DNA from: Eublepharis macularius
Taxonomy: Eukaryota; Chordata; Lepidosauria; Squamata; Eublepharidae
Direction: 5' to 3'
Assembly: GCF_028583425.1 (NCBI RefSeq)
Contig: NC_072800.1
Span: 6,585,001 to 6,649,000 of the forward strand
Length of the DNA: 64,000 bases
Shown here: positions 1 to 64,000 of the stretch, in pieces
How positions within the stretch are numbered: the first letter of the stretch is position 1
Layout: each line of letters opens with the position of its first letter
Notes under the pieces: model-generated
What the model saw: only the letters and a program-made list of their open reading frames with translations
The model's database searches: none
What the model was told of the DNA's origin: nothing
Program-made: the position numbers and the translations under genes

Positions 1-1
1 G

Positions 2-697
2 GTGAAATTTCTCTACTAGGGGCTTGGTTTGGCATTCGGGCGTCTGTTGAACCAGTATCCAATCAGGTGGGCCATGTTTGGCTAGGTCTTCCTCTTTTAC
101 AATCCAGGTCAGGTTCTCCCAGCGTTCTATAGCAAAGGAGAGAGTTGCGCCTGAAGGGGGCGTGATAGTGACCGATGCAGATTCAGTGGTAGTGGTGCCT
201 AGTAGGATGGTCATTCTAAAGGGGTCTCCTGCCTTCCATACTGCGGTCGACACTAAAATAACTTCACAGTATGGTCCGAAATCCTCAGTGACAAAGGGCG
301 AGGTTTCGACATTGGCAGGGGTGGTATATTTGTCTACCACCGGGACTGCGGTGGGGGCTGGCCTGATACGGGGAAGAAACATACAAGGAATCGGAGCGAG
401 AGGTGAAACTGTATCGGTAGGCGAGTAACATACTAATTCTTGAGACAGAGTTTTTACTCCTACACATAAAATAACAAGCTCTGGGGGTCGGATCCACTGC
501 TCTTCGCAACTGCGGAAGTTAGTGCGATCCATGGGGGTGGTCATATTAACCTGCTGCACAACTTTGCAGACCATCATTTCATTTTCTGCTAGTGTATTGA
601 TGCATCTCCAGTGTGGGTAGGGCATTAATTTGGACGGGCGTCCCTCTATTAGGGTGCCTGCCAGCACGAGCAAACACAGAGTAACCAGGTGCCTCAT
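2..697 (-). CDS. Env-like / secreted glycoprotein, N-terminal part (partial)
   Basis: An uninterrupted frame of 232 codons starts at ATG 697-695 and is still open at the left edge of the window. Residues 2-19 form a hydrophobic signal peptide, followed by a region with many cysteines (about residues 32, 44, 64, 78, 90, 105, 144, 222) and two N-glycosylation sequons (N51 and N195). That profile fits the surface subunit of a retroviral envelope and the position downstream of gag fits too. A candidate splice acceptor (pyrimidine stretch and AG, about 732-719) lies just upstream, as expected for a spliced env mRNA. I do not recognise the family. It could instead be a captured host secreted gene. 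Furin site, fusion peptide and transmembrane segment would all lie outside the window. Confidence 0.5.
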   Translation of the reverse strand, partial: MRHLVTLCLLVLAGTLIEGRPSKLMPYPHWRCINTLAENEMMVCKVVQQVNMTTPMDRTNFRSCEEQWIRPPELVILCVGVKTLSQELVCYSPTDTVSPLAPIPCMFLPRIRPAPTAVPVVDKYTTPANVETSPFVTEDFGPYCEVILVSTAVWKAGDPFRMTILLGTTTTESASVTITPPSGATLSFAIERWENLTWIVKEEDLAKHGPPDWILVQQTPECQTKPLVEKFH

Positions 698-2388
698 CTC
701 CTGGCCTTCTTTTCCTTTCTGTAGTGAAAATATCCTGGGGAAACCTGCGGATATAAGTACAGGCTCCCTGAGTTTCTTGCAGCAAAATAAATGAAGTAAA
801 GCGGGGAAAAAGAGGGAGGGCGTTTTTCTGCCAGCACTGTTTATTAAGCGGGGTTCGAACGAGAAGTCCCGGAGCATTAAGCGAGCCTTCCAGCTTGTTG
901 CTCTGGGGGACTCCTATGCGGAGGCTTCTTCCTAAAGCATGTATATTTCAGGGAGGACGTCTTTGCGTCGGGCAAGGGTCGGCCGTGCGTTAGGCGGGAT
1001 TATGCAAACTCGCCCCAGGGGTCCCTGGGTGCCTAGACTATGTGGCCTTCAGGTGCCCCTTGCTCGGTGGTGGGCTCCTTTTATTTTGCGGGCTGAGAGC
1101 TATCGGTCCGACTCGGCCTGGCCTTGCCGTTTTAAAAAGAAAAAAACTAGAGAGTGGTTTCCATTAACTATAAGGGTTGCTGCAGACGGGGGCCCTCGCT
1201 TTAATTTTCAAAAATAGGCCTTCGTCATATATTTGCAGGACAACCAATTTTTGGAGGGACTCCCTCGGGAGGCCCCATCTTCTAGTTAAAAGAAAAAAAG
1301 ATACACCAGGCAAAAAGAAGAAAAATACACTGAGCAAGAAAAATACACTGAGCAAAAAGAAAAATATAAGGAGCAAGAAGCATACGGGTGTGAGGTACTT
1401 TTGGGTTGCCCTCACCTGGAAGGCCTGGCATGGCTTCATTAAAGCTTCAATATGTCTCCCCCCCTTCTTTTCCCTTATACGGTACGGGCAAGGGAAAAGA
1501 TTACGTGGGGCGAGCGGCTGCTGGCGGAAAGGGCCGAAGTGAGGCCGAGGGCGTTCGGCAGCGTTTATCGAAAAGCGGCGGAGGCGGCCGAGATCTGCCG
1601 GCGCCACTGGGTCTGGGTTATTCGGGGGTCATCTTGGCGCGGGGGATCCTGGCTATGTAAATGAGGCACGCTGCCCCTTGTGCGTGGCGAACGCACCTCA
1701 ATAACATATTCCAGAGGGCACATATTTACAAAATACTGGCGGGTCTTTTACTTTTGCACTAAAGCGTACTAGATGGTGGCGCCGTATAGCAACTCACCAT
1801 GACGAGTATGAGCATTAGTAAAAGAGGGGGTTGACGGGCTGGACGGGGGTTTCCTTCAGGGGAGGCACGGCCCTCAAAGCCAAAGCCGACCATCATGCGA
1901 AAGCGTGGGTCTGGCAGGTGAGACCCCGAATCTACGTAGATGTGGGATCTTCACCAGCACGGCGGGTGATATATTTTCGAATACAGGGATCACCTTTTTT
2001 GGTGGTTCCACTATGTTCGAAAGAATGTATGCACCTTTGGGCTAAAGCCTCTCCAAACACTTTCACACACAGCAAATCTCTTTTGCCTGTGCAATTTTTT
2101 TTCCGAACATGCGGCTTAAAATCCAATTAAGAATCACTCTCGGTGGTGGTCCTATTTGGCTTTGGTTGCCGTGTCTTCCCCAAGGGTCCCAACTGTGGGG
2201 CCCGCCTAATGAAGTTAAAGAATAGAACTGACAAGAAATAACAAAAACACTAAATGATTATATGAAGCCAAGTTGGCTTTTTACATCTAATCTCAAAAGG
2301 GAATTGGGCTTCAGGTTCACACACACATAAAGTTAAGACTGCACAACGAAAAGGGACGGGGGCTGCAGGGACTTGAACTCAAGTCTCC
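698..2388. other. ERV interior without recognisable genes
   Basis: About 1.7 kb between the second ERV ORF and the env-like ORF. No minus-strand frame has motifs of protease, RT, RNase H or integrase. At 1296-1385 there is an A-rich run of short imperfect repeats (unit around AAATACACTGAGCAAG), which makes long hydrophobic shadow frames on the other strand. The stretch may be a scar of pol loss or an unrelated insertion; I cannot decide. Confidence 0.4.
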
Positions 2389-3606
2389 TTAAGGTGGCTT
2401 TTCCACTCCTGGTTCCAATCCCTTCCAAATTCTGACAGGGAACCAGTGATTACATTTATTTGGGCTTACTTCAGCCTGGGAGAGGACAAAAGGAAGAACT
2501 GGGAGGAGGTCAGAATCCTGGTCTGGCCAGTTTTTCCACTTCAATGAGGGGTGGGGGTGTAGCGCTGAGTGGGAACAGTTTGTTTCAGACGCTGCTAGCA
2601 ACTGGGATTCTTTCTGGAATTTGCTCACTTGCATTATTACATTCCTGACTGCACTTACTGCTGGAGGCTCTACCTTTTCATTAAGTTTTGGACTTGAGCC
2701 TTTTAAAACGTGGAAACAGTTGCACAAATGTCTCTGAATTAGCTCAAGCACTACTAAACCACACAGGCACAACATGAGGTTTTCTTCAGGGGTGTTAGTC
2801 AGGGAAGGCTGACAGAAAGCTATTTGGTGTGTAGTTGCAAGCACTGAATTCTCAAAGCAATTTAATTCTTTTAAAGGAACTGCATTTTTACTTTTGTTTA
2901 CCTGTTCTTCAGGATCATTGCAAGAGGGCACAGTCACGGTGGGCTGTGTATAGCTTGGCTGGGGGCATTCTATGGGAGCCAAGCCAATTGCTTGGGGAAT
3001 GACTTTTAAACTCTGTACATGCTCAGAGGCTAAAGTGAATTCTGGCTTCTTGGGCGTGGGGGCTGAGGCAGAAATTGGAGGCAAAGGTGACTGACTACTC
3101 ATTTCACTGCCTTGGGTGGGGGCTGGAGCTGATTCAATCACTGATTGTTCCTCTAAAGTCTTTATTCTGGCCTCAGTGAGTCTCTGGGATTCCAGGAGAT
3201 TTTGCATCAGGGTTTTTAAAGTGGCGGTTTCATTATTCTGGTTCTCCAGCAAAGTCTGCATGCTAAGGAATTTATTGTGGAGCTGCTCTTTCTCTATTGT
3301 GCAAGCTTTTAATTTTTCTTTTAATTCCTCATTCTCTTTATTAAGATCATTTATTTTTAAATTCTGTTCCCTATTTACACTTATGAGCTCCTGAATTTTA
3401 TTTTGCAGCTCTGCCAGATTTCCTTTAGAGGTGTCTGGCAAAGTTGGTGCTGGGTTCTGGGTGTGAATCACCCTTTGGAATCTTTCCTTCTCTCTTTTAA
3501 GTTCCAAGCTATTTTTAGTTCCCGGAGGTCGAAGGCTAGCCTCAACCTTTGGTTTTCTCCCACAGGCAGTTAAGCGGGCAGAATAATGTGTGACCCCCGG
3601 GCATCC
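2389..3606 (-). CDS. Second ERV ORF, in frame with Gag after UAG; coiled-coil protein of unknown function
   Basis: The frame is the same as that of the Gag-like ORF and is open immediately after the Gag UAG; the first internal methionine is at 3507, from which it has 372 codons. About residues 25-125 (from that Met) form a heptad-rich coiled coil dominated by E, K, L, N and Q; then come a Ser/Pro/Thr-rich linker, a short Cys-rich hydrophobic patch, and a tail without recognisable domain. Protease, RT and integrase signatures are absent. Either it is produced by read-through of UAG as a Gag extension, or it is an acquired segment fused where pol should begin. I do not recognise a host relative. 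Confidence 0.5.
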   Translation of the reverse strand, partial: GCPGVTHYSARLTACGRKPKVEASLRPPGTKNSLELKREKERFQRVIHTQNPAPTLPDTSKGNLAELQNKIQELISVNREQNLKINDLNKENEELKEKLKACTIEKEQLHNKFLSMQTLLENQNNETATLKTLMQNLLESQRLTEARIKTLEEQSVIESAPAPTQGSEMSSQSPLPPISASAPTPKKPEFTLASEHVQSLKVIPQAIGLAPIECPQPSYTQPTVTVPSCNDPEEQVNKSKNAVPLKELNCFENSVLATTHQIAFCQPSLTNTPEENLMLCLCGLVVLELIQRHLCNCFHVLKGSSPKLNEKVEPPAVSAVRNVIMQVSKFQKESQLLAASETNCSHSALHPHPSLKWKNWPDQDSDLLPVLPFVLSQAEVSPNKCNHWFPVRIWKGLEPGVEKPP

Positions 3607-5562
3607 CTATTGGAAAAAGGGGTTCCCAGCTGGTGGAGGCTCTTCTCTTACTGTAGCCACTGGCTGTGTATGTTGGGGAGGGCCATTCCTAACGATGTCT
3701 AGAAGGGCAGAGAGAAGGACTGAAGTGGGCTGCTGGTGGAAGAGCTCCATGTCTGCCCCATGATCCTTGAGCCGCTTCCAGAGTTCCCAGCGGAGTGAGT
3801 CCCTGGCTGGCGGCGGGCCACCTAGGTCAGAGGGCTCCTCATGGTCCTCTGGCTGCGGTCTCCAGGAGTCAGCCTGACTTGGGGGAGGGTAGACCTGGTG
3901 ATTGTATGTGTGCGGTGCCCGAGGGGGCGGGGGTGCCGAGGGCAGCGCAGGTCTCCAGGGCTCAGAGGGTACCTGTGGGGAGGAAGGGTAGTGACTGGGG
4001 GTGGGCACAAAGGTTACTCCTGGACGGGAGTCCCTCTGGCTGCGGCCCCGAGTGAAGCTACCGCTTCTCCCACGCAAGATGCCACCTCTAGGCTCTGAGT
4101 ACGAGCTATGCCCTTGAGGCCGATATTGGGAGTGGGGACCATGGTTGGCATACGTGACTGTGTTGATGGGCTCACTCTCTTTCCTATGGGAGGCCGGGGA
4201 TTTCACATGGCGGATGGCTCCGGTCTCTCGCAACAGGCCAGCAATGCTCCTGATGCGAGCCTCCAGGTCTCCCCATGAGATGCTCCCGGGCTCCACTCCT
4301 GCCAGTGCTAGGCGGGTAGTGCTATTGAGACCATCTATAACAGCTCTCCTAAACTCCAGTTCATCGAAGTCGGGCACATCGCTTGCATCTAGGTCCACTT
4401 CGTCTGCTAGCTCAGCGAGAAGCTGCTTCCTAGCTAAGTATGCCTCTGGGTCCTCTCCGGGCTTTTGGGACTCGGCAATATACAGGGCCTTTAAACTCTT
4501 GGTGGGCCATAGGAATGCGCACAGTTCTTTGATGGACCCATACTGACTGCGGGTGGCTAGCCTTCGATTGGACACGTAGGCATTAAGGGCTGTGACTATT
4601 TCGGGGCTGGCGCAGTGGCGGGCCAGTTGGGCCACATCGGAACCACTAGCGGAGGGCTGGGAGGTGGTCACATGGGTGAACCACTGGATAGCCGTGTCTC
4701 GGTTCAAGGGCCCCATGCGGTCCGCTATGGCTTGGAGCTCATCGGGCCTCCAATTGCGGGTTTCCTTAACGACCCGGTCTGTCTTTTTACCGTCCTCGTC
4801 CATGGATACAATCTCTTTCGTAGCTATCGGATGGAGGGGCTGTGGGGCTTCCTCGGGCTGGGGCGACTGAGATGCCCAGCTATCCTTACTATCTTCTGGG
4901 AGGGCCAAGAGGGCGGAGGGGTGCACGGCGGAAATTACGGCCTGTTGCATCCCCAAGTGTCGCTTTAGGGCCTCTAGCTCCCTCTTACAAGCTGAATGGT
5001 CCGCGGCTGCGGTTTTGGACTGGTTATGGTCCGCCATGAACTGGGCGGCATGGGTGAGCTTAGCAATCTCCTCTTGTCCCTCAGTTAATGCATGCTCAGC
5101 CATATCGGCACGAGCGGTGGTCGCTTCAGCCTTGTGCTGAGCGTCCTGGAGGGCAGTGGTCAGTCCTTGCTTCTCTAATATGAAATTGACGCGTTCAGCG
5201 CGCCACTCAACTGCTCTTCTCTCATACTCTTTTTCCTGTTCGGTTAGCTTAATCCTGAGAGTCTGGATTTCTAGGCGCAAGGCGTCCTGTTCTCGTTTGG
5301 ACCTCTCCTCTAGCTCCTCCTGCGTGGTTTGTAACTTACTAATTAGGGACACGCTGTCCTGCAGGGCAGTGAAAAGTGCCCAGGCTCCATATCTGTCCTT
5401 TTTGCTAGACCTAGGTTTCTCCTTGTCACAGAAGTCCTGGAAGGCGCTTCTAACTATCTGGAGTGGGTCGGGTCCCTTGAAGGAACCGGCTTCCCAAGGG
5501 CAATCTCCCTTCTTAACTAGCCACTTCTCCAGGCGGGGCACGGTGGGGTTTGCCCGGTACAT
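3607..5562 (-). CDS. gag: Retroviral Gag-like polyprotein (intact, 651 aa)
   Basis: The ORF is complete. Residues about 75-165 are a strong coiled coil. Residues about 260-450 look like capsid, with a motif resembling the major homology region at about 366-378 (Q-x3-GE-x5-Y-x2-R pattern: QKPGEDPEAYLARK). After that come an Arg/Gly-rich stretch (about 490-512, RGGILRGRSGSFTRGR) and a long Pro-rich tail. No CCHC zinc knuckle is present; the RG-rich segment probably substitutes for nucleic-acid binding, as GR boxes do in foamy virus Gag. It would form the virus-like particle. It ends in UAG followed by GGA, and the frame stays open downstream, which suggests read-through. Absence of any stop or frameshift across 1.95 kb implies a recent insertion or selection for the ORF. 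Confidence 0.8.
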   Translation of the reverse strand: MYRANPTVPRLEKWLVKKGDCPWEAGSFKGPDPLQIVRSAFQDFCDKEKPRSSKKDRYGAWALFTALQDSVSLISKLQTTQEELEERSKREQDALRLEIQTLRIKLTEQEKEYERRAVEWRAERVNFILEKQGLTTALQDAQHKAEATTARADMAEHALTEGQEEIAKLTHAAQFMADHNQSKTAAADHSACKRELEALKRHLGMQQAVISAVHPSALLALPEDSKDSWASQSPQPEEAPQPLHPIATKEIVSMDEDGKKTDRVVKETRNWRPDELQAIADRMGPLNRDTAIQWFTHVTTSQPSASGSDVAQLARHCASPEIVTALNAYVSNRRLATRSQYGSIKELCAFLWPTKSLKALYIAESQKPGEDPEAYLARKQLLAELADEVDLDASDVPDFDELEFRRAVIDGLNSTTRLALAGVEPGSISWGDLEARIRSIAGLLRETGAIRHVKSPASHRKESEPINTVTYANHGPHSQYRPQGHSSYSEPRGGILRGRSGSFTRGRSQRDSRPGVTFVPTPSHYPSSPQVPSEPWRPALPSAPPPPRAPHTYNHQVYPPPSQADSWRPQPEDHEEPSDLGGPPPARDSLRWELWKRLKDHGADMELFHQQPTSVLLSALLDIVRNGPPQHTQPVATVREEPPPAGNPFFQ

Positions 5563-6995
5563 CTTGCTTTCGTTTAAGGCTGATCACGGGGGAGGTTAAA
5601 GAGTGGATCAGCGACACCAGGGGTGGGGAGATTAAAGCTGCTCAAGGGTTTTAACAACTTCTTCCTCTCTATGTCCCTTTTGGGAGGTTTATCCTTCCCT
5701 CAGGTCCTCAAGGGTTTTTACCAGGGGGTTTTAAGGTTCTACTTTTAGGTTCACAAGGGGATTTTTAAGGGTCCTACACTCGGTTCTTCTCCACTGGGGG
5801 AGAAGGAAAATTCCTATTCCCGTTTCAAGCTTGCTTACAAGCCACGGGACCAGGAAAAGTTTACTGGCTCAGAAGGTGCTCTCAAGCTCTCTAAGCCCAA
5901 GAACCAAAAACGCTCAGTGCTTCCAAGCCTCTGCTCAGAAGCTAAAGCTCAGGGGTCTCCCAAGCCTATACTCGGAAACCAAAAAGTGTCTCCAAGCCTC
6001 TGCTCGGAAATTGAAGTGCTCCCAAGCCTCTGCTTAGAAGCTGCAATTAAGGGGTCTCCCAAGCCTCTGCTCAGGCAACCAGAAATGCTCCCAAGCCTCT
6101 GCTCAGAAGCCAAAATGCTCTCAAGCTCTCTAAGCCCAAGAACTAAACTCAAAGTGTCCCCAGGCCTCGTGCTCAGAGACAAACGGTTAAACTGTCTCCA
6201 AGCCAAGACCAAAAGACTAAATGCGCTCAAGGACTGCCTCTGCAAGTCCCCAAGCAAAAGTGCCCAGGAGTAAAGCTTACTGTACTCCCAAGCGAGGTGC
6301 GCTCAAGAGTTCTAACAACTCCCAAGCAAAAGTGTGCCCAAGAGTCCCACTGACTCCCAAGCGAGGTGCGCCCACGAGTCTGACTTAAAACTCGCAAGCG
6401 GAAAGGCGCCCAAGAGTCTAACTTAAAACTCTCAAGCACGGTGCGGCAGGCTGCCGCGGGGCTTCAGGAACCTGGCTTCAGATTCCCAAAGCTAACTAAC
6501 CAAATGGACTATCGATCCCTTCACGTTTCCTCCGGAGCGGGGATTGAAGCCTAAGTGCTGGCAGGAACGGGGTTTGGACGGGCTTAGGAGAGACGGGGGG
6601 AGGGCGGAAGAGAATTTTATATGTGCTGCTTCAGGATATATATAAATCTATAGAGCCTACTTCTGGGATCCCACCCACATAGACGCGTTTAGGCGGCCCG
6701 GAAGGTGGCCAGGAACTTCACCAGTTCAGAGGTCCTCACCCACAGTACACCGGTTATAACGGCTGGAGGGCCTCGCGGTGCACCACAAAAGGCAGGTAGT
6801 CCAAAGCTGGCTGAAGGAGGAAATGGGGAAAAGCCAACCCACAAGATAGAAATGCTCGCTAGAGCCACACACACTCACACTTTTAATTCCCTGAGCTAAA
6901 TTGCGCTCTTTACACTGAGGTCTGGAAAATTTTCCTCTAAGTCAGTTCGCCGAAGACACGCGTGTCGACTCACGTGTATTCACACGAACCGGGTT
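5563..6995 (-). repeat. ERV leader with two degenerate tandem arrays
   Basis: Between the primer-binding site and gag. On the + strand about 5868-6240 is built of imperfect units carrying CCAAGCCTCTGCTCAGAAGC, and about 6262-6450 of units carrying CCCAAGCGAGGTGCGC / AAGAGTCTAACTTAAAACTC. About 5640-5780 has a third looser motif (CAAGGGTTTTTA / AAGGGGATTTTTAAGG). Spurious frames through the arrays are not genes. Some 1.4 kb is long for a retroviral leader; packaging or translational functions are possible but not shown. Confidence 0.65.
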
Positions 6996-7014
6996 ATGCC
7001 CGCATTCTCCACCA
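6996..7014 (-). other. Primer-binding site matching tRNA-Ala 3' end
   Basis: The + strand reads ATGCCCGCATTCTCCACCA, which by my recollection of vertebrate tRNA-Ala(AGC) equals its 3' terminal 19 nt including CCA; the element sense strand is therefore its complement starting TGGTGGAG. It sits 6 nt from the LTR end at 7021, the expected place. Minus-strand DNA synthesis would be primed here. Confidence 0.7.
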
Positions 7015-7020
7015 GTAAAC

Positions 7021-7546
7021 TGTTACCAGAACTGCTCTTTATTATAATGGGGAATTAGCTGTAGCAGTCTGTAACTTTAAAATTAAGCGCGGATCATAAC
7101 CTATGTTTACGGAGGTCCCGATCCCAGACACTCTAGTGAAAAAGAGGCAGACAACGAATAAGTTCCAAACACGTGTATTGAGTGTAGCGTAAGCCTAGCT
7201 TGCACAATCATACAGAGAACATACAAGATCTAGGAAATACAGAGCAGGAAATACAGAGACGTTCGCATTAGCTGGTTCCCAACGATGATAGGGGGGGAAT
7301 ACTCACTTATCCTGGAGCGAAGCAGAGACACAGCAGCGAGGGTGGCCCAATGCCAGCACTGGAACCACAGACGGACAGCAAGGAGGTCTGGATAGGGAAT
7401 GGCCGAGGCACCGAGTGGTCTGGGAGACCAGCTTAAATACCCCAAAACGTACCCTGGGGCTGGTGCTGTACTTGGTGGTTCTCACAGTTTAAAACAAAGG
7501 GTCTAATGGGTCACTGAATGGCTAGGATGGGCCACTTTGGTAATCA
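7021..7546 (-). mobile_element. 5' LTR of the gag-bearing ERV
   Basis: The inner edge starts TGTTACC on the + strand (sense end GGTAACA) next to the primer-binding site. On the sense strand a TATA-like box (TATTTAAG) lies at about 7431-7438 and an AATACA poly(A)-like signal at about 7165-7175. The segment aligns by eye over its length with the solo LTR at 35021-35628, including the TATA and poly(A) positions and flanking blocks such as AACAAAGG(G/C)TC. The outer edge (TG start of U3) is uncertain; 7546 is the best CA on the + strand. Confidence 0.6.
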
Positions 7547-8451
7547 GATTGTGATAAGTGACACCTCAGGAAGAGGGGACAAAAGAGGGAGGGGGAAATC
7601 CGAGTGGGCTGAAAGGATGTTCCAGCGGACAGGGCTTGTCCTGATGTCATCAGCTTCTGGAATGCGGAGGTTTCTTTGAGATGCATTCTCTAAGTGCTTG
7701 GGATGGTCAGCACTTAGTTCTTCTCCGGGGCGGCTCCTAAGATATGCAGAGCGGGGCGAGGGGCTCTCGCTGCGGACGTGGTGTGCCCGCTTCGCCGAAA
7801 TGGCTTCTCAAAGCAGTCTTCTTCCCAGGGTCTTCTGGCTGCCTGAGAACATGGATGCCGGCTGGGCATGGCTGGGGCTGGATAGCAGGCTGCCCGGTAG
7901 CGAGGGCAAGCTCGGGGACCGACCCGCGGGAGGCTCCAGGCGGGAACTGACCAGGGAGCGCCTAGCCAGGCTCGCTGGAGGTTTCCCCGGCTGGCGCCCG
8001 GCTGCTAGCAGCGGCTTGGGCCCATATGAGGCAGGCTTCCATGGAGGCAGGGGGACAACACTTTAAAACACAGTCCAGAACAGGGAACAGGCACGGTCCG
8101 TGGCAGATGGCAATGCAGGCACGGGGCACACTTGTAACACAGTCCAAACGCACACTAGGAAGTCCAGATACAGGTCAGGGCAGGGCTGCCCAGAAAGAGA
8201 GTCCTTTGTGCAGTTAACCAAACATGGAGTCAGTAAACTACACAGTCTATAGCAGCAGCAAGGGTAATCGACACGCAAGCAGGAAACTGACACGTGTATC
8301 AGAACACACACGTGCAAAGCAGTCTTTGGTGCAGCAGTAAAACAGCAACGCAGGAAACTTTGACACAGTTCATAGCAGGCTTCGAAGCAGGGGAGGGGGC
8401 CTACTTGGCAACAAGATATAAAGTAGGGCATAGGCAATTACTGAAGATACC
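7547..8451. other. No recognised feature
   Basis: Flank of the ERV. About 7700-8030 is GC-rich. From 8040 to 8440 short motifs recur irregularly (for example ACACAGTCC, CAGCAG, GACACG), which looks like a decayed repeat. No gene is supported. Confidence 0.3.
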
Positions 8452-8463
8452 GTTGTCTCTAGA

Positions 8464-8687
8464 TCCAGAGGAGTTAGCCGTGTTAGTCTGTGGTAGCAAA
8501 ATCAAAAAGAGTCCAGTAGCACCTTTAAGACTAACCAATTTTATTGTAGCATAAGATTTCGAGAATCACGTTCTCTTCTTCAGATGCAACGTTCTCTTCA
8601 TCTGACGAAGAGAATGTGATTCTCAAAAGCTTATGCTACAATAAAATTGGTTAGTCTTAAAGGTGCTACTGGACTCTTTTTGATTTT
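8464..8687 (+). mobile_element. Short inverted dimer of Penelope tails with target duplication
   Basis: Two copies of the Penelope 3' tail face each other: the left half is the reverse complement of the right half (shared blocks GAGTCCAGTAGCACC... and ...GGTGCTACTGGACTC, TTTTATTGTAGCATAAG and CTTATGCTACAATAAAA). A 12-nt direct repeat GTTGTCTCTAGA flanks it at 8452-8463 and 8688-8699. There is no ORF. The design matches the inverted pseudo-LTR arrangement known from Penelope-like elements, here mobilised as a stand-alone non-autonomous unit. Confidence 0.8.
8602..8638 (+). ncRNA. Hammerhead-ribozyme-like core, decayed
   Basis: CTGACGA (8602-8608), then a 6-bp stem (GAGAAT/ATTCTC), then AAAA where GAAA is required, then a small stem with TTAT loop. 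The lost G at the conserved G12 position predicts no activity. A second core in the opposite orientation lies in the left arm (CTGAAGA at 8583-8577, GAAA at 8560-8557). Confidence 0.5.
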
Positions 8688-8975
8688 GTTGTCTCTAGAG
8701 AATGACTGATGAGCTTGTGAAATGCAGTACAGGATGCTTGTCTCATCTCTGCATGACAAGCTACACTCACCCACATTTCATCACTCATGAGACAAGCTAC
8801 ACTCACCCACATTTCAGTTTCAGGAACAGAGATGATATTAATCCTCAGTCCATTGTATTCCAGAAAAACCACTTTGACTGCATGATCAAAATGTGGACAC
8901 AAAATCCAAACACAAAATAGCAGATTTCCCTGAGAAATACTGATCAATGGGTATACAAAACAATAAAATAACACT

Positions 8976-9095
8976 GGTCGTTTTCACACGTCTTAACCGT
9001 TGCGCCACAAAACGGAGTCATGATGGGAAATCACACCACGTTGTTCCATGAGTTTTGCGCGATTTTGCACAACGGTTAAGATGCGTGAAAATAGC
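8976..9095. mobile_element. Hairpin MITE
   Basis: Terminal inverted repeats of about 27 bp with few mismatches (GGTCGTTTTCACACGTCTTA at the left, and its near complement ending TGCGTGAAAATAGCC at the right). Length about 120 bp and no coding capacity. I could not fix the target duplication. 18781-18897 (GCCGTTTCCACAC...) may carry a distantly related end. Confidence 0.55.
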
Positions 9096-9879
9096 CATTG
9101 TATCACATAGTATGCATGTACTGTCTCCTGGAAACAAACATTTGAGGATGCAACCCAATGGACAGCTGAAGATCCATGGAACTATCAGCCATCCTATGGC
9201 ATCATGATGTTCGGGGTGGTGGATGTTTGGGAGGGTATTTAACCCTCTCTCCTGTCATTTCCACAAAGTGAATGGTCCCCCTGAATTAGTATTTGCCATA
9301 GTAGGTAATACATACATCTACTTCCTTTGTTTCCTGTATCAGTGCCTTGACCCCTCCTTCCCACAGCTGCAGCATTTAGGAATCTCAAGAGACAAGCTAT
9401 CCAGTTAGGGATCTCCAGCACTTCCTCTTGCTGCACCCTAAAAGAGCCCATAGGCTGCTTCTCCCCAGCCTGCTGGCTACAGTAATCTAGCTGCATCACT
9501 TGGGGGGAATTGTGGGCATAGCATCTGCTTGGCATTTCCCTGATGCCAACGTGCAGACTTATAAACTGTAGTGTTTGAGCTCTACAAAAAGTTAGCCATT
9601 ACAAACGCAGAGCCAAACCACATGAGATGAATCACACTTGTACGACACATGGACGCACTTACACATTCCCCATTGCTTTCCTGTTCACTCACACACTGCG
9701 GCCACACTGCACTCAATCGCACACTCAGACTGGCACATGTTTATTCCCCATTCCTCCCAGATGAGAGATGGTATCCCATGATGCACCTTCTCTTCACACA
9801 TGCTCAAACCTTCCTCTGTAGCTTTCCTGTGAGGAAGACTTGTTTACTCAATTGAACATATCAGGAAAAAAAACCGCTG
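9096..9879. other. No recognised feature
   Basis: Ordinary AT/GC-mixed sequence with a few short CA-rich stretches (9650-9730). Nothing supports a gene or a named repeat. Confidence 0.3.
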
Positions 9880-10760
9880 GGTTTCCTGGGGGGGCTAAAA
9901 ATGGGGTTTCTACACCTCTGCTGAGATCTTGCAGTTTGGCCTGCCAGGAAGGGGGGGGCATCTATGCAAAGGGGGTTGGGCAATCCCCACTTCAGGCGCC
10001 ACGGCAGCGTTTCTTGCTGTCAGCCAGAAGGAACTCTTTCCTGTCTATTTGTCCCCAGCCATATCCAATCTCCATCATTACCTATGTGGAAGACTATGGG
10101 GGCTATCCATGGCGATGGGGGTGGCATTTTCCAAAATAAATCTACAAAATTTTCAGGGGACCTACTGCTAACTATCCTCTAACAACCCCCCAAGTTTCAG
10201 GGAGATTGGACCTTGGGGAGCCATTTTCGGCCCCCCAAAGAAGGTGCCACCAGCCACCCCATTTGCTCTTATTGCGAGGAAAAAATTGACAGGAACTGGG
10301 GAAACTCATAGATCATGCCTTTTCCAGGGTCGAATCTCCCTGAAACTTGGGGGATCTTTAGGGGACAGATAGGACTAGCTACCCTGAAAATCTGGTGGAT
10401 TTTGCTTGCAAAATGCCACCCCTATCCCCCTAGATAGCTCCCCTAGTTTCCCCCACAGGGAATAATGGAAATTGGAGGTGACTGGGGGCATCTTCTTTTG
10501 GGGCCCATAAAATCCCTCCACTGAAGTCCAATCTTCATAAAACTCAAGGAGCCTTTAGAGAACAGCTAGAAGTAGGTCCCCAGCAAATTTGGTAAAATTC
10601 AGTCCTAAAATGCCCCCTCAGACCCTCAGAAAGCCCCAAATTGCACTTCCTATTGGAAACAATGGCCCAATTTTACCCAATTTGCTCTGTATTGCTGAGC
10701 CAAATTGGAGAATGAGTACTCCCCACCCCATCCTTTTCAGGTTCATGTATCAGGCATGTT
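9880..10760. repeat. Unclassified interspersed repeat with internal inverted similarity
   Basis: Blocks such as CCCCAAGTTTCAGGGAGATT (about 10188) recur inverted as AATCTCCCTGAAACTTGGGGG (about 10335), and phrases like AAATTTGGTAAAATT and CCAATTTTACCCAATTT recur. This reads like an old high-copy vertebrate repeat, but I cannot name it. A 15-base G run follows at about 10867-10881. Confidence 0.35.
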
Positions 10761-10967
10761 TCTGAAGTTTTGTTCAGATGCTTAACTGTGTTGCCAGGAC
10801 CTTTCTTCCCACCTCCTCCTTATCCCGACCGAAGATGCTGCATGGAGAGGAGGAGGAGGAAGTTACGGGGGGGGGGGGGGGAGGGTTTGGGTGTAAGCCG
10901 GTTCTAAGGGCAAAACGAAGGGAGAGGCAGAAGCAGCTTAAAATCGACGCTCTGCAATGGCGACTCA

Positions 10968-11085
10968 GGGCCAAGCTACAAGTGACGAATGACACTTGAA
11001 CGGCAAGTGGATCAAGTGGAGGGCAAGTGAACAGGGAGAAATACACTTGCCGTTCAAGTGTCATTCGTCACTTGTAGCTTGGCCC
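10968..11085. mobile_element. Hairpin MITE copy 1 (118 bp)
   Basis: Starts GGGCCAAGCTACAAGTGACG and ends with its reverse complement; arms are about 42 bp and nearly perfect, around a short AC-rich centre. Flanked by TCA on the left. A copy of identical length is at 34527-34644. Confidence 0.75.
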
Positions 11086-11267
11086 ACAGTGATTATGACT
11101 ATGGACACTCGCAACCATGACTACAGCAGTTACCTGACACATGCACGGACTAGGGCTGCAGGACACGTGTTCACCCAGGGTAAAATGGACATGGGCAGGT
11201 ACGAGCAGACATGATTCTAGACACTTGCATGACCTTGTGTAATTCGTCTCATCTAGTTTGGCTCTCA

Positions 11268-11462
11268 GAGCCAAGCTACAAGAGACGAATGACACTGGCC
11301 TGGCAAGTGAACAGACTCACGTGAACAGACTGTTCACTTGCCATTCACTTGTGCTCCATTTGATCAAGTGGAGCGCAAGTGAATGGCAAGTGAACAGGGA
11401 GGAATACACATGAGTCTGTTCACTTGCCAGGCCAGTATCATTCCTCACTTGTAGCTTGGCTC
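11268..11462. mobile_element. Hairpin MITE copy 2 (195 bp, longer arms)
   Basis: Same terminal sequence with one substitution (GAGCCAAGCTACAAG.../...CTTGTAGCTTGGCTC), flanked by TCA on both sides. The interior holds a second palindrome (GTTCACTTGCCATTCACTTG and its complement). The 180 bp between copies 1 and 2 ends in a decayed terminal repeat (about 11226-11265), so the cluster may include a third partial copy. Confidence 0.65.
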
Positions 11463-12092
11463 TCAGTGAATTGTTTGGGGCAGGATAAATGGAATGGAAT
11501 GGCATTTGAAACTATTGCCAGTGACCAATTCACAGAAATTTTAAATACGGATTACATTAGTCAGAAATGACAAGTAATGGGAAAGGGTGGGTAGTGGGGA
11601 TTCTGCAACAGAAAAGCAATTTTGGATTGTTAGGATTGCAGCCGCCATACAGGCCTGTCTGCATATCCGCCATGAATGGTTTCTGTGTTATGTGCTGGTC
11701 CTCTGAGGGCATGAGAAGTTTTGATGTTAAGGCAGTGGGTTATCTCACAAGTATTTACTTTCTCTTTCTCCACTGCCTCCAGAAGTGTCCTTGAAGGCCG
11801 GCTGCAGCCAGCTCGAAATGTATCCTTCTTGGGAACTGAGATGATTTCATTCTTTGTTCTGTCTAGTCTAAACCTAGCTTCTCCCTTTCACCCCCCGCCC
11901 CCAGCTCTTTTTCACCCAAAACTTTAATGGCCCTTATTCTGATGGTGGGAACTTTCCCTATAACTAACATAACCAACCCCAGTTGTGTCACTTCTGCCAA
12001 TGCACTTGTCTGAGCACCTTGAACTTGCTGGATCTCTAATAAAGTTACTTCAGCCAATACACCTGCGTGTTTGCTGTGGAGAACTTGGGGAT
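11463..12092. other. No recognised feature
   Basis: AT-rich, with a pyrimidine/C-rich patch at about 11885-11905. No gene or named repeat is supported. Confidence 0.3.
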
Positions 12093-12511
12093 TGTCAGAG
12101 TGTCAGTTTGCTAGTCAGTTCTCAAGCCAAAGCTACGCCATATTCTTATGTTATAATCTGTAGTTGTTTAGTTCTCTCCCTCCAGGCCCAGGTGTTGCCC
12201 AAGCCGCATATATCCATGGGAGCGAAGAATTCTTATCACTCCGTTCCAGCCGACCTTGACATCCTTGCCTTCCCAGGCCTTCTAGACAGGACTAAGGGGG
12301 GAGGCTGGGAATGGGTGTTTGAAGTGTTGTTACTTTCACTTTGTGTGTCATTCTCAACAAAGCCTTTGTTCAGCCAAGACTAGTCCTTGGAATATGGATA
12401 ACTGTATCCTAAGCGTTGTCTTTCAATAAACCTTTTGGAATCAAGAAACTTTGTGCTTCTTGCAGAAGGGGGGAGACGAACTCTAGATAACTGGGATTCC
12501 ATAGTCTGACA
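12093..12511 (+). mobile_element. Solo LTR, family A (5-bp target duplication)
   Basis: Starts TGTCAG and ends CTGACA, a perfect 6-bp terminal inverted repeat. Flanked by GGGAT on both sides (12088-12092, 12512-12516). AATAAA lies at 12425-12430. It matches over its full length the minus-strand copy at 44731-45154. A 5-bp duplication and no internal genes mean a solo LTR left by recombination. Confidence 0.9.
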
Positions 12512-13027
12512 GGGATTCTACCTGCCAAGGACTGACGGCAGCTGTTGACTCTTGCAGTCAAAATTCCATCCACTCTTTGATTAGGTGAGATGAGACTTGG
12601 AAAGGCAGAACTGAAATGCTGCAAGTTAGAATGAGGTTCTATATTACTCAGCTGACCTAGAGTCAGTCCCTGAAACCAGCCACTTCATGCACAATTGCCA
12701 AAATTCACAGCATTTGCTGTGCTTTCCAAATCCACATTATATAACACCAAGTCCTTTTCTCATTATACCTTTATTCCCTTCAAACTGACCCTACCTCAAC
12801 TCCCCTCCCAGACTTTCCTTACCTTTGCTTCTTGGCAGACAGTAACAAACTTATTTACTGTCAGCTGGAAGCAAAGCAGAAGCCACCTCCAACATTGATC
12901 TCAGAGCAACAGGTGGGAAATATAAAGGGGAATCAGCCAGCTTCTCCATGCTTTGCTGTGGAGAATAAACATGATGGAAAGCACTGACCTGAACTTCCTT
13001 CTGTGCAAATCGTTGTTTTTTTCTTTT
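12512..13027. other. No recognised feature
   Basis: AT-rich non-coding sequence with pyrimidine-rich stretches. Nothing supported. Confidence 0.3.
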
Positions 13028-13800
13028 TTGGCCTATCTAATCTCCAGGAATTTATGGACCCAGGGTACTCTCACAATTCCAACATTTATTTGATATATTT
13101 AAAGACATTTTAGCTATCCTAATAGGAGTTAAATGCCACCTATAAAACATTTTGTAAGTATTTTCTTTCAAAGAAGCTGATTTTGTCATCCTTAAATTGC
13201 CCTTCCACATTTGCGACCATTGCTCTAGATCAATTGTGTATCCCACGTTCTCTGCCCATGTTATCATAGTATATGATTCCCCCTGTAGTATATGATTCAT
13301 AGTATAGTATATAGTATATGATTCCCCCTGTAGTTTTGCATTTAGGAGCTTACTATATATTTTCTTTATCATTTTAACATTGGCACCACACATTATCATT
13401 TCAATATTCTCATCCTTTTCATAGAAGCCCATTATCTTATCTTTTTTATATCTAGATTCTAATTGTGCCTGGCCCCACCACCCCAACTCAATGTCTGAAT
13501 CTACTATTTCTTTTGGGTTTTTTAATAAACCACCTGGTTTCAACAGTACCTTATAGGTAAGGGCTTTCCCCTCTTTTTTCAAGTTAGGTTGTGTAAATGC
13601 TTCGACTGGGGAGACCCACAAAGGGGTTTTCTCATAGAAGGCGAATCTTATTCTTTCCCAGACCATCACTAATGCCTTCTTTATCCAATGGTTTTTAAAG
13701 TATTTATGGTATTCCCATTTTTTATTCCAGAGAAATGCATGCCAACCCATCAGTAAATCATGTCCTTCCAGGTTTAAAGGTCTTTCATTTTCCAAGGTAA
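13028..13800 (-). pseudogene. L1 LINE ORF2 C-terminal fragment
   Basis: A 247-codon minus-strand frame ends in a region typical of vertebrate L1 ORF2 after the RT: an N-G/Y-x-I-x-LEQW block, then KENTYKMFYRWHLTPIRIAKM and a CWNC half zinc motif, where the frame is cut at a stop. An in-frame local duplication (about 13266-13335, unit GTATATGATTCCCCCTGTAG) repeats part of the protein. RT and endonuclease are missing, so this is a truncated non-functional copy. Confidence 0.8.
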
Positions 13801-14083
13801 TCCATTTACATCATCACAGCCAGCAAAGAAGTGTAAAGTGAATGATGACTCTGTAAAAACAAAAGATGCAACAATGGTGTTGTGTGATAGTGTCTGCTGT
13901 AGACCACGTGGACAGTGGGCACACAGCCCCGTCTTCTGTTGACCACATGAAGAGTGAGCGTGTTCTTGGTAATTCTGTCCATTGGCTGCATTTATTTTTT
14001 CCTATTTGAACTATAAAATGGTGATTTTCTTGAGTCAAATTGGGAGTACCCCTAAACATTTTTTTTAGAAAAAAAGCCCTGCT

Positions 14084-14312
14084 AATAATAACAGGACAAC
14101 TTAATGCCCACTCAGAGCAGTTTACAAAGTATGTTATTATTATCTCCACAACAACAAACACCCTGTGAGGTGGGTGGGGCTGAGAAAGCTCCAAGAAGCT
14201 GTGACTGACCCAAGGTCACCAAGCTGGCTTCAAGTGGAGGAGTGGGGAATCAAACCCAGATTAGAGTCCCACACTTTTAACCACTACACCAAACTGTCTC
14301 TCACTATTTGCA
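14084..14312 (-). mobile_element. tRNA-derived SINE, copy 1
   Basis: Read on the minus strand it opens with a tRNA-like RNA polymerase III promoter: A box TGGTGTAGTGGTTAAAAG (14291-14274) and B box GGGTTTGATT (14258-14249), followed by a body reading AGCTTGGTGACCTTGGGTCA and CCCCACCCACCTCACAGGG. The same family is at 43432-43660 and 62128-62300. The body resembles MIR/CORE-type SINEs. A fragment AGAAAAAAAGCCCTG just left of it equals the terminus of the hAT MITE at 43951-44179. Confidence 0.7.
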
Positions 14313-14735
14313 CAAAGTGGCAACATACAGGTTCTCAGAGAGGTACAGATGTGTTTACCTCACATGGCAATAATTATATGTCCCTGGTGCTGTTTCCAGT
14401 GAGGACACTGGAATAGAAAAAGGTTTGATCCCTTTCTCCCCTGAAATTTAATTAATATCTTTTAATGTTTTTATTTATTTATTTATTTTTATTTTATAAG
14501 CTGCCTCTGGCAGGTTTCTAAAGAGGCAGCACAATTTTTTTCTAAATAATAAACATTTTAATGTCAAAATGTTTTTACTTAGCTGGAGTTCTTTTGCCAC
14601 CTGGGCTCGGAGAAGGAGCAGGAAAGGGAGCGGCTAGAGTTGGGAGTCTTTTTCTGTTGCCTTCCTTAACTGCTGGGGGAATTTGCTGAGGTTACTGTGT
14701 GGGAGGACAGTGTTTGTGGCTGTGTGAGTGTGGAG

Positions 14736-15280
14736 AGCATGCTTCAGAGCCTGGAAAAGAGGTTCACCACCCTTCAGGAAATCAAGGAAGGGAAGGATTT
14801 TATTGCTCTGCACAAGCATGAAGAAAACAGTCCAAGAGAAGAAGGAGAGTCCATCTCGCTTCAGAGCCTCCTCTCAGTTCTGCAATACAAACCGGAAGAC
14901 ATGAACTAAGGTGACGCTCTAGTCCACTGGAGGTCAAGAATCGTTTTGAGGTGCTTGAGATGGTGATGGAGACAAGAGTAGAAGGAGAACCACAAAGACC
15001 AGGAGGAGGGAGTGAAGAGGGCATGGGGCCACACGGAAGTGGAAGAAAATGGAAGGTGGTGGTCATCAGGGACTCTTTGCACAAAGGTATGGAAGGTCAT
15101 GTGTCCAGGCCAGATCCCCTACTCCGAGAGATGTGTTGCTTCCCGGGAACCAGAATTCAAGATATTACAGACCGACTACCAAAACTGATCAGACTGACTG
15201 ATCAGTACCCGTTTCTGCTGGTTTACATGGGAACAAATGACATGGCCATGCATACCATCACAAGAATTAAAGAGGACTAA
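14736..15280 (+). pseudogene. CR1 ORF1 remnant (coiled coil and esterase-like domain)
   Basis: The first part (14736-14909) encodes a short Glu/Lys-rich helix region. The second frame (14951-15280) encodes a segment reading VVIRDSLHKGMEGHV ... FLLVYMGTND, the pattern of the SGNH/esterase-like domain of CR1 ORF1 (GDSL-like block and G-x-ND block). The catalytic-block G has become R (RDSL), and ORF1 is split by a stop at 14907. Non-functional. Confidence 0.7.
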
Positions 15281-15669
15281 GAAGCTCTTGGAAGGCAGTT
15301 GAAGACAGTAGGGGCACAGGTGGTATTCTCTTCTATTCTTCCTGTCAAAGGAAGAGGAAAGTAAAGGGAGCAGACCATACTCGGGGTGAATCATTGGCTG
15401 AGGTGGTGGTGCCAGCAGGAGCGCTTTGGGTTCTGGGACTACGGGATAAGTTTTCTTAGAGAAGGCCTTCTAGCTTCACCTCTCAAGGCTTCTCAAGGGC
15501 TTCACCTCTCAAGGTCAGGGAAGAAAATGTTTGGAAAGAACCTGGAGAGCTTCATCAGGAGACCTTTGAACTGATGCCGCAAGGGGAGGGGGATGATCAA
15601 CACAGGAATTTCAATGAAGTGATAAATGAAAAAGTGATAACAGCGGGGGCCCACCTGGGTAGGACAGAT

Positions 15670-16740
15670 CAAAGAAAGGTACAAGGCTACACGTGTCTAT
15701 ATACCAATGGCCGAAGTATGGGTAATAAGAAGGAAGAGCTTGAGCTTCTCTTACAAACAGAGGGCTACGATATAGTAGGAACTACTGAGATTTGGTGGGA
15801 TGATTCCCATGACTGGAATGTGGTAGTGGATGGGTATGAGTTGTTCGAGAAAAACCGGAAGGGTAGAAGAGGAGACGAAGTAGCAGTACATGTGAGGAGA
15901 GGGCTTGATTGTCCGTTCTGGAAAATGTGGTTGACAGCCCAGTGGAAAGTATGTGGGTGGAAATAAGGGAAGGACGAAGGGTCTGCTACAAACTGCCAGA
16001 CCACAGAGAGGAAATAGATGAGGCCCTCCTTGAACAGATTGGTAGAGTATCCAGACATCAGAACCTTATAATTATGGGTGACTTCAACTTCCCCGATGTG
16101 TGCTGGGAGACAAGCTCAGCAAAGTGACAAGAATCACATAACTTCCTGACCTGCCTGTTCGATAACTTATTTTTTCAAATGGTGGAGGAAGCTACAACAG
16201 GCTCGGCCATACTAAACTTAATATTAACCAACAGGGAAGAATTGGTAGATGGGGTGAAGGTGGTGGGTACCTTAGGGGGAAGTGACCATGTCCTCCCTGA
16301 ATTCCAGTTGCTGTGGGGGGCCAAGGAAGTAGCCAGACTCGTAGGCTTGATTTTCATAGGACTGACTTCAATGAACTCAGAGACTTGATGAGAGTCATTC
16401 CATGGGGGAGTGTGCTGGAAGGGAAAGGAGCGAGTGAAGAGTGGGCTCTTCTCAAACATGAGCTTTTGCAAGCTCAAGCCCTTACTATCCCAGAAAAACG
16501 GAAACATGGTAAGGGATCCAAGAAACCGATGTGGATGAACAGAGAGCTCCAGAATAAGCTAAGGGAGAAAAGGGAAAAGTTCCGGAAATGGAGAGAAGGA
16601 CAGACCTCTAAAGAGGAATATATGAGGGTTACTAGGTACTGCAGATCAACCATCAGAGAAGCCAAAGCTCAGTACGAGCTGGGTCTGGCCAGGACGGCTC
16701 GCTACAATAAGAAAAACTTCTACAGATATGTGAGAAGCAA
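15670..16740 (+). pseudogene. CR1 ORF2, endonuclease part
   Basis: 15690-15966 shows the CR1 endonuclease start: a C-x-YTN-RSMGNK-EEL block, GYDIVGTTEIWWDDSHDW (catalytic E in the TE-WW motif) and DGYELFEKNRKGRRGDEVAVHVR. The GDFNFPDVCWE block follows at 16079-16110 in another frame. 16313-16744 covers the linker to the RT. At least three frameshifts are present. Confidence 0.8.
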
Positions 16741-16795
16741 ATGAAAGGTAAAAGAAGCAATTGGACCGCTGTGGGGTGTCAAAGGAGGAACTCTG

Positions 16796-17921
16796 ATGGA
16801 GGACAGAGAAAAAGCAGACAGACTTAATAACTTTTTTGCCTCTGTTTTCTCCCTGAAGAACTTGAGCCCATCTAGAGTTGGTAGTAGACATGACAGGACA
16901 GCTGGGTGGCTAGTTGACATTGACAGAGAGGTAGTGGAGAGGCACCTGGCTGCACTGGATGAATACAAATCCCCTGGGCCAGATGGGGTGCACCCAAGAG
17001 TGCTGAAAGAACTTTCTAGAGAACTTGCAGAACCCCTGTCCAACATCTTCAAGGCCTCCTGGAGGACTGGGGATGTGCCACAAGATTGGAGAAGAGCGAA
17101 TGTTATCCCAATCTTTAAGAAAGGGAGGAAGGATGACCCGGGAAACTACAGGCCGGTCAGTCTGACTTCTGTTGCTGGGAAGATATTAGAGCAGATTTTA
17201 AAGGGACCGATCTGTAAGCATCTGAAGGACCACTCAGTGATCCAGGGAAGTCAGCATGGTTTTGTTCCTAACAGATCTTGCCAGACCAACCTGGTTTCCC
17301 TCTTTGATCGAGTGACCAGCTTACCGGATCATGGGAACTCTGTCGACGTGATTTACCTGGAACTGGTTGGAGGACCGCACTCAAAGAGTGGTGGTCAATG
17401 GTATTTCATGAGATTGGAGGCAGGTGTCCAGTGGGGTGCCACAGGGCTCGGTTTGGGGCCTGGTACTTTTCAATATTTTTATCAATGATCTGGATGAAGG
17501 AATAAACGGGCTACTCATTAAATTTGCTGATGATACCAAATTGGGAGGAGTGGCAAACACCCAAGAAGATAGAGTTAAAATTCAACAAGACCTGAATACT
17601 CTGGAGAAGTGAGTGGTTGTGAACAGGATGCAATTCAACATATATTAGTGCACTGTATTACATCTGGGCCACAAAAATGTGAAGCACAAATACAGGATGG
17701 GGGATACACTTCTGGGTAGTAATGTATGCGGAAGAGATCTTGGAGTAAGAGTGGACTGTAAACTAAATATGAGCAGTCAGAGTGATGTGGTGGCAAAAAA
17801 GGCAAACTCAGTCTTGGGTTGTATCAAAAGGGCCATTGCATCGAAATCACAGGAGGTCATAGTCCCTCTCTATACTGCCTTTGTCCAGCTGCACCTGAAG
17901 TATGATAGAGAGCCTGCCTAA
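16796..17921 (+). pseudogene. CR1 ORF2, reverse transcriptase part
   Basis: In order: YKSPGPDGVHPRVLKEL, PQDWRRANVIPIFKKG, NYRPVSLTSVAGKILEQ, GFVPNRSC, then after a frameshift SGVPQGSVWGLVLFNIFIND and KFADDTKLGG, so the F-ADD catalytic motif is present. The stretch near 17350 (DVIYLE) shows the A-motif region damaged. The tail at 17679-17921 gives the end of ORF2 (LGVRVDCKLNMS, IASKSQEVIVPLYTAFV). Not functional. Confidence 0.85.
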
Positions 17922-18524
17922 ATGGATGATCTAAGTTAGGCATGTACAAAGGAGGGACAGAGGAATTGAGTTTTTATTCATCTCTTCTTGAGTTCCCTTG
18001 CTTGCTTTTGAACTGTGCTTAAAAGTGTGTGAGCATTTTTTTCTCTTTTCTTTAATAAATGCTATGCTGGTAGCTGTTCACTGTACCACACAGACTCCCT
18101 GTCCTGTTTGTACCTAAAACAGGTACCACGGGAAGGGGAGGTGTCTGTTGGCAATTGGCTGATCCTCCAGTGGTGCACGAGTGCAGTAAGCAGTCCCTGC
18201 AGTAGCCGGGTGCCAGACAGCAAGGGACTGGGCACAAGGCAGGGCTCAGAGTGGCAAGTCTGCCCAGGGGAGTGTGGAATCTTGGCTCTGCCCACAGGCA
18301 ACTTGGACAAAGACCAAGTTTTGTTAGTGGGTGCAGAAGTGAAGGATCACAAACCCTTCTGAGGGTTAGGGAAGGTACCATGTGAGAGGCACATGCTAGG
18401 CAAAGACTTGGGACTGCCACTGGTGAACTCCAGGTGCCCCACAGAGCAAGCATGGCAGTGCTCATGGGTCAGTGGGGCTGTTAGACCACATAGACCATTT
18501 AAAATAAAATGAGAATCTACGCTA
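17922..18524. other. No recognised feature
   Basis: AT-rich start with AATAAA-like words (18051-18056), then GC-rich anonymous sequence. No gene supported. Confidence 0.3.
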
Positions 18525-18760
18525 ACATCAGGCTATGGCAGACAGATCCTTGTACCATTGCAACAATAAGTCCAGGCTCTTGGTTAAATGGTTTTATTTA
18601 GAAATCAAATCATTTCCATATATATATATCCATAGGATTACTCAAACACAAGGTAAGCATCTCAGCAGTGAGAGAAAGATTGACAGGAATAGTAACATGT
18701 GGGAAAATCCTTCCTCTTAACACACACACATTTGCTCCTTCCCCCTCCCAACAGTAAACA
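18525..18760 (-). mobile_element. LTR fragment, family C
   Basis: Reading the minus strand it matches the R-U5 half of the LTRs at 25628, 27920 and 28780: an ATATGGAAATGATTTGATTT block, AATAAAACCATTTAACCAAG, then the CATTGCAACAATAAG region reversed, and the end CCATAGCCTGA. The U3 side is missing or replaced near 18760. Confidence 0.55.
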
Positions 18761-20687
18761 GGACTTTTGGAGCAAATTTGGGCCGTTTCCACACTACTCA
18801 CCTTCATCCGGAACGGGGCGCAACATCACCAAAAAAATGTGGAAGATAGCGTCTTCTCGTGCGAGTTTTGTGCGACGTCGCACAAAACAGCTGTAAATAG
18901 TTGTTTTGATACCAATAAAAATTAAAATTAAAAAAAGACAAGCCAGCCAGGACAGATTAGATGTGTATGCATTTGGCCCCCAAACAGCTGTAGCCATGAC
19001 TGAGGCAGCAGCCCTATCTACACTTACTTCAAAGTAAGCATCATTTAACACCACACGGCTTCAATGGGATTAAATACACCTCGTCTTGCACTTTTAAGTC
19101 CCACAGAATGTTTTGGTATCAATAAGACTTAATGCCAATTAACTTTATCTGCTTGGAGCATAGTTTTCTGAGAGTCTGGGTATATGAGTCTGGGACAAGA
19201 ACATTCACCAAAAAAAAGCTTCCCAGACTCATATACCAGACAAAAGATTGACATTTCCACGTGAGACCAATCAGATGGGAGGGAACTAAAAGAAAAACAA
19301 AGCAGAACATGCTGTTCTCTGACAGGACTCCATGTGAATTCTGAAAATATAGAGATATTGGCACCTGGAGATGCCGAGAAATTAGCAGTCTGGTGACATG
19401 TTGTACAGACAGGTAATCTGAGGGCATGTGCACAACTTTTCCCCATTTAATACCCCGCAAAGATTCTTTGACTTTCTGTCAAATTCCTGTCCATGGGAAG
19501 AACCATCACAAACCTTTTCCTAATAGCACAAGGGGAAACTGCCAACCCACTGTGCAGAAAGACATTTTAGATCTTCTCATTCATCTATCACAAATACCTG
19601 CAAAGCATGCCTGGAGAAGGCACGAGTACTCTAGCAGGAGCTCTGAAAAATACTTCTCATTTGAAAGGGCGTGAGGCAAGAAGAGAGAATCTCCCAAAGG
19701 AAACAGCGAGGAGGAGGAGTCAGGTGGCACCCCCACCTTAGACAAGGAGAAGCCGCTTACTGTCAAGAGAGTTACACATACAGACAAAGAGACATGCAGC
19801 ACATCGCCCCTCCCCCCTCAGTGTCCAGGCATGTTGAGTCACCTGTTGCAACACTGAATACCCTACTGTGCCCGCTTTGTAATGTTTCTTGTTTTCTTGG
19901 TTGTCAAATGCAAACCATTTTGCCTCTTCTGCCATTCTACCTTCACTTTCCTTTCTTGGCTTGGTAAAAATTCCCAGTATATAATGAGACCTTTTGTGAA
20001 CATTTGAAGGGTGGAACAAAACTTGCCTCTGCCGTCTGGTAAGTGAGAATTTTAGTTGCCTATAAAACTAGGATGTTTTGTCCTGTTTTTCTGAAGTCCA
20101 TAAAGGATGATTCCTTTGATAAGGGGTGTCATTCCAAAGAATTTCATCCAAAGTGGATGGAAAAGAAAAGTGACAGCTGAAAATGTGTTTTGCATTGAAT
20201 CCCATGGAAACAACAACAAATAAAAAACCTAATGGCAAAAATGACATATAATAAAAAATCAAACAAAGCTTTTAAAAAATAAAATGAACTAAAATTTATA
20301 TAAAAAATACTGTTCAAGATACCTCTAATCTCTAATGAATTTGGGTGTGAAGCACAGTAACAACCAGTAACAGATGGCATAAAGAGTTTGCTTACTTTCT
20401 ATTTCAGTCCCTGTTTCTATTTCAGTCCCTGTCTGTTTCAGACACTAAGCACATGCATTTTATTGAGGCACGTGCACTTGCACTTGCACGCGCACACACA
20501 CGAAGAAAAAGAGAAGCCTACAGGTTTCTTAATATGAATACCAGAACTTGCCTGCATTCAAATATCCTAGATCAGATCATATTCTCATCTTGGATAAATT
20601 ATCATTTTCAGTTGATGACTACACGTTAATTTATTCTTTGCATTTGTGTTAAAGTTATCACAATGAGAGGATTTTCAATAGCTTTCT
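18761..20687. other. Anonymous AT-rich interval
   Basis: It holds a possible MITE end (18781-18897), a hairpin (19174-19241), and an unnamed stretch with a purine/CA-rich patch (20460-20505). No gene is supported. Confidence 0.3.
19174..19241. repeat. Foldback hairpin
   Basis: GTCTGGGTATATGAGTCTGGG at 19174-19194 is repeated inverted at 19221-19241 with one missing base; the 26-nt loop includes an A8 run. I see no larger element around it. Confidence 0.5.
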
Positions 20688-23282
20688 AAATGCAAAAAAC
20701 TGAACATTCTACCCAAGGGACTGCGTGTGAGGAACCCATTGGAATCCACTTACTACACAGACTACAGTGAGAAACTATGCAACACCTTATCCAGGAAACT
20801 CTTAATTCACCTCATTGGACTGATGTACAGCAAGCAACAATGGATCAAGCAAGAGATCTCTGAACTAGACTCTTCCATGAAAAACAATCCCTCTGCACAG
20901 ACCAGGAACTGGCAGATGTTTACCAAAACCAGAGAAACTATTTATTGCACACTACTTACTGAATTACAGAACAAGAAGGAGAAGAAATTCTCAAAACTCC
21001 TGCATGCAACAGGGAACAAGAACACTTTGGATCCACCTAGCAACATTATCAACCTCTCCAGCCACAAAGTGAGCCCAGCAGAGGAATCTGTCCTCTCACG
21101 TGGACTATCTGTTTGCCCAGCTGGACCCACAAAAACCATACAACTTTGTGGAGACCTGGAGGCCTATTTTAGACGCCTAAGACTGAAAGAATTCTTCAAC
21201 TACTCTGCTGAACAAAATGATGAACAAAGCACTGAACATACACCATCACAGCAGCAATCACCCTCCCAAACCAGCAATATGTAATCATCGTTACAAAACT
21301 CCAGAAAAAAGAATTCCACATGGACACCCCCTGAGGGCTGGAACTCCTCATTGGACTTTTACATTGAATGCTTCCGTCGACGTACCCAAGCTGAGATAAT
21401 TGACAAACAACAACACCTAAAGCAGAACCTCAGCCATGCAGAAAGAGATGCCATAAACAGCCTCCAAAATAATTCTGGTATCGTAATCAAGGAAGCTGAC
21501 AAAGGCGGAGCAGTTGTCATCATGGACAAACAAAACTACCTACAAGAAGCAGAAAGACAACTCTCCAATACAATATTCTATAAAATACTACCTTCTGACC
21601 CTACGGAGCAATACAAAAGAGAACTCAATAAAATATTAAAGACTCTCCCTGTGGACATACAAGAATGCATCCATACGGACACACCCCAGGAACCACGACC
21701 AGGAAGATTCTACCTACTACCCAAAATCCATAAACTAGGTAACCTGGGACGCCCCATTGTTTCAGGAATAGGCACCATCATAGTAGGAGTCTCAGGATAC
21801 ATGGACTCTATCCTCAGGCCCTATGCCACCAGCACACCCAGCTATTTACGGGACACCACTGACTTCCTCAGGAAAATACAGTCCATTGACAACCTACCAG
21901 ATGACACCATCCTAGCAACCATGGATGTGGAGGCTTTATACACCAATATCCCACATGCAGATGGACTGCAAGCCATAAGGAATATTATCCCGGACAAAAC
22001 CACAGCACACCTCGCCACTGAACTTTACCACTTCGTACTCACTCACAATTACTTCAAATTTGGTGACAGCTTATATCTACAGGTTAATGGCACAACCATG
22101 GGCACACGCATGGCACCACAATAAGCTAACATATTCATGGCGGACTTGGAGCAACGCTTCCTCAGCTCCCATCCACTGGAACCACTACTATACTTAAGAT
22201 TCCTGGATGACATCTTCATCATTTGGACCCATGGGAAGGAAGCCCTTAAGAGATTTCATCAGGACTTCAACAACTTTCACCCTACTATCAACCTGAGCCT
22301 GGACCACTCTACACAACAGGTACACTTCCTGGACACCACTGTACAACTACATAATGGACGGATAAATACCACCTTATACCTGAAACCCACAGACCGATAC
22401 TCATATCTATATGCCTCCAGCTACCACCCTAAACATACCACCCGGTCTATTGTCTACAGCCAAGCTTTACGTTACAACCGTATCTGCTCTCATGCTCTTG
22501 ATCGAGACTCCCACTTAAGAGATTTACAACAAGCATTTTTGGGACTACAGTACCCACCAAATGAAGTGAGGAAACAAATCAATAGGGCCAGACTAGTACC
22601 CAGAAACAGCCTGCTCCAGGACAAACCTAAAGGAACTAACAACAGAACACCATTGGTTGTCGCCTATAGTTCCCAGCTCAAACCCATCCAACGTATCATC
22701 AGTGAGCTACAACCCATCCTGGAAAATGATACCTCTCTCTCAGAAGCCCTGGGTGGAAGATCTTTCCTTGCCTACAGACAGCCCCCCAACCTGAAACGAC
22801 TTCTCACTCACAATCATGAATCGGCCAGCAGAGTCACCAGCACAGGTACCAGGCCCTGCAACAGACCCAGATGCCAGCTCTGCCCTTATATCTACCCAGG
22901 GAATACAATTACAGGACCCAATGTCATCAACTACACTGTCTCTGGCTCTTACAGCTGCTCTTCTTCCAATGTGATATATGCCCTCATGTGCCAACAATGT
23001 CCTTCTGCTCTGTACATTGGACAAACCAGCCAGCCTCTATGCAAAAGAATAAATGGACACAAATCTGACATTAGAAATGGCAACGTCCAGAAACCAGTGG
23101 GAGAACACTTCAATCTACCAGGACATTCCATCAAAGACTTAAAGGTCACTGTAGTTCAACAGAAACCTTTCAAAAACAAAATCCAACGGGAAGCTGCTGA
23201 ATTGGAATTCATATATAAATTTGACTCTGTCAAGCTGGGACTGAATAGGGACTATGAATGGTTATCTCATTATCACAGGTAA
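20688..23282 (+). pseudogene. Penelope RT-GIY-YIG polyprotein with two in-frame stops
   Basis: The frame is continuous over 865 codons except TAA at 21282-21284 and TAA at 22122-22124. N-terminal part: INLSSHKVSPAEESVLSRGL (about 21045-21110), typical of Penelope. RT: KEADKGGAVVIMDK (21490-21530), LPKIHK (21718), ATMDVEALYTNIPH (21915-21955), GTTMGTRMAPQ cut by the second stop, then LRFLDDIFIIWTHG (22196-22235) with the catalytic DD. C-terminal GIY-YIG domain: IYALMCQQCPSALYIGQT ... KRINGHKSDIR (22976-23075), preceded by a Cys-rich CNRPRCQLCPYI block. The product would be a target-primed retrotransposition enzyme. No frameshifts, so inactivation looks recent. Confidence 0.9.
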
Positions 23283-23304
23283 CTGATTTCCTTTACAGAA
23301 GCAA

Positions 23305-23493
23305 GATCAAGGGGAGTCCAGTGGCACCTGGCGTGGGCTTTCGAGGATCGCAGTTCTCTTCGTCAGAAGCATCTGGCGGGGAGAGCTGTGATTCTCGAAG
23401 GCTTGTGCTGCAGTGGAATTGGTTGGTCTTGGAGGTGCTACTGGACTCTTTTTGATTTTGCTACTACAGACTAACACGGCTAACTCCTCTGAA
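23305..23493 (+). mobile_element. Inverted Penelope-tail dimer inside the Penelope 3' region
   Basis: Flanked by the 15-nt duplication CCTTTACAGAAGCAA (23290-23304 and 23494-23508). The left half runs GGAGTCCAGTGGCACC... inverted; the right half runs to GGAGGTGCTACTGGACTC and ends in CAGACTAACACGGCTAACTC. Its hammerhead-like core (about 23370-23410) is GC-mutated (CTGGCGG). The insertion removes nothing from the host element. Confidence 0.85.
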
Positions 23494-23629
23494 CCTTTAC
23501 AGAAGCAAACTGATCTCCATATCAGAAGGAGCTGTTTGCATCTCCATATCAGAAGGAGTTGTTTGCATCTACTCCGCCCTCCCCTCTCCTCCTCTATATC
23601 TGACCAGTTTCTTTTGGCCCTCCATGCAT

Positions 23630-23667
23630 CTGACGAAGAGAACTGTGATTCTCGAAAGCTTATGCTA
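23630..23667 (+). ncRNA. Hammerhead-ribozyme-like motif in Penelope tail
   Basis: CTGACGA at 23630-23636, one extra A, stem II GAGAA (23638-23642) with TTCTC (23649-23653) around loop CTGTGA, GAAA at 23654-23657, stem III A-G-C / G-C-T around TTAT (23657-23666), and A at 23667 as the predicted cleavage-site nucleotide. Type I hammerheads are established in Penelope-like elements. The extra base between the CUGANGA block and stem II departs from the textbook core, so activity is not assured. Confidence 0.55.
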
Positions 23668-23984
23668 CAATAAAATTGGTTAGTCTTAAAGGTGCTACTA
23701 GACTCTTTTTGATTTTGTCATTTCTTTAGCTTTTATCATCTACCTTATATCAAATTGTCCTTATCATGGAAATGAACATCAAAGCTAAAGTAACTGCTTC
23801 CAGTTATTAGTCAGGAAAGATCAGAATGGTCAGGGTGCATAAGAAAAGGTGAAATGAACTTCAGCCCAGGATTAATACCAAAGCTTGTAGCCCTAAAGGG
23901 TGGTTTTGGGTTTATAGTCAATACAGGATCAGAATTGGTAAGGTGCTGCTGCTGGCTGGCAGAGGGAAAAGAGAAAGAGAGGCC

Positions 23985-24150
23985 AAGTCCAGTTGCATCT
24001 TAGAGATCAACAAGATTTTGAGAGTGTAAAGTTTTGAGAGTCAGAGCTTCTTTCTTCTGAGCTTACACTCTGAAAATCTTGTTGGTCTCTAAGGTGCCAC
24101 TGGATTCAAATCCTGCTGTCCTACAGACCAAGATGGCTACCCACCTAACT
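23985..24150. mobile_element. Older inverted Penelope-tail pair
   Basis: CCAGTTGCATCTTAGAGA...CAACAAGATTTTGAGAGTGTAA faces TTACACTCTGAAAATCTTGTTGG...GGTGCCACTGGA. The same layout as the dimers at 8464 and 46134 but a diverged subfamily. No duplication found. Confidence 0.55.
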
Positions 24151-25207
24151 AAGCAAGAGGGTACAAATCTTTGCTCTCCCTCAGAGCCACTCAGTACCAT
24201 AGAAATGTAGATGGTCCTAGTCAAAGGAGAGCAAAAGGCAGGCAACATCACACCTCACCCATAATCACAGCTAAAGCTACAAAACTCAGGAGGACAAGGC
24301 AGGAACAGTCTGTCCTGGGGAGTGGGGGGAGGAGACATAAAAGAAAGAGGGTCTGTAAAGGGGGAGCACAGAAAAGGGAGATTATAAAACTTCTAGACAA
24401 GAGAAAGTAGAACCGTTTTGCAGTCTCCACTTTACTGCAATCCATTCTACACCTGGCTTCATCTTAACTCCAAAAAGTAATTATGAGCACGTGATATTGA
24501 ACTCAGCAGAGGATGACTCTAGATACTGAAACAAAGGTAATGGATGAATTCTAAATGCTTGCAACTTCAAGACTTAAACAGCTTATCCTTCTTCTCCATC
24601 ATTAGAGGTATGTAAGAGTTAGGTTCACAGGGTAGCCTGCTATCCCCTTTTCTTTTATTCCTTGCTCAGTCTGTTCTGTTTGCAACTGTTTGCAAATAAT
24701 GTGTCTGCTTTTTATTTCCTTATTAAACTCCTTTTCCTTTTGCATGTGATCAGCCTGATTTCTGTGTGACCTATTCAGTTATGCATACCCAGAGAGATGA
24801 AGGGAGTGGCAGCAGTTGATCTGCACTCCCCTAGAGTTCACAAGTTAGAGTGCCGGAGCCCCTCAGTAATCGAAGGAGACGGAAGGGGCTGAGATGTTCC
24901 AAGAAGCAGTAACGTGGCAAAGGGTACCTGGCTGTTTGCCCTCAGGTGGTTTGTGCCCTATTAATTGACTAACAGTTGGTGGCAGTACCAAAAGGGAGAA
25001 AAAAAGAGTTGCAACCAGAAGTGGGGAAAGGGAAGCCTGGCTGGCTGGACTGGAGACACAAGGTGGCTGCATAACTTTCTCCTTCCCACGTGGAGGCTTG
25101 CAAGTCCCGTTTCCTCACAACTGGCCTGGCAAATGAACATAAAAATCCATCCTAATTCCAAGATGGCAGTGATCCAAACCAACTGAAAAATACTGTATTA
25201 GAGATGG
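24151..25207. other. No recognised feature
   Basis: Includes a purine-rich stretch (24270-24400) and pyrimidine-rich AATAAA-like words (24720-24740) that could be an old LTR or LINE end. Nothing firm. Confidence 0.25.
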
Positions 25208-25492
25208 TATCAAGTGATATGAGGGTAACCAGTCCCCCAGTGGGGGCTGGTGAAGTGGGAAGGCATGGGAATAGGCCTCCCGGGTGCACTCCTGGGGGGG
25301 GGGCACAATGTCACTTCCCTGGAGTGATGTCATTGGGCCACCCTGAGAGCACTCCTGCACTTCACAGCAGGCCAATTTGAACCCAAACTGGCCTGCTGTG
25401 AAGAGTGTGAGTGCTCCCGCACAAGGAGCAAAAACAAAATAAGTGCTAGCACCCCCTCCTGCCAGGAGGATAAGGGGACCTGGCAACCCTAG
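25208..25492. mobile_element. Inverted-repeat MITE, family D
   Basis: Ends GGGTAACCAGTCCCCC and GGGGACCTGGCAACCCT are imperfect inverted repeats. The centre is palindromic (CAGCAGGCCAATTTGAACCC / AAACTGGCCTGCTG at about 25360-25400). Related sequences are at 30063, 33215 and 55266. Confidence 0.6.
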
Positions 25493-25554
25493 GTGGAACC
25501 TGTGATGTTTGACTTGCAGTAGTTTCTCCATACAAATCATGACAAAGGGAGCTT

Positions 25555-25612
25555 TGACTCTCAAAAGTTCGTATCCTGAAAATTTAGTTGGTTTTTAAAA
25601 TGATACTAGACC
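25555..25612 (+). mobile_element. Penelope tail fragment
   Basis: GACTCTCAAAAGTTCGTATCC...TTAGTTGG...GATACTAGACCC follows the order of the Penelope tail (stem II arm, A-rich core, stem III, terminal GGTGCTACTGGAC). Directly abuts the LTR beginning at 25628. Confidence 0.5.
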
Positions 25613-25627
25613 CGCAAGTAATGCAAA

Positions 25628-26033
25628 TGTCATGTCTGTACCTTGTTTGCATTTTGCACATGCTCTAACACTTTCGTTTCTCTAACAGCCTGAGAACCCA
25701 GCTGTGTTATCTCGTTTCTTTGAAGCTCACAGAAGTGACCTTGCACTGTCTGAAATGTTACAGTTTACTTTCATGCATTCCCAGACCCTTTTCCATGCAA
25801 GCCTGTGGTCTAGCTGGGAGGGGGGAAATGAGTGGGTATTTATAGTTGTACTTTCCTCAAGTCTTTATTCCTATCAAGGAAGTATGTACTGCTGAGATGC
25901 TTTTTTGCCTCTGAGTAACTCTATGGAAATATATATGGAAAAGATTGGATTTCTGAATAAAACCATTTAACCAAGAGCTTGGACTACTTGTTGCAATGGT
26001 GCAGGGACCTGTCTACCATATCCTGTCATCCAT
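25628..26033 (+). mobile_element. LTR, family C
   Basis: Starts TGTCATG and shares with the LTR at 28780-29239 the blocks CAGCTGTGTTATCTC/GAAATC, CTGTCTGAAATGTTAC and the R-U5 part (TATATGGAAAAGATTGGATT, AATAAAACCATTTAACCAAG at 25956-25975, CATATCCTGTCATCCATA). A TATTTATAG TATA box is at about 25839-25847. The 3' terminal bases (AGCCTGACA) are missing. Confidence 0.6.
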
Positions 26034-26084
26034 ATCTTCCTCCAAAGGGGAGGGCTTATTTCAGAATACTATAACTCCACATCT

Positions 26085-26205
26085 ATCTGAAGAAGTAAGC
26101 TGTGTCTCACGAAAGCTCATACCCTACCACTAATTTTGTTAGTCTTATAGGTGCTATTGGACTCTTGCTCTTTTCCACTGCTACAGACAGGCTATCCGTC
26201 TTGAT
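26085..26205 (+). mobile_element. Penelope tail fragment with hammerhead-like core
   Basis: CTGAAGA, an imperfect stem (GTAAGC / GTCTCAC), GAAAGC, then TTTTGTTAGTCTTATAGGTGCTA and ...CTGCTACAGACAGGCTA. A solo 3' tail, as left by heavy 5' truncation. Confidence 0.6.
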
Positions 26206-26499
26206 CTGTAACTCCACACAGTAGTCACTATAGCAAAATAATTTTATTACTCTCAAACATTTTAGTCTGGTATTCCTGCCTTTTTTGTGTGTGCAATAAT
26301 ATCTGGGCATGGAAGGTTTTCAAAAACTGTGTATGCTTTTTGCAAGTTCAGGCTACAATTGAGTGAAACAAGCACAAAAAGAACACTTTCTGGGGAGTAA
26401 GTCCCACTGAATAGACTTGAATAGTGTGGAAAAACAGGGCCTGCCTTGACCTATATCTATATTCAATGTTTAGTCCTGCTTAACACGAGTCAAAATGTC

Positions 26500-27260
26500 T
26501 TGGGTATGCTTGTTAATTGTGAGTTAACTTATTTCTAGAGCTATGCCCTGACTTGTTATCTACCCAGGTGCAATCCAAGAAATCCTTACAGTGTGAGAAT
26601 GGGAGACCCAGGGCCAAGGACATTCCATCCAATTAAGCTTATCTGGACTCAGTTTCGGTTCTTAGGAGGGAGCTGGTCAATGATTTGGGGGCGTGGTGCA
26701 GCTGCAGAGCAGCAGTCCTCTTACGTCATTGCAAAGCTCTGATTGGTCAATCAGATCCTGCCCCCATGTTGTTAGGGAATATGGGATAAAAATGGTCAGT
26801 TCAGTTATGCCTTTGTCCGGAAATTGGGTTTGGCATGGATGCTTATCCGTGGCCATCTGGGTTTACAACTACGTCTTGAAAGCGGGAAACGTTGATGCTG
26901 GAAGCTCTGTTAGGCATCGACTCACGTCAGGGTATGTTTGAGTATTAGGTTAATTGGTGGTGGAGAGTGCCCTCAAGTACCTGGCAAGAGACTCACAGAG
27001 GTGGTTAGGCTCTGCAACCCTGGTCTCCGTTGGAGGTCTCCCATCCAATTACTAACCATGGCCAACCCTGCTTAGCTTCTGAGATCTGATGAGATCAGGC
27101 TCACCTGGGCTATCCATGTCAGAGCATTAGGTTAATTAGCTCTTTGTACTTTTCCTTTTCTTTCTGCACAATCTCTAAAATTAGTATTTTGTTCACCTTC
27201 TTAATAAATATATTTTTTATTTATGTGATGTTTCATTGGTTTATGACGTCAGTGTGAAAA
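26500..27260 (+). mobile_element. Possible LTR interrupted by a 5S SINE
   Basis: Promoter-like words (CCAAT-type GATTGGTCAATCAG at about 26731-26745, ATAAAAATGG at about 26785) and a poly(A)-like AATAAATAT (27203-27211) are spaced as in an LTR. I found no second copy in the window and no clean ends. Tentative. Confidence 0.25.
26956..27125 (-). mobile_element. 5S-Sauria-type SINE, copy 1
   Basis: Minus strand reads a 5S-rRNA-like head (GATCTCATCAGATCTCAGAAG, TTAGTAATTGGATGGGAGAC, close to the 5S rRNA internal promoter) followed by the SINE tail ending CTCTCCACCACC. Flanked by ATTAGGTTAATT on both sides (26944-26955, 27126-27137), a 12-bp target duplication. Confidence 0.9.
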
Positions 27261-27919
27261 TAGTAACTAGGCTAGTTTGCCCTCTGCTAACTTTTGTAAT
27301 TTTTTGGCTGGTGCAGCTGACCCCAGGTATGATCCTGCAAGGCTTGAAGCTTCTCGCTAGGACATAGTAAGGAAACTGGTGGCCGCTGCAATGTGGCCCT
27401 TTGCGAAGGACCTCTTGACCTTTGAACCCATTCAGTTCTTGATAAGAAGGATTCTAAATAGACCTGCTTATGATTGTTGTCATAGGTGGATGTGCACTGC
27501 TAATTTTTTGTGTGTGGAATTGTATGGAATTGTGTGCAAGATTTACTATTTGAATTTTCCTAAACAGTCCCAATAATTGTATTGTGCATACATCCATATA
27601 TAAGTCTATTGCCCATGAGGTTGTGCAGGGCTAATCCTGTAATAGACAGAATTAATTGTAAGGTAACTGTAAGAACAAAGTAAAAGGTAGCCATCAAGAT
27701 ATATAGATCTATACTTCAGGTTTTAAATGGATTCCAATTAATCAGAAATAACCTCAGCATTTAGTGTGTGGAAGAAAATAATTTTAATCACATTTTTGAA
27801 GGGATCCTCCGGAGAGTATTTTGAAACATTGATGTGCAACCAATGGCACCCTATTGTCATCTTAACACTTGAAAGGGAGTGATGCATTGAAGTTCAAGTA
27901 ATTCTCCAGACCAAGTTTT
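27138..27919. other. No recognised feature
   Basis: AT-rich. A short frame at 27379-27576 has no recognisable motif. Confidence 0.25.
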
Positions 27920-28067
27920 TGTCAGGCCTGGCTAGGGGATTCTCTCCTATGGACATATATATGGAAATGATTTGCTTTCTGAATAAAATCATTTAACCAA
28001 GAGCCTGGACTTCTTGTTGCAATATTGCAATAGTAGTCTGCCATATCCTGTCACCCATAGCCTGACA
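27920..28067 (+). mobile_element. Truncated LTR, family C, + orientation
   Basis: From 27955 the sequence equals the R-U5 half of family C (TATATATGGAAATGATTTGC, AATAAAATCATTTAACCAAG at 27982-28001, CCATAGCCTGACA at 28055-28067). The first 27 bases (27920-27946) recur at 28583-28609 in the same direction. Confidence 0.55.
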
Positions 28068-28518
28068 GTAATGGCCACAGGAACTCCCCGGGTGACTCTG
28101 GTTGGCTTGCTGCCCACACCAGTCCATGGGCCAGTCCTGTGAGGGCAAGAAGGTCACACCTCAGCAGCTGCAGCTCTTCCCAGAGCGTGGCCACTGTGTT
28201 CCTTTCTGCATTCGTCTCTCTGCTCTCCTCCCCCATTTTGCAGACTCCTTTCCCCAGGCATAGACTCCGTCTGCTTAGGCTCCTCCACCACTGGTTCCTC
28301 AGCGCTCTCGCCTTCTCCAATGAGCCCTCTAGAGAAGTCCAGTCAAGTGGCATCGCCTCCAACCTGTTGAGGAAACTGACATCCCATCTGGGAAGCGTAG
28401 GATGGGTGGATACCCCATCTTCTACCAACGCATATATGCCAGACCCATGCAGGATCGCTGGGACTTTCCATAAATCCTCGGGTATCACTGGAGTTCCATT
28501 GCCCACACCTTCTGCCAT
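28051..28518 (-). pseudogene. ERV internal ORF fragment, possibly Gag N-terminus
   Basis: A 155-codon frame lies between two family C LTRs and reads away from the minus-strand LTR at 28780-29239, as gag would after a 261-bp leader. It is rich in W, L and E, and has no motif I can name. It runs into the oppositely oriented LTR at 28067. Function unknown; Gag is inferred from position only. Confidence 0.35.
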
Positions 28519-28779
28519 GGTACAGGTAGGGGGATCTCTCCGGTTCCCAGGTTCCGAGGCAACTATGGGATTCTGGACAAAATGTCAGGCCTGGCTAGGA
28601 GATTCTCTCAGACTCTCCACTTCATCCAACACAGTGGTATGATTTAAAAGGGTATCTATTCAGATAAAACTCCTTAGAAGTGCACTGATACATAGAGATT
28701 GCCCAGAATGTTGAAGTAGTCTTTCCCAAGAGGTTATACTCCAGTTCCCCTCCTCCAGTCCAAACAAATCAGTTGAAAT

Positions 28780-29239
28780 TGTCAGGCTATGGATGACAGG
28801 ATACAGCAGACAGATCTCTGGACCACTGCATCAAGACACAGGTTCCTGGTTAAATGTTTTTTTATTCAGAAATCAGATCATTTCCATATACAGGTCCATA
28901 GTCTACTTAGAAGCAAGAAAGCCACCAAGCAGTACAGCTTCCTTCAAAGGAATAGAGGCTTGAGGAAAGTACAGGTCTAAATACTCAAACATTTCCTTCC
29001 TCCCTAATCAACCAGTTTTGAGCTGGAAGAAGTCTGGGAACTCTTGTTGGAGTTTATACACCAGCTAGACAAGACAGAAAGAAACGGTAACATTTCAGAC
29101 ACTACAAGCTTCAAAGATAGAGATTTCCCAGCTGTGTTTTGAGGCTGGGAGAGGGAGAAACTAAAGTGATGCATATAGCGTTTGCAATATGAAATCAAAA
29201 CACAGTATTAGTCATTAGCATCCCCCTAGAACAATGACA
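28780..29239 (-). mobile_element. LTR, family C, minus orientation
   Basis: The sense strand starts TGTCATTG (29239) and ends AGCCTGACA (28780). Carries AATAAA (about 28858-28863 as TTTATT on the + strand) and a TATAAACTCC-like box (about 29055-29062). The likely 5' LTR of the remnant to its left; no matching target duplication is expected or seen. Confidence 0.65.
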
Positions 29240-31762
29240 TGGATGTAGGGGTTACAGACATGACAGAAGTCAGCGAAAGACCTGCCAAAGATGCCCAGCC
29301 AAAGTTCCCACGCCTGGTTCCCACCCACTACCAGCTGCACTGATAAGGTCTCTAAGCATAGCATAGCAAAGCAAAGCATAGGCATAGTGAAGGAAGCTAC
29401 ACTACAGAGGGAAAGCCCATTCCCCCCTCCCCCAGCAGACATGCATTCACAGTTATGGCAGGCAGGTTGGCTTGCCTGCCTGACATTTTTAGAGGCCAAG
29501 CAGAGCCAGAAATAAGTAATTCAGTCTTGGCAGAATTTCTTGGTAAACAGTTTTGCTTTGGCCCCTGAATGATATTTTGGAGAGTGTAATGAGCGACTTA
29601 AACTTTTCTTGTTGAAGGGGTGGGTGGGGGAGAAAGAAAAAGTACGTCTTTCCAGCATCATACTGGCAGTCAGCACTAGTTCCATAGTGTGCATTTCAGT
29701 TTAATGTTGAACGTATATTTATACTACAGTCTTAGGGAGGTTCTATACTTAGCCATTCTCTGCAATGATTTTCTTATTGTTAAAGAATTAGCTGCATGCC
29801 AAATTATATTGACGGATCCACATGACAGTGGAAAAGTGAGTTTCTGAAGCCATTTAGCACCTACATTTTCCCATCCATACAGAGGGTTCTGTTCTGTTAT
29901 GTTCATCAGTTCCACCCCACCCCACCCACACTTATGGAAGTCAAGGGGAGGTATGCTGTTGTCATTTTTTTTTAAAAAAAACTGAGCTGAGTGCTATTTC
30001 ATCACGACACCAGCAATATTGCCTAATGGTAAAAACAGAAATGGCATCAATTCACAAATGGTTAGGGTTGCCAGGTCCCCTTACCATCCCAGCAGGAGGC
30101 TGGGGATCTGGAGCTTGTTTTGTGTCCTGAGCATGCTTCCGGGTGACCCTTGGAGAGACGTTGCATCACGACGTTTTCTTGGCAGACTTTTTTTTACGGG
30201 ATGGTTTGCCTCTCATACCAATGGTATAAGAGGGCCAATATTAAAAATGTTTCACAAATGCTGTCCATGGCAAGCAAGCAGTATAGAGGTTGACCCGCGG
30301 ATTATTTCCCATACATTCCAAAACAAACTTCACTTGGAATAGCAGCACAAAGATCATCCACACACCCCATAGACTGCATATCTGCACAAAAGCAAAAATA
30401 TTGCAAATTATTTAAAAAGGGAGAACTGCAGACATTGTCTGTAATTTGTCATAAGTTAACTACTAGTGCAATCCTACACAGTGTTATTTCAGTCTGAGCC
30501 TACTAAAATCAATAGACTTAGACCTGAGTAACTCTGGATAGCATTGTACTGTACATGTACAAATGATGGTAACTGTGCAACATTTGGCTAGTATGGAGCC
30601 ACCCTCAAAGTGCTTTATTGCTCATTACTTCTGCATAGTCTCTGTGCATCACACAGAAGGGCTTTGAGCTTGGACAGAACATGGGTTTGGATGCTTTTTC
30701 AGCTGCAAAATAGGCACAAAACTTCTAATTTACTGGCTTCCTTACTTATGAGTTGCGAGTTTCATGTGGTATGTGAGGTAAAGGGCCAGGCCACACTTAT
30801 ATCTGAATGAATGGTGAGGAAAAAGGTTGATCTTGGAGTTGCTCTCCGATGCTATTCACATAAAAATTAGAGAAAGGTGCCTCTGGGTATCACGGCTTCC
30901 CTCCGCTAGTGATCACAGAGTAACAGGTGACCTGTCATGGAGCTTTGATACTTAATACACGTGGTAGGAATTTTAAACAGACTGCATCCTGACAGCCATT
31001 CCAGCAAATTGACAGATGGTGGGTTAGGTTGGTATTAATATCATGATGGCAAACAAAATATGACTTGTTCATCTGGGGACATTTCCTAGCCAGACTTTGG
31101 CATCTATGTGCTCTAGAATTATAAATGGACACTGCCCATATGGACTCTTGTGATGTAAACTGAGAAACGTGTAACTGAGAACAATCATTGACAGGGTGCG
31201 ATGCCCCCCTTTCTGCTGTACCTCGCAGGCTCCAGGGTTTCAGAAATGGCAGCTGTCAGGGGAAACTTCAGGTCAGCTACAGTGCAGAGACCTTCAGTAA
31301 TGGAAAGAAAATGCTGATATTTTGGAACGGCCCATGTTTCTTGATGGTATCAAAAGAAAGGTGCTGGCAGTGACTGCCTCTGGGACCAGCAGAACAGAAA
31401 CGGTCCAAGGTCTCTGGAACCCCTGCCTTGTTAAAAGAGCAATATGGACGTTTCTGGCACACCACGCGTCACTGTCCTGCCAGGTTCTTCTGACGCCACT
31501 TCAGATCCATAACAAATGCCCTCGCGACCTCCATGAGCTATTAGGAGAAAATATGGTGGGAAGGAATGCCGAAGCAAGAGTCTTGGTGGATTGGGAGCAT
31601 CTTGATGCTTGTCCTTAAGAGGGCAAAAATTGACAGCGGATGGGATGCCAAGGGCCTTTCCTGCATACAGAGATTAAAAGCCAGCATTCTGAGGTTTTTA
31701 AATTAATATTCAGGATTCCTTTGTCAGGCATCTGTTTTATTTATGAGTAATCCGAGCACTTG

Positions 31763-31764
<2 letters not shown>
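29240..31764. other. Mostly anonymous interval
   Basis: One MITE family D end at about 30063-30130 (TAGGGTTGCCAGGTCCCCTT), an A/T run at 29968-29990, and otherwise nothing that I recognise. The stretch 31193-31620 is less AT-rich and could be a decayed repeat; no frame in it looks like a gene. Confidence 0.3.

Positions 31765-31834
<70 letters not shown>
31765..31834. repeat. (TG)n microsatellite, 70 bp
   Basis: Uninterrupted GT dinucleotides, 35 units. Frames through it (poly Cys-Val) are artefacts. Confidence 0.98.
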
Positions 31835-31837
<3 letters not shown>

Positions 31838-32024
31838 TGCTACTGATGGTGCCAATTCTTTCCCAGAACTCCTTTGCAGGGCAGTGCAGGGCAGTCCTAA
31901 TCAGAGGTACAGTAAAGTATTTTTCCTCTTCTGAGAGTCAGGATCATGAGCTCATCAAAGTCCTCCAGCTTCCTCTATCTATTTCCACAGTCTCTTCCAA
32001 CTAAGTACTGCTTAGAGTTACAGC

Positions 32025-32500
32025 TAGGGTTGCCAATCTCCAGGTGTGGGGGGGGGGCCGCTGGAGTTCTCCCAGAATTAAAACTGATCTCCAGAAAATT
32101 GTTTTTATGTGTTTTTATTATTTTATTTAAATCATTTAAATCATTTCTACCTTGTGGCACTCAATGCAACTTACAATAAACAAAAAAGACCACCATTTTA
32201 AATCACAATTTAAAAATACCTATAGATAGAAAAGCTAAACTAATCAAATGCCATCCGGAATCAAACCTTCAGCTGCCTTCTAAAAATCAAGAGTGATGGA
32301 CACACTTCCCTGGGGAGATTGTTCCATAATTGTGGGGCTGCCACTGAAAAGGCCCTTTCTCATGTATCTACCAGATGAACTTCTTTGGTTGATATGGCAG
32401 TCAGGAGGTCCTCTCCCGGTGATCTTAACCCCCCAGGCAGAATGTCAGAAGACAGTCCTTCAGATACCCCAGTCCCAAGCCATATAGGACAACACTTGAG
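32025..32500. repeat. MITE end plus unnamed interspersed repeat
   Basis: 32025-32095 starts AGGGTTGCCAATCTCCAGGT (family E). 32100-32500 holds a widespread squamate-like sequence with TTCCATAATTGTGGGGCTGC and GAAAAGGCCCTTTCTC; a similar layout is at 49925-50160. This resembles a LINE 3' untranslated region on the minus strand; the family is not named. Confidence 0.4.
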
Positions 32501-33069
32501 GGACCAGGCCTTGCCCTGGATTGCTCCATGTTCCCTTTAGTGGCCCACTTTGGCCCCCTTGATGCCCTCAGAAGTCCTGCTACCAGTTCTGAAATAAATA
32601 TTTTAGACATACCAATGCTGTTCTTTCTCTGAAGGGACAACAATGAAAGGAAATAATCCATCTCCAGCTGGTCCTCACACCTCAACTATTTATGTTCCAT
32701 AGTCCTTGGCTTGGATCCAGTCATTTTTTTTTAACTTCATCTCACTCTATTCTCCTCCGTACTGCAGCTCCCATGGCTTTTGTATGTGAAGGTCCCACAA
32801 TTCTCTGTGTAGCCTTTAGGGGTAGTCAAAGACCACAACACCTTCCTTTACCAGCAGAAAAGATGGTGGATCCAACCCGTAATCACACCAAGCACCACAA
32901 ACACCTGATGCCAGAACATGATGGCTGCACTAGGACAATACCTCCTAGATGCCATTCAACCAATTAGCGTTCAAATGGAGTGAGATTTTGGTTCCCTGGA
33001 ATTAATCAGCACATTTTTTCCGGCTAGTACCCTGAGGTGATCTGGATGATGGGTGACTGTGGTTGGCCA

Positions 33070-33866
33070 CAAAGATTCTAAGATTGCCAACCTCCAGGTG
33101 GGACGTCATGGGAGGTGCAAGCCCCCTGGAGATCACCTGCCATTGGCAGGCAACCCAAGAAAGTGTGCACGAAAGTGACGTCATGCTGGCTGCGGGAGAG
33201 CTCTAGGGTTGCCAGGTCTTTCCTTTCGCTGGGAGGGTAGAGTCCCTGGCATTTACTTTGTGCCAGGCACGAGGCTCTTCTTCATGCGTGTGCGCCCAGG
33301 ACTGATGTGATAATGTCACTGCTAGAAGTGACATCACTGCATCGGCTGCGAGAGCGCTCCCACACCCCACACAGGGCCGATAAGGCCTGTTTGAGCCCAA
33401 ATCACCCCCAAATGAAGCACAGGAATGCTACTGTAGCTCGAGTGACAACATCACTTCAAGAAATGATTTCGCCACCCCCCTGGGAGTGCACGCACGCAGC
33501 GTGCATTCCTGAGGTGCCTGCTAGTGACGGGCAATCTCCGGGAGCTTGCCACCTCTCGCCAATCGCTGGGCAATTGGTGGATGAGGGGCCAAATCCCCAG
33601 GAGTTTACCTGCTACTGGCAGGCACCTGGGAACCCTAATGTGATCCTGTACTTCGCTGGGGCCAATTTTGGACCCAAACGGACCAGAATTAGCCCACATA
33701 AAGCACGGGAACATGCCCGTGGTTGGCATGATGGCGTCACTTCCTGGAAGTGACATCATCACACAAGTGCCAGAAGCACGTGCATGGTTTACATGTGTGC
33801 AAAAATGAACACACAAAAGGCATGAGGTAAGTGCCAGATCCCCCTGTCCCTCTGAGAGGGTAACCT
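33070..33866. repeat. Cluster of family D/E MITE pieces
   Basis: Repeated ends GATTGCCAACCTCCAGGTGG (33078), TAGGGTTGCCAGGTC (33204), GGCACCTGGGAACCCTA (33622-33638) and GCCAGATCCCCCTG...GGGTAACCTTA (33830-33866). Short TGACATCA-like palindromes (GTGACATCACTG, GTGACATCATCACAC) recur. Boundaries are unclear. Confidence 0.45.
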
Positions 33867-34159
33867 TAATGCTGAGTATTGCTATTCTTATTTAAAATAA
33901 TCCTAAAAAATAATCCTTCTGTCAGGCCAAGAACATTTACATGCAAATCACTGGCAGTGGCTATTCGGTTACCACTAATCTCTGGGCCTACTTGTGGATT
34001 TACTTTGGAGTAGTTAGCTGAGGTTAATTCTAGATAATGCTAATAGCGACCTCTGCTGCACACATCTAAAATGACAGCACAATGAAGACTAGCATTACAG
34101 ACTTCTATCTTTTTTTAGAAACCCTCAACACATACTTTGGGTGCATCTTATGAAGTGAG

Positions 34160-34215
34160 CTCCAGATTACAAAATCTTATGCTGAAATAAATGTTGTCAG
34201 TCTCTAAGATATCAT
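34160..34215 (+). mobile_element. Penelope tail fragment
   Basis: AAAATCTTATGCTGAAATAAATGTTG followed by TCAGTCTCTAAG matches the stem III to terminal region of a related Penelope tail. Confidence 0.4.
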
Positions 34216-34526
34216 GTCCTGGTTGCATACTCACACAGGCAGCAGGCAAGGGGAAACTCCCAAGTTGTCTGAGCAGGACAAACCACGGTTCCAAGGTTCT
34301 GGCACTGATTAGGCAACACTCACAGCTTCAGGTCCAAAAGGTATTCCAGAAACAAGTCCACAAGAACAGGCCAAGGCCAGAGACAAGAGAATCAGTTCCA
34401 AACACAGCAGCAAGGTCAATAGTAAGCGGACACGTTGCTTCCACACAGCCACTCCCTTCTCTGCTGCTTTTAAGCCTCATGCTGCTCAGCCACTTGTGCT
34501 GCATCCTACACCTCCCAGCTGTCTCA

Positions 34527-34644
34527 GGGCCAAGCTATAAGTGACGAATGACACTTGAACAGCAAGTGTATTTCTCCCTGTTCACTTGCCCTCCACTCAA
34601 TCCACTTGCCGTTCAAGTGTCATTTGTCACTTGTAGCTTGGCCC
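34527..34644. mobile_element. Hairpin MITE copy 3 (118 bp)
   Basis: Same length and almost the same sequence as 10968-11085 (GGGCCAAGCTATAAGTGACG ... CTTGTAGCTTGGCCC); flanked by TCA on both sides (34524-34526, 34645-34647), suggesting a 3-bp target duplication. Confidence 0.8.
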
Positions 34645-35020
34645 TCAGTCCTGCTCCTGCAAGCACTCATTATCACTGTTGATGCTGGGCCTGTGCTGTG
34701 CTGGCACTGTGCCTTCTGGCTTGGAGGGCTCTCCTAGCCCTCCTCTGATGGCGCTCCCAAGGCTCTGGTGACGAAGGGGGAGAGCTGGCTGGTGCTGGCC
34801 CAGGGCTCTCTGCTGCCGGCCCAGGGCTGGGAAGCTGAGGGGCCGACGTGCTGGGACCTGGCTGTGGATCTGTGTCTGAGCCTCCAGAGACTGCCTCCTC
34901 CTGCAGTGCCTCTGCCACTGGCTGTGGATCTGGGTCAGGTTCGCCAGCTGCCTCTCCCTCAGAAGAGTCCTCTGAGTCTCTCTGCTCTGCTGGGCCAGGT
35001 TGGTCCATGACATGTCAGTA

Positions 35021-35628
35021 TGTTACCGGAAATGATCTCCTTGCAATAAAATGATTTGTGGGGGAATTAGCAAGCAAGGAGAATGGCTATGCAAGAGGCT
35101 GGTAACTGCAGGGATCTATCACCAATATCTACCAAGTCCCTTCCCAAAATAGCAAACGAGGCTGGTTCTTAAAGTCAAACAGTAACTTTTATTAAGAAGA
35201 AAATGGCATGCACGTATACTCGCAATTACGGGGGCAAAATGATGACACATACACACAGACTTCTAGGAAATTTAGCCAGAAATCGGGAATAGAGAAAGGG
35301 AGTAAGTATATCTACCTGTCCTGAAGAGTAGTCCAGTCCATGGGAGAAGAGAGTAGCTTCGAACGCCAGCATCCTTGGCTAGGAGAGCAAAAGGCTTGGG
35401 CAAACCTCAAGGGAACAGCGCTTTGGATCCAGTAAGTGTGCACAAAGAGAGAGAGGCTTAGGGAAGTGACCCTAAGGGAGCAGCCAGGAAGCATGCATGA
35501 TTTGACTGAGGCCAAGGCCCTACCTTTATAGGTAAAATGTGCCCTGAGGTGGAAGAGCCCACCTAGCCGTTAGAACAAAGGCTCCAATGGTCAGTTCCTG
35601 GGTTTGACAAAAGGCTTGAGTACTTTCA
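35021..35628 (-). mobile_element. Solo LTR of the gag-bearing ERV family
   Basis: The sense strand begins TGAAAGTACTC and ends CCGGTAACA (TG...CA). A 6-bp duplication TCAGTA flanks it (35015-35020, 35629-35634). On the sense strand TATAAAGG lies at about 35530-35523 and AATAAA at about 35193-35186. It aligns by eye with the LTR at 7021-7546. No internal genes flank it, so it is a recombination product. Confidence 0.8.
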
Positions 35629-35634
35629 TCAGTA

Positions 35635-36257
35635 GCTGCAGGGGTGTGTGGATGCAAATGCAAAACATGTTCTAGCGCTGCACAAATGCGATAGTTTGTC
35701 AGTGAATTCCACCGGAGCTAAGTTGATGGATTTTAGGTGGGGACTGTACTTTCCCAGGAACAACTGTATAAACGTATGAATGTCATTCAATTAGCTCCTC
35801 AATCAAGGACAGGAGATCTCATCATGGAAGAAGGGAAAGGAATGTGTTAAGTGGGGATGACTCTGTGAGACCTTTGTTGCACATCTATGGGGCTGGTGGG
35901 ACTGCAAATCCAATCACCTCTTAATCACTCTGTATTCCTGTGCTGCATTCCATGCATGCCGTGCATGCCGTGTTCTCCCAGGTGGGATTCAGCAACTGTT
36001 GGAGGTCCTTTGGTGGCAATACAGCAGCCATTTTAAATCCAGAGGCCTGGTGATATTTTTAATATCACAAGCAACCATATTAAAACGGCTATTAAAATGG
36101 ATGAGGCTGGGCCAATTGCTTACAAGTAGACTTCTGGCTTATATTACACACCATAAAAGTATACAGGGAACATACATCTAACCCATCAACTCTACCCTCT
36201 GCTTACATGAATCTAGCCTAATGTTGGCACAGAGCATATTTGTGTACAAAGCCTATG
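35635..36257. other. No recognised feature
   Basis: AT-rich non-coding sequence with a small CATGC-repeat patch (35950-35972). Confidence 0.3.
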
Positions 36258-37436
36258 GCTGCTATCTCACAGACGATCTCTGCAGGCAGCTGGATCGGGG
36301 CGGATCGGCGCTGCTGATTTTATTGGATCTGTCAGCAGCATTCGATATGGTCGACCATGACCTTCTGACCCACCACCTCGCCAATGTGGGGATACGGGGG
36401 ACAGCACTGCAGTGGCTAGTCTCCTTTCTCCACGATTGGGGACAGAGGATGGCACTAGGGGAGAGGCTGTCGTCTCGTAGGCCACTAGAATGTGGTGTGC
36501 CACAAGGAGCGATACTCTCCCCATTATTGTTCAATATCTATATGCACCCCCTCGCCCAGCTGGTGCGGAGTTTCGGGCTTGGGTGTCACCAATATGCAGA
36601 TGACACCCAACTTTATCTGTTGATGGACGGATGGCCCGGATTGGCCCCAGATGTCTTGGAGCGTGTTTTTGAGGCTGTGGCTGGATGGTTGAGACAAAGT
36701 CGACTGAAACTGAACCCTACAAAGATGGAGATCATGTACTTGAGTCGTGGAAATGTGGATCCGGGACGCCAGCTCCCTGTGCTCGATGGGGCAGTGCTTA
36801 CACTGGCTCCAAGAGTTAGGAGCCTGGGGGTGATTCTTGATTCCTCCTTAACAATGGAGGATCAGGTCTCGGCGGTTGCCAGGTCCTCTTTTTACTATCT
36901 CCGTCAGGCCAGGCAGCTTGCCCCGTATCTGTCATCTCGCGACTTGACTACAGTGGTCCAAGCAATGGTCACCTCTAGACTGGACTACTGTAACGCACTC
37001 TACACTGGGCTTCCCTTGAGCCTGATCCGGCGGTTACAACTGGTGCAGAATGCAGCGGCGAGAGTTATTACCAGAACACCAATATGGGAACATATAACAC
37101 CAGTACTGCGCCAGCTGCATTGGCTACCGGTGGAGTACCGAATCAGGTTCAAGGTTTTGGTACTAACCTATAAAGCCCTAAGTGGACTGGGACCTTCGTA
37201 CCTGCGGGACCACCTCTCCCCATATGAGCCCCAGAGGACTCTTCGCTCGAGCGACAAACATCTGTTAAAGATCCTGGCCCTAGGGAGGCCCGCCTAGCAT
37301 CGACCAGGACCAGGGCGTTTTCAGCCCTGGCCCCAACCTGGTGGAACGCTCTGTCTTGCGAGACCAGGGGCCAGCAAGACTTGTTATCATTTTGCCGGGC
37401 CTGCAAGACGGAGCTGTTCCGCCAGGCATATGGGTG
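36258..37436 (+). pseudogene. L2 RT, C-terminal half
   Basis: LILLDLSAAFDMVDHDLL (motif A; 36310-36365), CGVPQGAILSPLLFNIYMHPL (motif B; 36490-36555), HQYADDTQLYLLMDG (motif C with catalytic DD; 36588-36630), LKLNPTKMEIMYL (motif D) and the C-terminal RLDYCNALYTGLPLSLIRRLQLVQNAAAR. The frame is open for about 345 codons to 37297; a one-base frameshift near 37285 shifts the last about 48 codons (RTRAFSALAPTWWNAL..., ELFRQAYG) to another frame. Unusually well preserved. Confidence 0.85.
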
Positions 37437-37745
37437 ATGCTGGGCAGTGCCCCTCCCCCCAGTGGGGGGAGGTGAGTTTCTGTGCCCTCCTGCCCAAAGT
37501 CATCTCTCATCTTTATATGATCATCTATAGACCGTGATAGGTGAATGTATAACGTGCTGCTATGTTTGTAATTTTGATAGTTGTATTTATATGGTGCCAA
37601 TGTTTTAAATGAATGATATGTATTATTTATATTTTAATGGCTATTGCTGGTGTATTGTGTAGAGTGTGTTTTAAATTGTTGTAATCCGCCCTGAGCCCAC
37701 TTGGTTGGGGAGGGCGGACTATAAATTTAAGTAAATAAAAAATAA
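36258..37745 (+). mobile_element. L2-type LINE copy 1 (5' truncated)
   Basis: Contains the second half of the RT, the C-terminal domain and a 3' end of L2 type: CCGCCCTGAGCCCA...GGGAGGGCGGACTATAAAT then an AAATAAA-rich tail. Starts abruptly inside the RT. Confidence 0.85.
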
Positions 37746-38052
37746 AATAATAAATAATATCTCTGGCTTGGGAAATTCCTGGTGATTTTCAGGAAATACC
37801 AGGGGGTGGGACTTCTGTTTTTCCAAGACTCTATGGTATACCACAGAGTCGGCCCTCCAAAAATCCCATTTTCTGCCAAAGAGCTGATCTCTATTATCTG
37901 AAGATCAGTGCTGTTTCCGGGAGAACTCTGGTGCTCCCCCAGGATAAGAATCCTGGTACAAACTGATGACCCAGCTATGCACTACAATCCAATGAAATAC
38001 AGAGCTAGGGGAGCAATTTAAATACCAAATGACACTTGTGAAGTAAGGTTCT
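37746..38052. repeat. Decayed family E MITE
   Basis: 37765-37965 follows the family E order (CTTGGGAAATTCCTGG, TATGGTATACCACAGAGTC, GAGCTGATCTCT, TGAAGATCAG, TCCGGGAGAACTCTGG) but has lost the terminal GGCAACCC. Confidence 0.45.
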
Positions 38053-41000
38053 AGCAGTGGTTCATAAACTTTATGGAGTACCCAGGCTTCTGGTCTTGGG
38101 GGACTTCAGTGTCCATGCTGATGATGCTACCTCCTCACGGGCCATGGACCTGATAGCCTCCATGGCGGCATTAGGACTCTCCCAGTTTGTATCGACACCC
38201 ACACATTGAGCAGGACACATGCTGGATTTGATCTTTGGGGTGGGGATACAGGTGGATCTGGATGAACCTATAACAGTGCCATGGTCAGACCACCTTGTCC
38301 TGAGGGCTTGTCTGGGCACCATGCCCCCCCACTTGGGCAACGAGCTGATTTATGCTCGCCTGTGGAGTCAAATGGATCCAACTGGATTCCAGAATGCTCT
38401 GCGGGATCTGATGCCCCCTGGTGGCTCATTGGATGAGCTGATAGAGGACTGGAATGTCCATCTCTCTGAAGCTATCTACGAGATTGCTCCCCATCGCCCT
38501 CTCTGCCCCAAACTAGAGTAGCTCCTTGGTATACTGATGAGCTACGACAAATGAAACGGGAGCTGAGACGGCTAGAGCGAGTGGGCAGCGACTCCATGAT
38601 GAAGTGACAAGAACATCTTATAGGACATTTATGAAGGCCTATGAACTGGCAGTGAAAGCTGCAAGGAGAGACTACTATGCAGCTTCCATTGCATCCTCTA
38701 GTTCTCACCCAGCACAACTTTCCAGAGTGATTCGGTCTTTAACGTCCCTCACACATGGGACAAATAAAAATGTAAATTTGGTAATAAGCCGTGAGGCTTT
38801 TGGAGACTATTTTGCGGATAATATCTTGTCACTCCACCAGGATCTGTCCACCACGGTTGATGCAGTATGTGTACTGGAGGCCCCTTGGTCATCCTCAGGG
38901 TTGATATTAGATCAATTCAGGCCACTCTCCCAGGAGGAGGTAGGCAGGGTCCTGCATGCTGTGAAACTACCACATGCCCACTGTACCCGTGCCCATCATG
39001 GCTGGTGAAAACTGGTGGTGATGGGATTCGGGCACCATTAGCTGACATCATTAATCTTTCTCTGAGTTCTGGGTTTTTTCCAGACTCACTGAAGGAGGCA
39101 GTGGTGCAGCCCTTATTAAAGAAACCATCACTGGATCTTGTTGATCCAGCCAATTACCGCCCAGTTTTGAATAATCCATTCCTGGGTAAGGTAATTGAGA
39201 GGGTGGTAGCAGAACAGCTGCAGGTATGCCTGGATGATGCCTCTATCCTGGATCCATTCCAATCCAGCTTCAGGCCTGGCCATGGTACAGAGACAGCTCT
39301 GGTCGCCCTCACAGATGATCTGCGGCGACACCTGGACCAGGGTGGGTCGGCACTGCTGATACTTTTAGATCTTACAGCAGCATTCAACACAGTTGATCAT
39401 AATCTTCTGAACATCGGCCTTGCCAATGTGGGGATTCATGGAACAGCTCTGCAATGGCTGAACTCCTTCCTTCGCAATCGGGGACAGAGGGTGGCACTCA
39501 GGGAACAGAAGTCCGCTCACCACTGTTTGGTATGCGGCGTCCCTCAGGGGGTGATTCTTTCCCCAATGCTATTTAACATCTATATGCACCCCCTTGCCCG
39601 GTTAGCCTGCAGCTTTGGGTTGGGTTGTCACCAGTATGCAGATGACACCCAGCTCTATCTGCTGATGAACGGCCAGTCTGATCTCACTCTGGATTCCTTG
39701 GCCAACGGTCTTGAGGCTGTGACGGTATGGTTACATCAGAGTCACCTGAAACTGAATCCCCTGAAGACGGAGGTTCTGTGTCTGGGTCGCGGGGCAATTG
39801 AGCTGGGGACCCGGCTCCCAGCCCTCGACAGGGCCAAGTCAAAAGAGTTTATTGTCTGTAGCCATAGGCTGTCACAATTCACCAAACATTGACTAATAAA
39901 CAATTAAGTCCCTCATCACAGTTTATATAGGTTACTAAAATTAATTAAAACAATACAGTATGCCGAACTATCCCAGGAGTCACGAAACAGCCTCATTCAG
40001 TACCACCTTAGATCTTATCTTTTTGGCTGCGAGTGCAAACTGAGAGACTCTATAGGACACATGATTATCAGTGTCAGATGACAAAAACACAATCTTCTCA
40101 ATTTCAGAATACGTGTTTGTGACTGATTGGATTCTGGCCAAGAATTTAGCTCTGGGTACACTATATAATGGACAATAAAGTAGGTAGTGGGAAAGGTTCT
40201 ACACTGTAGGTAATCCACAAATGCAGGTGCGATGTTCCATAGGGATGTGAGAATAACGCCCTGCCAAAGAGCTGTCTGCATCATCTGGAAGCGCAGAGCA
40301 GTGAAAGACACTCTGAGGTTGTAATGGCTAGATACTGGCTAGATAGGGAGATCTTAAATGGTCAAATTTGATTAGTTTATACCAAGGAACTGCCTTAGAT
40401 TTTGATATTGATAGCCGATCCATCACTGCATCTGACTTATAGATCCACTCCTTAAGTGGGAGGTTGTTGGCTGAGACCCCTAACAGGTCATCTGGGATGG
40501 TATACCTTTGGCAAATGGTGGATAGAAAGCCAGGGCATGTGGGGTCTTTGGATAGTAAGTAATTTACTGATTGGCAACTTAAGGAGTCAGAACTGGAAAA
40601 TTTGATCCTTTTCCAGTATTTTAAAACTGCAAGGTGCACCTGCGCCCTAAGGGAGGGGAGTCCTGTTTCGGCCCTCATCAGGGTGGCAGGCGCGCCTTTG
40701 GGTAAAGCCAAAATCCGTCTCAAGAACTGGTTCTGGATTGCCTCAAGGCTGGTTAGAATGTCTTCCTTCCAACCCCACACTTCAGCTCCATATAGGAGGT
40801 GAGGAACTACCTTGCTCTTAAATAATTTCAGTGCTGGATCTATCAGTCGACCCCCCCTTTGTATAAAAGAAATGTATGATTGACCCTACAATCCTTGATG
40901 CTGAGGATTTAACCGACGCAAGATGTATCTTCCAATTCAGAGTCTCTTTAAAGGTTACCCCTAGATATTTAAAGGAGCTGCATTGTTGGATTGGGTTGCC

Positions 41001-42972
41001 AAGGATGCTCCAGTGGGAGATTTTGGGCTTTCTCCTGAAAACCACTACTTTTGTCTTTGTGTAGTTGACATTGAGAGCATCTTCGTTACAATAATGGCCT
41101 AACTGGTCTAAGAGTCTCCTCAAGCCGATCTTGGTCAGGGAGGTTAGGACCATGTCATCTGCGTAAAGGAGAACTGAAATCTTCTGTTGTCCCAGAGAAG
41201 GTGGCATAAATTGGGGACCTGACAGAGTTTCATTGATATCATTGATGTACTGGTTAAATAGTAGAGGGGCCAGCACACGACCCTGTTTCACGCCTCTACT
41301 AATAGGGATTCTGTGGGTTAATGATCCAGAGTTTCCCACCCTGATTTGAGCAAAAGTATCTTTGTGCAGCTCACGGAGCAGAAACAGCAGTTGCTTATCG
41401 ATGTTAAGGTTGGCAAGCTTGGACCATAAGTGGGACCTATTGATTGAATCGAATGTGGCAGCCAAGTCAACAAATGCTACATAAGTGCCTTTGTTGGCCC
41501 ATTTATTCCAGAGTAAGCCGGTTGGTATAGCGTTTGACAGTGGTCTATAGTTCCAAGACCTCTCCGAAATCCCGCTTGTGTGGGATGAATTATTTTTTCG
41601 GTGGTCACCCAATCTTCCAATTTTGCCAGCAGATATTTGCTATACAGTTTGCTGCTGTGTCAAGTAGACTTATTGGACTATAGTTTTGCGGATCAGATTT
41701 ATCCCCTTTTTTGTGTATAGGTACCACTATGCTCAGCCTCCATCCAGAGGGGATTAGGCCTGAACCATTAATTTGAGTAAACACCCTAGCCCATAGTGGG
41801 GCCCACCAGTCTTGGAAGGCTTTATACAGTTCAGGTGATAACATACCCTCACCTGGAGATTTACCAGTGGGTAATGAGGCAATTAGTCCTCTAATTTCAG
41901 CTTTGGAAACTGGTGCCCATTCTGGCAGGGCCAGAGAATCCTGATGTACAACCTGTTGGCAAGTCCAAGTTTCCTCTGGTTGGGGATATTGAGGCCCGAA
42001 GACTTTATTAAAGTAAGAAGACCAGACGTGACCTGGAATAAATGAATCAACATGGCACAGGGTACAATTTAAACCTTCGCCGACGGTGAGGAGCCTGGGT
42101 GTGACCTTGGATGCCACACTTTCAATGGAGGCCCAGGTCACGACCGTTGCCAGGTCTGCCTTTTTTCATCTTCGACAGGCCAGGCAACTGGCTCCCTATC
42201 TTTTGCCACAGGACCTGGCCACAGTAATCCATGCAACGGTTACCTCCAGGCTAGACTACTGCAACTCACTCTACACTGGGCTGTCCTTGGGCCTGACCCG
42301 GAAATTACAGCTGGTTCAGAATGCAGCGGCATGCGTCCTTACCAGAACGTCAATCCGAGCACACATCCATTCTGTGCTGTGCCAGCTGCACTGGCTCCCC
42401 GTGGACTTCTGGATCCAGTTCAAGGTGTTAACCTTGATGTTTAAAGCCCTTCACGGACTGGGACCTGCATACCTGCGGGACCACCTCTTCCCTTACGTCC
42501 CCTGCAAGGTGTTGCACTCTTCAGACAAGCAACTCCTGGTGGTCCCCAGCCCGAGGGACATCCGTCTGGCCTCAACCAGGGCCAGGGCTTTTTCTGCCCT
42601 GGCCCTGGCCCTGGCCTGGTGGAACACTCTCCCACTGGAGATCCGGGCCCTGTGGGCCCTGTTACAGTTTCGCAGGGCCTGTAAAATGGAGATGTTCCGC
42701 CAGGCCTTTGGCTGAGTGCCAGCAGGGGTCCTCCTTCTTCCATCTAAGACCACTTCTTCTTCTGGGGCTGCCCTCGGCCATCTGCTATGCCTGTATATGG
42801 ACTCCCAATATTTAAATAGCCTGCTCCGGGACTATTTTAATGACTTTTAAAAAATTATTATTGATTTTATGTTTTTGTGACTTTTAATGTATTTTTTGAA
42901 TGTTGTTGGCCGCCCTGAGCCCATCTGTGGGGAGGGCAGGGTATAAATAAAATAAATAAATAAATAAATAAT
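38053..42972 (+). mobile_element. L2-type LINE copy 2, split by another retroelement
   Basis: 38053-38590 is the end of the AP-endonuclease (LGDFSVH..., HMLDLIFG, SDHLVLRA), 38604-39008 the linker, 39010-39833 the RT (DPANYRPV, FRPGHGTETALVALTDDL, LLDLTAAFNTVDHNLL, GVPQGVILSPMLFNIYM, HQYADDTQLYLLMNG) and, after a 2.2 kb insertion, 42086-42715 the C-terminal part, then the 3' end CCGCCCTGAGCCC and (AAATA)n at 42944-42972. Stops near 38207 and 38607 and frameshifts near 39005 inactivate it. A few codons are missing at the insertion point. Confidence 0.85.
39834..42075 (-). mobile_element. Non-LTR retrotransposon nested in L2 copy 2 (clade unresolved)
   Basis: Minus strand, in order: IRGLIASLPTGKSPGEGMLSPELYKAF and GWRLSIVVPIHKKGDKSDPQNYSPISLLDTA (41890-41650), VAFVDLAATFDSINRSHLWSKL (motif A; about 41480), GVKQGRVLAPLLFNQYINDI (motif B; about 41290), VLLYADDMVLTS (motif C; about 41185-41150), INYTKTK-type motif D (VNYTKTKVVVFRRK), SFKYLGVTF, then a long C-terminal domain to 40330 and a CxC...H...C zinc-like element at about 40240-40185. 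At least two frame breaks (near 41610 and 40800). The protein does not match L2, CR1 or L1; R4/Dong-like or Vingi/RTE-like are options. The 3' end carries AATAAA and no poly(A). Confidence 0.75.
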
Positions 42973-43431
42973 GACTGCCCACTAAGTAGGTAACATTATT
43001 ATTGAACCTTCACTCCCTACCACAAAGCCATAAGCAAGCAATTAGGACATAAAAGCAGCAGGCCACACAAGGCAACGATCTAGAGATACCTCTATAACGT
43101 ATGCATACAATAAGAAGATCTCAGATGTAAGTTCGGGCAGTGAGATCTTTGTGGCCATCAACCAACATATTAATGATAGGTTTGCTGTCTACCCCTTTTT
43201 AAAGGGATTTTAAGGGATTTTATCCTCCATGATGGGTAACAGTATAAAATGACTCCCTTTTGACAGCTGTCACAAACGATTAGTGAGAAGAGATTGTGTA
43301 AAACCCTAAATCCATTTGCTCCCTCCCCAAAGTTCTGAATGTCCCCCAAGATTTGTAAATTGCTCCTGAGGGGGCCATATGACCTTACTAAAAGCACTGT
43401 TCTGTGGTGACCTCTCTAAGTAACAACAACA
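42973..43431. other. No recognised feature
   Basis: Anonymous AT-rich sequence. Confidence 0.3.
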
Positions 43432-43660
43432 ACATTTTATTTATATACCATCCTTCAGGACAACTCAACACCCACTCAGAGCAGTTTACAGTGTTATTCT
43501 TATCCTCATGACAATCACCCTATGAGGTGGGTGGGGCTGAGAGAGCTCTGAAAGAGCCGCAACTGACCCAAGGTCACCCAGCTGGCTTCAGGTGGAGGAG
43601 TGGAGAATCAAAGCCAGTTCTCTAGATTAGAGTTCTCTTAACCACTACCCCCAACTGGTT
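43432..43660 (-). mobile_element. tRNA-derived SINE, copy 2
   Basis: Same family as 14084-14312: minus strand A box GTGGTTAAGAGAAC (about 43653-43637), B box GGCTTTGATTC, then GGGTGACCTTGGGTCAG and CCCCACCCACCTCATAGGG. Its 3' end GGTATATAAATAAAATG resembles the L2 3' terminus (TATAAATAAAATAAA), which suggests mobilisation by L2. Confidence 0.75.
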
Positions 43661-43942
43661 AAGGCATGGGCATCTGCTTGAGAAACATGAAATGTGGATT
43701 TACATGTTTTTTAAAAATTGGGTGTAAATAAAAAAGAATTGCATTGTTTGATGATGTTATTTTATTTAACCATTGGTGAATCTTTAACGTTCACCAGCAT
43801 CATCCTTGCATGCACATGTATTCCTTTCAGCTGAGGAGAAACACTCTGAGCATGTGCATTGATTCCTGCCATTGAAATGCATAGAAAGTGGATGCAGGTA
43901 GCATAAGAAATCTGCCCATCAACCAAAATATCTTCACATAGT
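43661..43942. other. No recognised feature
   Basis: AT-rich anonymous sequence up to the target duplication of the next element. Confidence 0.3.
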
Positions 43943-43950
43943 ATAGTAAC

Positions 43951-44179
43951 CAGGGCTTTTTTTCAGCTGGAAAGTGGTGGAACGGAGTTCCGGCACCTCT
44001 TAAAAATGGTCACATGGCCGGTGGCCCCGCCCCCTGATCTCCAGACGGAGGAGAGTTTAGATTGCCCTCTGTGCCGCGGAGGGCACTCTAAACTCCCCTG
44101 TCTGGAGATCAGGGGGCGGGGCCACCAGCCATGTGACCCACTGAGTTCCACGACCTCTTTTCCCAGAAAAAAAGCCCTG
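43951..44179. mobile_element. hAT-type MITE, 229 bp
   Basis: Terminal inverted repeats CAGGGCTTTTTTTC / GAAAAAAAGCCCTG and a perfect 8-bp target duplication ATAGTAAC (43943-43950, 44180-44187), the hAT signature. The interior is a long palindrome (GGTGGCCCCGCCCCCTGATC and its complement near 44105-44130; GGAGAGTTTAGATTGCCCTC and complement). Non-coding; intact ends and duplication suggest recent insertion. Confidence 0.92.
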
Positions 44180-44187
44180 ATAGTAAC

Positions 44188-44636
44188 TGTGACTGCAATG
44201 CAATGGGCCAATTATCTGAAAATGCTGAGAACTGGTGCAGAAATTAGACTACCAGATGAAGCCAAGAAGGGGGCTCAAATCCCCATTCAGGGGAGAAGGG
44301 GGACGTAGGAATCCCCCTCCCTTCACCCCTCCATGGTGCTCACCTGGCTGCCGGGGGGAAAGCCATTTAGGAACAGAGTGTGCGGGTTGGATTTTTAAAG
44401 AATCGGCCTCTGGTGCATTACTTGCAAGTCGCACCAGAAATAAGTAATCACCATGGGACACATGCACACAGGTGACTGACTACCTTTGCTCCCCCCATGC
44501 CCCCTTCTTTTTCCCAACAGTTTTGACTTGGGGAGACTGGGCAACCTGGAGTGGGGACACCATCTACACTGTCCTAAGGAGGATAAAGAAATGTTATAAA
44601 GAGTATGTTTGTAGGAGAGGTTACAGAAGAGGGGGT
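44188..44636. other. No recognised feature
   Basis: GC-moderate anonymous sequence. No gene supported. Confidence 0.3.
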
Positions 44637-45256
44637 AGGGTTGCCATCTCTGGACTGCAAAATTTCTGGAGATTTGGAGGATGAGGCCAGGATGGGAGCC
44701 AAGTGGGGATGTGATGCCATAGAGTCCACCTGTCAGACTATGGAGTCCCCGTGATCCAGAGTTCGTCTCCCCCTTCTGCAAGAAGCACGAGTTTCTTGAT
44801 TTCAAAAGGTTTATTGAAAGACTAGGCTCTGATACAAGCGTCCATATTTCAAGGCCTAAAGAGGACTTGACTGAACCAAGGCATTGTTGAGAATGAGATA
44901 CAAAACGAAACCGGCAATACATCAAACCCCTCGTTCCCAGCCTCCCCCCATAGTTCTGTACGCTGAGAACGTGGACGTGGGAAGGCCTGGGCTGCCAAGG
45001 TCTTTGGCTGAAGAGACAGATAAGAAGTATTCTCTCCCATGGAAAGTGCGGTCAAAACAACATCTGGACCTGGAGGGAGAAAAAGCTTAACAACTACAAC
45101 TTAAACACGGCGTAACTCTGGTTAAGAACATGAGCCTTAAAAGAGATCCTGACACCACCCTCCAAAGCAGCCATTGTCTCCAGGGAACTGATCTCTGTAA
45201 TCTAGAGATCAGTTGACATTCCAGGAGGCCTCACCTGGAGGTGGGCAACCCTTGGG
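44637..45256. mobile_element. Family E MITE split by a solo LTR
   Basis: Left part 44637-44730 (AGGGTTGCCATCTCTGG ... GATGCCATAGAGTCCACC), right part 45155-45256 (CCACCCTCCAAAGCAGCC ... ACCTGGAGGTGGGCAACCC). Joined in order these give the same layout as 46611-46796. Confidence 0.8.
44731..45154 (-). mobile_element. Solo LTR, family A, inside a MITE
   Basis: TGTCAG...CTGACA ends with perfect 5-bp duplication CCACC (44726-44730, 45155-45159). Full-length similarity to 12093-12511 (shared AATAAACCTTTTG on the sense strand, GAAGGGGGAGACGAACTCT near the 3' end). 424 bp. Confidence 0.92.
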
Positions 45257-45716
45257 TGATATATCATTTTTTTTGCAACAAAAATAACAAAGATATCAAA
45301 AACACTTTACAGATTAGCATATTTATTTTGATGTAAGCCTTTGTTGGTCAGAGTTCATGAATGTTTATTCTACATAAAAGTCTTTCATGTGCCTTAGGAA
45401 CTTTTGTACATAGAAGACCAATTGCCTAGCTGACCCTCTGGTTGACACTGGGTAGAGATAACTTACACAGTGTTGTGTGCTACTTTGGTTGGTCCAATAA
45501 AAGGTATTATACAGATTGTGTTGTTTTCGAATAGTACAATGTACAAAAACTTTTATTGTGTAGCCAAGGGCCATTACAAAGAAGCACAGAGAATTAAAAG
45601 AAAAGAAACAAATTGTGAACATCATCACCAAAATAACCAAATCTAAAAATTCTTATATTACATCATCACTAAAGGGCCTTTTCTTCCACAAAAAGTCTCT
45701 AGATTTCACAGTTGTT
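45257..45716. other. No recognised feature
   Basis: AT-rich anonymous sequence with a T8 run at 45267. Confidence 0.3.
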
Positions 45717-45728
45717 AAACACATACTG

Positions 45729-45918
45729 GCCCTGACCTCATCAGATCACAGAGGCTAGGCAGGGTCAGACTTGGTTAGTAATTGGATGGGAGATCACCAA
45801 CTAAGACCAGGGTTACAGAGGCAGGCAATGGCAAACCATGTCTGTTAGTCTCTTGCCAGGAAAACACCACCAGGGGTCGCCATAAATCAGCTATAACTTG
45901 ACTACACTCTCCACCACC
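45729..45918 (+). mobile_element. 5S-Sauria-type SINE, copy 2
   Basis: Head GACCTCATCAGATCACAGAG...TTAGTAATTGGATGGGAGAT matches 5S rRNA around its internal promoter; tail GGCAATGGCAAACCATG...CTCTCCACCACC. Flanked by AAACACATACTG and AAACGCATACTG (45717-45728, 45919-45930), a 12-bp target duplication with one mismatch. Confidence 0.9.
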
Positions 45919-46133
45919 AAACGCATACTGATAGATAATGGTGAGCCATCAGGATTCTGCTTCAAGAAATAAAGCAAAATTTAATAACTTAAGGGAGGGA
46001 AAATATTTGTATAAATAAATTGTATAAATAAATTGGTATTTAACTAGACATGGGAAAAAATCCTGTTCTATCTGAACTGACAGGCCAAGCATTTAAATGA
46101 AATCTAAATCCATGTGACATATATTAGGAAAAG

Positions 46134-46322
46134 ATCCAGAGGGGTTAGCCCTGTTAATCTGTAGATGCAAAATAGTAGAGTCCAGTAGCGCCTTTAAGAC
46201 TAACTAACTTTATTGTAGCATAAGCTTTTGAGAACCATAGCTCTCTTCAACAGATGCATAGTCAGAAAGCTTATGCTACAATAAAGTTGGTTAGTCTTAA
46301 AGGTGCTACTGGACTCTTTACC
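46134..46322 (+). mobile_element. Inverted Penelope-tail dimer with target duplication
   Basis: Same design as 8464-8687: left half inverted (GAGGGGTTAGCCCTGTTAAT, AGTCCAGTAGCGCC), right half forward (AAGCTTATGCTACAATAAAG ... GGTGCTACTGGACTC). Flanked by ATATTAGGAAAAG on both sides (46121-46133, 46323-46335), 13 nt. Confidence 0.85.
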
Positions 46323-46610
46323 ATATTAGGAAAAGGGATCTTCATATGTTCCTTGCTCAAGAAATGGGGACTGCCAGGGAGGAGGCCCACATGGCCACCT
46401 CACGTGTGCTGCTGCTGTTCGTTCCTGCTCATCTGTGCAGCAGACATGAGGACTGGGACACTGAAGCAGCCCCGGAGCAAGTGACTCCTACACCATCGAT
46501 GCCACCACAGCCTGACCTGAGCCAGCAACTGCAGGGGGCACCAATGGTCCTCCAGGACAGCAGCCCACCAGGAGTTTCCCCAGCAAGGGAACAGCCTCTC
46601 TGTGTCACTT

Positions 46611-46796
46611 AGGGTTGCCAGCTCCATCTTGGGAAAATCTTGGAGATCTGGGGGTGGAGCCTGGGGAGGGACCTCAATGCCGTAAAGTTCACCCTCCAAA
46701 GCTGCCACTTTCTTCAGGGGGTCTGATCTCTGAGGCCTGGAGATCAGTTGGAATTCCAGGAGATCTCCCACCACCACCTGGAGGTTGGCAGCCCCA
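46611..46796. mobile_element. Family E MITE, complete
   Basis: AGGGTTGCCAGCTCCATCTT ... CTGGAGGTTGGCAGCCCC, with the inner order (GAGATCTGGGGGTGGAGCC, CCTCCAAAGCTGCCA, GATCAGTTGGAATTCC) shared with the copies at 44637 and 48410. Ends are imperfect inverted repeats. Confidence 0.7.
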
Positions 46797-47029
46797 GAAA
46801 GCATGATGTTAAATGGGCACCATACCATGAAGGAACAACCGAAACCTAGCAGATGTCTTTTGCAGCAGGTGGCAACCCAACTGTGAATGTTTAGCAAGTA
46901 CCTGGCCTCTCCCCCTGCCACCCAACTCTCATTTTGAAACCAAGTGGGAGCACCACACCTCCTTCTCTCATCTAAAAACACTCTGTCCATGTTCAGAGGC
47001 CTTGCTTCCTTTAGTCCTGTTCAGTGCTG

Positions 47030-47806
47030 TCAAGTCATAGCAAACTTATGGCAACCCCCATTGGGGTTTTCAAGGTAAGAGACTAACAGGTGGTTTGCCA
47101 TTGCCTGCCTCTGTATATTTCATAAGGTATTAGTTATCACAAACAAAGCTCTTCACGACCTGGGTCCGGCACACCTATGGGGTCACCTCTCTCCCTGTGC
47201 TTCTCCACAGCAGCTTTGCTCATCTGAGCAGGGTCTCCTGCAGGTGCCACCCTGAACATGGGTGAAATCAACAGCAGCCTGTACACGGGCCCCTATCCTG
47301 TGGAAGGGTCTGCCTGAGGTCAGGAGCCCCCCCCCCCCCGGGTTTCTGTAAATGATGCAAACCGGAATTACTCAAAAAGGCTTTTTACTCAGATAGGAGT
47401 GCTATATTGTAGGGAGGGGATCTCAGATGCTTTGCTAATGAGTTAGACCATAGATTTCACCATCATGTTGCCTTACATACTATGTGCTCCTATGTGCTAG
47501 CTATGCTTCAACTACTGGGTAGTTTTATGTTGTCTAATGTCAGTCCTAGAGTTGCTTATGCTCTGTTTCAGCATTTCTTCAACTCTGTTTCAGACTCTTG
47601 CTAATGCTACGTCTTTGTAGAATTGCATTTATTTACTCTATAGCATTGTCTGTGGAAATACCCTTGATACTGTACCAATCTCGCTCTGTGTAATCCGCCT
47701 TGAGTCTCAAGCAGTAAGGGGGGGAGGGCTATAAATGGCGTACATAAATAGCAACCCTGGGCTTCTCTGCTAACCAAGACCGACCCTGCTTAGCTTCCGA
47801 GACGTT
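47030..47806 (-). mobile_element. 5S-Sauria-type SINE, copy 3, split by an L2 fragment
   Basis: Minus strand: the head is at 47806-47750 (TCGGAAGCTAAGCAGGGTCGG, TTAGCAGAGAAGCCC), the tail at 47104-47030 (GCAATGGCAAACCACCTGTT, GCCATAAGTTTGCTATGACTTG). A 640-bp L2 3' piece separates them. Confidence 0.7.
47105..47745 (+). mobile_element. L2 3' fragment
   Basis: Starts in the C-terminal ORF region (TTCACGACCTGGGTCCGGCA; compare GGACTGGGACCT in the copies at 36.3 and 42.0 kb), runs through the stop region and ends TAATCCGCCTTGAGTCTCAAG...GGGAGGGCTATAAAT. A C11 run sits at about 47328-47338. Confidence 0.65.
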
Positions 47807-48005
47807 TTATTCCCCGGCAGGAGGCAAGTGGGCGGATAGGCGGGTTTACACTGGAGTGACAGGTGACTTCTCCAATGGAAGGAGAGAGAGGGGGCAGGGC
47901 CCGCTCCTGCCCTGCGCTCCCGCCTGCCCCGCCCCGCCTTCTGACGCCACGCGCGAGGGGGCGGGGCCCTGCGGCGGCAGCGGGGGGGGGCGGGGCGCCG
48001 CCGCC

Positions 48006-48016
48006 GCCGCCATTTT
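48006..48016 (-). promoter_or_regulatory. YY1-type site near the transcription start
   Basis: GCCGCCATTTT, the complement of the classic AAAATGGCGGC initiator-proximal YY1 motif, 68 bp before the ATG. YY1 at this position is common in CpG-island promoters; binding here is inference. Confidence 0.55.
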
Positions 48017-48083
48017 GTCCGGCCGGGCCCGGCGAACGGGAGGCCGGCAGGCAGGCAGGCAGGGCGGGGAAGGCGGGCCGGCC

Positions 48084-48234
48084 ATGTCGGCCTTCTCGGA
48101 GGCGGCGCTGGAGCGGAAGCTGTCGGAGCTGAGCAACTCCCAGCAGAGCGTGCAGACGCTGAGCCTGTGGCTCATCCACCACCGCAAGCACTCGCCGCTC
48201 ATCGTCACCGTCTGGGAGCGCGAGCTGCGCAAAG
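48084..48234 (+). CDS. RPRD1A: RPRD1A exon 1 coding part
   Basis: ATG at 48084 in context GCCATGT (G at -3). Codes MSAFSEAALERKLSEL ... VWERELRK (50 residues) plus one base; donor AAAG|GTGAGG. Covers the first helices of the CTD-interacting domain. Confidence 0.96.
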
Positions 48235-51200
48235 GTGAGGCGGGGCGAGGCGAGGCGAGCGGGGCCCCGCGGAGAGGCCGCCAGGCAGGCCCGCGTGGTT
48301 TCGGCCTTGGCCCGAGGGAGGGCGCCGCAGAGGCGGGCGTGGAAGGGGCCGGCCTCCCCGAGGGGCTTCACGCGGCCCCTTCCGGGCAGGGGCGGCAGCC
48401 CTCGCTCGGTGCGGTTGCCAGCTCCAGGTTGGGAAATTCCTGGAGAATTGGGCGGGGGGGGGGAGCCTTGAGACGGCGAGTCCGGGGAGGAGCGGGGGCT
48501 GAATAGGGTGTAATGCCTTACGTATCTTATCCATGTTATGTTTAAGTGTAGAGCACTTTAGGCGCTTGCGCTTTAAGAATATTGGATGAAATATATTTAA
48601 AAATTCGAAAAATATTGTATTCTTCTTGGTGGCGTTGTCTCCTTTAGTTGGTTTCTGCCTGCAATCTAGAGAGCTTCTCTGTGGGGTGGGACCATCTGGA
48701 GGCTGGCAACCCTAACGGTGAGATTTAAGAGGAGGCAGCAGGTGACTGTGTTGGGCAGTATTTTATATACTATCTTACAACAGGTTTTTTCAAGTAAATT
48801 CCCGCTTGGTGGCTATAAGGTAAGAAATGAGATGATCCACATACTAAACAAACCAAAACAATAGGGTGTAATGCCATAGAACCCACCCTCCAAAGCAGCC
48901 ATTTTCACTGGGGGAGCTGATCTCTGTGCCCTGGAGATCAGTTGGAATCGTGGGAGATCTCTAGCCACCAGCTGGAGGTTGGCAACTCTAATCCTCCCCC
49001 CCCCCCCCAATGCGCGGTAACCAGCGTATATGTGAACACAGGCCTAGAGAATAGGCTTTAATACTAAACCAGCTGCTCTGACTAGGGTTGCAGGGGAACT
49101 TCTCTTGATGCTCCCTTTGATGTATTTCAGGTGCCCCTGGACTTTTTGTGGCTCATGGCAGGAGTGCTCTTAAGCCGTTGTTCATCATCTTGTCTTCTGT
49201 GCAGGCCCACAGGGGAACTGTGCATGCGCACTTGTGCACATGCACAGTTTCCCTGTGGGCCTGCACAGAAGACTCGACAATGAAAAATCTTGTTACTCGC
49301 AAGGGGGAAGCTGATGTTTCTCTCTCTTGGTTGGGTTGTCAGCCTCCAGTTGGTGGCTGGAGATCTCCCAGAATGACAGCTAATCTCTGGGTCACATAAA
49401 TCAGTTTCCTTGGAGAAAATGGCTGCTTTGGAAGCTGGACCCCATGGCACAACCCTGTTGAGGTCTGTCCCCAGACGCCAGCCCCCAAATCTCCAGGAAT
49501 TTTCCAACCCAGAGTTGGCAGCTCTCCTGAGAGTAGTATTTATTGCAGGTATAAGGTCTTGTATACTACGACCCACTTTGTTATTTTCATGGGGTCTCAC
49601 TGGGCAATAGAACTTCTGAGTAAACATCAGTTGCAGCACTGAAGGTTGCAGCCCCGTGTAACTGGTTTTAAGCTGAGACTCAAGGCAGCTTACACAGTGT
49701 GAGTCAGTCTGATCAACTGTTGGGACGTTCAACAAATAATGCAAATGCAAGATTTTAGAAATTTGAAAACAAGCAGAAAACCACTGCAGAGCTGAAACCG
49801 TGCTGAAATTGAGCACAAGTAATTAAACCTGACATATTAAACCAATGCAGAAACTCCCCAATAGGACCATACTTACTGCAACACACAGCACAGAATAGTG
49901 TAGATTACAGTACCCCTCTCTTTACCAGTGCATCTCTTTGCACCATTTCCTTACAGTAGCCCTCCTACCTGTGTAAAAAAGCCCTCTCCTTTGCAGAAAC
50001 TCCTCATGGCAGGCCATTCCATAAGGTAGGGGCGACAACAGAGAGAGCCTGTGTATGGGCCCTTTTGCAGGTTTGCACCTGCAAAAGACCCTGTTTAGAG
50101 ATTTTGGGAATGGCTGCACATAAAGTTTATGTTTAAGCATGACTCGGTGCATGGTTTCTAAAACTTCCATGCAGACGTAACAGTAACAGATGTAACAGTT
50201 TGGGTGGGATGAGGAAGACAGGCACCATTCAAGTTATACAATACTATGGGACTATAATGGGTGATTGGAAGAGGTAAATAGGATTAGTTGAGATTTGTCT
50301 GGCTCCTGGGAAGTTACAGGCGAGTGATAAAACTGAACATCTCAAAGTTTATTATATGGTCAACATACTGTTCAGTAATACAACCATTAAAACAAAGTAC
50401 ATGTTTAATTAACAGAGTTCTTCTAGAATCCAAGATCTAGTCTCCATAGTTATATTGAAAAAGACACTTTTTCAATAGTATGTACATTCTCCCTTGCAAG
50501 AAAGAGAGTTAACTAGCTATTCTGCTTAAAACTGAAAATCCACAACTTTCTGGTCTTAACTCAGAAATTTGTTGTATTAGAGGTTGCCAGATTTTAGGAG
50601 GAATATACATCAATGCAAGTGCCATGGAGCAAGTTTTAATAAATCCCCTCCCCCTGTGTCGTCTTCTGTTTTCTCTCTCTCTCAACCATTCAGTATTACC
50701 CCCTTATTGCAGATGAGGCTGAAGAGGTGAGATCTGAGCTGAGGATTCCTGGTTCTTACCTATCCTACTCCTCTCTTTGGTGTGCACCATGAATTGGGGT
50801 GCAAACATCTTTCATTCATGACAATTTAGCAATATCCCATTGGAAAACATTTATTTTTATACAGTTAAAGAGTACCTCATACAGAAATGGACGTAAGGTA
50901 ATGCACATTATGTAACTATTGTATTAATGTGGGCAGCGCAGTGTTCACTGTGCATTTGACTTCTGAAACTGAAACAAGCATCCTCAAAATTCCATGTGTC
51001 CCTTTTTGTCATCTGCTTATATTTCTTTGGAGATGAAGCAGATAGAAAAAGGACGAATTCTTAGGTCACAGCTGGTGACATAATCTAGGTCTTTTGCATG
51101 CATAAATGCTGTCTCCTGTACATGAAGTAATAACACATAACAGTATTCTGGTAGGAGGAGGATGCAGATTTGTTGTATGTGGTAGGTGTTAGCCAATACC

Positions 51201-54200
51201 TGATGTCAAATAACTTGTTTATATAATCAAACCCAGACAAAGTAGGCGAATTTCTGCTCACTCAACAGGGTTTGGACATGTCCAGTGGAACCCTCAGACA
51301 CTAGGCAGTGTATTTCTGAATACTATTTTCTGGGGGACTGACCCTGAGGGAGGGCTAGTGTTTTCATGTGCCCTACATGTGGACTTCCTGGAAGCATCTA
51401 GCTGACGACTGTTTGCCTCAGGGTGGATCCTCATTTTATGTTTAAAAATCTGGCCATTAATAATTGTGAACTTGGCTAAGAGAAATTTTTTTAAGTTGGT
51501 ATTCCTTATTGTTTGGTCATTTCAGCACCTGATGCAGCCATCCCATCAAGAGCTTTTCTGCAGCCATAAGAACTTGCAGTTTTATCTTTTTTCAAAAAAG
51601 TAACATCTAGCATGGTTTCAACTTTTGGGTAACCAGAGGTTGGGGAAAAAATGATTTAAATGTAACTTGAAAAATGATTCAACTGAATAAAACACTGGTA
51701 TATAATTTAATTCAACAAATGAAAGTGCAGAAGTATGACTAAAAAACATCATCAATGTGTTTCAGCATATAAGTACCATACCCTTGTCTATACATATAGT
51801 AAACTCATGTCTGTTTATGTGTGAGCTTACAATGTTTTGCATTTAAACAAACTATGCTGACAAACTAAACAGTCCATGGTTTTATTGTGGAAGGCTAGAC
51901 TCAGGCTACAATTACAGATTTGTTTTTTGAAAATGAAATTAAAGTAGAAATCAAGGAACAGAAACTATTTAACAGGACAGCAGCTGTGCAAAGTGGGCAG
52001 CCGGTCAGTCCTTCTTTCTTGCGGATACCTGTGGCTCTAGAAGGTGGCCACTAGGAGATCTGTCATGCTTGCAGGGCTGCTCCTGATCGTTGCAGTGCTA
52101 GCAGCAGGCAGCACTCAGGCTAATCCTTAGTAACAAATGGCATCGTAATGAAATAAAGAAGGGTGTAAGCGTACTGGCAATAGAATAGTTCTTGATTTCT
52201 AAAATAAGGAGTGATCAATATTTATTTATTTAATTTTCAAAAATAGTATTTCACTTGCTCTCAGCTCAAAGATCCAGACATCTAATGAGAGGTCAGTGGA
52301 CCCGCAGTCTCTTGACCAATGTGCTCGTTCTACTAGTCGGCAAACATGTTGTGGTGGCATGATCGGAAGGAGTTAAAAAAGCATGAAAATGAAAAACATC
52401 ACCATTTGTCACGTGGACTCCACTTAACAGAAGTACATGAAGATTTTAAGTGCAGCTGCAGCATGTCTGTTGGTGGAAGTTAATTGTATAGTTTTTTTAA
52501 TTGCAGTTTTTATTAAAAAGTGGCACATACGTTAAAGTAGGTACTTAGAATGTTCAAGATAATAACAGGACTGTTTGTATTCATAATGATTTTTTTAGCC
52601 TTCCCTATTATTACTTGCATTTCATCATTTTTAGTGTACCTTAATTCATCAGTTATAAAAACTATTTTTATAAGGTATGCTGTTATTTAATCTGGGGATG
52701 CTTTACCATGGGTTTGGGCCATGGAAGGAAGTTGGCTGTCTAAACTTTTTTGTGGCATATTTTAAAAGTTGCATTAATATAGATACTGTGCAGAGGGGAT
52801 GTCAGAAATCCCCAGGAATAGTTGTAAGTTGTTCTCAAGGTGAAACATAAATATATAGCAGTTCTAATTTTATGGTGTGTTTGCAGGGGACATATATTAA
52901 ATTTCTCCAATGTATATTCCATGCAAACACACTAAAGACAAACCTCAATATGCATATTTATTTTCATCAGCAGTTTTGTCTTGAAGACTATACACTTTCA
53001 AGTCTCTGTTCAGCCTTTTTACATCTCAACTGCTGTTTTATATATTTCATAAATAAAAAGAAATGCAAATAGTGGTTTCAGAATTTGTTTTCCTATGTTG
53101 GCCTTTTGGGGCTGATAAATGGGAATGAATGGTTGTGAAATAATTGCTCTGCCTGGGGGTTCTGCTTTATATAGAATTCTCCTTTTCATCGTTGCTGTAT
53201 TGGTACATCAATTTTATATTAGTGCATCACTTCTCCATTTTCCTGCAGAAGTGACTTGAATAATCACATACCCATGCCACCCAGGGGAAAGTGGCTGTGT
53301 CTTCAAAGCTTTTTAGCAAAGAGAATCTTTGTAGTAGGAAGCACATCAGGGAAAGGAACATGTGTGTGTGTGTGTGTGTGTGTGTCTATATATATAAATC
53401 ATAAAAAATATGATTATATGTTAGATAGCCATTCTAATGTACTTAGCTTCCGGAACAACTGTATTAATGTTCATTATTGTCTTTAACATTTTGAGAGAAT
53501 ATCAAAGAGATTTTATAAATCTGTAAGCTTTTCGTTTGCTTTCCATGTAGGGGGAATAGCAGTTGATTCTGTTTTCATAGCCTCAAAGATAAACTGTGGC
53601 TCTTGGCTTTGAGGGCTGGGATTGGTCACTTGAAAGCAGTACACATTAGAACCAGCAGCTCAACCTGCTGCGGACATAATGCTGGCTCCCTGTAAGCCAT
53701 GCGTTTTACATTAGGAACCCGGCTTGGAAATGTTCCTTCCTCTTCCATATGGAACAGTTTCATCTCGGGGTTAACTGTGGTTTTGAATTGTGTGTGCTGC
53801 TCAGAAGGGTGGTGTTTTTGTAAACTAGAGATTGAATAGTTTGAACTTCGTTTGCAAACCAAAGTTACTAGGGTTTACTGTACTAGAATCATGCAATGTA
53901 AAACCAAGGAAAGAATGGGAAATATCTCCAGGGAAGGTGGAGGTAGCTCATGTTTCTGAGGCCAGTTGACTACCAAACTCAGGAAGCCAGTGTTACTTCC
54001 CTTGCATATATATCAGGTCTTTTTGTGTGAAGTAGTCTACTTACAATTATCACAAAAGTGTTAAGCATAATATCAGCTATGTACTTCCTTTGTAGAAAGC
54101 AGGAGTAGAGTACAGGTTAAACTAAAGGTTGTTGCTAAACTGAAGTTTCTAATGTGTGACAAGTGGTGTAGGAGTTTCTTAATTGTATGCCTTAATTGTC

Positions 54201-57200
54201 TGATTTTAAAACAAATAGCACTCACACATTAAAAAAAATTATTTACCATTTTGAGGGTATCTTGAAACAGGATGAACATCACAATAAATGACTTGGGGCT
54301 CTTATTTGTGGTGACTATTTAAGTAAGCTGCCACAAAATTTATATAAAATGCGGTGAGGCAGTTTTATGTAGGCTTTTATTAGAATTGAAAATCTTGTCT
54401 TAAGGTAGGATATTAATCCTCATAATTTCAGTGATATGGTTAAAATGATGGTGAAAATCTGGAAAGTAAGAGAAATGGAAACTTGCATCTTTTAATCTTT
54501 CCTGTTATATCTGTCTTGTGTAAAATATTTGATGTTAAACATTTCTAATTTTTTAAACTTGGTTTCAGTCATGTAGGCACAATAGATTAAATTACGAACA
54601 GTAAACATTTCTATTTCTAATCACTTTTGTTTATGGTAGTTCATACCTATCATCTAGGCAGGATAAGTTCCCTACGGCCCTTTTTTTTGTTGTTGTTGTT
54701 GAAGGCAGAGTATATTTCCCTCTTGTGGTGGCCGTGCTTTTCGTAGCATTTTCCAGCACTAATGAATGTGTCTTTATATTTTGGGGTCACAAGCAGTGAC
54801 TGTTTCTCATTTTGGATTGCAATCTTGCTTTTAGAAGGAGTCGTTAGCTTTTTATATTAAACCAGGGGGGTGTCATATAGATCCTCAGTATAGGATTGCT
54901 AAAGCCTTTCCTTGCTATCTTGTGGGGTTGCTTTTATGACCTGTCAATCTTTTTTCTTTTTAAGAGTATTGCAGCTGTGTGCCTTAATAGATTATTTTAA
55001 ATCTGACAGCTACAATTGTTCTACTTCACTGTGTAAATTTGGAGGCACAGAACCTGCTGCTGATCTTGTATTAGCCAGTTTTCTTGGTATCTTGAGTTTG
55101 CTAGAGTATCTGTATAAACTTCTTTAAGTAACAGTTTTAGTGCCTATATTTGCTGTTCATGACACCCACATTCTCAAATATGAATATACCATAGCTCAGT
55201 GTGCAGATTCAATGGATTTTAGTAGCTGTTAGCAGTGTGTGTCTGGGGGGGTGGGGAGCATTTCACTAAGGTTGCCAGGTCCCCTGATGCCCAAACCAGG
55301 GGGTTGGGGGGCACTTTGTTTGCATTTACTTCACACTTGCTTTGTGCATGTGCGCTCCCTGAACTCTTCCATGTTGCTCTGGGAATGGCATCATTCCCTA
55401 TGCAACAAGGAAGTGAAGGCCCCCATGCGGGACTGAGTTGATTAAAATCAGCCCCCCATCTAGTGTTATGAACCTCCTTTTCACAGATATTTTGACTCAA
55501 CAGAGATGACACAGATGGTGATGAACAACAGAGATTTATTTGCAGAAAATAAGATGTGTAACATAAGGTTGTGCATGTAATACTTCAGTAGGGAACATAT
55601 AGCTGACAGTTTCACTGCCTGGAGATGATAGGTTTTCCCAATGGGAGTTCACCTGTGGCGCTGAGCCTTAGTTAACATACACAGGCACTGAGGGAAGATT
55701 TGATTTTCTCCAGAGAGGTTATCTCAAAGGTGTAGGTTTATTTACCTTTTCAGCTCACAGAGTCTGGTTCTTAGAAACTGCCTGGCTTTTACCAGATTTA
55801 TTTTGAAAATAAGCTTTCTTTACTAAGCCTACCCAAAATCCTACCTAAAAACCAAATACAAATTCTGGCTAAAGGGATGCTCTTATCCAGAGCTGCAGTT
55901 CCCTTTCTGATGGGAAAAGGTTTCTCTCCCCCCTTCCCTCCCCCCCACACACCTCAAACACAGGCTGCCTCCCCTCCTCCCCTCCAGTGGAGTTCCATGG
56001 GCTCTGATTGGCTGCCCGTCACTTGGCTTTGCATGAGGCCAAAACAGTGAGGATTGGTTCAGGACCTTGAAAGACAGGCAGGACTTTGGGAATAACTGCC
56101 ACAAGCTCCGGCATTTCCTTTGATTGGAGAGAGTTCTTTTCACCCTTGTTGTGGAGGGGGGAAAGCAAAGAGAAAAAGTACCTTCTCCGGTGAAAAGGGC
56201 CAGGGAAGGAATAGCAGGGTGAAGACATAAAAATGGGGCAAAGTGGCACCCAGAAATTACTTTCAGGGAGGGGTAGAAGAGAAAGAAATGAAGATCTGGA
56301 TGAGCAACCTTTCATTGAAATAGAAAGCGTTTATTGGGAAGGTGAGAAACAAACATGGAGGGGGGATGGCAAGAGGGAGTGGTATGGAAAGGTTAATGGG
56401 ACAAATGTGAAAATTGACCTGTATAGCCCAGGTGAGCCTGGTCATCCAGTGAAGACCAGAGTTGCAGAGGCGGGCAATGGCAAACCACCTCTGTTAGTCT
56501 CTTGCCAAGAAAACCCTACCACAAGTTGCCATAATCAACTCTGACTTGAGGGCACTCTCCACCAGAGAAGCGAAGGATAAGGCAAATTTGAAAATTGGGG
56601 AAGGGGGATGGAAAGTCAGCTCTTAAGAAATTACTCCTTCCCTTGGTATAAGAGGAGCAGATACCCAAACGGTGAGGATGAAAGAAACTGAAGCCACCAC
56701 TATGATTCTATGAGAAATAGAGTGCTAGTATGTTTTGTATTTCTCCACCCTCTTAAGGAGAAGGGATGAAGGGAAGCTCAAAAACGTTTCTTCTTTTTCC
56801 TTATCATCCACAGATGCTCATGGAAATTCTCCTGCTTCTTCCCAGCTTGCTTCTCCCTTCATAGGCCAGTAAGGGGCAGCCTTCCTCACTGAGGAGAAAT
56901 CTGTAGATGAAATCAAGCAGGCGGTGGGGCTGCTGGCCCGCTCACTGCCCTCATGGGACAGCCCTGCCTTTCCTTATTGCCCCCCCCCCCCCCGCGCACT
57001 GGTGCCCCAGCAATTGCTTCCTTCTGTTGCTGCTGTGGGGCTGTAGCATTGCATGGCTTGGCTGCTGCTTATTCCCCATGGGCTGCTGGCTTGATTACTG
57101 TGGGGGAGGAAACAAGCTACTGTTTGGCCAGGCATTTGAATTCCGGTGGCATGGTCATATGAAATCAGACTCAAGTCCTTTGCCATGATGAAGATTTCAG

Positions 57201-60200
57201 TTGTGTTCTACATGTGAAGGGGAGCAGAGCGCACAAACAGCAACAAGCTGGGCATATGCCCATCACAATCAAACAGTATTGTCCGGATGTCTGAGCGTAG
57301 CTCGTCTGAGAGTAGTGGCCCGTGAAAAGCACCAGCTGCTCATCAGCAGTTTGGTCTGTGACAAGGTTTTGACACCTGCTGCACAAAGAATTGTCTGTCT
57401 ATTGCAGAATGCTCACGTGACTAAAGCACTCTCTTTCCATGGATGATTTTTGCTGTCATATTGAAGCATCTAAGAAAAATAATCCCCAAACTATGGAGAA
57501 GAGCAAGATTTGGGTCAGAGAGCTCTGGCTCTCGAAAGCTCATACCCTAGAAATCTAGTTGGTCTTCAAGGTGCTACTGGACCCGAGTCTTGCTCTTCTG
57601 CTGCAGACCAGCACCGCTAACCACCTACAACTACAAACAAGAGTCATTCTTCTTTGTGGAAAGGATACTCTGGGTGCAGGTTCTGAATTCCTTCAAATGA
57701 TTTATGATTTTCATGATGTACCCTAACACAAAACTGATTTATACTTTCAGATCATTGTTTGGTGGGTCTTGATTTTCTTGTGTTATGCTGGCTCTAATTC
57801 CCTTCTGTTAAATCAGGGCAGGTAGTAGAGAGCCTTTTTTACCTGATCCCCAGGTTTATTACCTTTAATAATCAGTCTGTCAAAGGTACAATAATGCAGT
57901 ATATTTGGAAGTCAGCTGTTTATGGTCATCATAGATACATTTTCAACCACTGTCAATCTGGAGTAGTTCTGGCCAAGAGTGAGGGAGAAGGAGCTTGGAA
58001 AGTGTCTATTGCCAGTGTTGTCTTGTTAAAGTAACAACTAGGAATTAAAGAAAATTAATACGGTTATGAATTCAGTCTTGTTAGTCCCTCCCTTCTGTTA
58101 AAAGTAATTGAATTCTCTGGATTGACCTAAAGGAAATGGGTACAATTTCAGTGTAGCTATAAGCATTGAGAAGGAAGGAAGACCAAAGTGGGAAGAGGAT
58201 GAAGGAATGATGGAAGAGGTACAAAAGGTTACTGCTAGTAAAGAGGGACTAGAATTGTATGAAGAAAAAATATTAAAATTAAGTGGCTCTAGCAGTTGAT
58301 ATCTGAAGGGCTGACTTTAGTTTTAAGTTTTTAATGCTGATACTGGAATCCCTATTATATCTTGCTGTACTTCCAGACACTGGGAAACACCTGAGGTTTT
58401 TGCAGGTGATATGTCTTCCATGTAGATGGTAGTCTGTGTGCCAGCTCTTCCCACTATGTCTGTTACCCTGATAGGCTCATAAAATTTAGATACTGCTTGT
58501 ATTCTAACCCTACCTGCCAGAGTATGTGGGGAATGTATGGCTTACGGGATGGGAGGTAAATTACACTTGTGAAGGGTTGGTATGGAAAGCTTCCTTTGCT
58601 TAATTTCTGTATGTCAAACTGGATTTAAAGGAGCAGGATTTCAAATTAAACAGTGTTCAACTTGAAGACACAACTTTTTTAAAAAGCCTGCATTTATCTT
58701 TACATGAAAGAGTAATGTCCTTCCAGTACCGGAGGCTAAAGTGCTAGGATTCCATATGACGAAACAGGGTCAGTCCTGTATTAGCCATGAAGTTCATTGG
58801 TTGAGGTTAGGGCAGTTGAATAAAGTGAAAGGCCAGTGCACCTTAAAGTCTAATTTCAGTCTTTCTTTCCTTCTCCTGTAGCAAAACCGAACAGGAAATT
58901 GACATTTTTGTATCTGGCCAATGATGTCATTCAGAACAGCAAAAGAAAAGGACCAGAATTTACAAAAGACTTCGCTCCAGTCATAGTGGAAGCTTTTAAG
59001 CATGTTTCCAGGTACAGTGCACTTTTTTCAGTCTGTTAAATGAAATGTATGCTCTGAATAATTAAAATATTGTAGAAGCAAATTCAATTAATAGTCATTG
59101 TTACTTTCTAGAAATAGGGTGCCTGTGTATATTTGAGCTGGAGTTACAACAAAGTAAGCTGAATTTAGCTACCTGGAGGTGTAGTATGTATGAAGTGTTG
59201 GTCAGAACATAAGCAGTTACCTGCTTGTAATGAACAACATTTATTTGCCAACAAATAAAAAACATTCTCATGTATTTGTGGGGCATTTCAGTCTTCACTG
59301 AATTCATATAGGCCTGGGGTTTTTTTTTTACCTCAAATTGAGTAATATAAGAAATGGAGTAAGTTTAGGACTAAAATATTGAGCAAGTACAGGGGGAAAA
59401 AACTGTTTCTGAGACTCGAGTAGAAATGTACAATTTCTGGAAATCTTGAAGCCAGAGAAAACAGTGAAAATGGGGAAAAAATTAAATATATGCAGTACTT
59501 ATTTTCTTTCTACTCTCTGGTGTATCTGTGAAATTTTAAAGTGTCGATGTGTTAGTTTCTTTAAGCACAGACCTGTGCTATCTTAGCATGAGGGGCGGGG
59601 GTGGAAGGGATGCACAGACACAGGAAGAACCCCTTTATTCCGGTGAGTTTCCTTCACATCCCTGGGTTTAATAGTGTGATTCTAAGCAGAGTTGCACCCT
59701 TGTGAATCCATTACCTTCCGTGGATTTTGAAGGGTTTAATTCTGTTTAGGATAGCATTCTGCTTTATCCCCCCTATACATCTTGGTGATAATAAGTTAAC
59801 TCCTGGTACTTACTGTGAAATGATATTTTTTTCATTGAAAAGCCAATTGAGGGAACACTTTTTTCCAGTGGAGTTTTTAAGTAATTGAAGGAGGAATATT
59901 TAATCTGAGTAAACTGGGAGAAATCTTTCACCGGCTGAAAAATCAGGCATTTCATGTATCAGGGAGTTGCGAATAATACCGTTTTCAAATTTCTAAATAA
60001 ATACAGAATTCTTTCTGAACTATTTCTCCGAACTCTGCCGTTTCTGCCTATTCAGTGATTATGTGAATGGCTTTTTATTGCCCACGTAGTGAGACTGATG
60101 AGAGTTGTAAGAAGCACCTTGGCCGTGTGCTGTCAATCTGGGAGGAAAGATGCGTTTATGAAAACGATGTCCTGGAACAGCTCAGGCATGCTTTGTGTAA

Positions 60201-61296
60201 GTACGTTTTTTCTGTATGAAAATTTTATTTTTATGGTTTCCATATCTTTCTGACTGATGTTTAGCCCTCTGAATTTATTCTAGATGGTGAAAAGGCCCCA
60301 AGGAAACGCACATATGAACAGATAAAAGTAGAGGACAACAACTGCTCTGCTCAGAGTTCTCCATGTGATCCTCCACAGGTAGCAATTTTCTGGCAAATTC
60401 CAAACAGAAATGGAGTCTTGCTTCCAAGTGTTTGATAGAGTAATACTTGAACAGTCTGGAGAGTTCCAATTCCAAAAGGGCCGTATGTATGTACATTGTT
60501 GAGCCGTTGTGAGAATCTGAGCGAAAGTGGCCAGTAGTAGTTTTATTATTCCAGTACTGGGGTTTTCCTCCAATTCTGGCAATAACTACTAGCGATAAAT
60601 ACTGTAGTTATCAATGCTGACTAGATTTCTGAGTTGCTAAAAGTATTGCTCATGTGTATTCTGTATAGTCAGCAGTGCTTGGGATCAGGAGAGAGTACCA
60701 TGGAAATAGACATTAGGCAAACATGGACTTGTCAGGGAACAGAAGACCACAGACTTGCAGGAAATTGGTTAATGTATTAATGTATATTGCAATGATATTT
60801 TGATTGGAGGAGAGACTAATTAGCGTTGGATATTCTTTGCTATAGTACCCGTTACCTTACGTATCAGTAGCTGGTTGTTTTCTAAAGTAATACACTTTTT
60901 TAGACTACAGATCTCATTAGAGCATTGCAAGAACTAGAAAATGCCGCCTCCGGGGATGCAGCCGTTCACCAGAGAATAGCCTCGTTACCTGTAGAGGTCC
61001 AAGATGTGTCCCTACTTGACAGAATAACAGGTAACGGAAATGGCAGTCAAATGGCAGCACACTAGCGCTTGACAGGGTTATTTTTTATTGGAACATGAAT
61101 ATTCTGTTATTACTTTCCAGATAAAGAATCAGGAGAGCAGCTTTCAAAGATGGTAGATGACGCGTGCATGTTACTAGCAGATTACAATGGCCGGTTGGCA
61201 GCTGAAATAGATGATAGGAAACAGCTGACTCGGATGCTGTCAGATTTTCTACGATGCCAAAAAGAAGTTCTCACAGAGAAAGAGCAAACATTGGAA
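48084..61296 (+). CDS. RPRD1A: RPRD1A, exons 1-6 (3' end beyond window)
   Basis: Regulation of nuclear pre-mRNA domain-containing protein 1A, a nuclear protein that binds the RNA polymerase II C-terminal domain and helps dephosphorylation of Ser5. Six exons joined in frame (151+130+107+95+127+176 nt) give exactly 262 codons. Residues 1 to about 133 are the CTD-interacting domain (LSNSQQSVQTLSLWLIHHRK, LTFLYLANDVIQNSKRKG, SCKKHLGRVLSIWEER). Residues about 175-262 begin the C-terminal coiled-coil dimerisation domain (LENAASGDAAVHQRIASLP, LLADYNGRLAAEIDDRKQL). It is RPRD1A rather than RPRD1B because of KDFAPVIVEAFKHVSSETDESCKKHLG. The usual length is about 312 residues, so about 50 C-terminal residues lie to the right. 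All introns are GT-AG. Confidence 0.96.
48410..48990. mobile_element. Family E MITE split by a retroposed insertion
   Basis: Left part GTTGCCAGCTCCAGGTTGGG at 48413 to 48517, right part from 48860 (ATAGGGTGTAATGCCATAGA) to GGAGGTTGGCAACTCTAA (48990). Confidence 0.7.
48518..48859 (+). mobile_element. 342-bp retroposed segment with 16-bp target duplication
   Basis: Flanked by AATAGGGTGTAATGCC at 48502-48517 and 48860-48875. Its right end is A-rich (AAACAAACCAAAAC). It contains in its middle the end of another family E MITE (GGAGGCTGGCAACCCTAA at 48697-48714). A duplication this long and an A-rich end point to LINE-machinery insertion of a transcript; the source is unknown. Confidence 0.7.
49193..49272. 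repeat. 80-bp palindrome, MITE family F
   Basis: Arms 49193-49231 and 49234-49272 (39 bp each) are inverted copies with two mismatches and a 2-nt loop; arms start TCTTCTGTGCAGGCCCACAG. The same terminal sequence flanks 62669-62901 and begins 61551. Confidence 0.85.
49320..49545 (-). mobile_element. Family E MITE, minus orientation
   Basis: GTCAGCCTCCAGTTGGTGGC ... GAAAATGGCTGCTTTGGAAG ... CAGGAATTTTCCAACCCAGAG, the reverse of the layout at 46611-46796. Confidence 0.6.
49925..50160. repeat. Unnamed interspersed repeat
   Basis: CAGGCCATTCCATAAGGTAGGG, AAAAAAGCCCTCTCCTTTGC and GCACATAAAGTTTATGT follow the layout of 32280-32420. Probably a LINE-type 3' region; not named. Confidence 0.35.
50171..55230. 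other. Repeat-poor part of RPRD1A intron 1
   Basis: No gene, transposon end or array recognised in 5 kb, apart from a (TG)n tract (53361-53385) and a TTG-repeat (54690-54702). Contrasts strongly with the transposon-dense DNA upstream of the gene. Confidence 0.5.
53361..53385. repeat. (TG)n microsatellite, 25 bp
   Basis: Followed by a short TA-rich tract (CTATATATATAAAT). Confidence 0.95.
55262..55445. mobile_element. Family D MITE fragment
   Basis: AAGGTTGCCAGGTCCCCTGATGCCC ... TTTGTGCATGTGCGCTCCCT ... ACAAGGAAGTGAAGG, same layout as 30063-30150 and 33215-33320. Confidence 0.45.
55464..56230 (-). mobile_element. Possible LTR-like segment
   Basis: On the minus strand a CCAAT-type box (AGCCAATCAGAGCCC at about 56017-56003) and an AAATAAATC poly(A)-like word (about 55545-55537) have LTR-like order. 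No TATA, no second copy and no duplication seen. Tentative. Confidence 0.2.
56405..56563 (+). mobile_element. 5S-Sauria-type SINE, copy 4 (head truncated)
   Basis: AGACCAGAGTTGCAGAGGCGGG, GGCAATGGCAAACCACCTC and GGGCACTCTCCACCAGAG give the SINE body and tail; the 5S-like head is mostly lost or replaced by GCCCAGGTGAGCC. Confidence 0.8.
56564..57508. other. No recognised feature (intron 1)
   Basis: Contains a purine-rich stretch (56580-56800) and a C14 run at about 56981-56994. No gene supported. Confidence 0.3.
57509..57630 (+). mobile_element. Penelope tail fragment
   Basis: GAGCTCTGGCTCTCGAAAGCTCATACCC, then GTTGGTCTTCAAGGTGCTACTGGACC and CTGCAGACCAGCACCGCTAACC. It retains GAAAGC of the ribozyme-like core but lacks a CTGANGA block. 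Confidence 0.65.
58882..59011 (+). CDS. RPRD1A: RPRD1A exon 2
   Basis: Acceptor CTCCTGTAG|CAAAACC; donor TTCCAG|GTACAG. Codes AKPNRKLTFLYLANDVIQ ... VIVEAFKHVS, the core helices of the CTD-interacting domain; phase 1 in, phase 2 out. Confidence 0.96.
59012..60089 (+). other. RPRD1A: RPRD1A intron 2
   Basis: 1078 nt, GT-AG (GTACAG ... CCCACGTAG). No repeats recognised. Confidence 0.9.
60090..60196 (+). CDS. RPRD1A: RPRD1A exon 3
   Basis: Codes SETDESCKKHLGRVLSIWEE then RCVYENDVLEQLRHAL, the end of the CTD-interacting domain. Acceptor CCCACGTAG|TGAGAC, donor TTTGT|GTAAGT. Confidence 0.96.
60284..60378 (+). CDS. RPRD1A: RPRD1A exon 4
   Basis: After an intron of only 87 nt. Codes YGEKAPRKRTYEQIKV then EDNNCSAQSSPCDPPQ, the basic linker after the CTD-interacting domain, which includes a likely nuclear localisation patch (PRKR). 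Donor CCACAG|GTAGCA. Confidence 0.95.
60904..61030 (+). CDS. RPRD1A: RPRD1A exon 5
   Basis: Acceptor CTTTTTTAG|ACTACAG. Codes TTDLIRALQELENAASGDAA ... VQDVSLLDRIT, start of the C-terminal helical domain. Donor ACAG|GTAACG. Confidence 0.96.
61121..61296 (+). CDS. RPRD1A: RPRD1A exon 6
   Basis: After a 90-nt intron; acceptor CTTTCCAG|ATAAAG. Codes DKESGEQLSKMVDDACMLLA ... RCQKEVLTEKEQTLE. The donor must be GAA|GTGCGT at 61297, which is weaker than the others but keeps phase 0, matching the family boundary before the last about 50 residues. If the donor is not used the frame stays open to a stop at 61513-61515, giving an alternative C-terminus. Confidence 0.92.
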
Positions 61297-61550
61297 GTGC
61301 GTAACTTGGTGGTAGTCATAATCTCTAACTTTTCTTTATTAAAATGCTTTCTGTTTAAATTTTATCTCCATAGGATGCATAGTAGATCTGCTTTCTTCAC
61401 ATTTTTCTTTTCACTAAGAAAATTTTCCCTGATTTTAACTACTGGACACCAAATAATATTTAAGAACTTAATTTGCCCATACTGTTGTAGAATATTTGTC
61501 CCCCCAACTATATAAATGACTTGGCATTATATAAACTTCATTGTCGTGGC

Positions 61551-61735
61551 TTCTCTGCAGGCACACATTGGGACTGTGCATGCGCAGATCAGCCATGGAG
61601 AAGATTTCCAGAACTTTCTGGAAGGCTAGGAACACCTTTCTTCCCATTGGTCCTTCTCTGCCAGGAGGAGGGACGCTACTCCCTCCGTTCTCTTTGTCAC
61701 CATGAAGAGAGGATCTCTATTGCTTTTCCCTGACC
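61551..61735. mobile_element. MITE family F fragment
   Basis: CTTCTCTGCAGGCACACATTG and GACTGTGCATGCGCAGA match the arms at 49193-49272; then AAGATTTCCAGAACTTTCTGG parallels the inverse of 62840-62860 (CTAGAAAGCTCTGAAAATCTT). The right terminus is absent. Confidence 0.5.
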
Positions 61736-62127
61736 TCATCTTTGAGGCTGAGGGGACTTATTTTATCTTAAAAGTTTTTAACCATCAGTAGTCATTCTAG
61801 TGAATAATAAAACTATATTTAAAGAAAAGTTAGTAACACAGTGGCATAGAAGGCTTGGAACCCTCAATGTAATGATTGGAGCTCCTCAGCTGCTTCTGTT
61901 TTAACAGATGATAAACCTGCACCTTGAAGCCCAATGCTTTTTGAAAGGCCCCCCCCCCCCCCATCTCTTCCATGCATGCCTATGCTCCCTTTTTCCTACC
62001 AGGGAATGATGCTGGTTCTCCCCAGGGTTCAATCTCATAGCTGTAAAATTCAGCAGTCCTTTAGGAATGTGCAGAGGGTAACTTTTGGTCAACACAGATT
62101 CAGCAGAGAAACAAGGCCTAGCGCAAG

Positions 62128-62300
62128 CCTTTCTAACAAGAGCCAGTTTGGTATAGAGCATTGGGATAGGATCTAGGAAATTCAGCTTCAAGTGCCATTC
62201 TGCCTTAAAGTCTTGCTTATGACCTCAGGCCCGTTGCATTCTCTCAGCCAGGCCTGCTTTGCAGAGTTTTTATATGGATAGGATGGAAAGGTATAAAACA
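62128..62300 (+). mobile_element. tRNA-derived SINE, copy 3 (decayed)
   Basis: AGAGCCAGTTTGGTATAGAG is the tRNA-like start of the same family as 14084-14312, followed by TTCAAGTGCC, GCTTATGACCTCAGGCCCGT and CTCTCAGCC in family order. Confidence 0.5.
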
Positions 62301-62409
62301 CTATAGCCACTTGTAGAGAGTTCTGTGCTTCTTTGAAAGCACCTGTGAGTGAATATCAATGAGAAGCTAAGCAGCTAAGTGAATATCAATGAGAAGCTTT
62401 TGGTGCTAC

Positions 62410-62500
62410 ACCTCTGAAGATGCCAGCCACAGCTGCTGGCGAAACGTCAGGAACTACAATGCCAAGACCACGGCAATACAGCCCGGAAAACCCACAACAG
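62410..62500 (+). mobile_element. Tail of a second Penelope-type family
   Basis: CTGAAGATGCCAGCCACAGC ... GCGAAACGTCAGGAACTACA then CAATACAGCCCGGAAAACCC and ACAACAGCCA. I associate this phrase with high-copy sauropsid Penelope-type 3' ends, from memory. It is preceded by a short direct repeat (GTGAATATCAATGAGAAGCT at 62347 and 62379). Confidence 0.5.
62414..62448 (+). ncRNA. Hammerhead-ribozyme-like motif, second family
   Basis: CTGAAGA (62414-62420), one extra T, stem II GCCAGC/GCTGGC (62422-62427 with 62435-62440), GAAA (62441-62444), minimal stem III AC/GT and C at 62448 as predicted cleavage-site base. Confidence 0.5.
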
Positions 62501-62668
62501 CCAGCTAAGCATCTGTTGGGAAGGTGGTTCTCCATGGTCTCTTACTTTGAGAGCTTCACACCCACCTTCTTCAATAAGTATGCTTGCTACTTTGCCAATG
62601 TGGGACTGCACAGTAGCCGTGAAGATGAAAACAGGGTTGCCCTTTTCCTGTAACTTATGTTCATTGAG

Positions 62669-62901
62669 TGGTCTTCTGTGCAGGCACACATCCCTCCCTC
62701 CTGCCCCTCTGTGAACTCTTTGGAACCTTTGTTTCTGGGGGTTACCTGGTGGCAGTATGGAGAGAACTGAGGGAATAGCACCCCTCCTCCTGGGCATGTG
62801 ATGATTTCGGTGGAGGGGTGCTCCTGGTCTTCTAGAAAGCTCTGAAAATCTTCTTCATGGCTGGCCTGCACAGTCCTAATGTGTGCCTGCACAGAAGACC
62901 A
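62669..62901. mobile_element. MITE family F, complete
   Basis: Terminal inverted repeats TGGTCTTCTGTGCAGGCACA / TGTGCCTGCACAGAAGACCA; 233 bp, non-coding interior. Related to the palindrome at 49193-49272. Confidence 0.75.
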
Positions 62902-64000
62902 TTTGATGAACAACAGTCACCATTAAGTGCAGCGACCCTGTTTTTTAATTTTACCAAGAATTTTAGGAGCTTTTAGCATACTTTGTTGACATTCCATTTT
63001 AAGTTTTCTTTGAGTCAGTTGGAACAAGCAAGTTTTGGTGGATGGATTTTTGTGAATCTGACAGGGAACAGGTATGTAATAAAGTTTCATTTCTTAGTAA
63101 AACGTTTATAAAATGAGAATTACTCCTTTTCCCTCCCCCATAAATGCATTAATTATTCTAGTGATTATTACAGCAGTCATCAATGTCACTTTCATGTTTG
63201 GTTACACATAATGGATATTACCTTCTAAATAAGTTGGCTGAAATGCCGGATAATCTGCATGCTTCGGTATAAAAATGGCCATAACTTTCTATTTAGCTTA
63301 GCCTGTATCATTTTCAAGATTAGAAAAGGGTTTTGAAAAAAAAGTTTATGCAGAAGTGCTTGCTTCTTGCTCATTTATCTTGAAGATTGCCAAGTTAAAG
63401 AATTTAAGCCTTCTCATTTCTTGGTTGTGCCCATAACTCTGGCAGACTTTATGGGGTGATGAAATGCTGAGTTAAAGTAGTTGCAACTCGATGATTTGTT
63501 TAAAACTAGGATTATGATGACAACGCTGACCCATTTTTCAATTACTGGGAATAACGATTTATAAGGTACAGCTATGCTGATCACTCCTCACTTGATTTAA
63601 TAGTTCAAAATAAAATACAAGGTACATACTGATGCTTTAATATTATGCCTTAAATTTACAACATTTATTTATTAAGGTTCCTCCTGACTTCTGTATGGGT
63701 AAGTAGCATCTTCATAGCTTTTGTAGTAGAACTTATTTAACATCTATCCAGCTTTTATTTCAGGTGAGGAACGTGGATGTTGTCGTCTAATGATGGTGCC
63801 TTCTATTAGTAACCCGTCCTGCTAAAAATAAAATTCACAATCAAAATCTTGTTTTGTCTCCTGTTCTTGAGAACTGAAAAACCATGCCTACAACTGCTCC
63901 AGATACCTTTTCATGATGTGTTTCATATACTGCAAACACCAGATTCTCAAAATGGAATTTCTAAGCTAACTACACGTTTAGTTTTCAGTCACTTTTAAAA

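What the first reader, a model, noticed from the sequence alone, without database searches (positions are those of the whole stretch)
2389..5562. Gag-like ORF followed in frame after UAG by a coiled-coil ORF instead of pol
The 651-codon Gag ends in UAG directly followed by GGA, and the same frame then stays open for about 405 codons. Retroviruses that use UAG read-through put protease and RT there; here the extension is coiled-coil and Ser/Pro-rich with no enzymatic motif. Either pol was replaced by a captured segment or this is a distinct pol-less, trans-mobilised ERV lineage with a two-part Gag.
Basis: partly seen in the sequence, partly recalled or inferred. Interest (0 to 1): 0.8.

Follow-up and report, generated by a model that had tools for sequence, protein, structure and literature searches.

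The report
Retrovirus relic with pol swapped out
A retrovirus relic in an animal genome seems to have lost its enzyme gene and to carry, in the same place and reading frame, a foreign protein-coding segment of unknown source; similar swaps are known elsewhere, and whether this one spread as a family could not be tested.

Summary
On the minus strand a 651-codon Gag-like ORF (5562-3610) ends in UAG and the same frame stays open for 405 codons. That is far beyond chance (0 of 5000 simulated sequences). No pol domain or pol-type pattern was found in what was examined. The Gag resembles OVEX1 Gag: strong major-homology-region match, no zinc finger, amber stop followed in frame by an ORF.

New evidence: the extension is compositionally foreign. 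The first ~86 nt after UAG are Gag-like; the next ~1.1-1.3 kb are CpG-depleted (o/e 0.11, then 0.29), while leader, Gag, pre-env stretch and env-like ORF average 0.53-0.79. Best reading: pol was swapped for a captured coding segment, possibly host-derived, as in gene-capturing crocodilian ERVs and central-swap ERVs (RecKoRV, ETn, bovine D-type). Expression by UAG read-through is inferred; the extension has no ATG before codon 116.

Limits: codon-usage measures do not single out the extension's frame; its source was not found; and private event versus trans-mobilised family is undecided, because the genome search did not complete (13 tries).

The parts
7019..7720 (-). LTR-like stretch (limits approximate; second LTR not in the window)
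   Evidence: TATTTAAG at 7439 and AATAAA at 7043, read from the sequence; no direct repeat that could be a second LTR in 1-9000. Weak: one copy only.
6996..7014 (-). Candidate primer binding site, tRNA-Ala type
   Evidence: Position; the match to the 3' end of vertebrate tRNA-Ala is recalled, not computed
5563..6995 (-). Long leader with degenerate tandem repeats (about 5877-6423)
3607..5562 (-). Gag-like ORF, 651 codons plus UAG; MHR at residues 364-382, PSAP at 541, GR-rich stretch near 490-515, no CCHC finger
3521..3606 (-). First 86 nt after UAG: Gag-like composition (4 CpG), predicted 10-bp stem around two hairpins starting 5 nt after the stop
2389..3520 (-). CpG-poor remainder of the in-frame extension (whole extension 3606-2389): long helix, then Pro/Ser-rich low-confidence part, TAA
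2211..2388 (-). CpG-poor stretch after the TAA, possible captured 3' untranslated sequence
   Evidence: 2 CpG in 178 nt; block edge at 2211
914..2210 (-). CpG-rich stretch without codon-position signal, no pol domain detected in the pieces searched
   Evidence: codon positions flat over 914-2388
1..697 (-). Env-like ORF from ATG 697, running off the window: hydrophobic signal-like start, Cys, two N-glycosylation sequons
   Evidence: no homologue found

Best explanation
This is a defective endogenous retrovirus whose Gag resembles that of OVEX1-type elements and whose pol region has been swapped for a foreign coding segment, most simply a piece of a host messenger RNA: coding sequence without its start, its own stop, and some 3' untranslated sequence. 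The Gag amber codon and about 86 nt after it were kept. The captured part would then be made as a rare C-terminal extension of Gag by stop-codon read-through and co-assembled with normal Gag, with enzymes supplied in trans by an intact relative. Shown: the ORFs, no pol detected in what was examined, the composition break on both sides, the Gag motifs. Inferred: capture during reverse transcription, host origin, read-through, trans-mobilisation.
For: 405-codon ORF beyond chance, open in each quarter. OVEX1-type MHR: score 54, 0 of 5000 shuffles; OVEX1 and relatives have gag, amber codon and pol in one frame. No pol domain in 9 stop-free pieces, no pol pattern. CpG o/e 0.11 in 2389-3520 against 0.53-0.79 in leader, Gag, pre-env stretch and env-like ORF; CpG-poor block with gain 30.0 against at most 13.4 in 200 permutations. 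No ATG before extension codon 116. Stem starting 5 nt after UAG. Precedents for swapped central segments and gene capture.
Against: No source gene or sister copy was found. Codon-usage and RNY measures do not favour the extension frame throughout. Parts of the leader and of the 3' end of Gag are also CpG-poor (0.27-0.35 in 300-nt windows), and the left edge of the block is uncertain: 3769 by CpG, 3520 by GC with 3593 almost as good. The one host exon compared has CpG 0.45 and repeat ORFs 0.17-0.55, so low CpG does not prove a host gene. The RNA stem is not exceptional over the element (15 of 278 windows have as low a z), and WDSV and SnRV were reported without a detected pseudoknot there.
Confidence: 0.5

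Rival explanations
1. The swapped-in segment is the ORF of an old retroelement (for example a coiled-coil part of another element's Gag or ORF1), taken up by recombination, not a host gene.
For: [quoted passage not shown] Repeat ORFs in the window have CpG o/e 0.17-0.55. A long helix is common in such proteins (recalled).
Against: No RT, Pfam repeat domain or other copy in the window; the frame is intact over the whole length, unlike most old copies (inference).
Confidence: 0.25
2. Pol was lost and the segment inserted after integration, by a private genomic rearrangement at this locus; the in-frame arrangement is accidental.
For: Only one copy seen; once a coding segment is joined, frame agreement has a one-in-three chance.
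Against: It needs loss of pol and an open in-frame junction just past the Gag stop, with the predicted stem left whole. No direct test was possible.
Confidence: 0.13
3. The extension is a native gene of a pol-less retroviral lineage, not a capture; the two-part Gag is the ancestral design of that lineage.
For: Gag, extension and env-like frames are open together.
Against: Strong composition contrast with the other parts; all OVEX1-type relatives in the passages read carry pol.
Confidence: 0.07

Closest known systems
OVEX1 of chicken and zebra finch, with SpeV and CrocERV37-39 (PMC2717909, PMC4299795; passages read)
   Same: MHR match in Gag, no zinc finger, Gag amber codon followed at once by an ORF in the same frame
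   Different: There the ORF after the amber codon is protease-RT-RNase H-integrase; here no pol was detected. OVEX1 has no identified primer site or typical LTRs; an LTR-like stretch and a candidate primer site are seen here.
Central-swap non-autonomous ERVs: bovine ERVK[2-1-LTR] D-type, ETn, RecKoRV (PMC10924933; passages read)
   Same: Ends of the element kept (portions of gag and env in the bovine and koala cases) with a foreign central segment
   Different: Bovine D-type elements lack intact ORFs; here Gag is full length and the foreign segment is open in the Gag frame. Mobility is shown there, untested here.
Gene-capturing crocodilian ERVs CrocERV29 (KIT ligand) and CrocERV31 (nectin3) (PMC4299795; passages read)
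   Same: Foreign coding sequence inside a reptile-group ERV
   Different: There the source genes are identified, and the insert lies between pol and env or replaces env; here the source is unknown and pol is replaced.
TERV of ruffed grouse (as described in PMC2717909; passages read)
   Same: Defective ERV with a Gag-like protein and env remnant, devoid of pol
   Different: Classed as alpharetroviral by LTR and Gag; no in-frame extension after Gag is mentioned in the passages read

Membership tests
OVEX1-type ERVs | Major homology region of OVEX1 kind in Gag | tested here: met
   Score 54, 0 of 5000 shuffles, next best of 537 window frames 32
OVEX1-type ERVs | No zinc finger in Gag (true of OVEX1; some relatives have one) | tested here: met
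   No CCHC pattern
OVEX1-type ERVs | Coiled coil in the N-terminal part of Gag | tested here: inconclusive
   Simple heptad scan found none in Gag; only weak, below-cut-off Pfam hits
OVEX1-type ERVs | Protease-pol in frame after the Gag amber codon | tested here: not met
   In-frame ORF present, but no pol domain or pattern
OVEX1-type ERVs | Grouping by RT phylogeny | not testable with these tools
   No RT in the element as far as seen
Central-swap non-autonomous ERVs | Foreign central segment between kept viral ends | tested here: met
   Composition block within Gag-leader and pre-env-env parts; 3' end of the element outside the window
Central-swap non-autonomous ERVs | Several copies moved in trans by intact relatives | not tested
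   The genome search unanswered 13 times
Gene-capture ERVs | Recognisable host gene as source | tested here: inconclusive
   No relative found, but the collections are poor in vertebrate proteins
Spumaviruses | No major homology region in Gag | tested here: not met
   MHR present; absence in spumaviruses as stated in PMC2717909

The most novel reading that the evidence does not exclude
A multi-copy, trans-mobilised ERV lineage that kept the retroviral read-through signal but uses it for a captured host coiled-coil protein instead of enzymes, loading it at a low ratio into Gag particles: a recoding device given a new cargo.
Probability: 0.2. Interest if true: 0.75.

Novelty: new variant of a known kind. 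Interest (0 to 1): 0.5.

Why it matters
Captured genes usually cost a retrovirus one of its own, and the non-autonomous ERVs best described have lost their ORFs. An element that keeps a full-length Gag and its stop codon and has a foreign open frame behind it would show how gene capture and recoding can combine, and would be a natural case of cargo loading into Gag particles. If it proves a private rearrangement, it is an ordinary relic.

Tried and rejected
Native pol in another frame: not seen. I sent 9 of the 23 minus-strand pieces listed to Pfam (best E 0.23, an unrelated family); the extension and the 913-2 ORF were sent. Four catalytic-type patterns gave nothing in three minus frames of 1-3606. 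Heavily decayed pol cannot be excluded.

Chance ORF: rejected on stops. Internal duplication of Gag: no match (best BLASTP E 4.4). Foamy virus: not filed there, since an MHR is present.

Homologue searches gave nothing: 5.8 billion proteins with Gag, extension and env-like piece, viral contigs with the same three, PDB by sequence (only one hit, E 0.59, for Gag). I expect these collections to be poor in vertebrate repeats.

The structure of the CA-like piece of Gag without an alignment failed (mean pLDDT 41), so no fold search was run. The bacterial promoter scan of the LTR has no bearing here. Weak Pfam hits of the extension (best E 0.0011 for its helical piece, all below cut-off) are taken as coiled-coil likeness.

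Papers: passages only of PMC2717909 (plus outline and abstract), PMC9040795, PMC4299795, PMC8278194, PMC10924933 and PMC3835772; the rest were seen as search listings. Searches that might show a published element of this design listed none that I recognised as the same from title and start of abstract; listings were capped and the library holds open-licence papers only.

Full report
What is there. The element lies on the minus strand. In its own 5' to 3' direction it shows an LTR-like stretch (about 7720-7019; TATTTAAG at 7439, AATAAA at 7043), a candidate primer site at 7014-6996, a leader of about 1.4 kb with degenerate tandem repeats, a 651-codon Gag-like ORF (5562-3610), UAG, an in-frame extension of 405 codons ending in TAA at 2391-2389, about 1.5 kb to position 914 without codon-position signal, and an env-like ORF with its ATG at 697 that runs off the window. 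No second LTR was found in 1-9000, so the limits of the element are not known. The tRNA-Ala assignment of the primer site is recalled.

Is it more than chance? Yes, by absence of stops. The extension frame has none in 405 codons while the other sense frames have 36 and 35; none of 5000 Markov sequences stayed open (latest first stop after 134 codons). The pattern holds in each quarter (0 stops against 7-12). Against this, a codon-usage score trained on Gag and the env-like piece and an RNY count do not favour this frame throughout, least in its last third.

What the Gag is. Pfam and PDB by sequence give nothing useful. The OVEX1 paper prints that protein's major homology region. Aligned to this Gag it scores 54 at residues 364-382; 0 of 5000 shuffles reach this (maximum 49), the extension scores 24, and the next best of 537 window reading frames of 50 residues or more scores 32. 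The recalled spacing pattern of that region occurs once in this Gag, and in 59 of 5000 shuffles. There is no CCHC finger, one PSAP and a GR-rich stretch. In OVEX1 gag and pol share a frame with an amber codon between them. An N-terminal coiled coil, known in OVEX1, was not confirmed here.

What the extension is not. No protease, RT or integrase pattern of those tried occurs in the three minus frames of 1-3606, and 9 of 23 minus-strand pieces downstream gave no Pfam pol domain. It is unrelated to the Gag. It is predicted as one long helix (residues 62-157) followed by mostly low-confidence sequence.

Where it came from. CpG observed/expected is 0.53 in the leader, 0.54 in Gag, 0.55 in the 86 nt after UAG (4 CpG), 0.11 in 3520-2389 (6 CpG), 0.29 in 2388-2211 (2 CpG), 0.79 in 2210-914 and 0.57 in the env-like piece; the LTR-like stretch has 0.47 and the rest of the window 0.28. 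The block 3520-2211 (0.14) lies within the range of the surrounding genome (25 of 269 windows are lower), while both halves of Gag and the pre-env stretch lie near its top (259, 263 and 267 of 269 windows are lower). A two-rate segmentation of CpG against TpG/CpA finds one poor block, 3769-2211 (13 of 241 sites against 237 of 908; gain 30.0, maximum 13.4 in 200 permutations, which were scanned on a coarser grid). A GC change point falls at 3520, with 3593 almost as good. Some 300-nt windows of the leader and of the Gag 3' end are also CpG-poor (0.27-0.35). So a genome-like, CpG-poor block sits within CpG-rich viral sequence, its left edge lying between 3769 and 3517. A block both CpG-poor and open for some 375 codons is best read as long-resident coding sequence captured into the virus. 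A host gene is the simplest source, but the one host exon compared has CpG 0.45 and repeat ORFs of the window 0.17-0.55, so an old retroelement ORF remains possible.

How it would work. The extension has no ATG before codon 116, so its helical part is best reached by read-through of the Gag UAG. The 86 nt after UAG can fold into a 10-bp stem around two hairpins that starts 5 nt after the stop and closes at 3521 (z -2.54, 2 of 200 shuffles as stable; z -2.4 to -2.7). Against a strong claim: 15 of 278 windows over the element have as low a z, though only 1 of 75 Gag windows; WDSV and SnRV are reported without a detected pseudoknot there; and the GC change point and the end of a GC-rich stem are not independent. 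Splicing was not tested. Replication would need enzymes from an intact relative; bovine D-type, ETn and RecKoRV elements, reported as complemented in trans, share a swapped central segment with kept gag and env or pol portions.

What could not be done. The decisive test, sister copies in the source genome, failed because the genome search did not complete in 13 requests. The species is unknown to me. The env-like ORF is Env by position, signal-like start, Cys and two sequons only.

Verdict. 'Pol replaced by a captured segment' is supported by composition. 'A distinct lineage' is open. I rate it a new variant of a known kind: central-swap or gene-capture ERVs, with the foreign segment open in the Gag frame.

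Noticed in passing
8497-8688: Near-perfect inverted repeat (90-nt arms, 96% complementary, 12 nt apart) with similar copies at about 23337-23718, 46132-46319 and 57530-57621: a dispersed repeat of the host.
   Followed up: partly
27008-27125, minus strand: 5S rRNA-like match, 44.2 bits against a gathering score of 38; gene, pseudogene or 5S-derived repeat not decided.
   Followed up: no
20682-23279, plus strand: Split RT-like and GIY-YIG-like frames in Penelope-like order (weak Pfam matches: RVT_1 E about 0.01, GIY-YIG E 2e-4, below cut-off).
   Followed up: no
36182-37294 (+) and 40821-41639 (-): Reverse transcriptase frames of LINE type (RVT_1 E 2.6e-26 and 5.9e-24); the LINE label is inferred.
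   Followed up: no
61099-61512, plus strand: Exon-like match to human RPRD1B/CREPT over 61 residues (E 3e-19; Pfam CREPT E 2.4e-18).
   Followed up: partly
5877-6423: Degenerate tandem repeats (about 99, 69 and 33-35 nt periods) in the leader before Gag; function unknown.
   Followed up: partly
914-2210: Most CpG-rich part of the element (o/e 0.79) without codon signal and of unknown origin.
   Followed up: partly
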